A stretch of 64,000 nt of DNA from Tubulanus polymorphus (taxonomy: Eukaryota; Nemertea; Palaeonemertea; Tubulaniformes; Tubulanidae), in assembly GCF_964204645.1 (NCBI RefSeq), contig NC_134027.1, positions 24,974,485-25,038,484 on the forward strand. The letters run 5' to 3'. The position numbers and the translations under genes were made by a program. Within the stretch, counting starts at the first letter, position 1; each line of letters opens with the position of its first letter. Positions 1 through 64,000 of the stretch are shown here, piece by piece. The notes beneath the pieces are model-generated. The model was not told the DNA's origin. It was given only the letters and a program-made list of their open reading frames with translations, and ran no database searches.

Positions 1-51
1 AAAGATCCACTTGGTTTCCCCAGCCCGGAAAAGCAAATGTATATTATTTAC

Positions 52-3000
52 CGATCAGAAATTCCTTTAAAACAACCAAAATTTCCGGGCTAGTCGGCGT
101 TCGAAAAATATGTTCCATTATCTGAAAACGTGAACGGATGGAGATAGAAAATGGAGAATTTCGTGGAAACGATTTCAAAGAAGCGCGAACTTCATCTTCA
201 TACCCGTTTGAAGAACGCGATGTCGCGACAGTGGATAGTCGCGTAATGTTGAACGGCCAGTTTCATCGATGGAGACAATTGATCTTGTTCGAGGCGATTC
301 ATCATTTTCTCGCGATCGAAATTAACTTTGTAGAAATTCTGCGTTTCCAAGTCGTACCACCAATTACCTGAATGTGTAGATCTTATTTCAAAAACATCTC
401 AATATTTAGACTGAGAATCGATTGAAGCTCAGCTATACGTGAAGGAAGCATTACCATATATTCATACATAAAATCAGTGGACATCCTTTACTAAACAAAT
501 CCTAAATGAGATTTTAGAATATCCTCTTTGAATATCACATTTTTTAAAACTAGTTCTAGTAATCTTTCTCTTAGGTTATGAAGTCTGACTTGTCTGAGGG
601 GTTAAGTTCCTCTTGGTTTATCAAATCAACTGACGGTTCAATCAACCTTAGCATTGAAATCAAGACTGGTCCATAAAATCTTTACTCAACAACCATATAC
701 ATGTAGTTTGATTAACCTCAACAACCATATACATGTAGTTTGATTGACCCTAGGGTTAGAGGTATCAACGGGTGTAAACCAGGCCCAGTTTAAATTTTGG
801 GATTTTACCTGATCCGACTCGATCCGACGTAACTGTTACCAAAATAGAATTCGTCTTCAGCGGAGGTAAAATTGTTTGATCTGAAAATCAGAAAAACTGA
901 TTTAGGCAATTTATTGCAATTTAGGCAATGACCAATGACAACTTAGAGCCCTTAACAATTTCATGGCCTGAAGGTATTTTAGTTAACTGTCCAAGTGAGA
1001 ACAATTAAAAAAGCTTCTCTGATGAAACTTTTAAGGGTTATCGGGTTAGAACTAGATTTGGTTCACGCACGGAGGTACCCCTGGTACATCAGCGAACTGA
1101 CCAATGAGAACTTAGAACATTTTAACAATCCCAGTTTGATTGGCCAGTATATAATTGCATTTTAGTAAACTGACCAATGAGAACTAAGAACACTTAAAAA
1201 ACCCATTTTGATAGACCATTGTGGATATAATGGAGTTCCAGCAAACTGACCAATCAGAACTTAGAACATTTGAACTACTAGTAAAGCAACCCATCAGTGA
1301 GACATTACCGTGGCTGATAATGTGATGACATGGTTCCAATTCGATGCCGACATTCAGTAAATGAGTAAAGTGTCCCGGACAATAGACAAGTAAATAATCA
1401 TCTGAAACAAGTGAAATAAGTGGTTATAATATATATTATGACAAAGTATTCAAATTTCAAAATTTTGATCAATATCAGAAAGGACATAATAAGACATTAA
1501 TCATTTCAAAACGAAATCATAAATTCTTAGGAGTTTCCATTTGGGATCATTCATTTATTACGTAAGCATAAAATTTGAATTTTTCAACCCCCCTTCCCCT
1601 TCTGTATGCAAAATCGGCCATTTTTTCACAGCATTAAGCATTACAGTACGCAATTGACCCCTCCCCCCTTCTCTAATGCGTACGTAATAAATGAATGACC
1701 CCTCACAAATCATTATGAAAGGAGTAACTAAAAAATATATCAATTTAGAAGACTGAAAAGAGATTTTTTGATAATCGCACTTCACTTACTTAGCCACGAA
1801 AAAACGAGCCTTGTTCCCTTTGACGACTTTGGTACGTTTGGTAAAACACAACGAATTGTTTTCTCTGTACAAAACAAAACATCTAAAACAGTTACAAGTC
1901 TAAACATGACTCGGCAAGGATTCAAACTTGATGAAAAAGAAAACCCTTCCTGAATGGACCCAGTATTGCAATGATTTCATTATACAATGTAAATATATTT
2001 AGCTAGGGTTATTAAATTCAAGCAAAAAAGACCAGCTGCAATGGGTAAAACTGAAACCCATCTCTGAGGTTTTCGAGGAGAGAAGATGGTGCTGGGAAGA
2101 GGCATTCTCAACAAGCCCGCTGATGCCCTCCCAAGAGGCGCTCTCCCATGGAGAGGTCAGCCCTCTAGAAATATCTGAAAGCATTCCATGACCTGAGAAC
2201 TGGAAGAAAAAGATCGGACACGGGAAACAGCCTGAAGGAAGGCAACTGATCAACATGTCAGGAGGACCCTAGCTGTAGCTCCATGTGCCAGCTAGGGTGG
2301 TCCTAAGGTATTCATCTACATCTATATCTACATAGGTACGTCACTCTGTCACGACTTGATAATCCTGATATCCGATACCAATTGATATCTGGTATTCATG
2401 AATCTATACAATTAGCAATCAGATTGTCACAGCACAAACATGGACACAGGCACTACTGAGACAGACAGGCAGGCAGAGTGTAAAATGTGAGCTACAGTGA
2501 CAAATTTAAGGCTGCCAAGTCATCCATATTTACCATTATGCAACATCAATACACTGTATTGCGCAATGTCCTCTTGTTTATTGTTGTTGCCAGCAGCCGA
2601 CTGACCCACCGTTGAAACACTTGATGGTCGCCGCTGAAAGAACGCTTCGTTAAATCAGTAACAATTTTTTAGAAATGTGCTTACAACCAGTCTCAAAACC
2701 TTAGCACGCACCTTTCCAAGTGATTTCGGTTGATCGTCACAAGGGGGGTGTTCGTAACAAACGCAAAATGTTCCATTCGGCTGTGTTAGTACTTGCATAT
2801 TGAAGAAAATATCTGTAACAAACGGAGGTAGATTTCATCTAAAAAGTTTACCGATGGAAACTGCCCATTTAAACTCAGATTCTCAGAACCCTTTCAGTGC
2901 TGACTAAAAATACCCGAAACTGCTGGATATAATTTGAAAATTTGAAAAATAAATTTCACCCAGTGTCGAATAACGGGCATACCGCTTTAGTGTGTCTACA

Positions 3001-4731
3001 CCACAGTGCGGTGTATCGCTAGTGAATAATATTGCACTATGTTTGACATCTTTCAATAGAGTTAAAAACTAACTACTATTACCATCAATACACTGCGATG
3101 CGGTGTACTAGAAAAGTCGACCAGCAGTTTATACATTGCACTGTGGTGTAGATGGACTTAAAAGGCTAAGCTTTCAGTACATACCAGGTGTATAGTTAGC
3201 AGGGGCACAATCCTCATAGGCCACTCTTGAATAGGAGCGTTGGCTGTATACTGGCAAATTCAACGATACCTCAAACTAGAGAAAAAAAAATTAACTGTAA
3301 ACCCATTCATCTCTACTTATGACAGTCAAAGCAGTAAACCTAATGCTGGTATCAATCTGAGTCTGGAATTTCAGAAAGACAATCTGACTATACCTCCAAT
3401 TTACTATCATTCCTGATTGACCCAATCGAGCCAAGTCTTTCAGGACAGGTTTTTGACGACAGTCATAATCCGTCACTCACCACTGGAAAGTAGTTCGTAG
3501 CCGTACAACCGAACTGATAGCACGTCAGATAATAAGGGGGCGGAGTTTCGTCGTCGTAGCAGACGGACGATCGACGCAATCGTTTCTGTACGACGTATAA
3601 CTGTTGATTCACGGTGTCCCACTGAGCCCACAGAAATTTCTTCAACATTTGCTCGCGGCGAGGTTGGTCGCACATGATCTGAAACAACGCGATGAATGAT
3701 GAATAAATATTTGATCTTAGCTAGAAGTCAGTATCCGATATGAAGAGCTAGATCCAGTTCTTCATTAGTGTGGGTTTAATTTGGACCCAGTTCCATAGTA
3801 GCATGGGTTTGATATGAATGTGAATCCAGTTACTCAGTTGTAATTGTTTAATTTTACTGTTGATCCAGTTCCACAGCTGAGTGGGTTTAATCTGACTCTG
3901 CACTCAGTCACATGTGGCTTTAGTTCAGACTCTGGATCCAATTCCACAGTTGTGTCGATTCAATCAGTGGCAATTGGTCTCCAGTAGTCAGAGGCAAATG
4001 TTAGCCAATCGCGATCGTAAAATTACACATTGCAAAACACCTCAGAATTTGCGAAATTCAAACGTACCAATCGGCCTTCTCCTGCTCGAGCCATCGGAAA
4101 ATGATATAAACCAACCGCTGAAAGTAAATTATAATAAACCTTTCGATTTTTACTATGACGGTTTGACACTCTGGTCTTTATTTGCGACACATTGCAAATT
4201 TCTACCTCTTCTCATCCTACCTCTGCAGGGATTTGAACCAGATGGCACCTAGCCATGGCAAGAAACCCTGGTGGTTATCAGTGTTAGTCGACTATTTGCG
4301 AATTAAATCAAACTGAATATCAGTTAGTCAGAACTTACAGTACAAAAAAAGTGAACCACACAATTGAGCACGGTCGCTGTAGTTCGGACCACTAGTCGAC
4401 TAACTAGAAAACTGAACTTCGCCCTGCTTGATTAGCCCCAGTGTACAGGTACAGCGCGCAGATTGCCTGTTGTTTAATAATCACCGAAGCAAATTCATGG
4501 AAAGCCATCTGTGAAATAAATAACCCAGGTTAAAATAAGAGATTTCTGATAATTACATCATGGCTAAGTGCGCATGTACCAATGCGCTGGGCTAATCAGA
4601 CAGGGTTTCGTGCCAGGCCGAGTCTCGCGATTACATCAGTTCGAAACCGTGCTGAAGGAGGATGACCACTTCTAGAATCGTAAGATTCATACGCCTGATG
4701 ATGGCTAAGTTTTTTTAGCTGAAACGTCGCT

Positions 4732-4820
<89 letters not shown>

Positions 4821-7698
4821 TTTCACTTTGCATTTTTGGCTTAATCAATGTGGGATTTGTCGCTTTTATTCATCAAACGCGGATATTGTGTATCTTATCG
4901 ACTCATTACTTCTAGACTTACAATCTTTATGTAACAGCATGAGCATCCGTGATTCGCGTTCGGCGACGTCGTTATAACCAGTTTTCTGTCGGTCGTACAG
5001 GAAGTTCAGCTGAATGTGATTGATGCTCTCGATGTTCAACGAGAACATACGATTCTGAGGAATGATCTCGGCGACGTAACCTTTATAGACGTTCTCGTCT
5101 AAAACCAGAAATAAACGAGAGATTCTAACGAATCGGGGTCGATACAGATCGGTCATTCTGGGACGTACAGATTTTTCATGAAAATTCCAAATTTCGAAGA
5201 AGTGTCCGCATCACTCCTGACTCCAGACTCCTGGTATATCAATACTGTTTATCTCCATAAACCGTTATTTCCATTGTTTTCTAAGTAAATTTCTATCCTT
5301 TTCACTACCGGCACTTGGTTTTTAATCGGGGTACCCGTAGCGCTACTGTGGCAATCGAGGATTCCACTTATGGCAGGCGAGGATCCACCAGGTTCGCTAG
5401 TGGTTACCGCGCTTCAATTTCTTCTACATTTCAATTTTTCTGATTAGTAAAATCAATTTCTAATAAAACTATACCGTAAACTCATTTGGAAAGTCAATGT
5501 TATATCTATTCGATGACTTATTTGACAACATTTTGATTTGGGAGCCTAAAAATCCAGTTCAAAGTTCATTGAACTTATTTTCACTACATATAACTGAGTG
5601 TATTGTAGCGCCTTCTGGTTTGTGCCCATACCACTTTTACCGCTTAATTGGTTAAAATTATAGTTCCAAGCTAAAGTTCAAAGTTGTTAACAACTTCGAA
5701 CCTAAAAACATAAGTCCAACTCTATTTATTTGTTTATTGTTCAAAATTGCAGGAGTCTTTAAGGAGTTTTGGGCAGTCTTATATCTATTCGATGACTTGT
5801 TTGATTTGGATTTGGAAGCCTAAAAATCTAGTTCAAATTTCATCGAAAACTCATTTTCATTACAAATAGCTTTTTGTATTGCATTTATCTGGTATTTTCA
5901 CAAATAGCCTCGTGTATCGTTGCGCCCTCTGGTGGGTTTTATTTTCATATTTTAACAAAATCGTGCGCAAGAGAATTACAACGGAGTCCGATGAAGAATC
6001 CACGACTTACATTTGTTCTCTTTGTTACTTTTTCCTAAAGCGGGTATCGACTCCAGGCATGTGAAGGCTGTCGATGGAAAAAAATACAAATAAATTCATA
6101 AGAATTAAGGGATGAACGAGGACAAAACGTTGACGCACTTCAAATCAAAAACCCTCTATTTACGAACCAGCTCAGAAAAATATCTTACCTACTAACGTCC
6201 TCTCTTGATTGATGCTAGCATTGACGATATGTACGCACGTGTCATGGATAAAAATGACCTTAAAAAAAAAAAACAGCAGATCACGGACGGGTTTTAAGTT
6301 ATTAGATTATACATTATTGAACGAAAATGAAGAAAAATCGAAGAAAGTTAAATCGGTCTTAGATCTCCTTAACTTTGAAATTGCTGCCCACGTAAGCAGC
6401 CTGACGTACCTTGCAAGCGGAACGCCTGAAGTCGGACACAGCCAGCTGCGTTATTTTTTCCGTGAACTAAACGAAATAAAAACACCTTTTAGTTAGCCCA
6501 CTTCTAGAATCTAATAACGTCAGTACGTATTTCTGGCAGCGTTTTGAACTTCATAATCGAATTGAGTTTCGGTACTTCTGCAACTGTTCGATTCATTGTC
6601 TGTTAGGAAGCAGGGGCCGATCTAGGAAGAGTACAGGAGATAAGTACCACTGCGTAGAAGGGGTCAAAAATCATCAATCTATATTTTTCATACTTCAACC
6701 GAGACAATTTCATGATCGATTTAAAAAAAGCACCCGATATCTCAGAATAAAGTAGGCTAAAAATACATCCAGGACCCAGTTCCACAGTTGTGAGTTAGAG
6801 TTAACTTTGAGTTAAAGTTAGTTCATTTTCGATGTTTTAACCCAGGGTCAAATCTTAACTCAGAACTGTGGAACTGGGTCCAGATTATTATTTAACAAAC
6901 TGGAAGTTACGGGGGATCTGCACTCTATCTACGTACGCGCATGCGTGAAGGAATAGGGTTAGGGTAAGGTGAGGCTTTATATAAAATCAAATTAACTCAC
7001 TCAACCTCCAGTCGTGTGCTGTGGCGCAGTGGGTAAAGCGCTCTACTACTTTTTGGTTTTGTTTCGAATCCCAATATTATAAATCAGAATTTTACTCTAT
7101 TGCGCATGCGCTAACTGTCCTCCATAACCGGAGCTGTCGCACTCCGTTTACGGACTCCGAGCCACAGGGTTTTATTTAAAAGACACAACAGCGTTCGTGT
7201 ACTTACATTGCCATCGATGGGAACCGAATCCCAACTAAACAGAATTGTTCCATCTTTTTCGAAGCCAACAATACGAAAATTCTCCAAATTCGATCCTGAT
7301 TCGAAGATAAGATAAAGAAAAACGCTATCGGGCTATCATGGCCATAGGGCAGGGGCACAGGGACTTGACACAAAAGGATTTTGACCCCAGTATCCTAGGT
7401 ACTATATACAAAAAAAAACTTTTTTTATATATATAGTACCTAGGATACTGGGGTCAAAATCCTATTGTGTCAAGTCCCTGTGGGCAGGGGTAGGCCTTAA
7501 CTAACTCATGGATGGTTCTCCTCTGCTCTCTGACTCTCAGGACATGCAGAGGACCTCTCGACTCGTCTCAGAACAGAAGGTTTATTGGACCTGACCACAT
7601 GAAGTCAAATCACGGTACTTACTGCCGTCAACTGAATTTTCAACGGCAAACGGTAATAAATCTGCATGGCAGTTTATCGCACATGACAAATCCAACAT
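52..7698 (-). CDS. GSAP: Gamma-secretase-activating protein (GSAP) homologue, 14 exons, 3' end beyond the window
   Basis: Exons in coding order: 7623-7698 (start codon at 7698), 7207-7295, 6313-6357, 6189-6258, 4922-5098, 4068-4117, 3481-3678, 3185-3275, 2712-2812, 2534-2633, 1790-1864, 1309-1401, 204-367, 52-121. Every exon has AG/GT borders and the phases chain through all 14, giving about 466 codons. An upstream in-frame TGA fixes the start. Landmarks shared with vertebrate GSAP are INQERTL (exon 4), KFLWAQWD (exon 7), FEVSLNLPV (exon 8), GTFCVCYEHPPC (exon 9), YCPGHFTHLLNV (exon 12) and LKEFLIG (exon 14). In vertebrates a C-terminal fragment of about 16 kDa binds gamma-secretase; that part is outside the window. 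Between exons 12 and 13 the protein is about 15 residues shorter than the vertebrate one, so a micro-exon may be missed. The 45-bp third exon is the least certain; its phase and length fit the family exactly. Confidence 0.9.
905..1290. repeat. Tandem repeat of about 80-90 bp, GSAP intron
   Basis: Four to five imperfect units contain AACTGACCAATGAGAACTTA. A separate 31-base direct duplication (CAACAACCATATACATGTAG) lies just upstream at 687-748. Confidence 0.7.
1543..1702. mobile_element. Short MITE with CATTCATTTATTACGTA termini
   Basis: Inverted ends of about 26 bases around a 110-base centre, in an intron of the GSAP gene. A second copy of the same family is at 21972-22128. Confidence 0.7.
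3745..3955. repeat. Tandem repeat of about 55 bp, GSAP intron
   Basis: About four degenerate units contain GATCCAGTTCCACAG and TGGGTTTAAT. The shared CCAGTTCCACAG suggests descent from the hairpin MITE family. Confidence 0.6.
4695..4728 (+). other. Hammerhead-like motif next to an (AT)n tract
   Basis: CTGATGA (4695-4701), a helix GGCTAA/TTAGCT, then GAAAC (4721-4725) and a GTC triplet (4726-4728) reproduce the order of a hammerhead ribozyme core. One unpaired base lies between the core and the helix, which differs from the strict consensus. The (AT)n tract starts seven bases further on. Confidence 0.5.
4735..4818. repeat. (AT)n microsatellite
   Basis: Uninterrupted AT repeat in a GSAP intron, directly after the hammerhead-like motif. 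Confidence 0.95.
5295..6000. repeat. Dispersed repeat family, GSAP intron copy
   Basis: Homologous to 61589-61900 (shared GCAAGCGAGGATTCCG-like, CCACCAGGT, TACCGCGCTTC and GAAGCCTAAAAATCTAGTTC segments). Short pieces recur at 27010-27075 and 32900-32940. Two internal sub-copies of the GCCTAAAAAT segment lie at about 5540 and 5810. Confidence 0.6.
6772..6881. repeat. Hairpin MITE family (GGACCCAGTTCCACAG ends), copy 1 of 5
   Basis: About 110 bases with near-perfect inverted ends GGACCCAGTTCCACAG and an internal GAGTTAACT-rich inverted core. Other copies: 20495-20604, 22756-22955 (diverged and longer), 26680-26765 (ends degraded) and 61184-61294. Confidence 0.75.
7351..7489. repeat. Long near-perfect palindrome in the 5' part of GSAP
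   Basis: The left arm (GGGACTTGACACAAAAGGAT and onward) and right arm are complementary over about 60 bases around an A/T-rich loop. It lies in the first intron of the GSAP gene. A young foldback element is likely. Confidence 0.7.
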
Positions 7699-10081
7699 TA
7701 TCGACACATCTGACAGTTTCAGCCGTTCACCAGCAGAATTTGCGGAAATGAATTCGGGTTTTCCCCAGACAAGTATTTCCGGGTTTAATTCGTATCGAGC
7801 AGGACACTTTCAATTCAATACAATTTTATTTTATTCAGGAATATATCATACGGGCGTGAAGCAGTAGTTGAGTATAATGAAATCTAAGTGACGGATGCCT
7901 CGTCACAACCAATTATCTAGTACATAGAAGTGTAAATAAAGAAAACGTAGGATTCGTAATCTTGTACGTTTTGGCGAGTCTAAACAGAAAATATCACCCA
8001 AAATATATATTGTCCCTGCCTGAGAAAGATATGAACACATAAAAATTGACGGTTTTGTAAACGAATGTCCCTTACAGGGAAAATCACTAGATTTGATTTC
8101 ATGTGTAATGACTTATTGTAAGAATGTTAAGACCAGTGGTCGATTTTCTAGTTTTCTAGTCAACTGAGCCCGCAGGGATGCAAAAATTATGGAAATCAAT
8201 TTTCGTAAGAAAGACATCGAAAATTCGCCCTGACTCAAATTGTAAATTGTGAAATTGTAAATTGAAATTTTACGTTAATGCATAGTTTCCGATGGGGCTT
8301 TCTTTCGTGGTGACCTTGTGATTATATCCGCATTTAGTGGTCGCACCCCACCCAAAAACAACAAACAAAATCGCTTTCGAAATCCTATGCTATCAGCGGC
8401 TGCTACAGCAGGCCTACCAAGCTCAGACAGAGAGCCAGACACAGAGCCGGTATCCTCAGGATTGGCAGCGACGCGTTCTAAAAAAGAGACTGAGATCATC
8501 ACAATTTGTGCCACCAAGAGCTAAAACAGAAATTCAATCTTTTCTCAAGACTAAAGATTTTTCAGAACTCCAGATACTAATAGCGCAGCAGTCAGGACTA
8601 TAAGCTTACAATATCTTTAATGCCACCTAAGTGCAGAAATTACATTCAAATGCGCTGACAGTTCGCGATTTTTCAGAACTCCATTTTATCTTCGCACGCT
8701 TGCTCTCTTTGTGATGCTTGTCCTTTTTCAGTATATATGCCCGTTTCATTTCTTGTGCTCCTGTCAAACTCTGTCCCTGGAAACCCCCCCCCCCCCGTTA
8801 TTGATGAATCATTCCGTTGAATCGACGATTCAAAAGGAGGGGGATTTTAACCTACTTTGAAGAATTGGGGATTTTTACCCAGGGGATTTTTATCAAGGGG
8901 ATTTTTACCTAGGGGATTTTTACCGCTAATTTTTACCGCTTACCGCTAACCCGTCAAATCATCTTATAAAGGTAAAAACTACATTGGTGGTTCCACATGT
9001 AAATCGTTTCTTTATTTTCATATAAGTAACCTAAACTTAACTAAAATTAGTCAGAGGTAAGACTTGTGGAATAAGTGTTCGCATCCTTATTTGAAACTTG
9101 CAGGTATGTGTTTGTACCCTGTCGGTGACGAATGTCATTATCAGTTCGTTGTGAATATTTTGGCGCTGTAAAAATGCGCCTAATCCCACATCCAACTGCT
9201 TTCAATTCGAAGTTGTAATGCAACACAAAAAAAAACGATTATGAATTTAGAAATGTGTGTATCTTCGTCATCAAAACATTCGATTAGAGTTTCAGTTATC
9301 TGTAACACATGTACGAGCCTTCTTTATTTTCTTGTGTGTGTAAGATTAATTACCTTCTAAATGGATCTCAATTGTCACGTGTAAATCGAAATAAACGTAG
9401 ACTCGTATGCCTGGTCCGACCAAATAAAATTTGTGTTGTTTTAATCTTGTAAAATAACTTTAATTTTCTTTTTAACATCATTCGGACGACTATTATCACG
9501 GAATCTATAATTACCTTTGTTAACTCATTATTTACCAGGGCGCGATACTTTTGTATAAATTTCTTATCTGTAGTATTCGTGTACAAATTTTTTTATCATC
9601 GATATATTTCTTTGTCTAGGGCAGCCCGTAATTAGGTACAGTCTCTAGACTTGTGGGTGTCCTCGCAATAAGTTACATTAATTTCAAATGTTCCATATTG
9701 TATATATGCACGAATATGATAGAATTTGTAATCGGTTCATTTCTATGGCTGCCGGGTCTGTCATGATAAAATTGATCACAATTTAGAGAAAGTAATGTAC
9801 CGAGTAGATAGGGCGGCCGGCCTGGTCAAGTTTTAAGCTCATGGGCATAGCAGAGAAACAAGGCACGTATTAATTTTTGTTAGGCTTACATTCTCAAATG
9901 TCCCATGTATATATGTATGTATGTATAATTAGTTATTGAGAAATAAAATGCATCCTTCGTTCGTTTGCTCGATCAGAAATTCCTATCAAACAAGAGACGT
10001 TTTCAACTGGATAAATCATCAAAGTGTCATGCTTTTAGTTTTTTTCCCGTGTTCAGTAGATCGTCGCCAACCTGCGAGATT
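7699..10081. other. Intergenic, GSAP to fucosyltransferase copy 1
   Basis: The first few hundred bases should hold the GSAP promoter; no clear TATA box was seen. A poly-C run is at about 8787-8799 and a GGGGATTTTTACC tandem at 8865-8940. The rest is unassigned. Confidence 0.5.
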
Positions 10082-11092
10082 TTAGCCGGACAAACCGATC
10101 CAACGCGGCGGAAAGTACTCCTCGTGGTCTACCTGTAGTTCCAAGGGCGAACCTTTGCGCGGCCAATCCTTGTAGTATAAGGTAGTTCCATTGGCTAACC
10201 AGGCTCCCCACCAACCGAACGAACCGACAGTCACAATTACATGATCAGACGATGCTATTATAGCGAAATCTAACTCGGCACTATTCGATTTCGAGAAATA
10301 GATTTTCTTATTTTCGATTTTAGCCATTGTTCGTTCGCACCAAGGAATATCGTCTGACGCAACGATGAACACGACCCCATTGCCGTATAATGACGTCATG
10401 TAGTCCATGGCTTTAAGTAAGTAACTGCTAGGTGCTGCTGTATGGCCGTGGTCCTCAATATCCTTCACCATATCACCGCGCCGTACGTGTACAGCGATAG
10501 TCGTTATTTTGACATTTGGGGTTAAACCGCGCGATAGACGAAGGTCTTCCTTGCAGTTAACGATGAATTTCGTGGCCGCTCGTTTCAAATACTTGCGAAA
10601 TATCAACTGTTTTCGCAGCTCATCCTCGTAATGCTCGAAATACTTCCACGATTGGAAGTATCCTTTCAGGCTGCTGGCGGTCACACCCGTGACGTTGATT
10701 TTGTTGGAAAGCGCGTCGAATTTACACTGAAAGTTGTCGCGTTCTTTAAACACGGTGACGACATTCTCGCTAAAAACAACGGCCGGAGTCGTCATTTCGA
10801 ACACCAATGATAGATCAAAGTTCGGAGGAACTACGGCTATTACCCCGTGGCGTTCGGTGACCGAAATCAGAATAGCATATTCGAACATTAGATAACCGAT
10901 TCGCCCGTTAAAATCTACAGTCATCATGGGTAAATGGTCGTTTTCCAGGTCGGCATATGGGTTCGGGTGCAAAATAATCCAACAACATACCCCTAACGCT
11001 AACAGTATAAATGCTAAATACCTTTTCCACTGCCGTCGATTAACGGCAGCATTTTGCCTTTCGCAGCAGTTAGCAATCCGTACAGCATTCAT
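10082..11092 (-). CDS. GT11 alpha-1,2-fucosyltransferase-like type II membrane protein, copy 1
   Basis: Single-exon gene of 336 residues. The start at 11092 is chosen because copy 2 aligns from the sequence MNAVRIANCC; the open frame continues upstream to another Met at 11155 without homology support. Residues about 24-42 form a hydrophobic signal anchor (LAFILLALGVCCWIILH) after a short basic cytosolic tail, as expected for a Golgi glycosyltransferase. The catalytic region carries HVRRGD (the GDP-fucose-binding HxRRGD motif), FIVASDDIPWC, VTVGSFGWWGAWLA and a C-terminal PRWIGL, which match GT11 alpha-1,2-fucosyltransferases (FUT1/FUT2 relatives). The expected reaction is transfer of fucose from GDP-fucose to the 2-position of a terminal galactose or similar acceptor; the acceptor cannot be read from sequence. 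It lies inverted to a close paralogue 6.5 kb away, and short homology continues past the stop codon. Confidence 0.93.
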   Translation of the reverse strand: MNAVRIANCCERQNAAVNRRQWKRYLAFILLALGVCCWIILHPNPYADLENDHLPMMTVDFNGRIGYLMFEYAILISVTERHGVIAVVPPNFDLSLVFEMTTPAVVFSENVVTVFKERDNFQCKFDALSNKINVTGVTASSLKGYFQSWKYFEHYEDELRKQLIFRKYLKRAATKFIVNCKEDLRLSRGLTPNVKITTIAVHVRRGDMVKDIEDHGHTAAPSSYLLKAMDYMTSLYGNGVVFIVASDDIPWCERTMAKIENKKIYFSKSNSAELDFAIIASSDHVIVTVGSFGWWGAWLANGTTLYYKDWPRKGSPLELQVDHEEYFPPRWIGLSG

Positions 11093-11673
11093 GAGGATGT
11101 ATCTCCAATTTTTTACCCTTGTAGAAGGCGAATAACCAACTTTCGAGCAACGCACCAGCCTCTGATTGTCGGTTGTTAATTGACTGTTGGTTGTTAGAAT
11201 TCATCGCATAAGTTCACATTCACGTATAAGTGGTTTGCATCTCAACCGTTTTTACGCGACTTCCTTTTTTACAAACGGCACATTATCCTGATCGGATTTT
11301 CTTCACGCGGCGATTGTTGCATGCTTCCATACGCATCTCCGTCATACCTTTTTTAAAATTGCAAGTTGGATAATGAACTTGTTTGCCCAGACGAGATGGA
11401 GCGCATAAAGCGGAGAGAATTTGTAACTCATAGTAGTCCCCTGCGTCGTAAAGAACGCTGCATATCAACTATCCGATGAACGTTGCTAGGAAACACCGCT
11501 CATTGATTCACACTTTCTCCCCTCGATGCGAGCTCCTTACGATCTCAGAAACCACTGGGTTTACACGGCCGATATTTTGTCATGAGGAAATTAGGGGTTG
11601 GGATAAATATGGGTAGTTTCCTCCATCAGCTCTATAGAAGCCGTTCGGGAATATTGCGAGAAAATGTGCAACA

Positions 11674-11898
11674 TAAGGCTAAAAAAAATTGATACCTTGT
11701 TTCTCCGCTCTGCTGAGCTTAAATGTTGACCCGGCCGGCCGCCTATCTACCCTGTACATTACTTTTTTTAAATCGTGATCAATTTAACCATAACAGACCC
11801 GGCCGCTATAGAAATGAACTGTTTATAAATTTTATCATATTTTACAAAAATGACCCGGCCGCTGCGGAGAAACAAGGTATCATTTTTGTTTAGCCTAA
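11674..11898. mobile_element. MITE with about 33-bp terminal inverted repeats
   Basis: The left end contains GATACCTTGTTTCTCCGC and the right end its complement, with AGGCTAAA outside both. A second, left-truncated copy lies inverted at about 9710-9892, so the fucosyltransferase copy 1 is bracketed by opposite copies of this element. Internal repeats of the GACCCGGCCG motif occur three times. Confidence 0.7.
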
Positions 11899-11931
11899 TA
11901 GAATGATAACCACACTCAAACGTGGTGAACG

Positions 11932-12114
11932 GATAATAAGAAAAAAGCCCACTATCTACAGATTAAAAGAATTTAAAAACAAATATATAGAATATACGAC
12001 GTTTCGATCTCACCCTAAAGATCGTCGTCAGGTGTCACACCTGACGATGATCTCTAGGGTGAGATCGAAACGTTTTTGAATTCTTTTAATCTGTAGATAG
12101 TGGGTTTTTATCTC
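11932..12114. mobile_element. Foldback element with paired hammerhead-like hairpins
   Basis: Inverted arms share CCCACTATCTACAGATTAAA on the left and its complement on the right. The centre holds two opposed hairpins: CTGACGA...GAAACGTC on the minus strand (about 11998-12037) and CTGACGA...GAAACGTT on the plus strand (about 12039-12075). The architecture matches the elements at 22304 and 33671, though the sequence differs. No target duplication was found. Confidence 0.6.
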
Positions 12115-14552
12115 ATTGAATGTGCAACTTTTCGATGAATTTTCCCCCTTTCGACTATTCGATGCTTGAATGTATTTAAACAATATGTAACGCTTTTTAC
12201 GGGACAATGAAATTTACAAAGTTCACGTACTTAAGTGAATTCTTCCTCGTCCACGGAAAATTAGATAAGTGTAATTGAAAATTCGACATAAGGATAATGA
12301 ATAGTTGCTCTAATCACAGTTAGTCATATTCATCTACCAACTACGGTTGTGTATTAAAATTAATATTTAGGAGAAGCTTCCTGTTTCAACTGCTAATTAT
12401 GGATATACTGATTCAATATGACCTGCACATAAGGAATTCGAAAGATCTGGGGCAAAAATGTGGACGCCACATCGTACATAATCTGTACCAAACTTTCATA
12501 TCAGTAATAGATGAAGGAAATTAACAAGGCAGGGTCCAAAAGAGAAAAAAAAGCATTAAGAAAGCCAAAGACGAGGACCGCGAGCTGTATCCGACGAACG
12601 ATGCAATTTCTGGCGCGTGATTGCTAAATGTGTATTTTAACGATCACAATATTGACGAAAAGGGGCCACCTCGATCGGAAAGCGCAAGGTTCGATTCCAG
12701 AAACACTAATTTTGGATCGGCCGCAGAGCGACACACACACACACACACACACCCAACGGGAAAGTCATGACCGTATACGTTTCATGGATACTGATATTGG
12801 AAGCAGGTGCGTAGATAGCCAACTCATCTCGAATGTCATGAGTAGCCACTGGTCAACGCTCTGTTACGCGCGCATACGCTAGGGATAAACAGGTGCGTGC
12901 TCTCCCGTAGAGTTCATTCCTATAGCAGCGTGTCATTAAGGCTGGACGTATAACGTCCATGATTAAGGTAAGCAACTACAAAAGACGGATTTTCATGTTA
13001 TATATTACGGCTAAATTTTCAGCAAACAACTCGAGTTTAACGATACATATTGGAAACTCTTTCAACGGCCTTAAATGTTTACCGATTTATCGGTTATTTT
13101 AAATCTAGAATTTCGTCCCAAATAGCAGTGTATTTTGTGCGTATATTGTATTTATTTATCGTATTAAATTGATACAGAAAATGTAGAAAGATGCAGAGGT
13201 TCTATATAAATAGGTTCGTTAAAGATATGATGAACTATTATGAACACAATTCAAACAAGGAAATCCTAAGAAAAACATGGATATTACCAAATACATGGCT
13301 GCTACGTGTACATACATAGCTTGACTGGACTGGTCACTGATGTCGTTATCGAAGTTGATGATCGAGCCCAAAATTTATGATGCATATGACATGATACGAA
13401 TGATCTAACGTTTCTCATCAGAGCTCGGAACACTTTTCCGAAATGGTACAAGTAATTCACAAGCGCGTAAATCCCGGGCAAATCCTGCTTATGGCAGAAG
13501 GCCGGCGTGTAAGCTACGCATCGTAGTGGTTTTCTCTCCTTTTCGCTGCGCACAAAACCTTTGAAATAATCAAACCTTTAAAAAGGAAAGGGTACCGTAT
13601 CCAGTGTAGGTATGTCAGTACATCCTACGAGCAATTATCTGAACACGATTTCTCGTAGGTACATCCGATCCAATATTAAAGGGAATCCCCGTGTTAAGCC
13701 CATCACCCCCGCACACGGCGTAACAAAAAACATCGAAAACGTTTTTTTTTCACGAGTAAAAAACTTTTTTTCGGTGCCGTGTGCGTTGGGCTATTCTTTA
13801 GGCAAAAGACGTACATGGTTGCCCTTATTCTATCATCAATCTCATTCGTAGGACCTACGGATTTCATACATTAATTCGACGCCTATCCTATTTACCTACA
13901 TAGCAACATTCATGGGGGACCTCTTTTTCAATGTAGTTTCGAATTTTGGGGTTTTCTGCCCTACGCATGGTGTAGTTACTAACCGATGTGGTCCTATATG
14001 CCATTATCAAAGAAACGGACGTGTTAAATATCTCGGATGACGAGACCGATAGATTCATCATCAATGTAATGTGGGTTCGTTTATTATGCCTATGCATGGC
14101 AATTTGGTGGCGTGTGGCGAACACAACTGAGTTAATTAACTATGAATCAGAATTATCAATGTCGCGTAGTTCATGAATAATCTAGTTTGATATCCGCGTC
14201 TATAGAATTATAATGCGCAATGTATATCGATGTCTAAAGCCTAACTCAGGTCGACGAGTGTAAGCCAGTTAGGTAGTACCTCTAGTTGACGAAATTTTAT
14301 GCAACAGATACGATGTTACAAATATTAAATAGCCGCGTTCACACTAGATTCGGCGCTTACGAAGTACCGTACTTCGCTGGTGCCGAATTTACCAAAATAC
14401 GGCGCTTACACGGCCAGTGACGTTCACACTACGAGTCGCGATTCGGCATTTAGTTAGCCCAGTATAGTAGTCACCCAGTGTGCCGATAGAGGGGAGTGTA
14501 ATTAGTGCTAAGTGTTTTGTACTACGTGGATGTTTTGATCTTGAAATAGGGA

Positions 14553-14800
14553 TTGTCCCCGTTATTTATTTATTTGGCTGGTAAATTTTGTTTGATTTTT
14601 CGATTGAGTGTCCCTTACAGACCCACCACACCTGCCGGGAGCGAAACAGGGGGTTTGATTTTGAAATCGGAAATCGAAGTACAGATATAGATGTGTGATC
14701 GGCGGTCGAGTTAACAGAATATTTTTAAATCGAAGTACATAATTGGAAATTCGGTTCCGGTTCATCCAAACAATCTTCCATTCAATCTGAACCGGCAAGC
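14553..14800. repeat. Dispersed repeat, three copies in the window
   Basis: TTTGATTTTGAAATCGGAAA and its surroundings recur at 59838-60080. The first part (GGGATTG..CC..GTTATTTATTTGG) recurs at 45610-45660. The minus-strand open frames across these copies share YLYFDFRFQNQT and reflect the repeat rather than a gene. Confidence 0.65.
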
Positions 14801-15519
14801 GACTGATTGGGATGAATTTTTCTGGCTGCCTAATTTAATACAATGAGATTCTGGAAATAGCTATATTACAAGATCATTTTGTCCATTTTTATATTTTTTT
14901 AATACTCAAGCACTGAATCTGTGTTCACACTACTGAAAATACGCGGCCAGCTCAGTGCTGTACTGAGATCGGGTTTTCGGCGCGGAATCGCATTCCGCGC
15001 TTAATAAGCCGCGTATTTCAGTACGGAACTGGAATAAGCCGCGAATAGGCCTCGAATAATGTCCTATAGTGTGAACGCTTAGTACCGTACTGAAATCCTA
15101 GTGTGAACGCAGCTTGTATCCCTGACAGAAAGGAGAGACCCAAATCGTTTAACCGACAGGGATATCCGGGAAATTCCGGTTTCAGACTGATTCAAATATA
15201 CTGCCTTGTTCGACAGATGTTGGGCTTTTACCGAAATCGGCAAAAATCCATCTTCGATATTTTGATCTTAGTGTGATCTTGGAACCTGGATTTTGAGCAT
15301 GTAATCGCCTCCAAATCACGCTTCCTGTCAAAGAAACCTATGAAGTTTGATTTTCATTGAATGCCACCACGCGTATTGCTGTACCACGCCTTGTACGTCA
15401 ACAACTAAAAGTTTATTCTTTTTCTTGGATTAGGAAAAAGAAACGCGGAAATACCAATAGCGACGTCTGGCGGCCCCGACTTAAACGAGAATTGATAGAC
15501 ATTTTCTAATCGGTGTCAC

Positions 15520-16990
15520 ATCAAAACCCGCAATTTTAGAACCAGCATTCGATTCGTTTGACTTCTGTATGTCCGCGGTGGTAATTCGATTCCTGTGTCG
15601 CGTTCGTGCAACTAGACCATGGACGTATAAACTAGATTTTAGTTTATACGTCCATGACTAGACCAAGTCATTGTGCGGTTCTAAATAAAGAATTCCGCTT
15701 ACGAATAGTAACCTAGCAACGCGGTTAATTCATAATTCCGTCTGGTTTCTGTTACCGGGTGGGGCGCGGCTTTTATTCCATCGAGTCAGTGCATTGTCTG
15801 CCTTAATGGCGTGTATACGAATACACAACCGATTTAATGAGCTAACAGCTGCCCAACTAGGATTATACTACATAGGATTATACTACATTTCATACGACCA
15901 GGGACATATAGGGCTCTGACAGGTGCGACATTGTCGGACTAACATTTGAAGATATCGCCGATCGCAAGAAACTAAAAAAAAACAACATTTTCTTAACTAG
16001 CGAGGGGATCGGGTTATGGTACTTCGACAGTCTTAAACTATTCCATCCCAACATAAAGCAAAAACGAACACTCAAAAAAAACCACGGGGGTCTGACATTT
16101 CAAAGAGTAGTAAACGTCGAATTATCAAAAACACCGGGATCGTGTCCAGGGGCTGATCAAGGGGCATGTTGTGACCATGTCGACCAATAAAAAGGGCATA
16201 TATTCTTAATTTACGGTGGAAAAAGGCATATCAGGAAAAATTTTTGAAATTTTACTATCATTTTAGAGCTTTCTGAGCATCTCTGAGAGGCATTTAGTCA
16301 AGAAACATAGGTTATATATTTAGGAAAAATATCTATTGTGTATCTCGGGTGGTTACAACGGCAAATTTTGATACAGAGAAAAAATAAAAAGGCACTTTAA
16401 AATTCCGCCCGTGTCACACGGTCTAAATCCGCCCCTGCCGTACATGGATTTTAGAATGGTGGAACGAATGTTTAGACCTTCTATCTTTATATTTTTATGC
16501 TCTAGTGTCAAAACCCACATTTTTAAAACCAGCATCTAGTTCGTTTGATTTCTATTCAATAATACATTTAGCTCAGTTCCCCTCGAAGCGGTCATCCCGG
16601 AAACTAATCATCAACTTCATCTGTATTTCGTTTTCAGCTGAAGTTCCGCGTTCATTCGATTCATGTCTCACTCATCAACCGGGGTCGTCGCGTTCGACTC
16701 CACCGTGCTTATGACAAGTAGACCAAGCCATCGCGATTCTAGATAAAGTATTCCACTTAATACGAAGAGTAACTCGTAAGCAGCTAGAAATGCGGTTTAT
16801 TCATAATTCCTGTCTTTTGTTAACCGGGTTGGCCGAGCTTTTATTCCAACGAGAAGCCAGTCTTTGAGTCGTCTGCATTAGCTTAATGGCGTACATGTAT
16901 TATGCAAATGCACAGCCGATCGAAGCTCAACCCGCACGGTTGGGGCAACAGCCTGTCAATTAGGAGTACACTCTCTCACTTCGGATAAAC
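15520..16990. repeat. Tandem segmental duplication upstream of fucosyltransferase copy 2
   Basis: 15520-15890 and 16500-16990 share a series of blocks in the same order (TCAAAACCC, GACCAAG, GCGGTT/ATTCATAATTCC, CTTTTATTCCA, TTAATGGCGT). The unit is about 400-480 bases and the copies are about 980 bases apart. A 19-base inverted repeat (CATGGACGTATAAACTAGAT) lies at 15618-15656 in the first copy only. Confidence 0.6.
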
Positions 16991-17640
16991 GATTTCGTCC
17001 ATAAATACGCCAAATTCTCTGCAGAATTGATCTCCAAGAACAAAATACCGGATTGTCGCGTCAATCGTTCTAACATGGCTGTTATCGTGTAAGTACTATT
17101 CATTCATTGGATTCGGATAATTTACTGAATAAAATTTGGAATTTGAATTTGGAATTTTATTACACGGATATTGTGCTTTATCTCGACTTTTGGATCTACG
17201 TCGACGTCCGATAATACGGAGAAACTGGAATACGTTTCCGATTGAAAACAAATAAATTACCCCGGCAATTCATCGATGACGAAACCGTAATTTCCTCGGC
17301 CATTTCAAAACGGCGACATGCGCATATTCAGGCCTATACGTGAATCATCAAGTAATGCATCGCAAGAGTAATACGTCGCCAGACGTTCTAATTCTACGAA
17401 ACCCGTTTATATTGTTAATTGAATAGCGTCGGGAGGACACGTCTTGAAGACGAACATTTCTATGGGAATAATCGTTTACAGTCGAATGCGTCTATAGTAA
17501 TGGAATCGTAATGCCGGCTAGGGCGTGTTATAGCCGGTTTACATAAATCAGGCATGGCCATCGTCAATACACCAATAACACGGGGAAAACGTCGGATTTT
17601 AGGACATTACTGCCAGGTACGATATTTGAGATACATCCTC

Positions 17641-18651
17641 ATGAATGCTGTACGGATTGCCAACTGCTGCGAAAGGCAAAATGCTGCCGTTTATCGCCGG
17701 CAGTGGAAAAGGTATTTAGCATTCATACTGTTAGCGTTAGGGTTATGTTGTTGGATTGTTCTCCAACCATGCCAGTATGAAAAGCTGAAAAGCCACCATA
17801 TACCCATGATGACTGTAGATTTTAAGGGACGAATCGGTAATCTAATTTTCGAGTATGCCATTCTGATTTCGGTCGCCGAACGCCACGGGGTAATGGCCGT
17901 AGTTCCTCCGAACTTTGATCTATCTTTGATGTTCGAAATGACGACTCCAGCCGTTGTTTTTAGCGAGAATGTCGTCACCGTGTTTGAAGAACGCGACAAC
18001 TTTCAGTGTAAATTCGACGCGCTTTCCAACAAAATCAACGTCACGGGTGTGAAAGCCAGCAGCCTAAAAGGATACTTCCAATCGTGGAAGTATTTCGAGC
18101 ATTACGAGGATGAGCTGCGAAAACAGTTGATATTTCGCAAGTATTTGAAACGAGCGGCTACGAAATTCATCGTTAACTGCAAGGAAGACCTTCGTCTATC
18201 GCGCGGTTTAACCCCAAATGTCAAAATAACGACTATCGCTGTACACGTACGGCGCGGTGATATGGTAATTGACAAATCAGACATGGGCTATGCGCTGGCC
18301 CCTAGCAGCTATTTGGTCAAAGCCATGGACTTCATGACGTCATTATACGGCAATGGGGTCGTGTTCATCGTCGTGTCAGACGATATTCCTTGGTGCGAAC
18401 GAACAATGGCTAAAATCGAAAATAAGAAAATCTATTTCTCGAAATCGAATAGTGCCGAGTTAGATTTCGCTATAATAGCATCGTGTGATCATGTAATTGT
18501 GACTGTCGGTTCGTTCGGTTGGTGGGGAGCCTGGTTAGCCAATGGAACTACCTTATACTACAAGGATTGGCCGCGCAAAGGTTCGCCCTTGGAACTACAG
18601 GTGGACCACGAGGAGTACTTTCCGCCGCGTTGGATCGGTTTGTCCGGCTAA
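17641..18651 (+). CDS. GT11 alpha-1,2-fucosyltransferase-like type II membrane protein, copy 2
   Basis: Single-exon gene of 336 residues, the same length as copy 1. The open frame extends upstream to an ATG at 17554, but homology with copy 1 starts only about 15 bases before the ATG at 17641, so that start is preferred. It has the same N-terminal signal anchor and the motifs HVRRGD, SDDIPWC and VGSFGWWGAW. By eye about 31 of 336 residues differ from copy 1. They cluster in the stem just after the membrane anchor and in a patch just after the HVRRGD motif, while a block of about 70 residues before and through that motif is identical. This pattern suggests gene conversion between the inverted copies. 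A small ATG plus donor site at about 17076-17089 could mark an upstream exon, but it does not join in frame. Confidence 0.93.
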   Translation: MNAVRIANCCERQNAAVYRRQWKRYLAFILLALGLCCWIVLQPCQYEKLKSHHIPMMTVDFKGRIGNLIFEYAILISVAERHGVMAVVPPNFDLSLMFEMTTPAVVFSENVVTVFEERDNFQCKFDALSNKINVTGVKASSLKGYFQSWKYFEHYEDELRKQLIFRKYLKRAATKFIVNCKEDLRLSRGLTPNVKITTIAVHVRRGDMVIDKSDMGYALAPSSYLVKAMDFMTSLYGNGVVFIVVSDDIPWCERTMAKIENKKIYFSKSNSAELDFAIIASCDHVIVTVGSFGWWGAWLANGTTLYYKDWPRKGSPLELQVDHEEYFPPRWIGLSG

Positions 18652-19487
18652 AACCTCGTTTTTGAAAGTTTTGCGACGATCTGCTGAATATGAAAAGAAA
18701 GCTCTAAGCATAATACCAAAGGTCCGTAGGTTCACGGAATCATAATTGGTCCATCAATGACCGGTGCTATACGTAGTCAAGGCATGAAAATAGAGCTCAA
18801 ACTTAATTTGCAATATCGCGATTCAAAGGATTCTTGGATGGGGAGATCGGTAATTATGCACGCTCATTGTCAAATCTAGATGAACCGGCTAATAGAAACA
18901 TCCTTGGTGCTAATAAGAATCGTGTTTGGTTGCGTGTGTGAGCGATGGAGGGCGAAAATCGATTTCTTTACGATTTCTATAGCGCTGAATTTTGAAAAGT
19001 AGCAAAGAGGCTCATGATACTTATTTCTTTATGTTGTTGGCGATATACGTAGATATACCGCTCGAGTCAAGCGTTAGTTCATAGCTCATTTAAGTCTTAA
19101 CATGACCCCAAAAATCTGAACCATCGATTTTATACCAGTTCAGCCCATATGCCAGATTTCTGTTTGGCTTATGTTAAGACCTACATGTATATCACTTTTA
19201 AAATCGGGCACATTTTTGCTGGTATTTCTTTATATGGCCGGCCATTTTGCCGCATGCGAGACACATCTATTTTAGTACAACGTATTTAGATATATGTACA
19301 GAGTGTACATACGCATATGTGCAAATCATACATTCCTACAGCTTTTCAAATAAGATGTTAAGGCAGATACCGGCTGAGTTAACTGTGTTAAAGCGGATTC
19401 GCAAGTGATATGTATAACCATTGATGAAACACTGGCTGGAATTCGACAAGGCAGCAACACTTTAGCGACGATAGTTTAACATCCTCC

Positions 19488-19560
19488 CTCGGCAGGGATT
19501 CGAACCCGATGACATCGCTACATTCAGCCACGGCACGAAACCCGCTCAGTAGACCGGGTG
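19488..19560 (-). mobile_element. tRNA-derived SINE, minus orientation
   Basis: The sequence CCTCGGCAGGGATTCGAACC and downstream bases recur at 4212-4290 (CTGCAGGGATTTGAACC) and 58888-58935 (CTGCAGGGATTCGAACC). The TTCGAA core is a complemented B-box. Related body sequence (complement of CAATCTG...TAATCGC) is at 19600-19640 and 4455-4500. Confidence 0.5.
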
Positions 19561-20494
19561 CGCAGGTACATGCGCAGGTTTAACGCGAAAAAAGCGGCAC
19601 CAATCAGATTGCTCGTTGTATAATCGCTGAGGTAAATTTCACGGAAGAACTATGCATTGGAAAACTCGGGCTAAGATAAAACGGAATATCTGATTGGCTG
19701 ATAATGACATCATAGTAGCTGCTCACTCGGTCTAGTGTGGCAGAGTATCGTATCGTGGCAATCTCCATACCATCAGGTTCGAATCCCAAGCGGGGAGCAT
19801 GGCCGTTTAAGTGTTGCACACGTACTTTGCTTGAACGCACGATCAACGCAGTCTTGCAATATTAGAAAGCATATCAGAAATGATTATCTTGCACGGGGAC
19901 AGCACTCTTTGCACGCTAGATAAAACGCCTCGGTGAATTCCAGCCCCTGAGTCTGTGTTGAGCATAGAAAATCTCACACCCAGAAAACAAACAAAAAACA
20001 CGAATCGAAAAAGGTTTATATTTCGATGTTTCTCGATTATAACACAGGAATACTGAATACTTTCGAGCATTTTTCGCCCGTGACGGATAAAGCCGGAACC
20101 AAGCCAACACTGTTCACACGGGTGCCAGATGGCTACGTAACTGTTTGACCGGCCAAAATCGTCGGACTAGGCCCCAGCCATATTCTAATACGGTCGAATA
20201 TTTGGTAACAATAGCTTACTGATCATTATTGCCTAGTCGTCGAAACAAAATATATCATTGTATACATTATTTGGATATAAGGATGTTTAAGATCGGAATA
20301 TAGGATTTTTCTGGAAAGACATACATTGTATGGAATGATCGACGGATATACACTTAAGAAGGTAATAATGACCCGGTCTCTGTCTAAATGAGAACGATCA
20401 AGCGATTCAAAGAAAGGTACTGGATCTACTGCTGGGGCCAGTTCCATTCGAGACTTACGACCAAATGTGGTCTTAAATCTCAAGTCTGGCCTCA

Positions 20495-20604
20495 GGACCC
20501 AGTTCCACAGTTGTGAGTTAGAGTTAACTCTGGGTTAAAGTTAGTTCATTTTCAATGAGTTAACTCAGAGTCAAATCTTAACTCACAACTGTGGAACTGG
20601 GTCC
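20495..20604. repeat. Hairpin MITE family, copy 2
   Basis: The best-conserved copy. Both 16-base ends and the inner GAGTTAACTC arms are intact, so the whole unit can fold into one hairpin. Intergenic. Confidence 0.75.
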
Positions 20605-21971
20605 TGGTTGTTAGATTGGCTATAGAACCAAGATGGTTTTAGACTGGTCTTAAGTCTAAGCCCTGTCTATGAAACCGGCTTCTGGGCTCTAATCATTGGT
20701 GGCAAATACTTTAGATGCGGTATAGTAGAAAGCTAACTGGTTGTGAAAGTGACTCACCTCACTTGCCACAGCATCGAGTAACGAGTGAGTGATTCGCGTC
20801 TGATCTATTGCCATAGATTCAGATGCCCCACTTGCCACAATAGCTCGACGGATTAACTGGTGAGTCATGATGTTGATCCTAAACCTTAATCCTGAGATCT
20901 ATTGTTAGGGCGGCATGGTTAAGGGATCGAGGCACCGGGTCAAATCGTCTGTGATCGCGGCTTTACACTCGAAGAGACTAATCGGGCGAATGAATTTACA
21001 TTTGAAACGTCGAAAATAAATCATTCATTGGTGGAAGCTTTTTAAGACTTTTCCTAGTGTTTATAGGAATCGTCTTTACTATCGCGCGTCAAAATGTTGT
21101 AAATAGACGGAGAAAACCATGACAGTCAGAAATTGTTTCCGTGTTTTCGTGGGTTACGAACACGTGTTGTCGCTAGTGTCGTCGCATCGGGTCGAAGCTA
21201 TAGGTTCAATAGATTCAGATATTCAATCTGGGTGTTCCAGGGGTGTAAGCCTAGCTTGTTGTTTAACCTACCCTCGACAAGCTAGCAACGAAGGGTTTTA
21301 GCAGCTTTCGTGGCCACCCCTATTTAAAGTTCATTATCGCCACTTCAGATTCCTTCATGCCGTATGTTAGGTATCAAACAGCAAGCTAATTTAGTAACGT
21401 GATTTTATATGGAATATATTTGGAATGAATTGTTGATTTAGTTCATAAAATAGTATTCTATAATGATGATCGTTTCAATGATTGGATTACCTCACAAAGT
21501 ACCGATGGCTTTTTTGGCCCTGCGCTCCGAGCCTAACGCATAAACGACGGTTTCGACGAGACAAAACGCTTAGAAAAGCGTTTTCGTGCCTGACGTTTTA
21601 TGTTCCGATATCCGGTCGCGCACGGCAAAATCAAACAGTCGAAAAAGTTCTCCACGAGGCAAAAAATGTGCTCGATGGATTCGTATTTCTGTCCAAAAAT
21701 TCCCCAAAAATACCATATTGAAAATAACGATTATCTAGGCAATAGTCATAACAGGCCTATATCAAACTTTTTTTGGAAAGTTGATTAACGCAAGCGATCT
21801 GCTCATTTTTTTACGAATGTATATTTTGATTGATGGTATCTTGTGTAGCATATATTTACACAATTCATTTCCATGACGGTGTTAGAGATTTAAAAATGAC
21901 TGTACTATTGTGTATTGTTTAAGATTAATTTTTTTTTAAATATAAGCCAACGTTACTTTTAACTGACCTGG

Positions 21972-22128
21972 GGGTCATTCATTTATTACGTACGCATTAG
22001 GGGAAGGGGACCAAGTGCAAGTGCAATTGCGTACTGTAATGCTTAATGTATATGAAAAATGGCCGATACGTACGAGGGATGCGGGGTCAATTCAAATTGT
22101 ATGCCTACGTAATAACTGAATAATCCCT
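21972..22128. mobile_element. Short MITE, second copy
   Basis: Same termini and internal TGCGTACTGTAATGCTTAA-like core as the element at 1543-1702, on the opposite strand in its centre. No flanking gene. Confidence 0.65.
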
Positions 22129-22303
22129 CTGTGGTAAATCCACATTTTGCTTTCTATGTTATTCTAACATCATTCGGTAATGTCGAACCTTTTTTCTCAA
22201 ACTTTTTTTTTTTCTTTTTTTTGAGCTCAACATTTCTATCCCGACCATTTCATAACAGGTTCAACTGCTGAGTCAGGTTACTAGACCTACATTTGGTAGC
22301 CAT

Positions 22304-22589
22304 ATCTCCCATTACGATTGGTAGAACACTATATCCGTGTTGACGCGATGAGGAGAGAATCCCACAATGATAATAAAAAGTCCGAAAATGAAACTTCGAG
22401 ATAGTAGTTTATTTCAACGTTTCGACTATATCCTAATAGTCATCTTCAGGAATAAAGATTATTATTCCTTCATTATTCCTGAAGATGACTATTAGGATAT
22501 AGTCGAAACGTTGAAATAAACTACTATCTCGAAGTTTCATTTTCGGACTTTTTATTATCATTGTGGGATTCTCTCCTCATCTCCCATTA
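22304..22589. mobile_element. Penelope-like foldback element A with target-site duplication
   Basis: Two arms of about 108 bases (22348 onward and up to 22580) are near-perfect inverted repeats around a short loop. The element is bounded by an 11-base direct repeat, ATCTCCCATTA, at 22304-22314 and 22579-22589. The left arm extends about 30 bases beyond the right arm. Each arm contains a CTGAAGA...GAAAC hairpin in opposite orientation. Variable-length target duplications and unequal inverted tails are known of Penelope-like retroelements; no reverse transcriptase remains. Confidence 0.75.
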
Positions 22590-24476
22590 AGTTCTATGCG
22601 AGGCCTTCCATGGGTAACTCGATGATGTCGAAACACAATAAAATGCAAACATTCGAGTTTGATGTTATACAATTCATATATACAATGTCTTAACAATATT
22701 TCAACAATATTCTGAATTAAGTAATCTCGGATCCGACCTAAGCGTAGTCAGCACGGGACCCAGTTCTTCGGCAGCTCTCACCGAGAAGCGTTTGGTGTCT
22801 GATGTTACCAAACGTTGGGTGCACTAGGTTTGCAGAGTTTTACGTAGATAAGAAGTGGGCGAAAGTAATGTTAGAGTTAACTCCGAGTTAGAATCAGTTA
22901 TTAACTGATAAAACTCTTCAGTCGAATCTTGGCTCAAAATTGCGGAACTGGGTCCTGCTGTTTGAAACTGGAAAAAATATAGTTAACATGGTTTTGTTAT
23001 CCAAATTGTAGGAACTAAATCCGCAGCTACCATTTTCAACTATGCACTATGAACAACTGCGTGTAAACTATCTTTTTCTTACGTGTATATACACGTAATG
23101 TTATTCGCAGCCTATATATACAAAGAATCGGAGAGAATATACTAAATTTCTTTTATCGTGTATATCGTGGATTATCGTTTGAATATATCGTGCATAATGT
23201 TAAACCAAAACCAGACTTCAAACGATGGAAATAACTATATTAATATGCTCGCAACGGAAAATACAATTATTCTTCTACGTATACTTTGGCTTCTTTTCAT
23301 TTCCGGAGTTTTCATACACTGCATCGATCGGGTTAAAGTTGCATTCCTCTCTGTTGGCAGCCGATGAACAGATGCCCTCCCGACCCCTAAAGCCTAGCGC
23401 GCGTACAGTAAGAAGAACGAAAAACCGATTTCTTTCGGAAACTAGAAACGTTCAGAAACAAACCTACAGCGCCCCTAGCGATGATAAAAGTAGTAATTGT
23501 ATCATATACGTTATCAAAATGGCGGCGATTTCGATGAGTCATGTGATCCGCTTGATATCGTTGATTGGTTATTGTGGTGTCAAGGTGTTTCTTGTTTAGC
23601 TACTCACTCACCAGGGGTGTACTCTTTTATCAGATCGGAGAATCCGTTTGCCTCCAATCGTACTCTATTATTGGTCACGTGACATTTTGGAGAGTCCGAA
23701 ACCTCCTGGGCCACCTTCGGTTATCTGAGTTAGTCGACTATAGTCGAACTAAACGAAACCGAATGTCCGATAGTCGGAACTATTCCGGAAATAGTTCGAA
23801 AATCAAGCGCATTCGGTTATTAGTTCCGACCACTAGTCGACTAGATACGAAAACTGAATTTGGCCCTGTCTATCGACGTGGTGTGATTCGGATTTTGTGT
23901 GGAGCCAATCGGAGTTTTCGGATGGAGACTTCGGAGGTCATAAAAGAGTACGCCCCAATGTAGACTTGTCGCCTGTCCAATTCTGCGCCACCTGCATTCG
24001 CAGTCAGAATAGAAGGTAGAGACCGGCAACCAGTCTTTCTCGAAACTTACAATGTCGTGTTCGTGAAACGCTGTTTCACAAAAGAGGCAACCCATTTCTG
24101 TGTTGCGTCCGCGCTAGGCAGCTGTACAATATGTACACAACGCATTCTATTCCAACTGTATTAAGCTAAGGTGGATTGTTTTGTACAACCTACAGACACC
24201 ATATGCACCAATGAATGCAGATAAGATATTTATTTCACTCCAACCATAATAATGGTACATTGAGGCACGATTGTATACAAAATATGAAATAACAAAATTT
24301 ACAAAACATGAACATATATACATATATATATATAATCAGACAAATAGGAAAATAATTCCATAACAAAATTTTCTATAACAAAAGATCCAATTTTTCAGTA
24401 AAACTATTTACAGACAATGCAAGTACAGATATTGAATTATGTACAGCAATATATATCACACGTGAATGTAGGTAAA

Positions 24477-24552
24477 ATGTTCCGGGAAATAATGTCCCCG
24501 GAAAAAAATTTCCCGGAAAACATGTCCCCGGAAAAAGAACGTCCCAGGGAAA
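24477..24552. repeat. Short tandem repeat (TTCCCGGAAAA units)
   Basis: Four degenerate units of about 19 bases with a CCCGGAAA core. The open frame on the minus strand (FFPGTLFPGTF) is a by-product. Confidence 0.7.
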
Positions 24553-25498
24553 ATGCATTTGCTAGGATAGGGTGACATCTGGTGATTATATCGTGAATTA
24601 ACATGCGCACAAAAGAAATTTCCTCGCATCAACTCCAACAATGGTCGCGGCGACCGAAGGGAATAACAGCGTTCGTCATCACTCTCTAGTGAATTGCTAT
24701 CATGCGGTCGGTTGAAGATGCGATAGCACCACAGCATTCACCACTCACAGCATCATTATTGATAATACTCGATTATTCAATAATACATTGACAGGAAAAC
24801 TGATGACCGACGTGCAATGAGCAGCTAAATAGCCTCTTTAATATGCCTACCTCTTGAATGTCACATATATACATGCATCCATGTAGTTCTAACTAATAAT
24901 CGATAAATGCCGGAAAGATGCATCTAATCGCCTTTTAGCGTGGGAAACTGCTTCCATACTAGGGCCGTGCCTGCCTATAGTGGCTGCATCGCGGGCCTAT
25001 ACAATGGCGCATTCAAAATTATTTTCATTTGGCTACCGGGCCGTATCAACCAGCAATATTCACACAACCATTTATCACACACGCAAAGAAGTATTAAACA
25101 GACTGATGGAAATAGAAAATGTTTACATCCTACACATTATTACATTAACGTACGCAGGTCTTTAAAGAATAGAATTTACAAAGTGATAATGATTTGATGT
25201 AAATGCCGCTTGAAGACAGGTTCGCTTTGCATAAAATGATAGAATTGATTCTGGGATTGAGTATTCCACAATAGATTTTCTAATTATTAAAGTTTTCTTA
25301 GTTTAAACATATCAATTACGCGTAGGTTGATTGTGAATTTGGCAATTGAAGTTCCAATTGTTGTTAAAGGATTTGGGTAATATTGAATCGACGACATTAT
25401 GTTCAAAAATGACAAGTTGAAGATTATTGATATTCTTAATCTTTCGTATGTTTAGCCGAAAATAGGATCAGTATGTCCTAAATAATGGGATTTGCTGA

Positions 25499-25789
25499 TC
25501 AAACAGACAGCGCGTTTTTTAGAATTAATAATGGATGTAGTTCATCATCAGAACCATCCCGGGGAAATGTTTGTAAAAAAAATTTGAGGTTAATGCCGAG
25601 TTTGATTAGTCGGAATGAACCATGAACATAATATTTCTTATAGTCGTGTCTTCGACGCGTCCAATCGGTTAAGGCACGGCAACCATGACAATACGCCTTG
25701 AATCCAGGCAGAATCAAATATTGTCCAACGTATTCGCTGCAAAAATGAAGCTCTTTTCTATCGAGGAAACAGCTGCGTATAAAACGCAT
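25499..25789 (-). CDS. Unrecognised open reading frame, possible last exon of a minus-strand gene
   Basis: A 96-codon frame with protein-like composition, four to five spaced cysteines and a run of aromatic and basic residues (TDWTRRRHDYKKYY). It ends in an acidic stretch (GSDDELHP) before the stop. I do not recognise the family and found no clear companion exons, although frames at 24600-24740 on the same strand also look weakly protein-like. It could equally be chance. Confidence 0.25.
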   Translation of the reverse strand: MRFIRSCFLDRKELHFCSEYVGQYLILPGFKAYCHGCRALTDWTRRRHDYKKYYVHGSFRLIKLGINLKFFLQTFPRDGSDDELHPLLILKNALSV

Positions 25790-28528
25790 GAAAAGAATTC
25801 ATATACACATCCTGGTCGAATACGACATTCGTCGTATATCACAATGCGATATTATTGAATGGAATGTATGAAATATACGCCATATCGATAATTAGATTTT
25901 AGTTTTAAATTCACACCAGCCTATATAGGTTGTTTATGACTTGGTTATGATTTTCTAGTCTCTTGACGTTCGTTGTAACGAGGTTACATTGTAATTTCAT
26001 ACTGGATGCGTGTAACTGTGAACTATCGCTTATAACGATTACTGGTATTTTTAGGTAACAGGCTTACCGGTAGACCACGCCCTGGTATGATGATTCGCAG
26101 TGCCTACGTTAACGCCCGACTTAGATTTTTCTATTCAATTACATATAGTAGTAAATATCTGCACCTATTTTTTACTTTAATTGTTATCAACCACATGTTC
26201 TCGGACAATTTGTGGACAATATTTACAGATATTTTGTATGATTATGTTAAATGAAAATTCTATGCTTAAAAAACGCCCCCACATATAGTTAAAAGTAAAG
26301 AATTGCATTGCGCGTATATAGCTGATACGCAAATTACGTAAAAATCGACGGACAAAACGCAGTTTCTATGGAAACGTACAGCAGCGGGTACAGTGTCGGA
26401 TAGCAGATTCAGCCGCGAAGATCGGGAAAAAAACTACTGTCGCTGAAAGTGAAACAAGGAATAGGATCTATCCATCATCGGATACATATATCAAGGTAAT
26501 AACCGAGAATAGGCAGTGAGTGATTATTTAGAGGGCGTCTTGACTTATATCTCTGTACGCGTGATTCATGTCTTTCGATGATTTTCTCGCTCTCATTCAT
26601 TCGATTGATCAATTTGATTTGATGTACTGAATAAACATATTCAGTGGCGGGAAAGAAACCTTGGGCTGATAATGCCCAGGATCCAGTCCCACGGTCTGAG
26701 TTAAAGTTAGTTCATTTTCAACGAGTTAACTCGGATTTGAATCTTAACTCGGAACTGTGGAACTCGCCCGTGAGTAGCACTCATTGGGTTGAGGGGATAT
26801 ATGCGTACGTATATGCATTTGTATACGCATATACACGCCCAAAATACGAGTTATCACAGGACTCACCAAATATACAACGGATTGATTTTTCTAATCAGTG
26901 ATCAGGGTCTAGCTTTCATTAATAATTGATTTATTAGATAGGAAAATAATTCGTTCGATTTTAACCGAAATTTATTAAAGTTATTAAACGTACGTAGAAG
27001 ACCGAGAAAGTGCTAGCGAACCTGGTGGATCCTTCCTTGCTTGTCATAAGTGAAATCCTCGATTGCCACAGTAGCTTCGGTAGTTCCCCAAATGATTAGG
27101 GTTTTCTGCTGCTTTCGCACAAAACCCTATTGTTATTCCCTGGGTGATTATTATTATCATTCGTTTTTTTCCACGTTATCGGTAAAATCGATAGAATATC
27201 ATCAAGATCTCTTAGATCTTCAAATACTCCACCATTATTTTGATAAATCAACGTCACGAGAACATCGTCGGGCCGTCAACGTCATACATTCAGGTTTACT
27301 GAACGTATCGCCTTGGGGATCGCTCGGTTCGGCGAAATTTGCACATAATCAAATTCCTGTAAGAGCTTTCTCTATACTAGTAATCAATGGTCCAATTGTT
27401 AGCTTCCTAGATCAAGGGCGGGATGTGTCAATGTAAGAGAATATTGAATAAAACCGGTTTTCATATGTAAGAATTCAGTCAATTTATGTCGCAGTTTGAA
27501 GCGATGATCTGTATATCGTAAAAATCGAAAATTGACTGATTTAAAAAAATTGACGAACTGGTTACCCATTATCAGTGCTATAAATCATCGGTAAGTCAAT
27601 TCAATAACCAATTGTAAAAACCCGAACGTTGCGGACAGAGTCGATATTTTGATTTGTATAAATAACTATTCCTTTTGGATTGAGTCGCGAAAAAATTCAA
27701 GCACTTAAAAAATGCTAGATACTACCGATAAGGCAATGAGTGTACAGTGTCTTTAGTTCATTCAAAGGTTATCAGTGGAAATCATGAGCTACAAATCTTG
27801 CAAAATCCGGCCTTTGATATTATATGATGGTGATAAAAATATTAACTAGCGCTAACCATTTTCTCCCGCCCAACGATGTTCTTGACAACTACAAGATACA
27901 TACAATTCCTTAGTACATACAGATTTGACTTTTTTTTAGAGTTTTGATAGACCTTGATAAAGTACGATTCGCCACTAATTTTATTTTCGGATTCCAAATT
28001 ATTTCAAATAGTTTATCGGTGCTAGTCAGCATTTTGGATTTTGCTTCCAAAAGACAAATAGAAACCACCATTAATAGGAATCCAAAACAACACATCGATC
28101 GATTTCAAGGTGATTATGAAGGTCATATGGCGATATATTAAGTCAGTTCATCATACCAGGTTCGAATCCCCGACAATAATTTTTTCATATTTCAATAATT
28201 CCCTTAAATTTGCATATCAAGGAAATGTCATGTCCTCAGGACGCTTCCGATGTAAACGGTTATAACATTTTTTGGACGTTTGGATTGAATACAATATGTA
28301 AGAATGCACGGTCAAACTAAGCTGAAAACTAGATCTAAGAGTATTGAAAAATCTTACAGTGAAAACTTCTTACCTGAAATGCTAAAAGCCGATGCAACGT
28401 TCATTTCCCAAATCAGATTCAATGACTTTTTGATCTGGAACTGTCGTTAATTTCATTTAGTTCTTCGTCTTATGTGCGAAAATCTTATATGATATATACG
28501 TTTAGTTTCATTGGACTTAAAAAGGAAC

Positions 28529-31500
28529 ATGGATAGAAAATACAAACACGACCTGCCTGCAGCAACACTGGTTCTTCTGTTGACGTTCATGTTTCTTCAT
28601 ACAGGTAACGATGCCGTATAATCGCCTAAAATCCAAAATTCTAATCGGATACGTACAGAATATTTCTTTTTTGAAAACGTTTCGGATATGAGGCTCTGAA
28701 CTGAATTCTGGTACATTAAATGGAGCATAAACTAGATAATTAATGCGTCTTTAATCATAGGTAGCATTTTCAACGGTTTTTAAAAACATTTTTATGTTAT
28801 AGGACAGTGCGATGAAGAAAACGAGACAACAATCGCTCAAAGTAAGTTACTAACGCCATGGGTGGCGCTCAGTGGTTGAGGGGGAAAGAAAATTCGATCT
28901 AGTTATTACTGCCGTGAGTGGAGCTCAGTGGGTTGAGGGGGAAAGAAAATTCGATCTAATTACTGGCCTTCAATAGGTTGGGAGGGGATAAGGAAGATTT
29001 AAACCAGCTACTACTGCCCTGCGTGACGGGAAATATACTTCGAACCACATTAATACTGCCCTGAGTCACGCTCAGCGAATCGATTGATCTTAAAGGAATT
29101 ATCGAGTTATTAAATCTCGTTTTTATTGACAGTGAATTGTGTAATACGGTGTGTACAAACCGATCTCGAGCTATGGACGAATTCTACAAAGGATGTCGTT
29201 TCCGTAGCAAACAATTCGACGAAATTCAATGCAGCGCTTTGCGACTCGTCAAAACAGTTAGTGAAAACAATGATATTCATTAATGAATGTATACATGGCT
29301 TAGAGCTCGGCCAATTTCTGGAAAAAAATCAAACAAAACGCTACTCGGCCGGTAATTGACGTTTTCACTCTTCAATCAGTGTTTGAATTCCACATTTTCA
29401 CGTAGGGACCTTCTGAAGCTGCTTTATTATAAAACGCGTACGTGCATGAAGAAAGATGATTGCGTCGGTAAGAATGAAGCATCCATGGAGACGTTTTTGA
29501 AGATGTATGAACTCGCATGCGGGGATAACACAGGTACACTAGAAAACTTATATGGGATTCGACCGAGTCTTGGAGCATGAGCAGGAAAATGGCATTTTTT
29601 CGGAGCGATTTTTTCTCTCAATCTAATATATAGATCAGCAGTCCACTGCACAAGACTTGTATTCCCTTTAATGTCACTCAAGTGCCTGAAATTTAGAACC
29701 CCGTTTTGACTATGTAACGCTCTAGTGCCAACCTACGAGTATATTCGTAGCAGCCACTTGGGGGCGGAACCGTATTATCAAGCCGGCAATGAACATGAAT
29801 TTCTGGAAAAGAATTTGCTGAAAATCTTTGGGGCTTTTCTTACTTTTGAAAGCTTTCTTTTGGTATTGAAAGTCTTAATTTATCACACGTTCTAGACTTT
29901 AATCATAGGCTTAATTTATAGTGGCTAATGGATTAAGCCTGGTCTAATGTCATAAACACGTCCTCCTTCTTCTGATATGCTTGATCTAGAATTAAGTAAA
30001 ATAGGGGTCACGTTAGATAGGTTTCGATTGGTCTCTACCGATTGAGGAATACATGTTTTTAAAGTTTCAATTACGTAGCTGGCCCTTCTAGTCTATAGTA
30101 ATATCATAGAATACGTCAATCATTGAAGAGGTAAATTTTGTGTTTCAGGTCCAGGAGCGGCGAGTTTTGAACCTTTTAAATGTTTGTGGACGGTAGCCGC
30201 GAAGGTTTTACATTGCGCGGATGATGAAAATCAGACACGATTGGACGCCTTTCGGGCGAGCATCGATTTCGGTCTTACAGAAACGGTGAAATTCGTTAAG
30301 ACTCCGAATCTATTGGACAATCCGACGGTAATTTTTTCCAACACTCGAAAAAATGAATGAATCCCGTCTAAACACGACATTTGTCAGAGTTGCCATATAG
30401 GACATACATATCCTCACTTGAAATTGGGATCATTCAGGATTTTATTGTTCTTCTCACAAGGAGGAAACAGATATTGAAATGCATACGATTTTTTTACGAG
30501 TCTACGTATATCGAAATATCTACTAAGCCACGATTGCAGTTGCGGCCCATGTCATATCCTCGCAAAATGCCACAGGAATTCAATTCCAATTCAATTTGTC
30601 CTTGGTTGAAACTATCGTTCAGTAGTTAAATGCGCTTACAAAGTCTTATATAAGAAATACATTAAAAATGATTGAACATTGCCAAACAGTAGAAGAGAAT
30701 GCATATAAGAAGTTGAATAAAAATGTACATGGATGTTAAGTTGATTAGATGGATTTTGAAAAGTTGGCTTATGTTCCACTAAAACCAGTTGATATCTAAC
30801 CATCGATTGCAAACGAAGCTCATAATGGTAAATTGAAAAAGGATTCTCTTTCAGAAATTGATTAACAGCGTTTTAGGCGCCGCAGAAGTCGGTTGTGCCG
30901 CCAATTGGAGGTAAGACTTGTCAACCTATAGCCGTGGCGCCGGTAAAGGTTTGCTACAGTGGATTTTTACCACTAAGTTTGTACCGAATACGGAGAATTT
31001 GAGAGAAGTGAAGTTGACTCAACCTCGTTTCTTTTAAAACTTGGACCCGGTAAAATCTATACCGGCTTGACAAAATACAAGGACAAATGCAAAAGAAATA
31101 TTTCAACCAATCTACGGAATTGATAATGCCTAATGGTTGTGTAATGGAAATCAGTTACTTGATTTTTTTACAGGGATAAAGCGGTTGAATTGATTTCGAG
31201 GATGCCTAAATGCCTATTCGATCTTGAAAGCCGAAAGGTGGCTCCGTGTATCTTGTCGACAATTCCCAATTTTGACAAGTACCTTCAAATTGTCGTGCAC
31301 TTTGCGCCGAGTATCCTGCCGTTTGTTCATTTATTCTGCAAATTCTTGCCGACTGAATTTAGCATTTGTGAGTATGAAGCAGCGATGTTATTTTGAGTAT
31401 TTTGTTGTGACCAGAATATACGATGGAGTGGAAAGCCGAATGGGTTCATCGTGAACCGTCCCGCTCACAGCGGTTGTAAAGCAGTGAGCAGAGCAGCCAC

Positions 31501-34500
31501 ACTGGTCGAGAACCCCCAAGCCTTTCCTACAGCCGCGACGGTAGAGCAGCTAGTATTTGGGGACATAATGTATCAGTTCGAGATACCGTTTCTCAGAGAC
31601 GCGCCATTTCTGATTTACTGCGTTTACACCTTGAAAACACTGAAAGCAACTTGTTTCAACTGGGTTTTTTTAAATTATTTGTATACGTATATTCATCGTT
31701 TAGCCCAGATTCAACAGTGCGTTCTGCCATCCGTCGGGGATCTAACGTCGTGTGTATCGACAGAAATGAAAGATAAACTGGATGACTACGTTGGGTTTGT
31801 GGAGAAAATGGTGCAGTACCCGTCGAAAGCTAGTGAATTAATGTGCGCCAAGTAAGTTGAATAAGATTTTGGGAGGCACGATTTTTTAGTTGATCTCGGT
31901 CAATCTATGATTCGTCAGTTCGAATCCTGGCAGTTGGTTCGTTTCTGACCGCCCCGGTTAATCGACCGTTAAGAAACCTATAGAATCTACAAATAATGCC
32001 ACGAGTGGAATGAATATTTTTGAGATCAGATTTTGAATCCGATGATTTTAAATGTCTCATTTGCTTCTAAATCGTCCGTAGTATAAACGTCTTAGTAATA
32101 AATGTCAAACAAATGTACGTCATTCAGGGCATTATTAGCAAATTCGAGGTTTCCTTTCTTTCTGATCGCGGGAATTCGTTTCCGCAGGACGCACTTTGGA
32201 ACCACGAATGTGTACGACGTCGTCGACGGCTGTTTGACGAAGTCAACTGAAAAAAACGATTGCCCAATATTTTCAAAGACCCTGAAGTTCAAGTCTATTG
32301 TTGATGACATTTGTCAAGGAACGAATGTGGGTAAGTTGAAACATCTTCTAATCTTATTGAAAACCAAGTAGTCGCATATGTTCTACTTTCTGTAATGCGA
32401 CACAGTCGTCTTTTCCAGTCGCGATATTATAATCGACATATATCAATCACGACTGCGAATGACCGAGACTTGTCGCTGACGGTCGCGTCACAGTCGACCT
32501 TCACGGCTTTTGCCTATTTGAGTAGTTTCCATAAGGATTATTCTAGTGTCGCTACCGGAAGCTCGGTCAACGCAATTTTGAAGTTCGTCTTAATCTTGAC
32601 TTCGATATCAACGATTTTATCGTGTTTAGTCTAACATACTTGTTTCCAGTGACCACAAAAAAACGTTTTGTTTCAAACAAATGTATGAATTGGAAAGAAC
32701 AGTATTTACGTCCTATAAATTTGTCGGTTTGCCAATTGAAAAAATTTGGCCTAAAATAAGAAAACATTTTGAAAATAGATAAAATATATCGGTACTTTAA
32801 AAATGGCGAAATACATCAGTTTCTTTTGCCCTTATCCTAAATTGCTAAAAATAACATATTCGCGGAAGTTATTTTTCTGTGAGAAATATTGACTTCACAC
32901 TAGCGCCCCTGGTGGATCCTCGATTGCCACAGTAGCGTCGTCGGAAATTCGCTCCTCGGTAGCTCAGTGGGATAAGGCGTGATGCTTTAAGTGCTGAGTG
33001 ACAGGTCGGTTCGAATCCTGCTGGCTACTTAAACCCGCTGTGCGCGAGCAAACTTAAAAGGCCGTCCTGCCGTAATCCAATAGGGTTAGTCTTGGAAACT
33101 TAGATCCAAACGACGTCAAGCAAAAACAAACAAACAAAAGAAATGTATTCATCGAATTTTTCAGGATTCGACATCTGCATCGTGAAGCAAATGACAAAAC
33201 TGTTGAATTGTACTCTTTCGAAGAGCGCAGACCCGATGAATGCGGTTAACGATATAGTTAAATCGGAGTTCAAAACGTTTGATAGCTTAGCGCAGATAAC
33301 GCAAGACCCGACAATTATCAAAATGATGACCAACGCCAGCGCTGTATCGTCTGTTGACATAGGGTTAATCTCGATGAAGCTAATGAAATTCGCCTGTCCT
33401 TTACTGAGTTCTTTGTAAGTACATAAGTCGATAAAGACTGGTTCCTATGTATTTGTAACGCTGACTGTATGCGGTAAAGAAGGTTGCGTTGCGATCGTGG
33501 CTTGCGGTGGCGTCGACCCGCTGCTACCGAGCATGCTTTTCTGTATCGAGTTTCCATCTGGAAAACCATGGACTCGTTTAAAGTCTGCGGGCAAACACGG
33601 CAGAGGAATGGAACGCACCAGAATGTCGCAACGCTAGTAGTTTATTCAATGTGAGATGAAGAGTTCGGATCTGAGTTTAGTAGAGAATCCCACAATGATA
33701 ATAAAAAGTCCGAAAATGAAACTTCGAGATAGTAGTTTATTTCAACGTTTCGACTATATCCTAATAGTCATCTTCAGGAATAATGAGATACTACAGAAAT
33801 TATGAGATATATATACAATTATATCGTTAATTTTCCTTTAGTTCGTATCATCTCTGATTACTTGAATTAGTCCCTTTGTCTCTGGGTTGTATATATATCT
33901 CATAATTTCTGTAGTATCTCATTATTCCTGAAGATGACTATTAGGATATAGTCGAAACGTTGAAATAAACTACTATCTCGAAGTTTCATTTTCGGACTTT
34001 TTATTATCATTGTGGGATTCTCTCCTCATCGCGTCAACACGGATATAGTGTTCTACCAATCCTGAGTTTAGTATCCGCACGTCCCTCCGTACGATATTTG
34101 AAATAGTCGAGACTTTCGAATTTTACTTTGCAGAAACCGTACGGGTTTGATCGGAAACATGATGCATTGTCTATCGAAAAGCGAGCCGGATAACTGCCCG
34201 TTAACCGACGGATTTACCGCGATAATGAAGGAGTTCGGCGGTAATCTAACGGCTCCCATTGAGCAGATCGAAACGGTGATGGCTGGAATGGTGGCTACTG
34301 CTTGCCCCGGGGAGACGGCCCCTCAACCAAGACGAAGTAAGTATTGCAATAAAGAATGAAGACAAAATGTCCGTTGTCGATATGCAGGGAAACAAAGATC
34401 GTTAAACCTGCAGATTTGACACCCATCACCTCGAAAATTGCCTATGAATATTATTGGATGCCCGAGGCCAGAACTCCACCCTTTGCAACATTTGGCTTGG

Positions 34501-35185
34501 CTACTTAATTCGAGGAATGGCCTTCCCTTTGTTTTTCATGGATCCGCCAGTGTTTGGGACGAGAGTAACCTTCGCTGAAATGCATTGGGGTACTTCTTCG
34601 CAGAATCCTTATAGGTCTTTTATCCAAACATTGAATACCAGCTGAAGTTGATCTAGGATATTTGATACGGAAATAGGTGGTCTGGGGTCCTAACCAAGAA
34701 AATTCTGAAAATTTGATGCTTGTCGGTGGCATTTTCTGCATTCGAAATCAGTTTTTGAAAAAAAAAATTTATTCTGGGTTTTTTTCACTACGTTTCCCGA
34801 TGTTCCTTACAATACTCGGTCGAAAAATTTAAATCCGCCCCTGACCAGAAAAAATACCTTTTGAGTCAAAATCTGTACTAAAAACTATAAGTTCGTTAGA
34901 ACCGGAAATCATCCGTTAACAGATTCAAACCCTAATTTTGATGATGTCAAAGACATCGAAGATTTAGTGCAGAGCCATCATTTATGAGGCTCCTCGCTGA
35001 ACCTACACTAAACAATAACACATCAATTCCATAGAATATTCTGTTTAGTAAAACAGCAGCGTTTGTTTTTATTGTATCAAGGCACCATATTTGAACTCGT
35101 TTCAGCCGGGGGAGCGACTATGGTACGCTACAGTTTCGGCCTGATTTGGATGTTACCAGTTCTGATAAAGGCGCTGACAAGATAA
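28529..35185 (+). CDS. Unrecognised secreted, probably GPI-anchored, cysteine-rich repeat protein, 12 exons
   Basis: Exons: 28529-28604, 28803-28841, 29133-29351, 29406-29533, 30149-30327, 30855-30910, 31174-31367, 31704-31851, 32188-32330, 33165-33414, 34134-34336, 35106-35185. Exon 1 encodes a signal peptide (charged start, then ATLVLLLTFMFLHT). The last exon encodes a hydrophobic C-terminal segment (FGLIWMLPVLI) ending in a short basic tail and stop, typical of a GPI-anchor signal. Exons 3-11 each encode about 45-80 residues with one to four cysteines, usually a pair 6-10 residues apart near the start and one 30-40 residues later, in otherwise amphipathic helical sequence. Examples are CLSKSEPDNCP, CVLPSVGDLTSC and CLFDLESRKVAPC. 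All phases chain except exon 3 to 4 (phase 1 into phase 2), so one splice site there is wrong or the allele is broken. I do not recognise the family; function unknown. Confidence 0.75.
28845..29065 (+). repeat. Tandem repeat of about 70 bp, intron of the cysteine-rich gene
   Basis: Three to four units contain GGTTGAGGGGGAAAGAAAAT, preceded by GGCGCTCAGTGG-like sequence. It lies between exons 2 and 3. Confidence 0.65.
32950..33060 (+). mobile_element. tRNA-like SINE head
   Basis: An A-box-like TAGCTCAGTGGG and a B-box GGTTCGAATCC are spaced as in a tRNA gene, but the acceptor-stem halves do not pair. It lies in the intron between exons 9 and 10 of the cysteine-rich gene, so a SINE remnant is the better reading. 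Confidence 0.5.
33671..34073. mobile_element. Penelope-like foldback element B, intron insertion
   Basis: Same family as the element at 22304, inserted between exons 10 and 11 of the cysteine-rich gene. The 12-base target duplication CTGAGTTTAGTA occupies 33671-33682 and 34062-34073. Here the right arm carries the extra 30 bases (GCGTCAACACGGATATAGTG region), the mirror of copy A. The central part between the arms is longer and holds a second small inverted repeat around 33785-33930. Confidence 0.78.
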
Positions 35186-35529
35186 ACAGCACAGGATTCT
35201 CTAATATTCACAGAGCACCAAAATATGATCGTCATTATATATCAGCTTACTCAATTGTAAGGCAACGGCTAAGACTAGAGATTAGATCAGCCTTATATAC
35301 CTCTTTTTATATACGAAAGCCTGATGCACGCGACGCAGGGAAACATATACAGGGAATCAAGTATGTTTGTTCTCGGAAATGACACGACACGGGAAACGCT
35401 CGGAAACATGTTTCTGTCATCTGTTCCAATGTTTCCCAGCGTGGTGTGCGCTTGGTGCAAGCACTCAGGTCTTGAGATTAATTGTGTACTTTAATCATGA
35501 CACTGGCTCAGTTCCACAGGTGGAATATA

Positions 35530-36029
35530 CAGTCAACCCCCGATATACCGCCCACATCGATGACGAACGATTTCGGCGGTATAGAGAGTATGGGGGTAAA
35601 TCGGGGGCGTTCTACTATGTATTTGTTTAGAGATGTATGTTAAGAAAACCTGACGGTAGGTGGGGTTAGGCGGTAAATGAGTTTAGTTTATTTTATTCGA
35701 CGAACTCATCAATCAAATACAAGGCAAGTTACAGAGAAAAATATAGAAACACGAGCGCGTCAGGGGTTCGAAAATTTCTAAGGATTGTCAAAGTTGAACA
35801 CCTGCATAGGTGAATACAAATTTTATAGTGAAAAAAAGACGGAAGAATGGGCGACCACGACGAGGGTATAGCAGTGACGATGATATCAAAATCAAATAAG
35901 GGTGTGTGAATAAAGAAGATATATCGGGCGTGTTTTGCTGTGTATTTGTATAGAGATGTACATTGAGAAAACCTGGCGGTAGGCCGGGGTTGGTGGTATA
36001 TAGCAGGGCGGTATATCGGGAGTTGACTG
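35530..36029. mobile_element. Pogo/Tigger-type non-autonomous DNA transposon
   Basis: Terminal inverted repeats of about 24 bases begin CAGTCAACCCCCGATATACC on the left and CAGTCAACTCCCGATATACC on the complemented right end. The element is flanked by TA on both sides, the target duplication of Tc1/mariner-superfamily elements. Sub-terminal repeats of the termini occur inside (about 35580-35690 and 35915-36010). There is no transposase frame. Confidence 0.75.
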
Positions 36030-39000
36030 TATACGTGATTTGAATTTGACTTGAAGTTGAACGATTTAAATGTTCATTCGAGAAGTCAAACCTACGAGAC
36101 TTTTGGAACTAGGCCTTGCTTATTGTTTATTTGTACACAGGGTACCGGTGAATGCTTGTTTATAATATTAATACTCGGGTGATGTTTTTTAATTTATTTA
36201 AAACGTGCATAATGATGATGATTTAATTTGATTGTTATGTTAGTTGAGATTAGTGCTATAGATGATTATGTGTCAAAACCTGGAAGGTATTGTCGTTTCG
36301 TTATTACTAAGTCCATAAATCAAGCTGTTGATGTTTAAAATGCATATGCATATATTATTATCATTATCATAATCATAGGGCCTGCTTACTTAATCATTGT
36401 TAAAATGTTCATCTTTTTGAAAACTGACTCATTGGGATAGTAATTAGGGTGGGTGCCTTTTTTTGGTGACGCACTTTGCACCGCAATCCTAGAAGATTTG
36501 ATGAAAGAAGAGACGGTTTGTCAAGAGTTTATCAACCCGAAAGTTCGTCTACACCAGAGTAACACTTCTTTAAGGTTCAAGTTTTGCAGCAAAAGCTTTG
36601 TTGATAAGCCCGATACGCTAAGTGGGTCAAGTGCAATTTTCGGAAAAAAAATTCTAAACAGACGAAAAACAAAAAATATTGAGTGATTTGGTCAGTGAAC
36701 CGCCTCACTGAGTGATTCGGTTCCTATTGTCGGAGGTTTTTGCCCTTTGAGTCAGCTTCTAAAAGCCGATACTGTTCTATATCGTGCTCCCCTTGATCCA
36801 TCCAATCTACTATCCGCCCAGTTGATGCATCTGATTATATAGATACATGATCCTTAACGAAAGGGGTGTTTATCCGTCTATATTATATGTCCATCCATGA
36901 ATGATAAGTAGGCCACCGTTGGTTAGATTCCAGATCCAGTCTAACAGATAGTTCTGTCGGTTTGGTTTGACTCTGGGCCCACTAAACCTAAGTTAACTAA
37001 TGTAGCCATAACAACACGAGCGTTCTTGACCAGGCGTTAAATTAGGTCCGTGCCTATCCATCAACTGGCCCCCAATTGGTCGCTGACTGGTTGACACGGG
37101 CCAAGATTATCCAAACAGGTAAAGGTCGGACCAACTTTAGCCCCTGCCTTGGCAGTGACTTAATGGGTGCCTAATTTGTGTATCGTATTGTCACAAGGAT
37201 CGATTATTATCGATCTATAATACTCGATCCTTTCTGGTCGAATGCTAACGGTTCCGGAAGTGACTCACCTCGCTTGCCACGGCATCGTTTTGATAGTAGT
37301 TCGGTATCGAGTGATTTACGCGTGAACGCGCGGTTTGATAAAGCCCGGACCAAGTATGCGACCATGGTGTGGTCCGGACCTGTTTGACCCTGGCCAAATC
37401 GTCTTCCGTGCGATCGCCTCATTGTATTCGACACTTCTGTTGCCAACATTTCACGTAATGGTAATTCACCTAGTGTTTCCAATCGCTCGGCGTCATTACA
37501 AGGTACCGTGTCTTTCTGAATTTTATTCATAGCTTTTATAGTCACAATTTGCTGAAGCAAAAAAAAAATCCAAAACATATAGTGGAATTATTGTTGTAAT
37601 GTTGCCGATTATGAATCAATAAACTCAGCGTTGCTTTTAGGTTTTTGTGAGTTGCCTTGACTTTCAAGTTCATTTCATCATGAAACTGTTAAACAACAAC
37701 AGTCTTGCTACTATTATTTTGGAAATTTAGACTTTTAAACTCGAGTGTTCGACTTAGCATTTCGAGATGCAGAAGAGAGATTTCGAGTTAAAATAGTCAA
37801 AATTTCGACTTAGAAACAAATCATACGGCCACAATGCTCTTCCGTTAACACACTCTCCATCGATGATAGATTTATTTTCTTGACGTCTTGCAAACTGGCG
37901 CCTGGTAACTGGAAACTTCCCTTCTGAACGTCAACGAATTCGGCAGCATTGAGTGTAATCAATTCGATAATCTTATAGTTTCCGAGCGAAAAATTAAACA
38001 TTTTCAGCCGTTGTTTCTTACTTTGTTATGATCTGAAATTCTCATCAGAACCTTCTGTTGGATTTTATGTGTATTTGTATATTTCATTTCATTTTGTATT
38101 AACTACTTTGTATGTTCTCTTCTCATCCCTTCTCATCTGATTGTGCTTTTTTATCTTTATTAAACCTTCGATTTTGTTTCTTAGCACTGTATGACTATAA
38201 TTGTATGTCTACCTATGTCCATTTTCCTTCGTTTGACATTGGGAGGAATGTTCCTCTCGAAGTCAATACCTTGAATATCAGACTTGAAGGTCAAATTCTC
38301 TTATTTTGACCTTGGGAGGAATATTCCTACCAAAGTCAATTGTTTGAATATCGGACCCCTTGGTCAAGTTTCCATCGTTTGACTTTGTGAGGAATATTCC
38401 TCCCAAGGTCAATTTTCACAGCGGTCCTCTTAATCGGTGATAATCAAAGAACGCGCGGCTCAGATTTCTATTGTGTGCCTATCGCGCGCTGCGCGTGAAT
38501 CACTTACGTAATCTTTTCTGTAAACGTGAAGACCTCGGGGGCATTATGTTCTCTAAAGCCCGACATTATCCCACATTCCGGACTGTTAATAGGTTGATTT
38601 TACGGCAGAGTCGACATGTTTCAACATATGAATATTTGAGGACATAGGAACTAAAAATCAGTTCAATTTTTGATACATTTTGCGAAAGTCACAAAACATT
38701 TCAGACCAACACCCTGTTCAGACTGCGTTCTGGTTGTATTTACTTCTTAATTGGTAGCTGATGTTACACTATTCATATTGCAGGAAACATCTTTGCGGCC
38801 CTTTAGGAGTAGTAGTATATTTTCATTCATTTTTCACAAGTCAAGTTCGATGTGTACAAGTCGATACATTTTTTAATCGGTATCGGTTGGCACTGAGGGT
38901 GCGGTGCGTGATCAATCTTTTTCCAAGAGGACGGCGACGACTGGAAGATGACGTAAATCTCAACCGATGACGATCTTCATTGAAATATCTATCTGTGAAG

Positions 39001-39063
39001 GTTAGGTAATTCTAATCGATCATTTGAAATGTGAAAATGAAAGGCTCCAAATTATGCATTTCA
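36030..39063. other. Intergenic, left of the receptor cluster
   Basis: It contains the repeat shared with 20740 (at 37240-37330) and the tandem repeat at 38215. No exon with homology was recognised. Confidence 0.5.
38215..38425. repeat. Tandem repeat with GGGAGGAATATTCCTCCCAA palindrome
   Basis: Three units of about 75-85 bases, each with a GGAGGAATNTTCCT inverted core and AAGTCAAT, in intergenic DNA left of the receptor cluster. Confidence 0.7.
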
Positions 39064-40141
39064 TTATTGATGTTTTATCGAAGCCCGCTTTTTGCAGCAA
39101 ACGTTGCTTAAAATATCAATAGCTACTTTTCTAAATCTCTCATTTGTAGCGCAATACACGATAAAGTTTACTGATGAATCAGTGATTGAAAATCCCATCG
39201 CCAGCTGATTCATAATGTTCAGAAAAGAGATGTAACCTAAAAGCATAAAACGTTCGATAAAACCAAAACCTTCACAGAAAATAAACAACAAAACTACTGA
39301 TAAAACCATCCTTAAAACCCTCATTTCCCTTCTAGACGATTCATCAGTTACACCGAGCTCTGAACGTCGAGTAACCCGACGAACGAATATCGCCAAAATA
39401 AGTATAAGATTGATAACAAATAAAAGGCAAATTGGGATCATAACAGTAAGATACAACAATAGATAGATCCCAGAGATTTTGCGCCAATTTTCGAGGGTAG
39501 ACCACGCGGAGTAGTGATAAGACCTACCGATTACCATGATATATGGCCACTCAACAGGGCAATTAATGAATACCAGTTCATGCTCAGGTATGAAGCGAAT
39601 AAAGTGGCCAAAAAGCCAAAAGTGAAATGAACACCATCGCGCATTGTGATATGAACTTCATCGGAATTTTACGAGATTTCAGTGGAAGCAATACGACGAT
39701 TAACCGCTCTAGACTGAGCAGTACAGTGCACCAGTTACGTGTCATCTGAGACACGTAGAAAAACGGCAAGGCGACTGCGATGAAAATCTTACCGAAATTC
39801 CAATCATTCCATCGAAACACCATATCCCCTAAAACGGCGTAAACGTACGCAGTTCTCAGCGGATACAAAATAAATGTAGTCATCATAAACGAAAGATCAG
39901 TTAAAGCCAGAATTTTGATGAGAAAATAATTATCAGATTTAAATCGTTTCAGAACTAACAACGTGAATGCGTTGAATATAAAACCCAGTATTGTCGCCGG
40001 CAGATACCAGCCTAAGTATATTGATATGCAGAATTTGTTGATCCATTGAATTGGTGTAGTTTCTCTAAAAAAACACCAGGTGATGAGTTGAGTTGTTGTC
40101 AATGTAGCAGCACTTGTACTAGTAAAGTTGTTATCAAACAT
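39064..40141 (-). pseudogene. Rhodopsin-like GPCR, cluster copy 1, single frameshift
   Basis: The N-terminal part (down to 39584) covers the N-terminus through TM4 and reads into a stop after a frameshift at about 39605-39625. The C-terminal part (from 39537 down) resumes in another frame with TM5-TM7. Compared with the intact paralogues the break is a loss of two bases, or gain of one, in the stretch that follows TM4, where paralogues read SFCGHFI. The remaining sequence is well conserved, including LTDLSFM in TM2, SLERLIVV at the end of TM3, FCEGFGF in TM6 and SSVNFIVYCATN in TM7. A break this clean with little other decay could be a recent pseudogene, a polymorphism or an assembly error. 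Confidence 0.85.
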
Positions 40142-41488
40142 CTCATAAACTGTAAAACCGGACGCACAGAGCAGACGGAAACACGTTTCAAACAGAAAAC
40201 TCGACGATACTTGAAAATGACACAAAATCGCTCCACTAATCGCGTCAAATTGATGCGATACTCTAGATTATTTTTGTTTCGTGTTTGTGCACGTCTCCGC
40301 GCGCCCGATTTTAGTCTCCGAACGGACAGTTTGATTTGTTCTATTGCGTTGAGACAATGAATACGTGTTAATCCACCGATACGGATACGTAATGTCAAAA
40401 CGACTGAGTCGCGGTTTTGTCAATGCGGTACTGGTTCTATGGTATTATTGAACATACCATGAGCTGCGAACAGCAATCTCTGTACATACAGTTTTGATAC
40501 AAACATTTGCTAAAACGTCCAGTGAAAATAATTATCAAATTAAATTAGGTTTTGTATCTTTTCGCGTTGATTTGATCAAATGAAATTTTGACTATTCAAA
40601 TTTTACCACACGATGTTTCAGGTTTCATTATTTTACTGCATTTATATTCTATGAAAGACTGTGTGTAAATATTTCACTTAGATTCGTGGTATGTATGCGA
40701 AAATAATGTAAATTCATGTTTCCTTATAAAACAAAACTAACATCCATGTATGAGATGAAACTATGTATATTTCATTATTAGCAGTTTAACCTCCGAGAAT
40801 TTGTTTGATAATTTAACATTTCACAAATAAGTATTTTAAAAATCTAAGAAATGTTGCCCATGTTGCATGTGTAGCCTGTATTGAAGGAAACGAAACATCA
40901 TGATCGACAGATCGACACGGATAGACCGACACAATAAACTCAAGATATCGGTGGCCAATAGCATCTACAAAAGATATTTGTACATCTGTCTCTTCTGCAC
41001 TGCCCCGCTTCAAATACAAATATTACGGTTTTTGGGATCTGAAAGTACGTTGAGGTGGAATTGGTCGCGTGGCAGGCCTGTAATATTCTAATCATCATTT
41101 TTAGGTGACCATCAAGCCTCCGTTAGATCGGGCTCAATGCGACACTCAATAACCAAGAGACCACTTTAGAATGTTCAAATGATATTGTTGTATTTTTCTG
41201 CGTGTACCAAGTCAGTACCAAATCAGTTTTTCATAAACGACAATAGGTGACTTTATGTGTTATGTGGTGAAAGCTCTCCGTGGACTTTTCTGTACACGAG
41301 ATTTTTACAATGAAACAGTGACAGCAAGTAGTATATATGCATGAGCTCAATACGGTATTCAAATCGTCAATGTATTGCAACAGCTCGAAAATAAAATGTT
41401 GGACTTCGGACGCCATCGTTTATAAACCGTTCTTGAATTGTTTGCCCATTGCGCCATGGTCTGTTTGTGGATAATCTTATCCTGTGTT

Positions 41489-42573
41489 TTATTGTTTTCG
41501 TCCTATCGAAGCGTTCTGTTTGCAGCATACATTGCCTAAAATATCATGAGCTACTTTCCTGAATTTGCCATTTGTCGCGCAATACACGATAAAGTTTACT
41601 GACGAATCGACGATAGAAAATCTCAATGCTATTTGGTTCATAATGTCAAAAAATTGGATACAACCTAATCTCATTAAACGGTGGATGAAACCAAAACCTT
41701 CGCAAATAATAAACACATAACTACTGATAAGACCATCCTTAAAACCCGTATTTCCGTTCTAGACGATTCGTCGGTTATACCGAGCTCTGAACGTCGAGTA
41801 ACCCGACGAACGAATATCACCAGAATAAGAAAAACATTGATAACAACTATGAGGCAAATTGGAATCATAGCGGTAAGATACATGAAAAAATAAATCTCAG
41901 AAATGTCGAAACGCCATCCATATTGTTCAAACCATCGGGGGTAGTTATAATACTTAACACGTATTGTAATATAAGGCCATTGAACAGGACAGTTCATAAA
42001 TCCAAGTTTATTCTCAGGAATGAAGTGAATAAAATGGCCACAAAAAGTCAAAACTGAAATGGATGCCATCGCGCATTGTGATATGAACTTCTTGGGGATT
42101 TTACGAGATTTCATTGGAAACGATACGACGATTAACCGCTCTAGACTGAGCAGTACAGTGCACCAGTTACGCGTCATCTGAAACATGTAGAAAAACGGCA
42201 AGGCGACTGAGATGAAAATCCAACCAAATTTCCAGTCATTCCAGCGAAACACAATATCTCCTAAAATGGCGTAAATGTACGCAGTTCTCAGGGGATAAAG
42301 AATGAATGTAGCGATCATAAACAAAAGATCGTTTATAGCGAGAATTTTGATGAGAAAATGATTATCAGATTTAAACTGTTTTAGCACCAACAACGTGAAT
42401 GCGTTAAATAGCATACCCAGTATAGACGCCGGTAGATACCAGCCTAAATATGTAAAAACACTGACTTTGTTGATCCATTTGACTGGGAGATGAATTTGAA
42501 TTCTCTGACACAAGCTGGGTTGTTGCGACGTTGTCAATACAGGACTTGTGCTTGTAACGTTTTCATCGAGCAT
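41489..42573 (-). pseudogene. Rhodopsin-like GPCR, cluster copy 2, single frameshift in TM6
   Basis: The sequence runs from MLDENVTSTS through TM5 into TM6, then shifts frame at about 41710, where paralogues read VVLLFIICEG and this copy reads VVMCLLFAK and soon stops. One base is missing relative to the paralogues. The rest of TM6, TM7 and the tail follow in the second frame down to 41489, ending with a stop. Everything outside the break looks like a functional receptor (ERL at the end of TM3, MIPIC in TM5, SSVNFIVYC in TM7). It is either newly broken or a sequencing error in an otherwise intact gene. Confidence 0.85.
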
Positions 42574-42750
42574 CCCACGATCTGTTAGTGACAAAATTAC
42601 AGTCAAACCGTAGTATTCACGACACCTTTCAAAAAAGCGATCCAATTAGCGGTACTGAACGATCACGTTAGCGGTGCACGGTGTTATCGATTCTCATTAA
42701 TTATTACATTTTTTTCTTAGATGCCGGTGAAAATGTAGTCACAGAGCCGC

Positions 42751-42949
<199 letters not shown>

Positions 42950-44088
42950 CAAATCCATATATATATAATCAAATCCATCTACGTTCGTCATTTAGAATTT
43001 CGTCTCGAAGCATTTTCGTCATTCGGTGAAGCGATGAACATATGTAGTGATGTGATTAAGATAATGTTAGAAGGTCAACTTACAGTTCGCTGAAAATCCT
43101 GATAACAAACTATGAAAGCTTATAAGTAAATGCTACTAATATCCAAGGCATTGGAAATCACAGAACCGCAGTCTCAAAAGCCGCAGTCTCTTTAAAGCAA
43201 TTTTCAGCTAACAGAATAGTGAAATCAATTAATGTGGGTCATTTCATAAAACTCATTTGATAAAAGCTTTTAACCCGGCACTTACGCGATGACGGAAGAT
43301 TAGAACTGAATTTTTGGAATTACCTTTTAACTACGCACAATTTGAAAATAATTTAGTGGGTGCCATTCCAAAAGTTCATTCGTTCCGAAAGCATGTAGTC
43401 GTGAATCATTTTGCGTACGAAAGTAATCTTTCTTCGTCGCTGAATAAGAAGTCAATGCAGAAAAACAAAAATTAGTTTCAACAAAGATTTTACTAGCGAA
43501 GGTAGCTTCGATCGATGCACGTTCAATACTTCTATATAAAGAACAAGACAACTAAGTTGAAAGTAAGTTTATTGGCACATTGAAAAAAAAATAAGTGTAT
43601 AATACTTTTAAGAGGCGGTTTCGTCTTTTTTGTTTTGCTTTTTTGTAAAGCTTGAAAATGGATTGATATCTACTGAGAGTTATACGCGGCTCTGAAACAC
43701 AACCGTAGAACTGGGGCGCGGGTGCAGAAAAACGCTGTTAGCTAACCATTGTCTTCGCGCCGCGGCCTCTTATTTCAAGCTGGTTAGCCTAACCACGGAT
43801 AAGTCACTAACCACGGTTAGGCTGACAGGGTTTTCCTGCGCCCGGCCTTGGGGGATTTTTTATTTAATGTAAGTGAAGACGGAAAGTATTATTTTGGAGC
43901 GAGCTGAATATAGATCCTGGAAACTGGTGGCGTTGAGCGTGCGGAACTTCATTTTTTTCTATAATGGCGGTACCTGGCGAGTAAGTGATAGAATTTCTTG
44001 CGTGTCTGGCGACGACTACATGACACCGTTCACGCAGATTAGGTGAAGTGCTACATCAAAAAAAAAAACAGTTGAAATCGTGATTTTT

Positions 44089-45195
44089 CTACAAAGTATC
44101 TGTTATTTTATTTTTTGCAAATTTTCTCGAAGTACGTTTTTTGAAGCAGGCGTCACTTAAAATATCAACGGCTACTTTTCTGAATTTGTCATTTGTCGCG
44201 CAATACACGATAAAATTTACTGACGAATCGACGATAGAAAATCCCAACGCTATTTGTCTCATAGACCCTCCTACAAGCTTCGGAATATATCTTAAAATCA
44301 TTAAACGGTCGATAAAACCGAAACCTTCGCAAATGATAAACAACGAAACTACTGATAAAACCATCCTCAAAACCCTCATTTCCCTTCTAGACGATTCATC
44401 AGTTACACCGAGCTCTGAACGTCGAGTAACCCGACGTAAAAAAGTCGCAGAAATAATAACAGCATTGATGACAACTAAAACACAAATTGGGATCAAGGCA
44501 GTTAAAAACATAAAAAGATAGAATTCGGAGATTTCGTAACGCCATCTTCCTTGGTCGAACCATACGGGATATTGGTATCTTCTAACTCGCCTTGTGATAT
44601 AGGGCCACTGAACAGGGCAGGTCATATATCCGAGGTGATATTCCGGTAAAAAGTGAATGAAATGTCCACAAAAACTGACGAGTGAAATGAACATCATCGC
44701 GCATTGCGATATGAACTTCTTGGGAATTTTACGAGATTTTATCGGAAATAATACGACGATTAACCGCTCTAGACTGAGCAGTACAGTGCACCAGTTACGC
44801 GTCATCTGAAACATGTAGAAAAACGGCAAGGCGACTGAGATGAAAATCCAACCAAAATTCCATTCATTCCAGCGAAATACAATATCTCCTAAAATGGCGT
44901 AAACGTACGCAGTTCTAACTGGAAAAAGAATGAATGTAGCGATCATAAACAAAAGATCGTTGACAGCGAGAATTTTGATGAGAAAATAATTATCAGATTT
45001 AAATCGTTTTAGAACTAACAACGTGAACGCGTTGAATATTATGCCCACAACAGACGCCGGAAGATACCAGCCTAAATACATCAATACGCAGAATTTGTGA
45101 ATCCATCTTACAGGACGAGTTCGAATTCGTTGACACAGGTTGAGTTGCGATGGTGTAAATGCGATGGTTGTGCTAGTAATGTTATAGTCGAACAT
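44089..45195 (-). CDS. Rhodopsin-like (class A) GPCR, cluster copy 3, intact
   Basis: A single-exon receptor of 368 residues if it starts at the MFDYNITSTT methionine, as in its paralogues; an in-frame Met seven codons upstream is also possible. It has seven predicted membrane segments: TM1 GWYLPASVVGIIFNAF, TM2 with NDLLFMIATF, TM3 ending SLERLIVV, TM5 with LIPICVLVV, TM6 with FIICEGFGF and TM7 with DSSVNFIVYC. N-glycosylation sites lie in the short N-terminus. The tail motif CATNxxFRKVA after TM7 is typical of protostome neuropeptide-type receptors such as the FMRFamide-receptor-like group, which is the best family-level guess. The ligand is unknown. Odd points are ERL in place of DRY, CEGF in place of CWxP and NFIVY in place of NPxxY. 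Confidence 0.93.
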   Translation of the reverse strand: MFDYNITSTTIAFTPSQLNLCQRIRTRPVRWIHKFCVLMYLGWYLPASVVGIIFNAFTLLVLKRFKSDNYFLIKILAVNDLLFMIATFILFPVRTAYVYAILGDIVFRWNEWNFGWIFISVALPFFYMFQMTRNWCTVLLSLERLIVVLFPIKSRKIPKKFISQCAMMFISLVSFCGHFIHFLPEYHLGYMTCPVQWPYITRRVRRYQYPVWFDQGRWRYEISEFYLFMFLTALIPICVLVVINAVIISATFLRRVTRRSELGVTDESSRREMRVLRMVLSVVSLFIICEGFGFIDRLMILRYIPKLVGGSMRQIALGFSIVDSSVNFIVYCATNDKFRKVAVDILSDACFKKRTSRKFAKNKITDTL

Positions 45196-46129
45196 CCCGT
45201 AAGCTTTATGAAGCAATCTCTGTAAAAACAGGTCGATTGCTCTTTCAGAACCACGAAAGTCTAGTGAATCAGCTTTTGTATCTTTTCAGTCGTCGTTCTC
45301 GTAGTTTTTATTTGATTAAGTTTGAACCATTCAACACAAAAAACGTTCGATGAAATGCTGCCATATCATTGCACCGAATCTGATTTACTTCATAAAACCT
45401 TTTCACATAAGTTTTCCGGCGACATTTGATGTTCATGTAATTTTATCAAAACTTCGCAGGTAATTCGTCGGTGAATTCTGATTTGAAATGCAATTTGATA
45501 CACGCAAATATGTCCATGTAACCTCTTGCAAACAGAAATAATCGGAAAGGTTTGATAGAGGACCAGTTTTGACGAAAAGATAGTGAACTGATCTTGACTT
45601 TAGCTGAAATAGGGATTGACCCTGTTATTTATTTGGTTGGTAAATTTCGTTCGATTTTTTTTCTAATGCTGGTCTTAGGTGAAAGCAATGCTGCTGCCCG
45701 TAGTATAGCGCCTGTGGTACAACACTAACGATAGCAATAATTTTTCATTCAAAGGTGCTTAACATTGAAAAATTCTCAAAGCTCTTTACAAAATATACAT
45801 ATATCATTTTTTATGATTAGATATATTGCATCAAATAACAGAGACTGAACTGAATAGTGAATTCTACTCGGATAGTAGTCGTCCCTTTCGCAGTGCCGTC
45901 TTGATGTCTACGATGAACAAGTCTGCAAGACGCTGTCATTGGTCGTTTCACTGATCTAAGGCTCGCCGAGACTATTCGGAAGTCGCTAGTGGTAAAGAGT
46001 TAATGTTCTACAGCTGCTTTCTAATAAATGTGATTTTTCCCTCATCATCTAAATACATTCCTCTCCTTAGTCCTTTCCTTTTACGAGCTGATTTTGGGTT
46101 AATTCCATATCTGGTTGTTGTTCTGCATG

Positions 46130-46575
46130 TTCCAATATTCAACTTTATTACCCCGTATCATGATATACGGCCAATGGGCGGAGCATTTCAAAAAGATAAG
46201 ACTATTTGCTCGTATTGATTGAGCTAGATGACCACAAAAACTCAACAGTGAAATGAATATCATCGCGCCTGTTGATAGTGTTCTTTTAGGTATAACTTCT
46301 ACGAGATTTTATCGGAAACATTACTAACCGCTCTAGACTGAGCAGTACAGTGCACCAGTTACGCGTCATCTGAAACAAGTAGAAAAATGGCAAGGCGACT
46401 GAGATGAAAATCCAACCAAAATTCCGGTCGTTCCAGCGAAACACATGATCTCCTAAAACAGCGTAAATGTACGCAGTTCTCAGGGGATAAAGAATAAATG
46501 TAGCGATCATAAACAAAATATCGTTTATAGCAAGAATTTTGATGAGAAAATAGATATCAAATCTAAATCGTTTTA
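46130..46575 (-). pseudogene. GPCR fragment, cluster copy 4 (TM2 to ECL2 only)
   Basis: Homology to the cluster covers TM2, TM3 (SLERL, with two to three residues lost after it), TM4 and part of the second extracellular loop. TM1 is missing upstream, where an (AT)n tract with inverted-repeat flanks abuts. On the other side the loop sequence ends near 46130 and is followed at about 45990-46110 by sequence similar to the 3' flank of copy 5. TM5 to the C-terminus therefore appear to have been deleted. Stops and small indels lie around 46285-46320. This is clearly a decayed relic, closest to copy 5 in the shared loop sequence. Confidence 0.85.
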
Positions 46576-46581
46576 GTATTT

Positions 46582-46765
<184 letters not shown>

Positions 46766-47617
46766 CAACAATTTTGTAAATTCTCTTTTTTGAATCTCAT
46801 TGTGCTCTTTTATACTTTTATATACGGTGGCTGATTCGGGAAACGTCAATATGTTTCATCCTCCACGAAAACGTTCGAAAACAAACTTAATGCGCGCAAA
46901 AACAAAAACTTTTCATCAACGTTTTTTGTGAACTCACAGTACGACAGCCTCTCTTCTGATGATGGATATATTTTCATTTCGTCTTGTTAAAACTACGAAT
47001 TAAAACAATCGAATCGTTCGATTTGAATCGCGAAACGAACATGAATTTGATCGTTAGAAGACTTAGATATTAAAACATGAAGGTAAAGAGACTAAAATCC
47101 GACAAATTAAATGAATTGAAACAGTTTTTGGCCATCGTACTAAAAATGCAGCACGTATAATTTTATATCTGAAAAAAGTGTTGGTTACAATATCATTTTG
47201 AGACGGTCTCGAGGAAAAGCTTTTAAAATTTTCGATAAACAGGTTTTGATGATGTACATTCGATTCAGACTCTCAATTGGTCAGAATTTATTTGTACTTT
47301 TTTTGCATGAAAAAAATATCTTTTTTTTCGACGAAGAGAATCATCGAAAAAATCTTCAAGAAATCGTCGGAGAAATTCAATTTGGTAAATTACCAGTGAC
47401 AAAGAGTTAATGCTCTACAACTTTAAAAAGAATGAAAGCTTTCTCTCGTGTTTTAGGAAGAGTTCTGAGTATTTTCCTTTCACGAGCTGATTTTGGGTTA
47501 AGTGCAGTTTTGGTTGTTGACGACAGCGCTTCATGTGCTGAATATTGAAACGATGAAATATTCGAATTGTATTCGAAGTTTGCAAACTTTATCGAAGTAC
47601 GTTGTTCATTGCTTCGG

Positions 47618-48687
47618 TTATGATTCGAATGGTAACTTCTTTTCTGAACAGATCCCGCTTAAAATTGCGATAGCTATTTTTCTGAATTTTTCATTTGTCG
47701 CGCAATACACGATAAAGTTTACCGACGAATCGATGATAGAAAATCCCAACGCTATTAGACTCAAGCGCGGAATGAAAGGTATATATCCGCTACGACTAAG
47801 GCGGTGAATAAAACCAAAACCTTCGCAAATAATAAACAACAAAACTACCGATAAAACCATCCTTAAAACCCTCATTTCCCTTCTAGACGATTCATCAGTT
47901 ATACCGAGCTCTGAACGTCGAGTAACCCGACGCACAAATATCGCTGAAATAAGAATAACATTGATAACGACTAAAAAGCAAATTGGGATCATGGCAGTAA
48001 GATACATGAACAGAATTCTGTGAGAAACTAGGAAGCGCCATCTATCTAAATGCGAATTCCAGTATTTAGCTGTCTTACCCCGGACAATGATGTACGGCCA
48101 ATGGGCGGGACATTTCAAAAAGATAAGATTATTTGTTGGGATTGATTGAACAAAATGACCACAAAAACTTGACAGTGAAATAAGTATCATCGCACCTGTC
48201 GATAGTGTTCTTTTAGGTAAGTTATGAGATTTGATTGGAAACAATACGACGATTAACCGCTCTAGACTGAGCAGTACAGTGCACCAGTTACGCGTCATCT
48301 GAAACATGTAGAAAAACGGCAAGGCGACTGAGATAAAAATCCAACCAAAATTCCAGTCACTTATGCGAAACACAATATCGCCCAAAACGGCGTAAACGTA
48401 CGCAGTTCTCAGCGGATAAACAATAAATGTAGCGATCATGAACAAAAGATCGTTTATAGCGAGAATTTTGATAAGAAAAAATTATCAGATTTAAATCGTT
48501 TTAGAACTAACAACGTGAATGCGTTGAATATCAAACCCAGCACTGACGCCGGTAGATACCAGCCTAAATACGTAAGAGCGAACAATTTGTTGATCCACAC
48601 AACAGGACGATTTTGCAGTCTTTGACACCGGTTGAGTTGAACTGTAGTCAATGCAAGACTTGCGCTGGTCACGTTTTCATCGAACAT
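47618..48687 (-). pseudogene. Rhodopsin-like GPCR, cluster copy 5, single frameshift in TM2
   Basis: The first frame gives the N-terminus from MFDENVTSAS and TM1, and stops shortly after DNFFLSKFSL. The second frame (from 48445 down) begins within TM2 and runs intact through TM7 to a stop at 47618. The break lies in a T-rich run at about 48475-48482, where one base is missing compared with paralogues that read DNYFLIKIL. A homopolymer is a common place for an assembly error, so this copy may be functional. It has the cluster motifs SLERLIVV, IICEGFGF and SSVNFIVYCATN. Its second extracellular loop diverges from the other copies (IFLKCPAHW), suggesting a different ligand preference. Confidence 0.82.
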
Positions 48688-49084
48688 CCCGCGATCTGCC
48701 GGTTCGAGACGACCGATGATATCCGCGACACCTTTCAAAAACGAATCCGATGATGAAGTGTAGTATGATGGCGATGTCGTTCGCTCGCTGCGTAATTGGT
48801 GTAAGTTAATTGGATTATCGTTTAAATCCCTATAGCGATATCAGTTTATTGGTATATGTAAAGTTTCCCATTTTAATGATTACATTTTTTGTCAAATATC
48901 GTGCTAAATTTAGCAGTAAAGCCACGTATGTACACGCATTAATAAATCACGTCATTTTACGTTAATCAAAATATTATCGTGACAAGATGAATAAATGCGA
49001 TAGAAGTGTTCTTAGTAGTATGTGTTGTGAGGGCCTGGTGTTATTTCATTCTTCTGGAATCGTATTTTCCCATTTTCAATATGA

Positions 49085-50176
49085 TTATATCATAAGTGCT
49101 TTATTATTTGCTCGGTTTATCGAAGCCGTTTGTTTCAGGCAAGCAATATTCAGAACATCGACAGATACTTTTCGGAATTGTTCATTTGTCGCGCAATATA
49201 CGATAAAGTTTACTGACGAATCGACGATGGAAAATCCCAACGCTATTAGTCTCATTGTGTTCAAATATGGTATATAACCAAAATTCATTAAACGATCGAT
49301 GAAACCGAAACCTTCGCAAATAATAAACAACAAAACTACTGATAAAACCATCCTTAAAACCCTCATTTCCCTTCTAGACGATTCGTCAGTCACACCGAGC
49401 TCCGAACGTCGAATAACCAGACGATAGAATGTCACCGAAATAAGCAAAACATTGATAACTACTAAAAAGCAGATTGGAAGCATAATAGTTAGATACATGA
49501 ATAAATATAGACCGGAAATATCGTAACGCCATCTGTATTGGTCAAACCACATTGAGTATCGATAAACCTTAACACGTAACGTAATATATGGCCATCGAAC
49601 AGGGCAATTCATAAATCCAAGATGATATTCAGGCAGGAATTGAATAAAATGACCCATAAAACTAACTAGTAAAACAAACGCCATCGCCCAAACTGATATC
49701 AACTTCTTAGGAAATTTTCGAGATTTTATCGGAAACAATACGACGATTAACCGCTCTAGACTGAGCAGTACAGTGCACCAGTTACGTGTCATCTGAAACA
49801 TGTAGAAAAACGGCATGGCGACTGAGATAAAAATCCAACCAAAATTCCAGTCATTCAATCGAAACACAATATCCCCTAAAACGCCGTAAACGTACGCAGT
49901 TCTCAGTGGATAAAGAATGAACGTAGCGATCATAAACAAAAGATCGTTAAAAGCGAGAATTTTGATTAGAAAATAATTTTCAGATTTAAATCGTTTTAGA
50001 ACTAACAACGTGAATGCGTTGAATATTAAACCCAGTACAGACGCCGGTAGATACCAGCCTAAATACACAATAACACTGAATTTGTTAATCCATTGAACAG
50101 GACGAGTTTGAATCTCCTGACACAAGTTGAGTTGAGATGGTGCAGAAGTTGTACTGGTAATATTATTATCAAACAT
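49085..50176 (-). CDS. Rhodopsin-like (class A) GPCR, cluster copy 6, intact
   Basis: Single-exon receptor of 363 residues with the start at MFDNNITSTT. Approximate landmarks: TM1 37-60, TM2 69-92 (NDLLF at 77-81), TM3 113-138, ERL at 141-143, extracellular loop 2 with a cysteine at 191, TM5 about 226-250, CEGF at 287-290 in TM6 and NFIVY at 323-327 in TM7. The usual cysteine at the top of TM3 is absent, so the loop-2 cysteine may pair with the N-terminal one at 19. Class A receptors couple extracellular ligands to G proteins at the plasma membrane; the family resemblance is to protostome neuropeptide receptors. Both flanks are shared with copy 7. Confidence 0.94.
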   Translation of the reverse strand: MFDNNITSTTSAPSQLNLCQEIQTRPVQWINKFSVIVYLGWYLPASVLGLIFNAFTLLVLKRFKSENYFLIKILAFNDLLFMIATFILYPLRTAYVYGVLGDIVFRLNDWNFGWIFISVAMPFFYMFQMTRNWCTVLLSLERLIVVLFPIKSRKFPKKLISVWAMAFVLLVSFMGHFIQFLPEYHLGFMNCPVRWPYITLRVKVYRYSMWFDQYRWRYDISGLYLFMYLTIMLPICFLVVINVLLISVTFYRLVIRRSELGVTDESSRREMRVLRMVLSVVLLFIICEGFGFIDRLMNFGYIPYLNTMRLIALGFSIVDSSVNFIVYCATNEQFRKVSVDVLNIACLKQTASINRANNKALMI

Positions 50177-50650
50177 CTCCTATGATAGCAGCCACGACCT
50201 CTGTAGATTATTCTTTTGCGTTTCTATTTGCTGAAACATCCAGGGATTCTAAATTCAATCAGGTTTTTGTAGCTTTCCGTTCGTTGCTGTAGATTGCATT
50301 CAACAAAATCTGATCCTATCACAAACCTTAAAACTTGAAACCATCTAATTATACCATTGAATCAATATCAACTGCGCAAACATTTAATCGAATTACTTAC
50401 GCAATATGCGATGGATATTTGTAGCTATATCTATATTCACACTTTAAGACTTTGTATCTGAATATTTAACTTTGAATTCGTGTTAAATGGATGCGAAAAT
50501 TGTAATGCATTCCTTTTTGAATTTCGCATCATCGAATCTTACATGTACATATGCGATGAATTCGTTATCAACGTTTTCTATTCCAGGTTTACTTATAATT
50601 GAATATTTCCCGATACACATACCTCAGTTAGATAAGCATGTGGAATAAAA

Positions 50651-52215
50651 TTCACAAACAAAAACATACAGCGTTTCATTGATGCCTGAATGGTGTATAT
50701 ACATCATACAGATAATATCTAGAATCATCCATCGCTTAAAATTTCATTGGTAATCTTTTTTTCAGATTGTTATTGAATATGTCTTCTAATGCCTAAAAGT
50801 ATGCCAATGATGAAGCATGCCTCTGAATGTGTCAGAAGACTTAAAAAGTGCTTTATTAGATCTGTCTCTCAAACTCCAGTAAAAAGTCGTCGGTTTACAT
50901 CGTATTTTATTCGTAGTAATAAAACGACAAATACTGATTACTAAAAGACAGGATAATCGAGATAAAAATTAAGGGGTTGAATTCTAGCGCGCAGGCGATG
51001 GAATGTTCGATAGAGGTCGCTGATAGTCCGCTCCTTAGTATTCGGTAATTTCCGATGACGTCACTGCGACGGAAAATTGCAGTAGATATATGTTTGCCGG
51101 CATCCGGTGAAAAATTTGCAGCGACATCAAAAAAGAAAAAATCAAAATCCTTTAAGCTTCTTTATATCGAAAAACTCCTAGAAATTACATCGTTAAAAGA
51201 TTAGAAAAGGTGCATCTTTAAATCACTTTGGTTTACAGGAAATCGCATTTGTTTAGACCGGTTTGTAAGGTTGCTGATTTGAACTAAAAAAAAAGAAATC
51301 CATGCGATAAACCACGCAAAATAGCAAAAATGAAGTTCACTCAAGATGGCGGCGTATTCAAACACCCTGAGAGTAGTTGTCAAAATCGTTGCACTCTTCA
51401 TAACATTCAAACCTAGGATCAGGCCATGTGTAAACGTCAATAATCTTACCTTTCATTTGGATGTCGGCATATCTCACAGACGACTGTCTACCCCGTTTGT
51501 GATTATAAAAGGTAGGATACACGTCATCTTCACCCGTCAAGGGATTCGAACCCACTACGCTAAAGCTGTTCCCCGAACCCCTTGACCTCACCAGTCGTTG
51601 GAGTCGTTACTAGCCGACCAGAATCCGGTCGTACCATTCACAGCGCTTGTAACAAACGACTTTGGGCTTCTATTGGTTTTCCCGTTAAATGGACCAATCA
51701 GCGAACGTTTTACTGAACAAGGAAGTATTTCGCAAATCGATATATGACGTCATGCGCAACAGCGCCAGTAATGAAATCACGCTTCGTGAGGCCAGGGGGC
51801 TGGTGGAAGCGAGTTCGGGAGTGATACCGGACCCCTGGCAAGCGAGGATGGATACACGTACACCCAGTACACATGTCCCGGAACCAGTCCATTAATACCC
51901 GCGCTATACGGTTCCTCTTCGCCTGCCTTCTCTACAAGAATTGTCCGAACGATGGTTAAAAGCTGTTATTTGCTGTTGAAAAGATAAATTAATAAGTGAA
52001 TTAATAATGAAGGGTATTGTTAAATATTTAGAAAACTGCAATAAGGATTCAAACCCTATGTGGTATAAATGAAATAGTTTAATAATTTTAGACACGATGT
52101 GCTGTAAAGTAATTCAAGATGGTTAACCGCTATTATCGCTACTATGTATTTGGAGATTCTTATAATCTATAGACTTTTGAAAATTGGTTATTAACTAGAA
52201 AATATTCACAAGTCT
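50651..52215 (-). pseudogene. Broken duplicate of the 3' end of the FN3 gene
   Basis: The segment is homologous over its whole length to 55013-56885, which holds the last two exons and 3' flank of the FN3 gene. The counterpart of exon 7 is recognisable at about 51433-51524 and 51850-51970 but is split by a SINE insertion. The counterpart of the short last exon at about 51233-51275 still reads ATLQTGLNKCDFL and stop in the same frame as the parent. No counterpart of exons 1-6 was found. It lies between receptor copies 6 and 7. Confidence 0.85.
51525..51849 (-). mobile_element. tRNA-derived SINE inserted in the FN3 pseudo-exon
   Basis: The 325-base insert is absent from the parent exon at 56410-56598. 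It is bounded by the direct repeat GGATACACGT (51515-51524 and 51850-51859). A promoter B-box-like sequence GGGATTCGAACCC lies at about 51540-51552 in minus orientation, consistent with a tRNA-derived SINE. Confidence 0.75.
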
Positions 52216-52390
52216 TTTTTTCATCGTTTAGAATTCTAGTTTTATGGAAAACATGTAGGAACTAATTTCATGTATGATTTTAGATAGCAAAAGTAAACCC
52301 GTTTTGTGAGGGCTTGGTGTGAGTTATTTCATTCTACTTACTGGAATCATATTTTCCCATATTCAACATAATCAAATCATAAGTGCTTTA

Positions 52391-53446
52391 TCATTTGTTC
52401 GGTTTATTGGAACCGTTTGTTTTGTGACAAGCGTTGTTCAAAACATCGACAGCTACTTTTCGGAATTGTTCATTTGTCGCGCAATACACGATAAAGTTTA
52501 CTGACGAATCGATGATAGCAAATCCCAAAGTTATTAGTCTCATAAAGTTCAAACGTGGAATATAGCGTTCGATAAAACCAAAACCTTCACAAATGATAAA
52601 CAGCAAAACTACTGATAAAACCATTCTTAAAACCCTAATTTCCCTTCTAGACGATTCATCAGTTACACCGAGCTCTGAACGTCGAGTAACCCGACGGTAA
52701 AATATCGCCAAAATAAGTACAACATTAGTAACAACTAAAGAGCAGATCGGGATCATAACAGTAAGATACATGAATAGATACAGTTCGGAAATACCATAAC
52801 GCCATTTGTGATGGTCAAACCACATTGAGTAACGGTAAACCTTAAAACGTATTGTAATGTATGGCCATTGAACAGGACAATTCATAAATCCAAGATGTTT
52901 TTCAGGCAGGAATCGAATAAAATGACCCATAAAACTAACTAGTAAAATAAATGCCATCGCCCACGTTGATATTCGCTTCTTAGGAAATTGACGAGATTTA
53001 ATCGGAAACAATACGACGATTAACCGCTCTAGACTGAGCAGTACAGTGCACCAGTTACGAGTCATCTGAAACATGTAGAAAAACGGCATGGCGACTGAGA
53101 TGAAAATCCAACCAAAATTCCAGTCATTCCTGCGAAACACAATATCTCCCAAAACGGTGTAAATGTACGCAGTTCTCAGCGGATACATAATAAATGCAGC
53201 GATCATAAACAAAAGATCATTTAAAGCGAGAATTTTGATGAGAAAATAATTTTCAGATTTAAATTGTTTCAGAACAATTAACGTGAATGCGTTGAATATT
53301 AAACCCAGTACAGACGCCGGTAGATACCAGCATAAATATGTTAAAACACAAAATTTGTTAATCCATTGAACGGGAAGAGATTGAATGTGCTGACACAAGT
53401 TGAGTTGAGATGCAGTGGTTGTACTGGTAATGTTATTATCAAACAT
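52391..53446 (-). CDS. Rhodopsin-like (class A) GPCR, cluster copy 7, intact
   Basis: Single-exon receptor of 351 residues counted from MFDNNITSTT; a Met seven codons upstream in the same frame is an alternative start. It is very close to copy 6 throughout and differs mainly by a short deletion in the third extracellular loop (after FGFIER) and a few loop residues. It has the same non-standard motifs: ERL, CEGF, NFIVY. Flanking DNA on both sides is also shared with copy 6 (about 48990-49085 with 52300-52390, and 50200-50520 with 53470-53800), so the two arose by a tandem segmental duplication that also carried the 3' end of the FN3 gene. Confidence 0.94.
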   Translation of the reverse strand: MFDNNITSTTTASQLNLCQHIQSLPVQWINKFCVLTYLCWYLPASVLGLIFNAFTLIVLKQFKSENYFLIKILALNDLLFMIAAFIMYPLRTAYIYTVLGDIVFRRNDWNFGWIFISVAMPFFYMFQMTRNWCTVLLSLERLIVVLFPIKSRQFPKKRISTWAMAFILLVSFMGHFIRFLPEKHLGFMNCPVQWPYITIRFKVYRYSMWFDHHKWRYGISELYLFMYLTVMIPICSLVVTNVVLILAIFYRRVTRRSELGVTDESSRREIRVLRMVLSVVLLFIICEGFGFIERYIPRLNFMRLITLGFAIIDSSVNFIVYCATNEQFRKVAVDVLNNACHKTNGSNKPNK

Positions 53447-53799
53447 CTCATAAGCTAGCAGCCACAACTTCTGTATATCATTTTATTGTGCTTCTATTCT
53501 CCGTTCTATTTATTTCAACGTCCACAGTGATTCTAAATTCAATCAGGTTTTGTAGCATTCCATTCGTTGCCGCAGATTCATTTCATAAAAATTAGATCCT
53601 ATCACATCCTAAATTATATCCCATCTAATTATATCATTGAATCACATGAACTGCATAAACATTCTACGTAATAATGTCCGCATTATGCGACGGATATTTG
53701 TAGCTATATCTATATTTTCCCTTTAAGACTTTGTATCTGAATATTTCACCTTGAATTCGTGTTAAATGGATGCGAAAATTGTAATGCATTCCTTTTTTA

Positions 53800-53995
53800 A
53801 AATTTCGTTTTAGAACTAACAGCGTGAATGCGTTGAATATTAAACCCAGTACCGACGCCAGTAGATACCAGCATAAATAGATTAAAGCAAACAATTTGTT
53901 GATCCGATTAATTTGGAGAGCGTGAATTGTCTGACACCAGTTGAGTTTAGTGGTTGTCAAATGCTGGAAATGCGGTAGTTACATTTACATCAAAC
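53800..53995 (-). pseudogene. GPCR fragment, cluster copy 8 (N-terminus and TM1)
   Basis: Reading leftwards, the sequence gives a receptor-like N-terminus starting near 53993, a frame change at about 53960, then WYLLASVLGLIFNAFTLLVLK, which is TM1 of the cluster family. At about 53805 homology to receptors stops abruptly and is replaced by sequence that matches the 5' flank of copy 6. A deletion from TM2 onward has therefore fused this fragment to the upstream flank of copy 7. Its own upstream DNA (54000-54290) matches the upstream DNA of copy 5 (48740-48985). Confidence 0.8.
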
Positions 53996-54439
53996 ATCCC
54001 ACGATCTGCCGAACGATAATACACGAAGACACGAAAACGAATCCAATAATGACAATAGTGAAGTAAGATGGTGATGGCGTTCGCTAGGTGTGTAATTAGT
54101 GTGGTTAATTGGATTATCGTTTAAATCCCTACAACGATATTCGTTTATTGGTATATATAAGATTTCCCATTTTAATGATTACAATTTGTTCAGGTATCGT
54201 GCAAAATGTAGCAGTAAAGCCGCGTAGTACACGTATCATTAGATCACGTAATAATTTTGAGTTAGAATGTGTCAAATTTTCTGTGACAAGGTGAGTACAT
54301 GCGTTAGTAGCGTCCATAGTAGTTGTATGGTTAGGTATCTTAGTAGAAGTTTTAAAGGAAACTTGAAGTTCCAAGCCCGCCTAGGAAGACACAGATCCAA
54401 CCTCCTAGAACAACTGAGTGCTGACATGAGATGCCACAA

Positions 54440-54530
54440 TCGAGGTTAACCGACACAGGTTGAGATGGCGTAAATGCCATGGTCGAAATAGTAATGTTGT
54501 CGAATATCTCATAAACTGTTAGTCTGTCGA
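54440..54530 (-). pseudogene. GPCR fragment, cluster copy 9 (N-terminal tip)
   Basis: Only the N-terminal tip of a receptor remains. It reads YEIFDNITISTMAFTPSQ, matching the start of the cluster genes with the initiator Met changed to Ile. After this the frame runs into unrelated sequence. It is too short to be functional and marks a ninth receptor unit in the array. Confidence 0.7.
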
Positions 54531-55585
54531 GCTGCGTTAGTCGACGCGAGTCGATGTGCACTACGTCATCGATATTGGGGCTAGAATGGCTAGACTGGTT
54601 GCCGGTCGAATCAACGCATTAACTTTATCGATCGTGATATGATGTCTATAATGATGTCTAGATGGCTATAATGTCAACTATTTTCGAAAATATTAGGCCA
54701 CGCAAAGAAATACCTTTGCTTCTCATAAGCCATTTTTGGAAAAGTGACGAGAGCTTTTTTTTAAACGACCTTGAATCAGGATGGAAATAACTTCTCACCT
54801 GCCGCAGTAACAATTGTGTAATGTCCGTGAAGATAAACACAAAAAGTTTGATTAGGGTTGTCTATCAGGATGCATGCGGGAATGTTTTATTTTATACTTA
54901 AATAAGCATGATATTAATTATTAATTATAATTTAAGAAATAAACTAAAACAGATTTCTGCATGCGGGATGCGTATTTTATGTTTTGTGAGGGTCTGGTGT
55001 TATTTCATTCTAAAAAATTCACAAACAAAAACATACAGGGTTTCATTGATGCCTGAATGGTGTATATACATCATACAGATAATATCTAGAATCATCCATC
55101 GCTTAAAATTGCATTGTTAATCTTTTTTTTCAGATTGTTATTGAATATGTCTTCTAATGCCTAAAAGTATGCCAATGATGAAGCATGCCTCTGAATGTGT
55201 CAGAAGACCTTTTAAAAGTGCTTTATTAGATCTGCCTCTCAAACTCCAGTAAAAAGTCGTCGGTTTACATAGTATTTTATTCGTAGTAATAAAACGACAA
55301 ATACTGATTACTTAAAGACAGGATAATCGAGATAAAAATCAAGGGGTTGAATTCTAGCGCGCAGGCGATGGAATGTTCGATAGAGGTCGCTGATAGTCCG
55401 GTCCTTAGTATTCGGTAATTTCCGATGACGTCACTGCGACGGAAAATTGCAGTAGATATAATATGTTTGCCGGCATCCGGTGAAAAATTTGCAGCGACAT
55501 CTAAAAACAAAAAATCAAATCCTTTAAGCTACTTAACATAAAAAAACACCATGAAATTACATCGATGAAAGGCTTAAAAAGGTTC

Positions 55586-56140
55586 TGTTGTGGGGTTGCT
55601 TTCGGTTCTCCGATGTTGTGGGGTTGAGTTTCTCAACCAATTGTTGTGGGGGCCACGTTGCGTTCTCCCCTCGTGTTGTCGTTGTTGGTTCCGATTAATC
55701 CGATAAGTGATATCCCTCTGACTCCGGAATAATAACAACTCTTCTCGTGGGTCTACGTTCTTTCTTTATTTTCCCGCACAATTCTTATTCCTTCCTACAG
55801 CTCGTATTTTTAGGCTTCTCCGCCACTCTGGCCTCTCTCTCCCCCTTACTGTGCTGACCCTCTCTTTTTATCTTATTTCATGTTATTCGTGACGTATACT
55901 TCTACATATGTTATACGTCACGAGTTTATTATACTTGTTTACTTCCTAGCCATACCAGAGCTCAAGGCTGCCGCTATAACCAGCAACCCTACGCAGATAG
56001 TCACGTCACTTTCACCTATCTTCTATTCAGTGTCTTGTGTGCGACGTAAGCATCTACGTAGGTTGTTTACTAACTTCAGCCACTGCCCTGAACTCTGGCT
56101 TCCCTCCCTCTATGCAAACTACTAATTTATCACCCCAATA
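55586..56140. mobile_element. Insertion of 555 bp, possible solo LTR
   Basis: This stretch is absent from the duplicate copy of the region (junction near 51209), which proves it is an insertion. It starts TGTTGTGGGG and ends CACCCCAATA, with GTTC repeated at both edges (55582-55585, 56141-56144). The start resembles BEL/Pao-type LTRs; the end is not the usual CA. No coding sequence. It lies 24 bases from the stop codon of the FN3 gene, in the 3' flank. Confidence 0.6.
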
Positions 56141-56163
56141 GTTCATCTTTAAATCACTTTGGT

Positions 56164-59100
56164 TTACAGGAAATCGCATTCGTTTAGACCGGTTCGTAAA
56201 GTGGCTGATTCGAGCCAAGTAAAAAAATAAGGAAAGAAATCCATGCGTTACACCACGCGAAAATTGCAAAAACGGATACAAAAATGAAGTTCAACCAAGA
56301 TGGCGGCGTATTCAAACGCTCTGAGAGTAGTTGTCATCCGCCATCAAAATCGTTGCATTATTCATGACATTTTAACCTAAGGGCATGCGTAAAACATCAA
56401 TAATCTTACCTTTCATTTGGATGTCGGCATATCTCACAGACGACTGTCTACCCCGTTTGTGATTATAATAGATAGGATACACGTACACCCGGTATACATG
56501 TCCCGGAACCAGTCCATTAATAGCCGCGCTATACGGTTCCTCTTCGCCTGCCTTCTCTACGAGAATTGTCCGAACGATGTTGAAAAAACTGTTATTTGCT
56601 GTTGAAAAGAAAATATACGTATGTATCAAAACTACATCTACGAGAATGGAATCAAATATAGCCGCAACGCAGCCATAGCGGATTTTCTACACAGCCGCGT
56701 CATGCACATTCGAAATGAAGGGTTATTATAGAATATTTGAAAAATTGCAATTCACATTTTCGGGATTCAAACCGTTATGTGCTATAAATGAAATACATGT
56801 AGATTAATCATTTTTCAGAAGATGCTACATAAACAGTTAACTTCTAAAAATCGGTTATTAACTGGAAAATCTTCACAAGTCGTTATTTCTAAGTATAGTG
56901 TAACTACTATTTTGAGTGTGTGTTCCAATAGTAATCTATGATAAAAATCTCTAAATTTTGTAAAGCATATCTAATAAAGATTTTCACCAGCGCTTAATGG
57001 ATTATTGTGAAACTGCATCTTACAGTCGATACGCTCTACCGGAAAGCAGATATTTCAAACTGTATTCAAATGTGTTCGAATCATCAATTTTTTAATTTTC
57101 TCTCGCCAAATGTCACATTTCAAATATTTTTTCTTTACCTTTTCTATGTACGACTAATTTATACGCGGTGACGCCATGGCCGTTATTCCTTCCACCTACC
57201 CACCGCACCCGTAAAGTTGTCCGGCCAATCTGTTTCAGGTCAACAATCTTAAAGGAACTGATTTCTGAAATGTGTTTGAAAAAAAAACAACCATACATTT
57301 CTCAACTAAAAAGGAATCTTTGTTTCTATTGTCCGTTTGACAATCGAGTCAAAATGGTCAATATACTATGACGCTGGGTCCAGGATTGATGGTCTCATGG
57401 CACTCGAGGCCGTTAGGTTCCAAACGCAGGATTATATATAGCATACTTGTTTCAGTTGTTTTGAAGTAAACTCGATTGCTCGCTGGACCTTCGTACTTTC
57501 CGTTCACCACGACGACATAGGCGTGATATCCACAGTTTGGAGCCAACAGACGAACAAACCCGCAAACTTTACTGGATTTACATCCGCCTATGACGTCATA
57601 CTGACTAGATTGACTTGTATTATCAACGTTGATAACATGAATCTGAAAAAAGCAAAAAAATGAGAAAATTAACCGTATATATCTATTCTATATAATAAGG
57701 CAAGAACTATCTACCGAAACTCTTCTATCCATGAAAGATTACTGCATAGTTAAACTTCAATTATTGATTGAGGTAAAATAAAATCATAATTCGGTGTTGT
57801 TATGCGATGGAAGTTTTGGGAAGGGAATGATCTTTCAAAACTATTCGCCTTGCTGCAATCCGCGCCACAGCGTGAGTTGAAGGGGAAACCGGGAATCTTA
57901 GGAGCAAGAGACCGCTGCGGCCAGTCTGGGATCGTTACTTCTAGAAGACCTCCACTAAGAGGAGAGGCATCTAGGTTTTGCAACTGATCATGTGTTGATT
58001 CTACGTATTAGGAATTCATACCCGGTATGATTTGAATTGACCTCGAATGGCCGTTGATGACGTATTCAGCGCATTCCACGTGAACAGCACGGTCTTCGGG
58101 TCCAACCGATTCGGCGATACTTTGAAGTTTGTCGGTGCTAAGGATGGTACTATTAGAGAAATTACAATAAAAGAGTGCATTGTTAGATTGAAGTAGCCTT
58201 TATAGCCACAACAAAATCACAACAATAAAACAATTCATTTTGAAACTGATATAATGAAACACAAATTTCGCTGATTTATTTCAGCCTCATCGGGTATGCT
58301 CATTAGTGAAATCTGGCGTTTCCTGTTTTCTATTATATATACAAGGCTGGTGTGTTTCATGTTGCAAACACGTTGTGCCATGACCGTAGTTGTGGTGGCT
58401 GATTCGGGCCTTATCAAACAAATATATACAAAACTCAATCTCGGTATTTCCATTTTTAACCTGGTATTTCTTGGTTTAAACTCCACTTTAAAAACGAATT
58501 TTCGTTTTAACGTTTCAACTTTTTGCGTTACTCGAAAATCTACGGTGGCTAGTGGTTATTCCCGGATATGTTGTCTCTTGATATTCAGTATCTACACTGA
58601 GTAGAGACCTCGCTTCATTCCAAGCACGACTGTGCAACTGATACTGAAGCATCAGGAGTTCACGAAAAGACGAAATTTGAGATTGATTCATCAAATTGTT
58701 AAACGTCAACTCTCCACAAACACAATTGCAAATAAGATCTATTTCATTATTCTGTTTAATTCGAATTTTCTCGATTCGATTTTGCCCCCTTGGCTTACAG
58801 GTCGAAAAAAATAATTTTCATTGAAGTTAATAAACGGTATTCTCGCTTTCGAACCTGACTTAGATAGACAATACGATCGCTTTTATCATGCTCCCTCTGC
58901 AGGGATTCGAACCATCAGATAGCACCGCGCAGACTTACCATCTTCCCCGGAATATGCTGTGTTAATCACGGGTTTGTCTATTGGACTTCCACGCGCGTTC
59001 ACCGACTCGACGCTGAACTCGTATGACGTATGAACGGTCAAATGATTTATTTCGTACGAATTTCCCTTCCCGTCCACGATCGCCGTCGACCAATCATCGG

Positions 59101-61490
59101 CCGAGCCGGAGCGTCTCCATCGAACTGTGTACATCAGATTCGGAGCGTTCCATTGCAGAAACGAAAGTGGCTGAAAATAGCGAGGAAACTAAATTAACTT
59201 GAAAGTTCATTAATGCCTCGAAGAAAAAAAACACACATAAGTGCATGTAGTATGTATTGGGTACTACTCACATACGTGTCTGATATTTACTTATCATTTT
59301 TGCCCCTGTCTAAGTCTGCCCCTGGGACCACCCCTGCCCAAATAATCTTAACGCAGGCACTTCGCACCTCCCTATCTTACCTCCCATGAAATTATAATCT
59401 TGTTCGGCGACACGGCCTTGCCTCTAACATCGTCGGGGTTTCTATCTGGCCTATCGGGATTCGTCGAACACGTGCCGTCGACCGGTTCGGGCTGGTCAAC
59501 GCGTCCGTTCGAATAATAGGCCGTTACGCGAAATCGAAACTTCCTGTTCCCGGGCAGTTCGAAGTTAGCGCCGTTTTCAGCGCCACCTACTGTGTCGCCG
59601 TCATACCAGATATCAGACGAATTACCCAACGAGTATTCGACATTGTAGAGCCGCGGTACAACCTTCCGATTCGACGAATCCCAAACGATATGGACGTAAC
59701 GGCCCGAACAGGTTTTCACGTGAGCCTTGGGTACAACTGCAATTAACAAGAGAGATATAAACATTTTCACTGGTTTTACGTGTGCACCAAGAGCCCTAGG
59801 GTACGGGCTAACTGTTTCTTGATCTTACAATAGGGGAGTGTTCTATTTGTGTATTTGGTTGAATGAGTTGATGTTTTATGCTCATCTCCTATACAACCCA
59901 CCACACCTGTCAGACTATAGAGGGTTTGATTTTGAAATCGGAAATCGAAGTACAAATAGCTTAGATGGTCTGTCGAATTCACATCATTTTTTTCCAAAAT
60001 CGAAAACAATTTCGAAATTTCGGTTCGTTTGAACAAGCTTCCATCTAACCTGAGCCCTATTAATAGCGAGTGACTGTCATGATTTATCGCATTATCGAAA
60101 GAAAAACAAACAAAAACATAGATTTTACGAATTTGTAAAAGAATATAATCGTCTCCAACACGCCATGTTACATGTAGTGTTGTGAACAGTTTATGTCCTT
60201 CGCTAAGGTGAAAATGTGTGATATACATGTACAACTTGTAAAAAATCGCTTAGTGAAGAAAAATGGTCGAATCAAAGTATGAGTGAATAAACTTTTTTCG
60301 GGTATTTCAGTATTTTATTTACGACATCTGCTGCGTGTCATCGGGTTTACGATCGTCAAGTATGCGGACTTGAACTCGACGCGATAATAACACGTTTTAA
60401 CATGGAATACAGCCTGCAGCAAAAATACGCTCCGCGCATTCGAAGGAAAAGTCTTACGATGACGATGTAATGATCGTGTTTATTCGCAGACGACGAGACC
60501 TCTTGTTCAATGATGGATAATTCCCTCGGGCTCCGGGAGCATTCACCGCGATTCGCGTTACTCCGCCGCGTCTAACACAGTGAAAACTGTTTCAATCGGT
60601 CGCACTTCGCTTCATTAAACACCTACGAACAGGCAAAATACTTTTGCCTTTCCTCGACGGTATTTGTCGAAACGATCAATTTTGTACGGGATTTTTACGT
60701 ATAAGCTCAAACAAGGCCCTTCTTTGAAAGCCCGCGCTGAAATTACCAAAATGATCTTCGCCTAGCTGGTTAAACGGCCCGACCCAATTCCCTTCATGTT
60801 AGGGTTTTCATCAATAACAGGGCCACAGGGGGCGGGACAGTGCCCAAGAAGAAATTTTGGAAAAGTCCTCTTTTTCAAATGTTATTGTTACGCATATCCT
60901 ATAGTAAGAACTGCCCTTTTTCGGGTTTCTCTGCCCCCGAAAATTCAAATGCTTAATACGGCCCTGAATATAGAACCGTTTCAACTTAGACCCTGGGGCT
61001 GGTTGTATAGTCATGGCATAGACTTAAGAACAGTCTAAGACAAACTAAGTTCTATAGTCAATCTAATAACTTAAGACAAGTCTTAAGATTTAAGACCACT
61101 TTTGGACTTAAGTCACGACTGTGCAACCGGCCCCTGAAGGATGTTTCAATTATTGCTACTAGTCCACTCGACATTTAGAGCCTGGACCCAGTTCCACAGT
61201 TGTGAATTAGAGTAAAGTCTGAGTTAAATTTAGCTCATTTTCGATCATTCAACTCAAAAGTTTAATCTTATCTCGAAACTGTGGAACTGGGTCTCGATCT
61301 ATAAAACTTAGGGGCTGATTTATAGATTATAGGGGTTTACTGAATCTAATTTCAATTTAGTTAACCCCGGTCTAAGTTGATACCAATAAATAAAACCGGT
61401 CCCTGGCTTCAATAGCTTACCTATTTGCGCAGTAAGAACGACCAAATGAAGTAAAATCAGGAAAGTTCTTCGACCCGACACCAGAATCAT
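56164..61490 (-). CDS. Secreted four-FN3 protein of the L1CAM/neuroglian type, 8 exons
   Basis: Exons in coding order: 61421-61490, 59381-59736, 58939-59170, 58022-58137, 57447-57642, 57139-57264, 56410-56598, 56164-56204. All splice phases chain, giving 441 residues. Exon 1 is a signal peptide (residues 1-23, core FLILLHLVVLTA). FN3-1 spans about 27-120, FN3-2 about 121-219, FN3-3 about 220-323, FN3-4 about 324-428, then a 13-residue tail ending CDFL. Neuroglian/L1 hallmarks are NPDDVRGKAVSPNKIIISWE, WNAPNLMYTVRWRR, YSGEDG at the end of FN3-2, APTNFKVSPN with IRGQFKSYR in FN3-3, and NGKYEGPASNRVYF. Canonical family members have six Ig domains, five FN3 domains, a membrane segment and an ankyrin-binding tail; none of these extras is present. 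A soluble cell-adhesion or axon-guidance modulator is an inference. The last exon's frame is conserved in the duplicate copy. Confidence 0.87.
58266..58294 (-). other. Degenerate hammerhead-like hairpin
   Basis: On the minus strand the order is CCGATGA, a GCTGA/TCAGC helix and GAAA. The first core position pair departs from CTGATGA. It lies in the intron between exons 3 and 4 of the FN3 gene. Confidence 0.35.
61184..61294. repeat. Hairpin MITE family, copy 5
   Basis: Same ends and core as the copy at 6772, with more substitutions. It lies in the first intron of the FN3 gene. Confidence 0.7.
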
Positions 61491-64000
61491 CTTCGTTTCT
61501 TTTTACATCTGAAAATACATAATCACAAAATTCGTGGTGTTTATTCGAACCCATATTTCATACTCAGATCCTCAATTCGTTTCAATTGGGTACCGGCACC
61601 GTTACAGTGGCAAGCGAGGATTCCGTAATGATCCACCAGGTGTCGCTAGTAATTTTTGGTTTACCGCGCTTCAGTTTCTTCTACCTTTCATTTAAATTCG
61701 AATCAACTTTTCTCATTAGTAAGTCAATCAGTGAAATCTATACCATACGCTAAGTGACAAAGTGAATTATTTGTATCCGACGACTTTTTTGATGATATTC
61801 GGATTTGGAAGCCTAAAAATCTAGTTCGAATTTCATTGAAAATGAACTGATTTTCGCTACCGGTAGTTTGTGGCGCCATCTGGTGAGTGCCGGAACTCTA
61901 ATTGAATTGATTTTTCTCAGCACCTTAACTGCTTATGATATTGCATAGAATACTTGTATTTAAAAACTAGACAAATATTGAATGTTGAATGTATCACTTC
62001 TCTCCAAAATATTAGTCAGCGTGGTAGCTCCACTGTTGGTATTCTCGAGAAGGATTATTCTAGAAAACAGAATTCTAACGGCACAGACGTACTTTGCCAT
62101 AGCTCATCATCACCGAAAAGAAGAGAAATGCGATACACAAAGACGGCAATAACGAATTCCTCTGTGTCATCCTCGTCGTAATATACCGATGAATACATAT
62201 GTTTATATCATATATCGTTTTGCAGAGAGGAATCATTAAAGCGTGGTTAAAATGATGATAGCGACGTCTCTTCCTCGTCTCGTCTATTCGTCGTCGACGC
62301 AAAATCATCTTTTGATGTCTACTAATCAGCCGGTAGTAGCGATATAACTCAGTTTCCGGAAAACGTGTCAGTTTCCCTTGACGAGCAGACGATATTAAAT
62401 TTTCTCGTCGCATCGATTCGTCATGGCCGGCGACGCCGACCGTGAGCAGCGAGTTTACACTGATTTTCTATGATCGGTTTTTAAAGGCGTTTTAAGGACG
62501 TGATCTGCTGCGTGTGATTATAAAGCTAAGGACGCTTTGCTCACTAGGGGAGGGGTACAGGTTTTTCGTAAACCATTAATTTCATCATGCGTGATTTCGT
62601 GATATCAAGGAAACGTTTCGCGTGAAAACGTGCATTTGAGAGGTCCTTATGAACGTGAATTTGACAAAAAATCTGCGCGATTTCGTGAATCTCTTGGCAT
62701 ATTTTGAATCGATTTCTCAGCGTACCAGAGATCAATCGGGATCGGGATTCAACCGTCATTCGGTCAGAATTGAATGGTTTATTGACATGTGGCAAGTGAA
62801 ACTACGCAATAGACATTCATTTGCCTGTCTTAAGTAGTTTTGAATACCATAGTTGGATTGTAAAATGATTTTTTCTTATCATAAGAACTAACACTTTTCG
62901 TAAATTTAATTGGCGAATTGTCAATTATCCAAAATATGGCCATGAGGTGGTGAATTTCTTCGTTTTATTCCGTGAAAACTTGACTTCATTGTTACCTCGG
63001 TTCCAACTCGCTGATGCAGGGTCTGTTTGAAGTTCCTCCCATCCCTCGTGGGTAATTTGCCGAAGACAGATTCGGTCACGTGTAGATCCCGGTAATTCTT
63101 CGATTTGCTAATGAAAGACTTGGCATTTTTCCAATATTATACCCACCGCTTTTTTTCCGTATTGTTTTCGTGTCTGTATTATGTCTATACGGCTTCTCTA
63201 ATGGCCAGTTCTGTTCATCCGAACGTCTTCGTCGCCTGTCTATTACAAGTTAATTTGCGAAACTTGTTGAATTAGAATCCGGCTTCCTCGAGAGACAGAG
63301 AGCGCGAGAGAGATCACGTCAGTTTGACATTTACAATCAATACAAACAGCCATTAGTGGCGCACACGAAAAGAGGCAATTTGCATAAACCAGTTTGTCAA
63401 CTGTATTTCGACTTCTCGTTCGACTTATCGCAAATTCTTTACAGCAACAATCACTTATCTACGGTGAAAAAAACTCTGTACAAGACATGTATGTACGCTG
63501 TTTACAAGTTTTAATTCTTAACACCACTTGTCGAATCAAAATGAACTCAGCAATTAAGTCTTTGACTATTCTCCTTATTCTGTTTTACAAACTCTTCACA
63601 CCCAACAATTTATTCAGCTATAACACATGAATGCGTCCTTCGTAACACTTGTATGCTCCTTTTTTTCGCCGCAGGCCCTGCCTTCGTGTTGAGGTTGCCC
63701 TCTTCGCAAAGTCGAAGATCAAATTAAAACCTGCTAATTTGTCACTCATCCTTTCAGACATTTCGTATTTTCGAATTTATTTCTCCAAAAATATCTAATA
63801 ACGTAGGTGGGACTCCACTATAGTATGATTATCTGAATGTATTTTAAATTATCTGTAATGTTGATATTTTTTTTTTCTGTAAAGCGCTCTGAGTCATTAT
63901 GAGATTTAGCGCTGTATAAAAATAGATTTTATGATTTTATTATTATCATTACAAGTAGCCGGTGAAATGGCTGCTATATCTGATAAAAGCCTTTTCTTTT
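61491..64000. other. Region upstream of the FN3 gene
   Basis: The promoter of the FN3 gene is expected just right of 61490. The dispersed repeat at 61589-61900 sits there. Nothing else could be assigned. Confidence 0.5.

Follow-up and report, generated by a model that had tools for sequence, protein, structure and literature searches.

Can the FN3 half of an L1-type cell adhesion molecule (CAM) exist as a gene of its own, read directly from a signal peptide? L1-type proteins are described as holding a stable plan of Ig domains, FN3 domains, transmembrane (TM) segment, and FIGQY motif (PMC2346466). The question is raised by a chain of exons in 64,000 nucleotides of Tubulanus polymorphus DNA (the window, i.e., the whole stretch that was analysed), which an earlier sequence-only reading had taken for a soluble, FN3-only derivative of this family.

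Exon chain of the window gene

The predicted gene runs on the minus strand from 61490 to 56164 in eight exons with GT...AG borders. The chain is in phase as the sequence-only reading had proposed, and the coordinates given there for the ATG and the stop proved exact. The joined frame comprises 445 open codons (445 residues) and a stop; its domain plan consists of a signal peptide, four L1-type FN3 domains, and a 13-residue tail. Exon 1 (61421..61490) contains the ATG and the signal peptide MILVSGRRTFLILLHLVVLTAQI and closes with the phase-1 donor GTAAGC. FN3-1 and the first strand of FN3-2 are encoded by exon 2 (59381..59736), which ends in phase 0, while exon 3 (58939..59170, phase 1) supplies the remainder of FN3-2 and ends with YSGED. 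FN3-3 is divided between exon 4 (58022..58149; first half, phase 0) and exon 5 (57447..57642; second half, phase 1), and FN3-4 between exon 6 (57139..57264; first half, phase 1) and exon 7 (56410..56598; second half, phase 1). The 41-nt exon 8 (56164..56204), behind an acceptor scoring 3.4, adds the 13-residue tail ATLRTGLNECDFL and the stop TAA. In the predicted chain the signal peptide is thus joined directly to FN3-1 and the protein ends after FN3-4 and the tail, as had been claimed; judged from the sequence, this signal-peptide and FN3 architecture is very probably correct.

Derivation from the FN3 half of L1

In a PDB search, the best solved relatives of the window protein are L1 (8afo, 1.8e-22, residues 119-324) and Drosophila neuroglian (1cfb, 5.8e-19, residues 26-219); the match to Pfam fn3 reaches 1.9e-25. 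The YSGED motif is common to the window protein, L1, and neuroglian in the alignments. The genome's own canonical L1, located at C3:7.26 Mb, contains Ig stretches, FN3-1 to FN3-5, a TM segment, and DGSFIGQYG. The seven junctions of the window gene have intron phases 1,0,1,0,1,1,1, identical to those of the canonical FN3-1 to FN3-4 exons; the counterpart of exon 2 is C3:7260246-7260652 (phases equal) and that of exon 3 is C3:7259865-7260138. A paralog, C2, is 42% identical to the window gene over 323 columns (47% within exon 2), with equal intron phases as far as it extends. Because the phases are those of the full-length L1 and are shared with C2 at this level of identity, the exon chain lies far beyond chance. 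Sequence, intron phases, and YSGED together support the suggested derivation from the L1/neuroglian FN3 half.

L1-type CAMs are defined by six Ig-like domains, three to five FN3 domains, a single TM segment, a FIGQY ankyrin motif, and an ERM-binding motif (PMC2346466). The window gene resembles members such as neuroglian, L1CAM, NrCAM, neurofascin, CHL1, and tractin in the order FN3-1 to FN3-4, in YSGED, in its best PDB relatives, and in the intron phases of the genome's own L1; its four FN3 domains fall within the defined range. In contrast to these proteins, its own signal exon leads directly to FN3-1, and neither the six Ig-like domains, a fifth FN3 domain, nor FIGQY was detected; the gene model has no TM segment, although an alternative 3' exon is possible.

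Contactins possess six Ig domains, four FN3 domains, and a GPI anchor. Their four FN3 domains are related to those of the window protein, and they constitute its next best solved relatives (3.5e-13), so that an origin from a contactin instead of L1 might be considered. It is highly improbable, as L1 (1.8e-22) and neuroglian (5.8e-19) score far better, the alignments show YSGED in L1/neuroglian but YSAEE in contactin-2, and the intron phases match the genome's own L1. In addition, no Ig domain and no hydrophobic tail were found in the window protein. A contactin-2 fragment used as a query recovered no contactin of this genome, which shows little.

Identity of the window protein to canonical L1 is just 26-28%, and receptor contacts may therefore have been lost. 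The label FN3-4 is based on order, intron phase, and length: exon 6 gives a faint sequence match to canonical FN3-4. The domain lies about equally near to the canonical domains FN3-4 and FN3-5 (7.1 and 8.2 bits, respectively) and is not clearly the former by sequence. Taken by itself, FN3-1 likewise fails to point to its canonical counterpart (1.4 bits vs 3.8 bits to FN3-5). Its two cysteines are invariant across the window, C2, and canonical rows, and are also present in both copies of the domain in a further gene, C9. The structure model of FN3-1 is of low confidence (mean pLDDT 59.3). A fold search with it yielded no match at 0.001; many FN3 domains are among the 50 matches listed, and the top one (2.1e-3), which counts for little, is the first FN3 domain of KIAA0343, which we take to be NrCAM, an L1-type protein.

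Paralogs, signal-peptide exons, and missing Ig domains

The C2 gene encodes a signal peptide and FN3-1 to FN3-3, with a 76-bp intron between the signal exon and FN3-1 and a stop inside its last (FN3-3) exon; its best solved relatives are L1/neuroglian. In the C9 gene, the signal exon is followed by FN3-1-2-1'-2' and a stop in the exon, and the best solved relatives include neuroglian (6.8e-23). A signal exon with a phase-1 donor before L1-type FN3-1, combined with a stop and no TM segment, recurs in 3/3 gene models (window, C2, and C9). C2 and C9 are new beyond the original finding, and from these sequence models the genome seems to hold three FN3-only genes beside one full-length L1.

Over the 4.26 kb upstream of FN3-1, exon 1 is the sole signal-type exon that has a phase-1 donor, and 1 in 100 dinucleotide shuffles had any. 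Each of the three FN3-only loci has one such exon in the equivalent 4.26 kb (any in 1-2 of 100 shuffles), and an equal stretch upstream of canonical L1 FN3-1 has none. With cut-offs that were chosen after the exons were known, eight candidates were counted in 548,000 strand-bases of real sequence (window and 21 loci, both strands); three of the eight are the signal exons of the FN3-only genes.

The same upstream region was searched for Ig domains with Pfam, PDB, and motif searches in the window and with tblastn using the genome's own Ig pieces. Neither the part of the window upstream of FN3-1 (59.7-64 kb) nor the next 20 kb outside the window yielded any. No positive control accompanied the PDB frame searches, and the raw-frame Pfam scan recovered just one of the window gene's own FN3 exons, so the missing Ig matches in raw frames have limited power alone. 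A fifth FN3 domain was not detected in the window, and neither strand of the window contains F[IL]G[QE]Y or FIGQY, a motif that the canonical gene has. The reported lack of Ig, fifth FN3, membrane, and ankyrin-binding parts accordingly stands as far as these searches reach, i.e., the window and, for Ig, 20 kb upstream.

The acceptor of FN3-1 is in phase 1, as it is after Ig6 in canonical L1; this would also suit a full-length L1-like gene with Ig exons further upstream, whose signal-peptide exon would be spurious or an alternative first exon. Such a gene is hard to reconcile with the Ig-free 59.7-64 kb and the 20 kb beyond, with the mere 76 bp in sister gene C2, and with the single signal exon upstream at 3/3 FN3-only loci, and we regard it as extremely unlikely.

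Downstream of the gene, a solo LTR (55586..56140, no strand assigned) is inserted 23 bp past the stop codon, flanked by the 4-bp target duplication GTTC. It carries the only AATAAA/ATTAAA signals within 55586-56163 and has at least 39 further copies in the genome at 97-99%. The LTR is absent from a duplicated copy of the gene's 3' end at 51233..52222 (minus strand), in which homology was detected over exons 7 and 8 only. The exon 7 copy is broken: it has lost 1 bp and carries an insert of 325 bp (51525-51849) with a 10-bp target duplication. As had been noted, the frame of the 41-nt last exon is kept in this copy (4/41 substitutions, no indels); as support for the gene model this means little, because the homology spans exons 7-8 only and the exon 7 copy is broken.

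The nearby LTR and the broken neighbouring copy could indicate that the window gene is itself a decaying pseudogene or a functionless gene fragment. This is very unlikely in view of the 445 open codons across eight exons with intact splice sites, the two further intact members (C2 and C9), and the excess of third-position differences from C2: 0.42/0.37/0.69 at codon positions 1/2/3 over 320 codons (pN 0.385, pS 0.85).

The 3' end and the proposed role

The acceptor of exon 8 is average among 19 confident sites (leave-one-out range -1.9 to 14.3). It is outscored by 8 of the 131 AGs in 54.0-56.4 kb, including one at 55500 (10.0) ahead of a hydrophobic frame, and another 3' end is therefore possible. 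In the gene model itself, nothing beyond the signal peptide is TM-like, and the 13-residue tail is not hydrophobic. If exon 7 were joined to a TM- or GPI-encoding 3' exon instead, the product would sit on the cell surface as a short FN3 receptor or co-receptor. Besides the frame behind 55500, a rival last exon at 56187..56319 (minus strand) would, with the AG at 56320 as acceptor, offer a 45-residue in-phase hydrophobic frame; its acceptor score of -12.8 lies below all 19 confident sites, which makes this TM exon unlikely. A TM-like frame follows 14 of the 132 AGs in 53.95-56.39 kb, and hydrophobic frames are thus common there. Furthermore, the canonical FN3-5/TM exon has no significant similarity in the window (best 0.45), and sister gene C2 has its stop within its last FN3 exon. 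A membrane-anchored version is on balance rather unlikely, and the product of the window gene is probably soluble. The claim of secretion is well supported for C2, where the reading frame closes within the FN3-3 exon, but for the window gene it is likely only, as an alternative 3' exon is possible.

The best overall explanation, which we favour with some reserve, is that the window gene would have arisen long ago through partial duplication of a gene of the L1/neuroglian type. Its FN3-1 to FN3-4 exons, with their phase-1 start border, may have come behind a short signal-peptide exon ending in phase 1. The product would then be secreted as a rod of four FN3 domains, lacking Ig domains as well as a membrane anchor and an ankyrin-binding tail, and potentially acting as a diffusible or matrix-bound ligand or competitor at receptors contacted by the L1 FN3 half (FGFR-type or L1 itself). 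Binding might tune the adhesion and outgrowth that depend on L1, in the manner of soluble L1 and of the FN3 protein anosmin-1/KAL-1. By analogy with these proteins, the receptor mechanism, including a decoy or modulator role, is a tentative suggestion; expression, splicing, secretion, receptor, and effect are the parts of the proposal that we infer.

Anosmin-1 is a secreted protein with several FN3 domains and an N-terminal cysteine-rich/WAP part. The window protein is similar in its several FN3 domains, but Pfam at E up to 0.1 gives fn3 and three weaker models for it and no WAP domain. According to a review, binding to FGFR1 requires L1 FN1-FN5, and secreted anosmin-1 works with L1CAM and FGFR1 in a complex that has been linked to the branching of neurites (PMC6562592). 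Soluble L1, i.e., the shed ectodomain or L1-deltaTM, is likewise an L1-derived extracellular protein, and L1-deltaTM is reported to depend on FGFR1 signalling (PMC6398979). Soluble L1 derives from the full-length gene through proteolysis or splicing and retains the Ig domains, whereas here, according to the gene models, part of the FN3 half alone is encoded by genes of its own. As regards matrix proteins, one that resembles neuroglian is listed for the skeletal matrix of a coral (PMC4043741).

It is conceivable, though doubtful, that an L1-FN3-only secreted class evolved at least twice in this animal lineage (window and C2; C9) as dedicated soluble L1/FGFR antagonists or agonists. If so, soluble L1/FGFR tuning would be genome-encoded, a job done elsewhere by shedding, splicing, or anosmin-1. 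Among the matches listed in open-licence literature (titles and abstract starts), no paper on FN3-only L1 paralogs was found. A search for relatives in viral contigs gave 103 stretches that fit a pattern, none of them confirmed. A canonical L1 accompanied by three secreted FN3-only derivatives that differ in their number of domains would reveal the FN3 half as a functional unit that is portable. The set would also provide a natural test of the role of this half without Ig-mediated homophilic adhesion, and a worked example of exon shuffling in phase 1, with the shuffled exons placed after a signal-peptide exon.

As a separate observation, chromosome C1 carries a long cluster of FN3 repeats at 8.39-8.45 Mb, presumably a giant muscle protein.

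Derivation from an L1-type gene

The FN3-only gene of the window (C3:24974485-25038484, in an assembly of 267.8 Mb) was rebuilt base by base on the minus strand. Its eight exons (61490-61421, 59736-59381, 59170-58939, 58149-58022, 57642-57447, 57264-57139, 56598-56410 and 56204-56164) join into 1338 nt, i.e., 445 codons and TAA, with GT-AG at 7/7 introns and phases 1,0,1,0,1,1,1, exactly reproducing the in-phase chain of the sequence-only reading. The protein starts with MILVSGRRTFLILLHLVVLTAQI, continues through four FN3 domains and ends with ATLRTGLNECDFL; Pfam fn3 matches it in three stretches (1.9e-25). Among solved structures, its top relative is L1 (8afo, 1.8e-22, across FN3-2 and FN3-3), Drosophila neuroglian (1cfb) is matched across FN3-1 and FN3-2 (5.8e-19), and contactin-2 (3.5e-13) falls behind both. 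FN3-4 searched alone yields weak matches, the best (0.028) to fibronectin.

The same genome holds a full-length L1/neuroglian gene (canonical L1) at about C3:7.2557-7.2646 Mb, whose open stretches, read by eye, encode six Ig domains as well as FN3-1 to FN3-5. They also include a transmembrane segment, with QRNRGGKY after it, and the sequence DGSFIGQYG. Exon modelling from Ig6 to the transmembrane segment gave phase 1 after Ig6 and phases 0,1,0,1,1,1 after FN3-1, FN3-2, FN3-3a, FN3-3b, FN3-4a and FN3-4b. Intron phases of the window gene are equal at each junction, and its exon borders (slashes) lie at matching residues: ISWE/PLS and IMWS/PMP, YSGED/ and FSGED/, SYR/IHV and GYR/IEC in the window gene and canonical L1, respectively. 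These phases and borders show the window gene to be a partial duplicate, introns included, of an L1-type gene; together with the structure matches, they bear out the proposed L1CAM/neuroglian derivation.

Against canonical FN3-1 to 4, the window gene is 26% identical across 396 columns. In single-domain scores, FN3-2 and FN3-3 find their canonical counterparts (43.3 and 15.5 bits), while FN3-1 scores 1.4 bits to canonical FN3-1 and 3.8 to FN3-5, and FN3-4 7.1 bits to FN3-4 and 8.2 to FN3-5. A structure model of FN3-1 built from a three-row alignment (mean pLDDT 59.3) had as its top fold match the first FN3 domain of KIAA0343, presumably NrCAM (2.1e-3), and no match reached 0.001.

Two further FN3-only genes

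Single-exon searches of the genome revealed a sister gene on chromosome C2 (47, 43 and 50% over three exons), with a phase-1 signal-peptide exon at C2:27265857-27265920 and further exons at 27265997-27266361, 27266482-27266716, 27266813-27266940 and 27267021-27267245. As the intron separating the signal exon from FN3-1 measures 76 bp, there is no room for Ig exons, and a stop codon inside the FN3-3 exon (after FQTINN) leaves the modelled product without an anchor. Its domains match canonical FN3-1, FN3-2 and FN3-3 (8.8, 46.1 and 36.0 bits). Identity to the window gene is 42% over 323 columns; across 320 codons, the differences at codon positions 1, 2 and 3 (0.42, 0.37 and 0.69; pN 0.385, pS 0.85 and saturated) fit the expectation for purifying selection. 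Many sushi (CCP)-like stretches and one Ig-like stretch, judged by eye, are present at C2:27255-27259 kb, some 7 kb upstream of this gene.

Weak matches on chromosome C9 led to a third gene (C9:1680358-1683460, signal exon 1683460-1683382), which encodes FN3-1, FN3-2 and then a second FN3-1-FN3-2 pair in 463 residues, with phases 1,0,1,0 and a stop codon within the last exon; its top solved relative is neuroglian (6.8e-23). The most hydrophobic 19 residues past its signal peptide (1.72; corresponding maximum 1.12 in the window and C2 proteins) sit inside the first FN3-2 and were interpreted as the core of that domain rather than a membrane segment. An unrooted FN3-1+2 tree joined the window and C2 genes in 100/100, apart from canonical L1 and both C9 copies, which suggests two origins of FN3-only genes, as far as five rows from one genome can indicate. 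When the genome was searched with FN3-1 of canonical L1 and of the C9 gene, no other L1-type locus turned up among the best candidates, the ones scored.

Probable secretion and putative function

The 4.26 kb upstream of FN3-1 were scanned for signal-type exons (ATG start, strongly hydrophobic stretch, phase-1 end at GTRAG), with cut-offs chosen after the exons had been seen. The window, C2 and C9 genes have exactly one such donor each (with three possible ATGs in C2), and any signal-type exon occurred in 1/100, 2/100 and 1/100 of their dinucleotide shuffles, respectively. Across 548,000 strand-bases (the window and 21 loci) there were eight candidates, three of them these exons; the matching stretch upstream of canonical FN3-1 had none. 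A signal peptide leading straight into FN3-1, as first read, agrees with these counts. An alternative start in the exon-2 frame, MFISLLLIAVV, lies directly before the acceptor within the polypyrimidine tract and is probably a chance occurrence.

In line with the earlier claim that they are lacking, no Ig domains were detected. Pfam found only fn3 and one fn3-like model in all three minus frames of 54.1-64 kb, a scan weak on its own because it picked up just a single FN3 exon of the gene itself. In 59.74-64 kb, PDB searches of three frames (run without a positive control) gave nothing at E 1, and the Ig motif D.[GA].Y.C is absent; with Ig pieces from canonical L1 as tblastn queries, the best values were 0.38 for the window and 0.021 for the 20 kb that follow upstream. 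An AG at 56320 does open a hydrophobic frame, use of which would yield a membrane-bound protein; however, this acceptor scores -12.8, whereas exon 8 has 3.4 and the 19 confident acceptors range from -1.9 to 14.3, and a hydrophobic frame follows 14 of the 132 AGs of the area. The soluble ending is thus favoured, as originally read, but less firmly: the modelled 3' end is likely, not certain, since 8 of 131 AGs outscore the exon 8 acceptor.

According to the published description, an L1-type protein combines six Ig domains, three to five FN3 domains, one transmembrane segment and FIGQY/ERM motifs (PMC2346466). The window gene matches the FN3 part only and is therefore not classed as an L1-type adhesion molecule; its product derives from L1 and is probably secreted. 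FGFR1 signalling is reported to be needed for the effect of soluble L1-deltaTM (PMC6398979), and action of the soluble L1 ectodomain through FGFR has been reviewed (PMC6747497). By analogy, the window protein might be a soluble FN3 protein that acts on FGFR-type receptors as ligand or competitor. Its low identity to canonical L1 leaves room for a new partner, e.g., in an extracellular-matrix role. Among the open-licence papers listed, no title or abstract opening mentions secreted L1 paralogs made of FN3 domains only, and such genes may be annotated elsewhere among animal proteomes. Known domains stand here in a new arrangement, in a small set of genes.

Duplicated copy, LTR and neighbouring genes

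The 3' part of the window gene is copied at 52222-51210 in pieces 74-94% identical, with homology detected over exons 7 and 8 only. The exon 8 copy, invoked in favour of the gene model, has 4/41 substitutions and zero indels, but the exon 7 copy lacks 1 bp and is interrupted by an insert of 325 bp with GGATACACGT on its flanks; the duplicate is a broken fragment, and the argument is therefore weak. The insert (51525-51849, 10-bp target duplication) is possibly a SINE, as it holds GGTTCGAATCC, which we take to be a tRNA-like B-box.

A young solo LTR of 555 bp (55586-56140, TGTTGTGG...CCCCAATA, 4-bp duplication GTTC) lies 23 bp past the stop codon of the window gene, is absent from the broken copy and has at least 39 other near-full genomic copies at 97-99% identity. 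The LTR may now provide the ends of transcripts, judging from signal positions, because AATAAA/ATTAAA occurs in 55586-56163 only inside it (55925 and 55765). Elsewhere in the genome several LTR copies are paired, about 3.46-3.50 kb start to start, which suggests full elements of about 4 kb.

At least six genes or gene fragments for rhodopsin-family GPCRs are arrayed in tandem (39067-53978, minus strand; start-to-start 1.5-3.5 kb, roughly 60-88% alike), and the window gene stands at the upstream end of this array; the three members scanned matched Pfam 7tm_1 at 6e-9 to 4e-7, one just under the curated cut-off. A single-frame glycosyltransferase family 11 gene forms an inverted pair (10085-11200, minus; 17512-18648, plus) with 90% identity over 345 residues (Pfam 1.3e-35 and 3.5e-37). 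Arrays of 8-bp period occupy 42654-43062 and start again from 46477; the repeat search assigned 52 overlapping members to a 195-nt reference.
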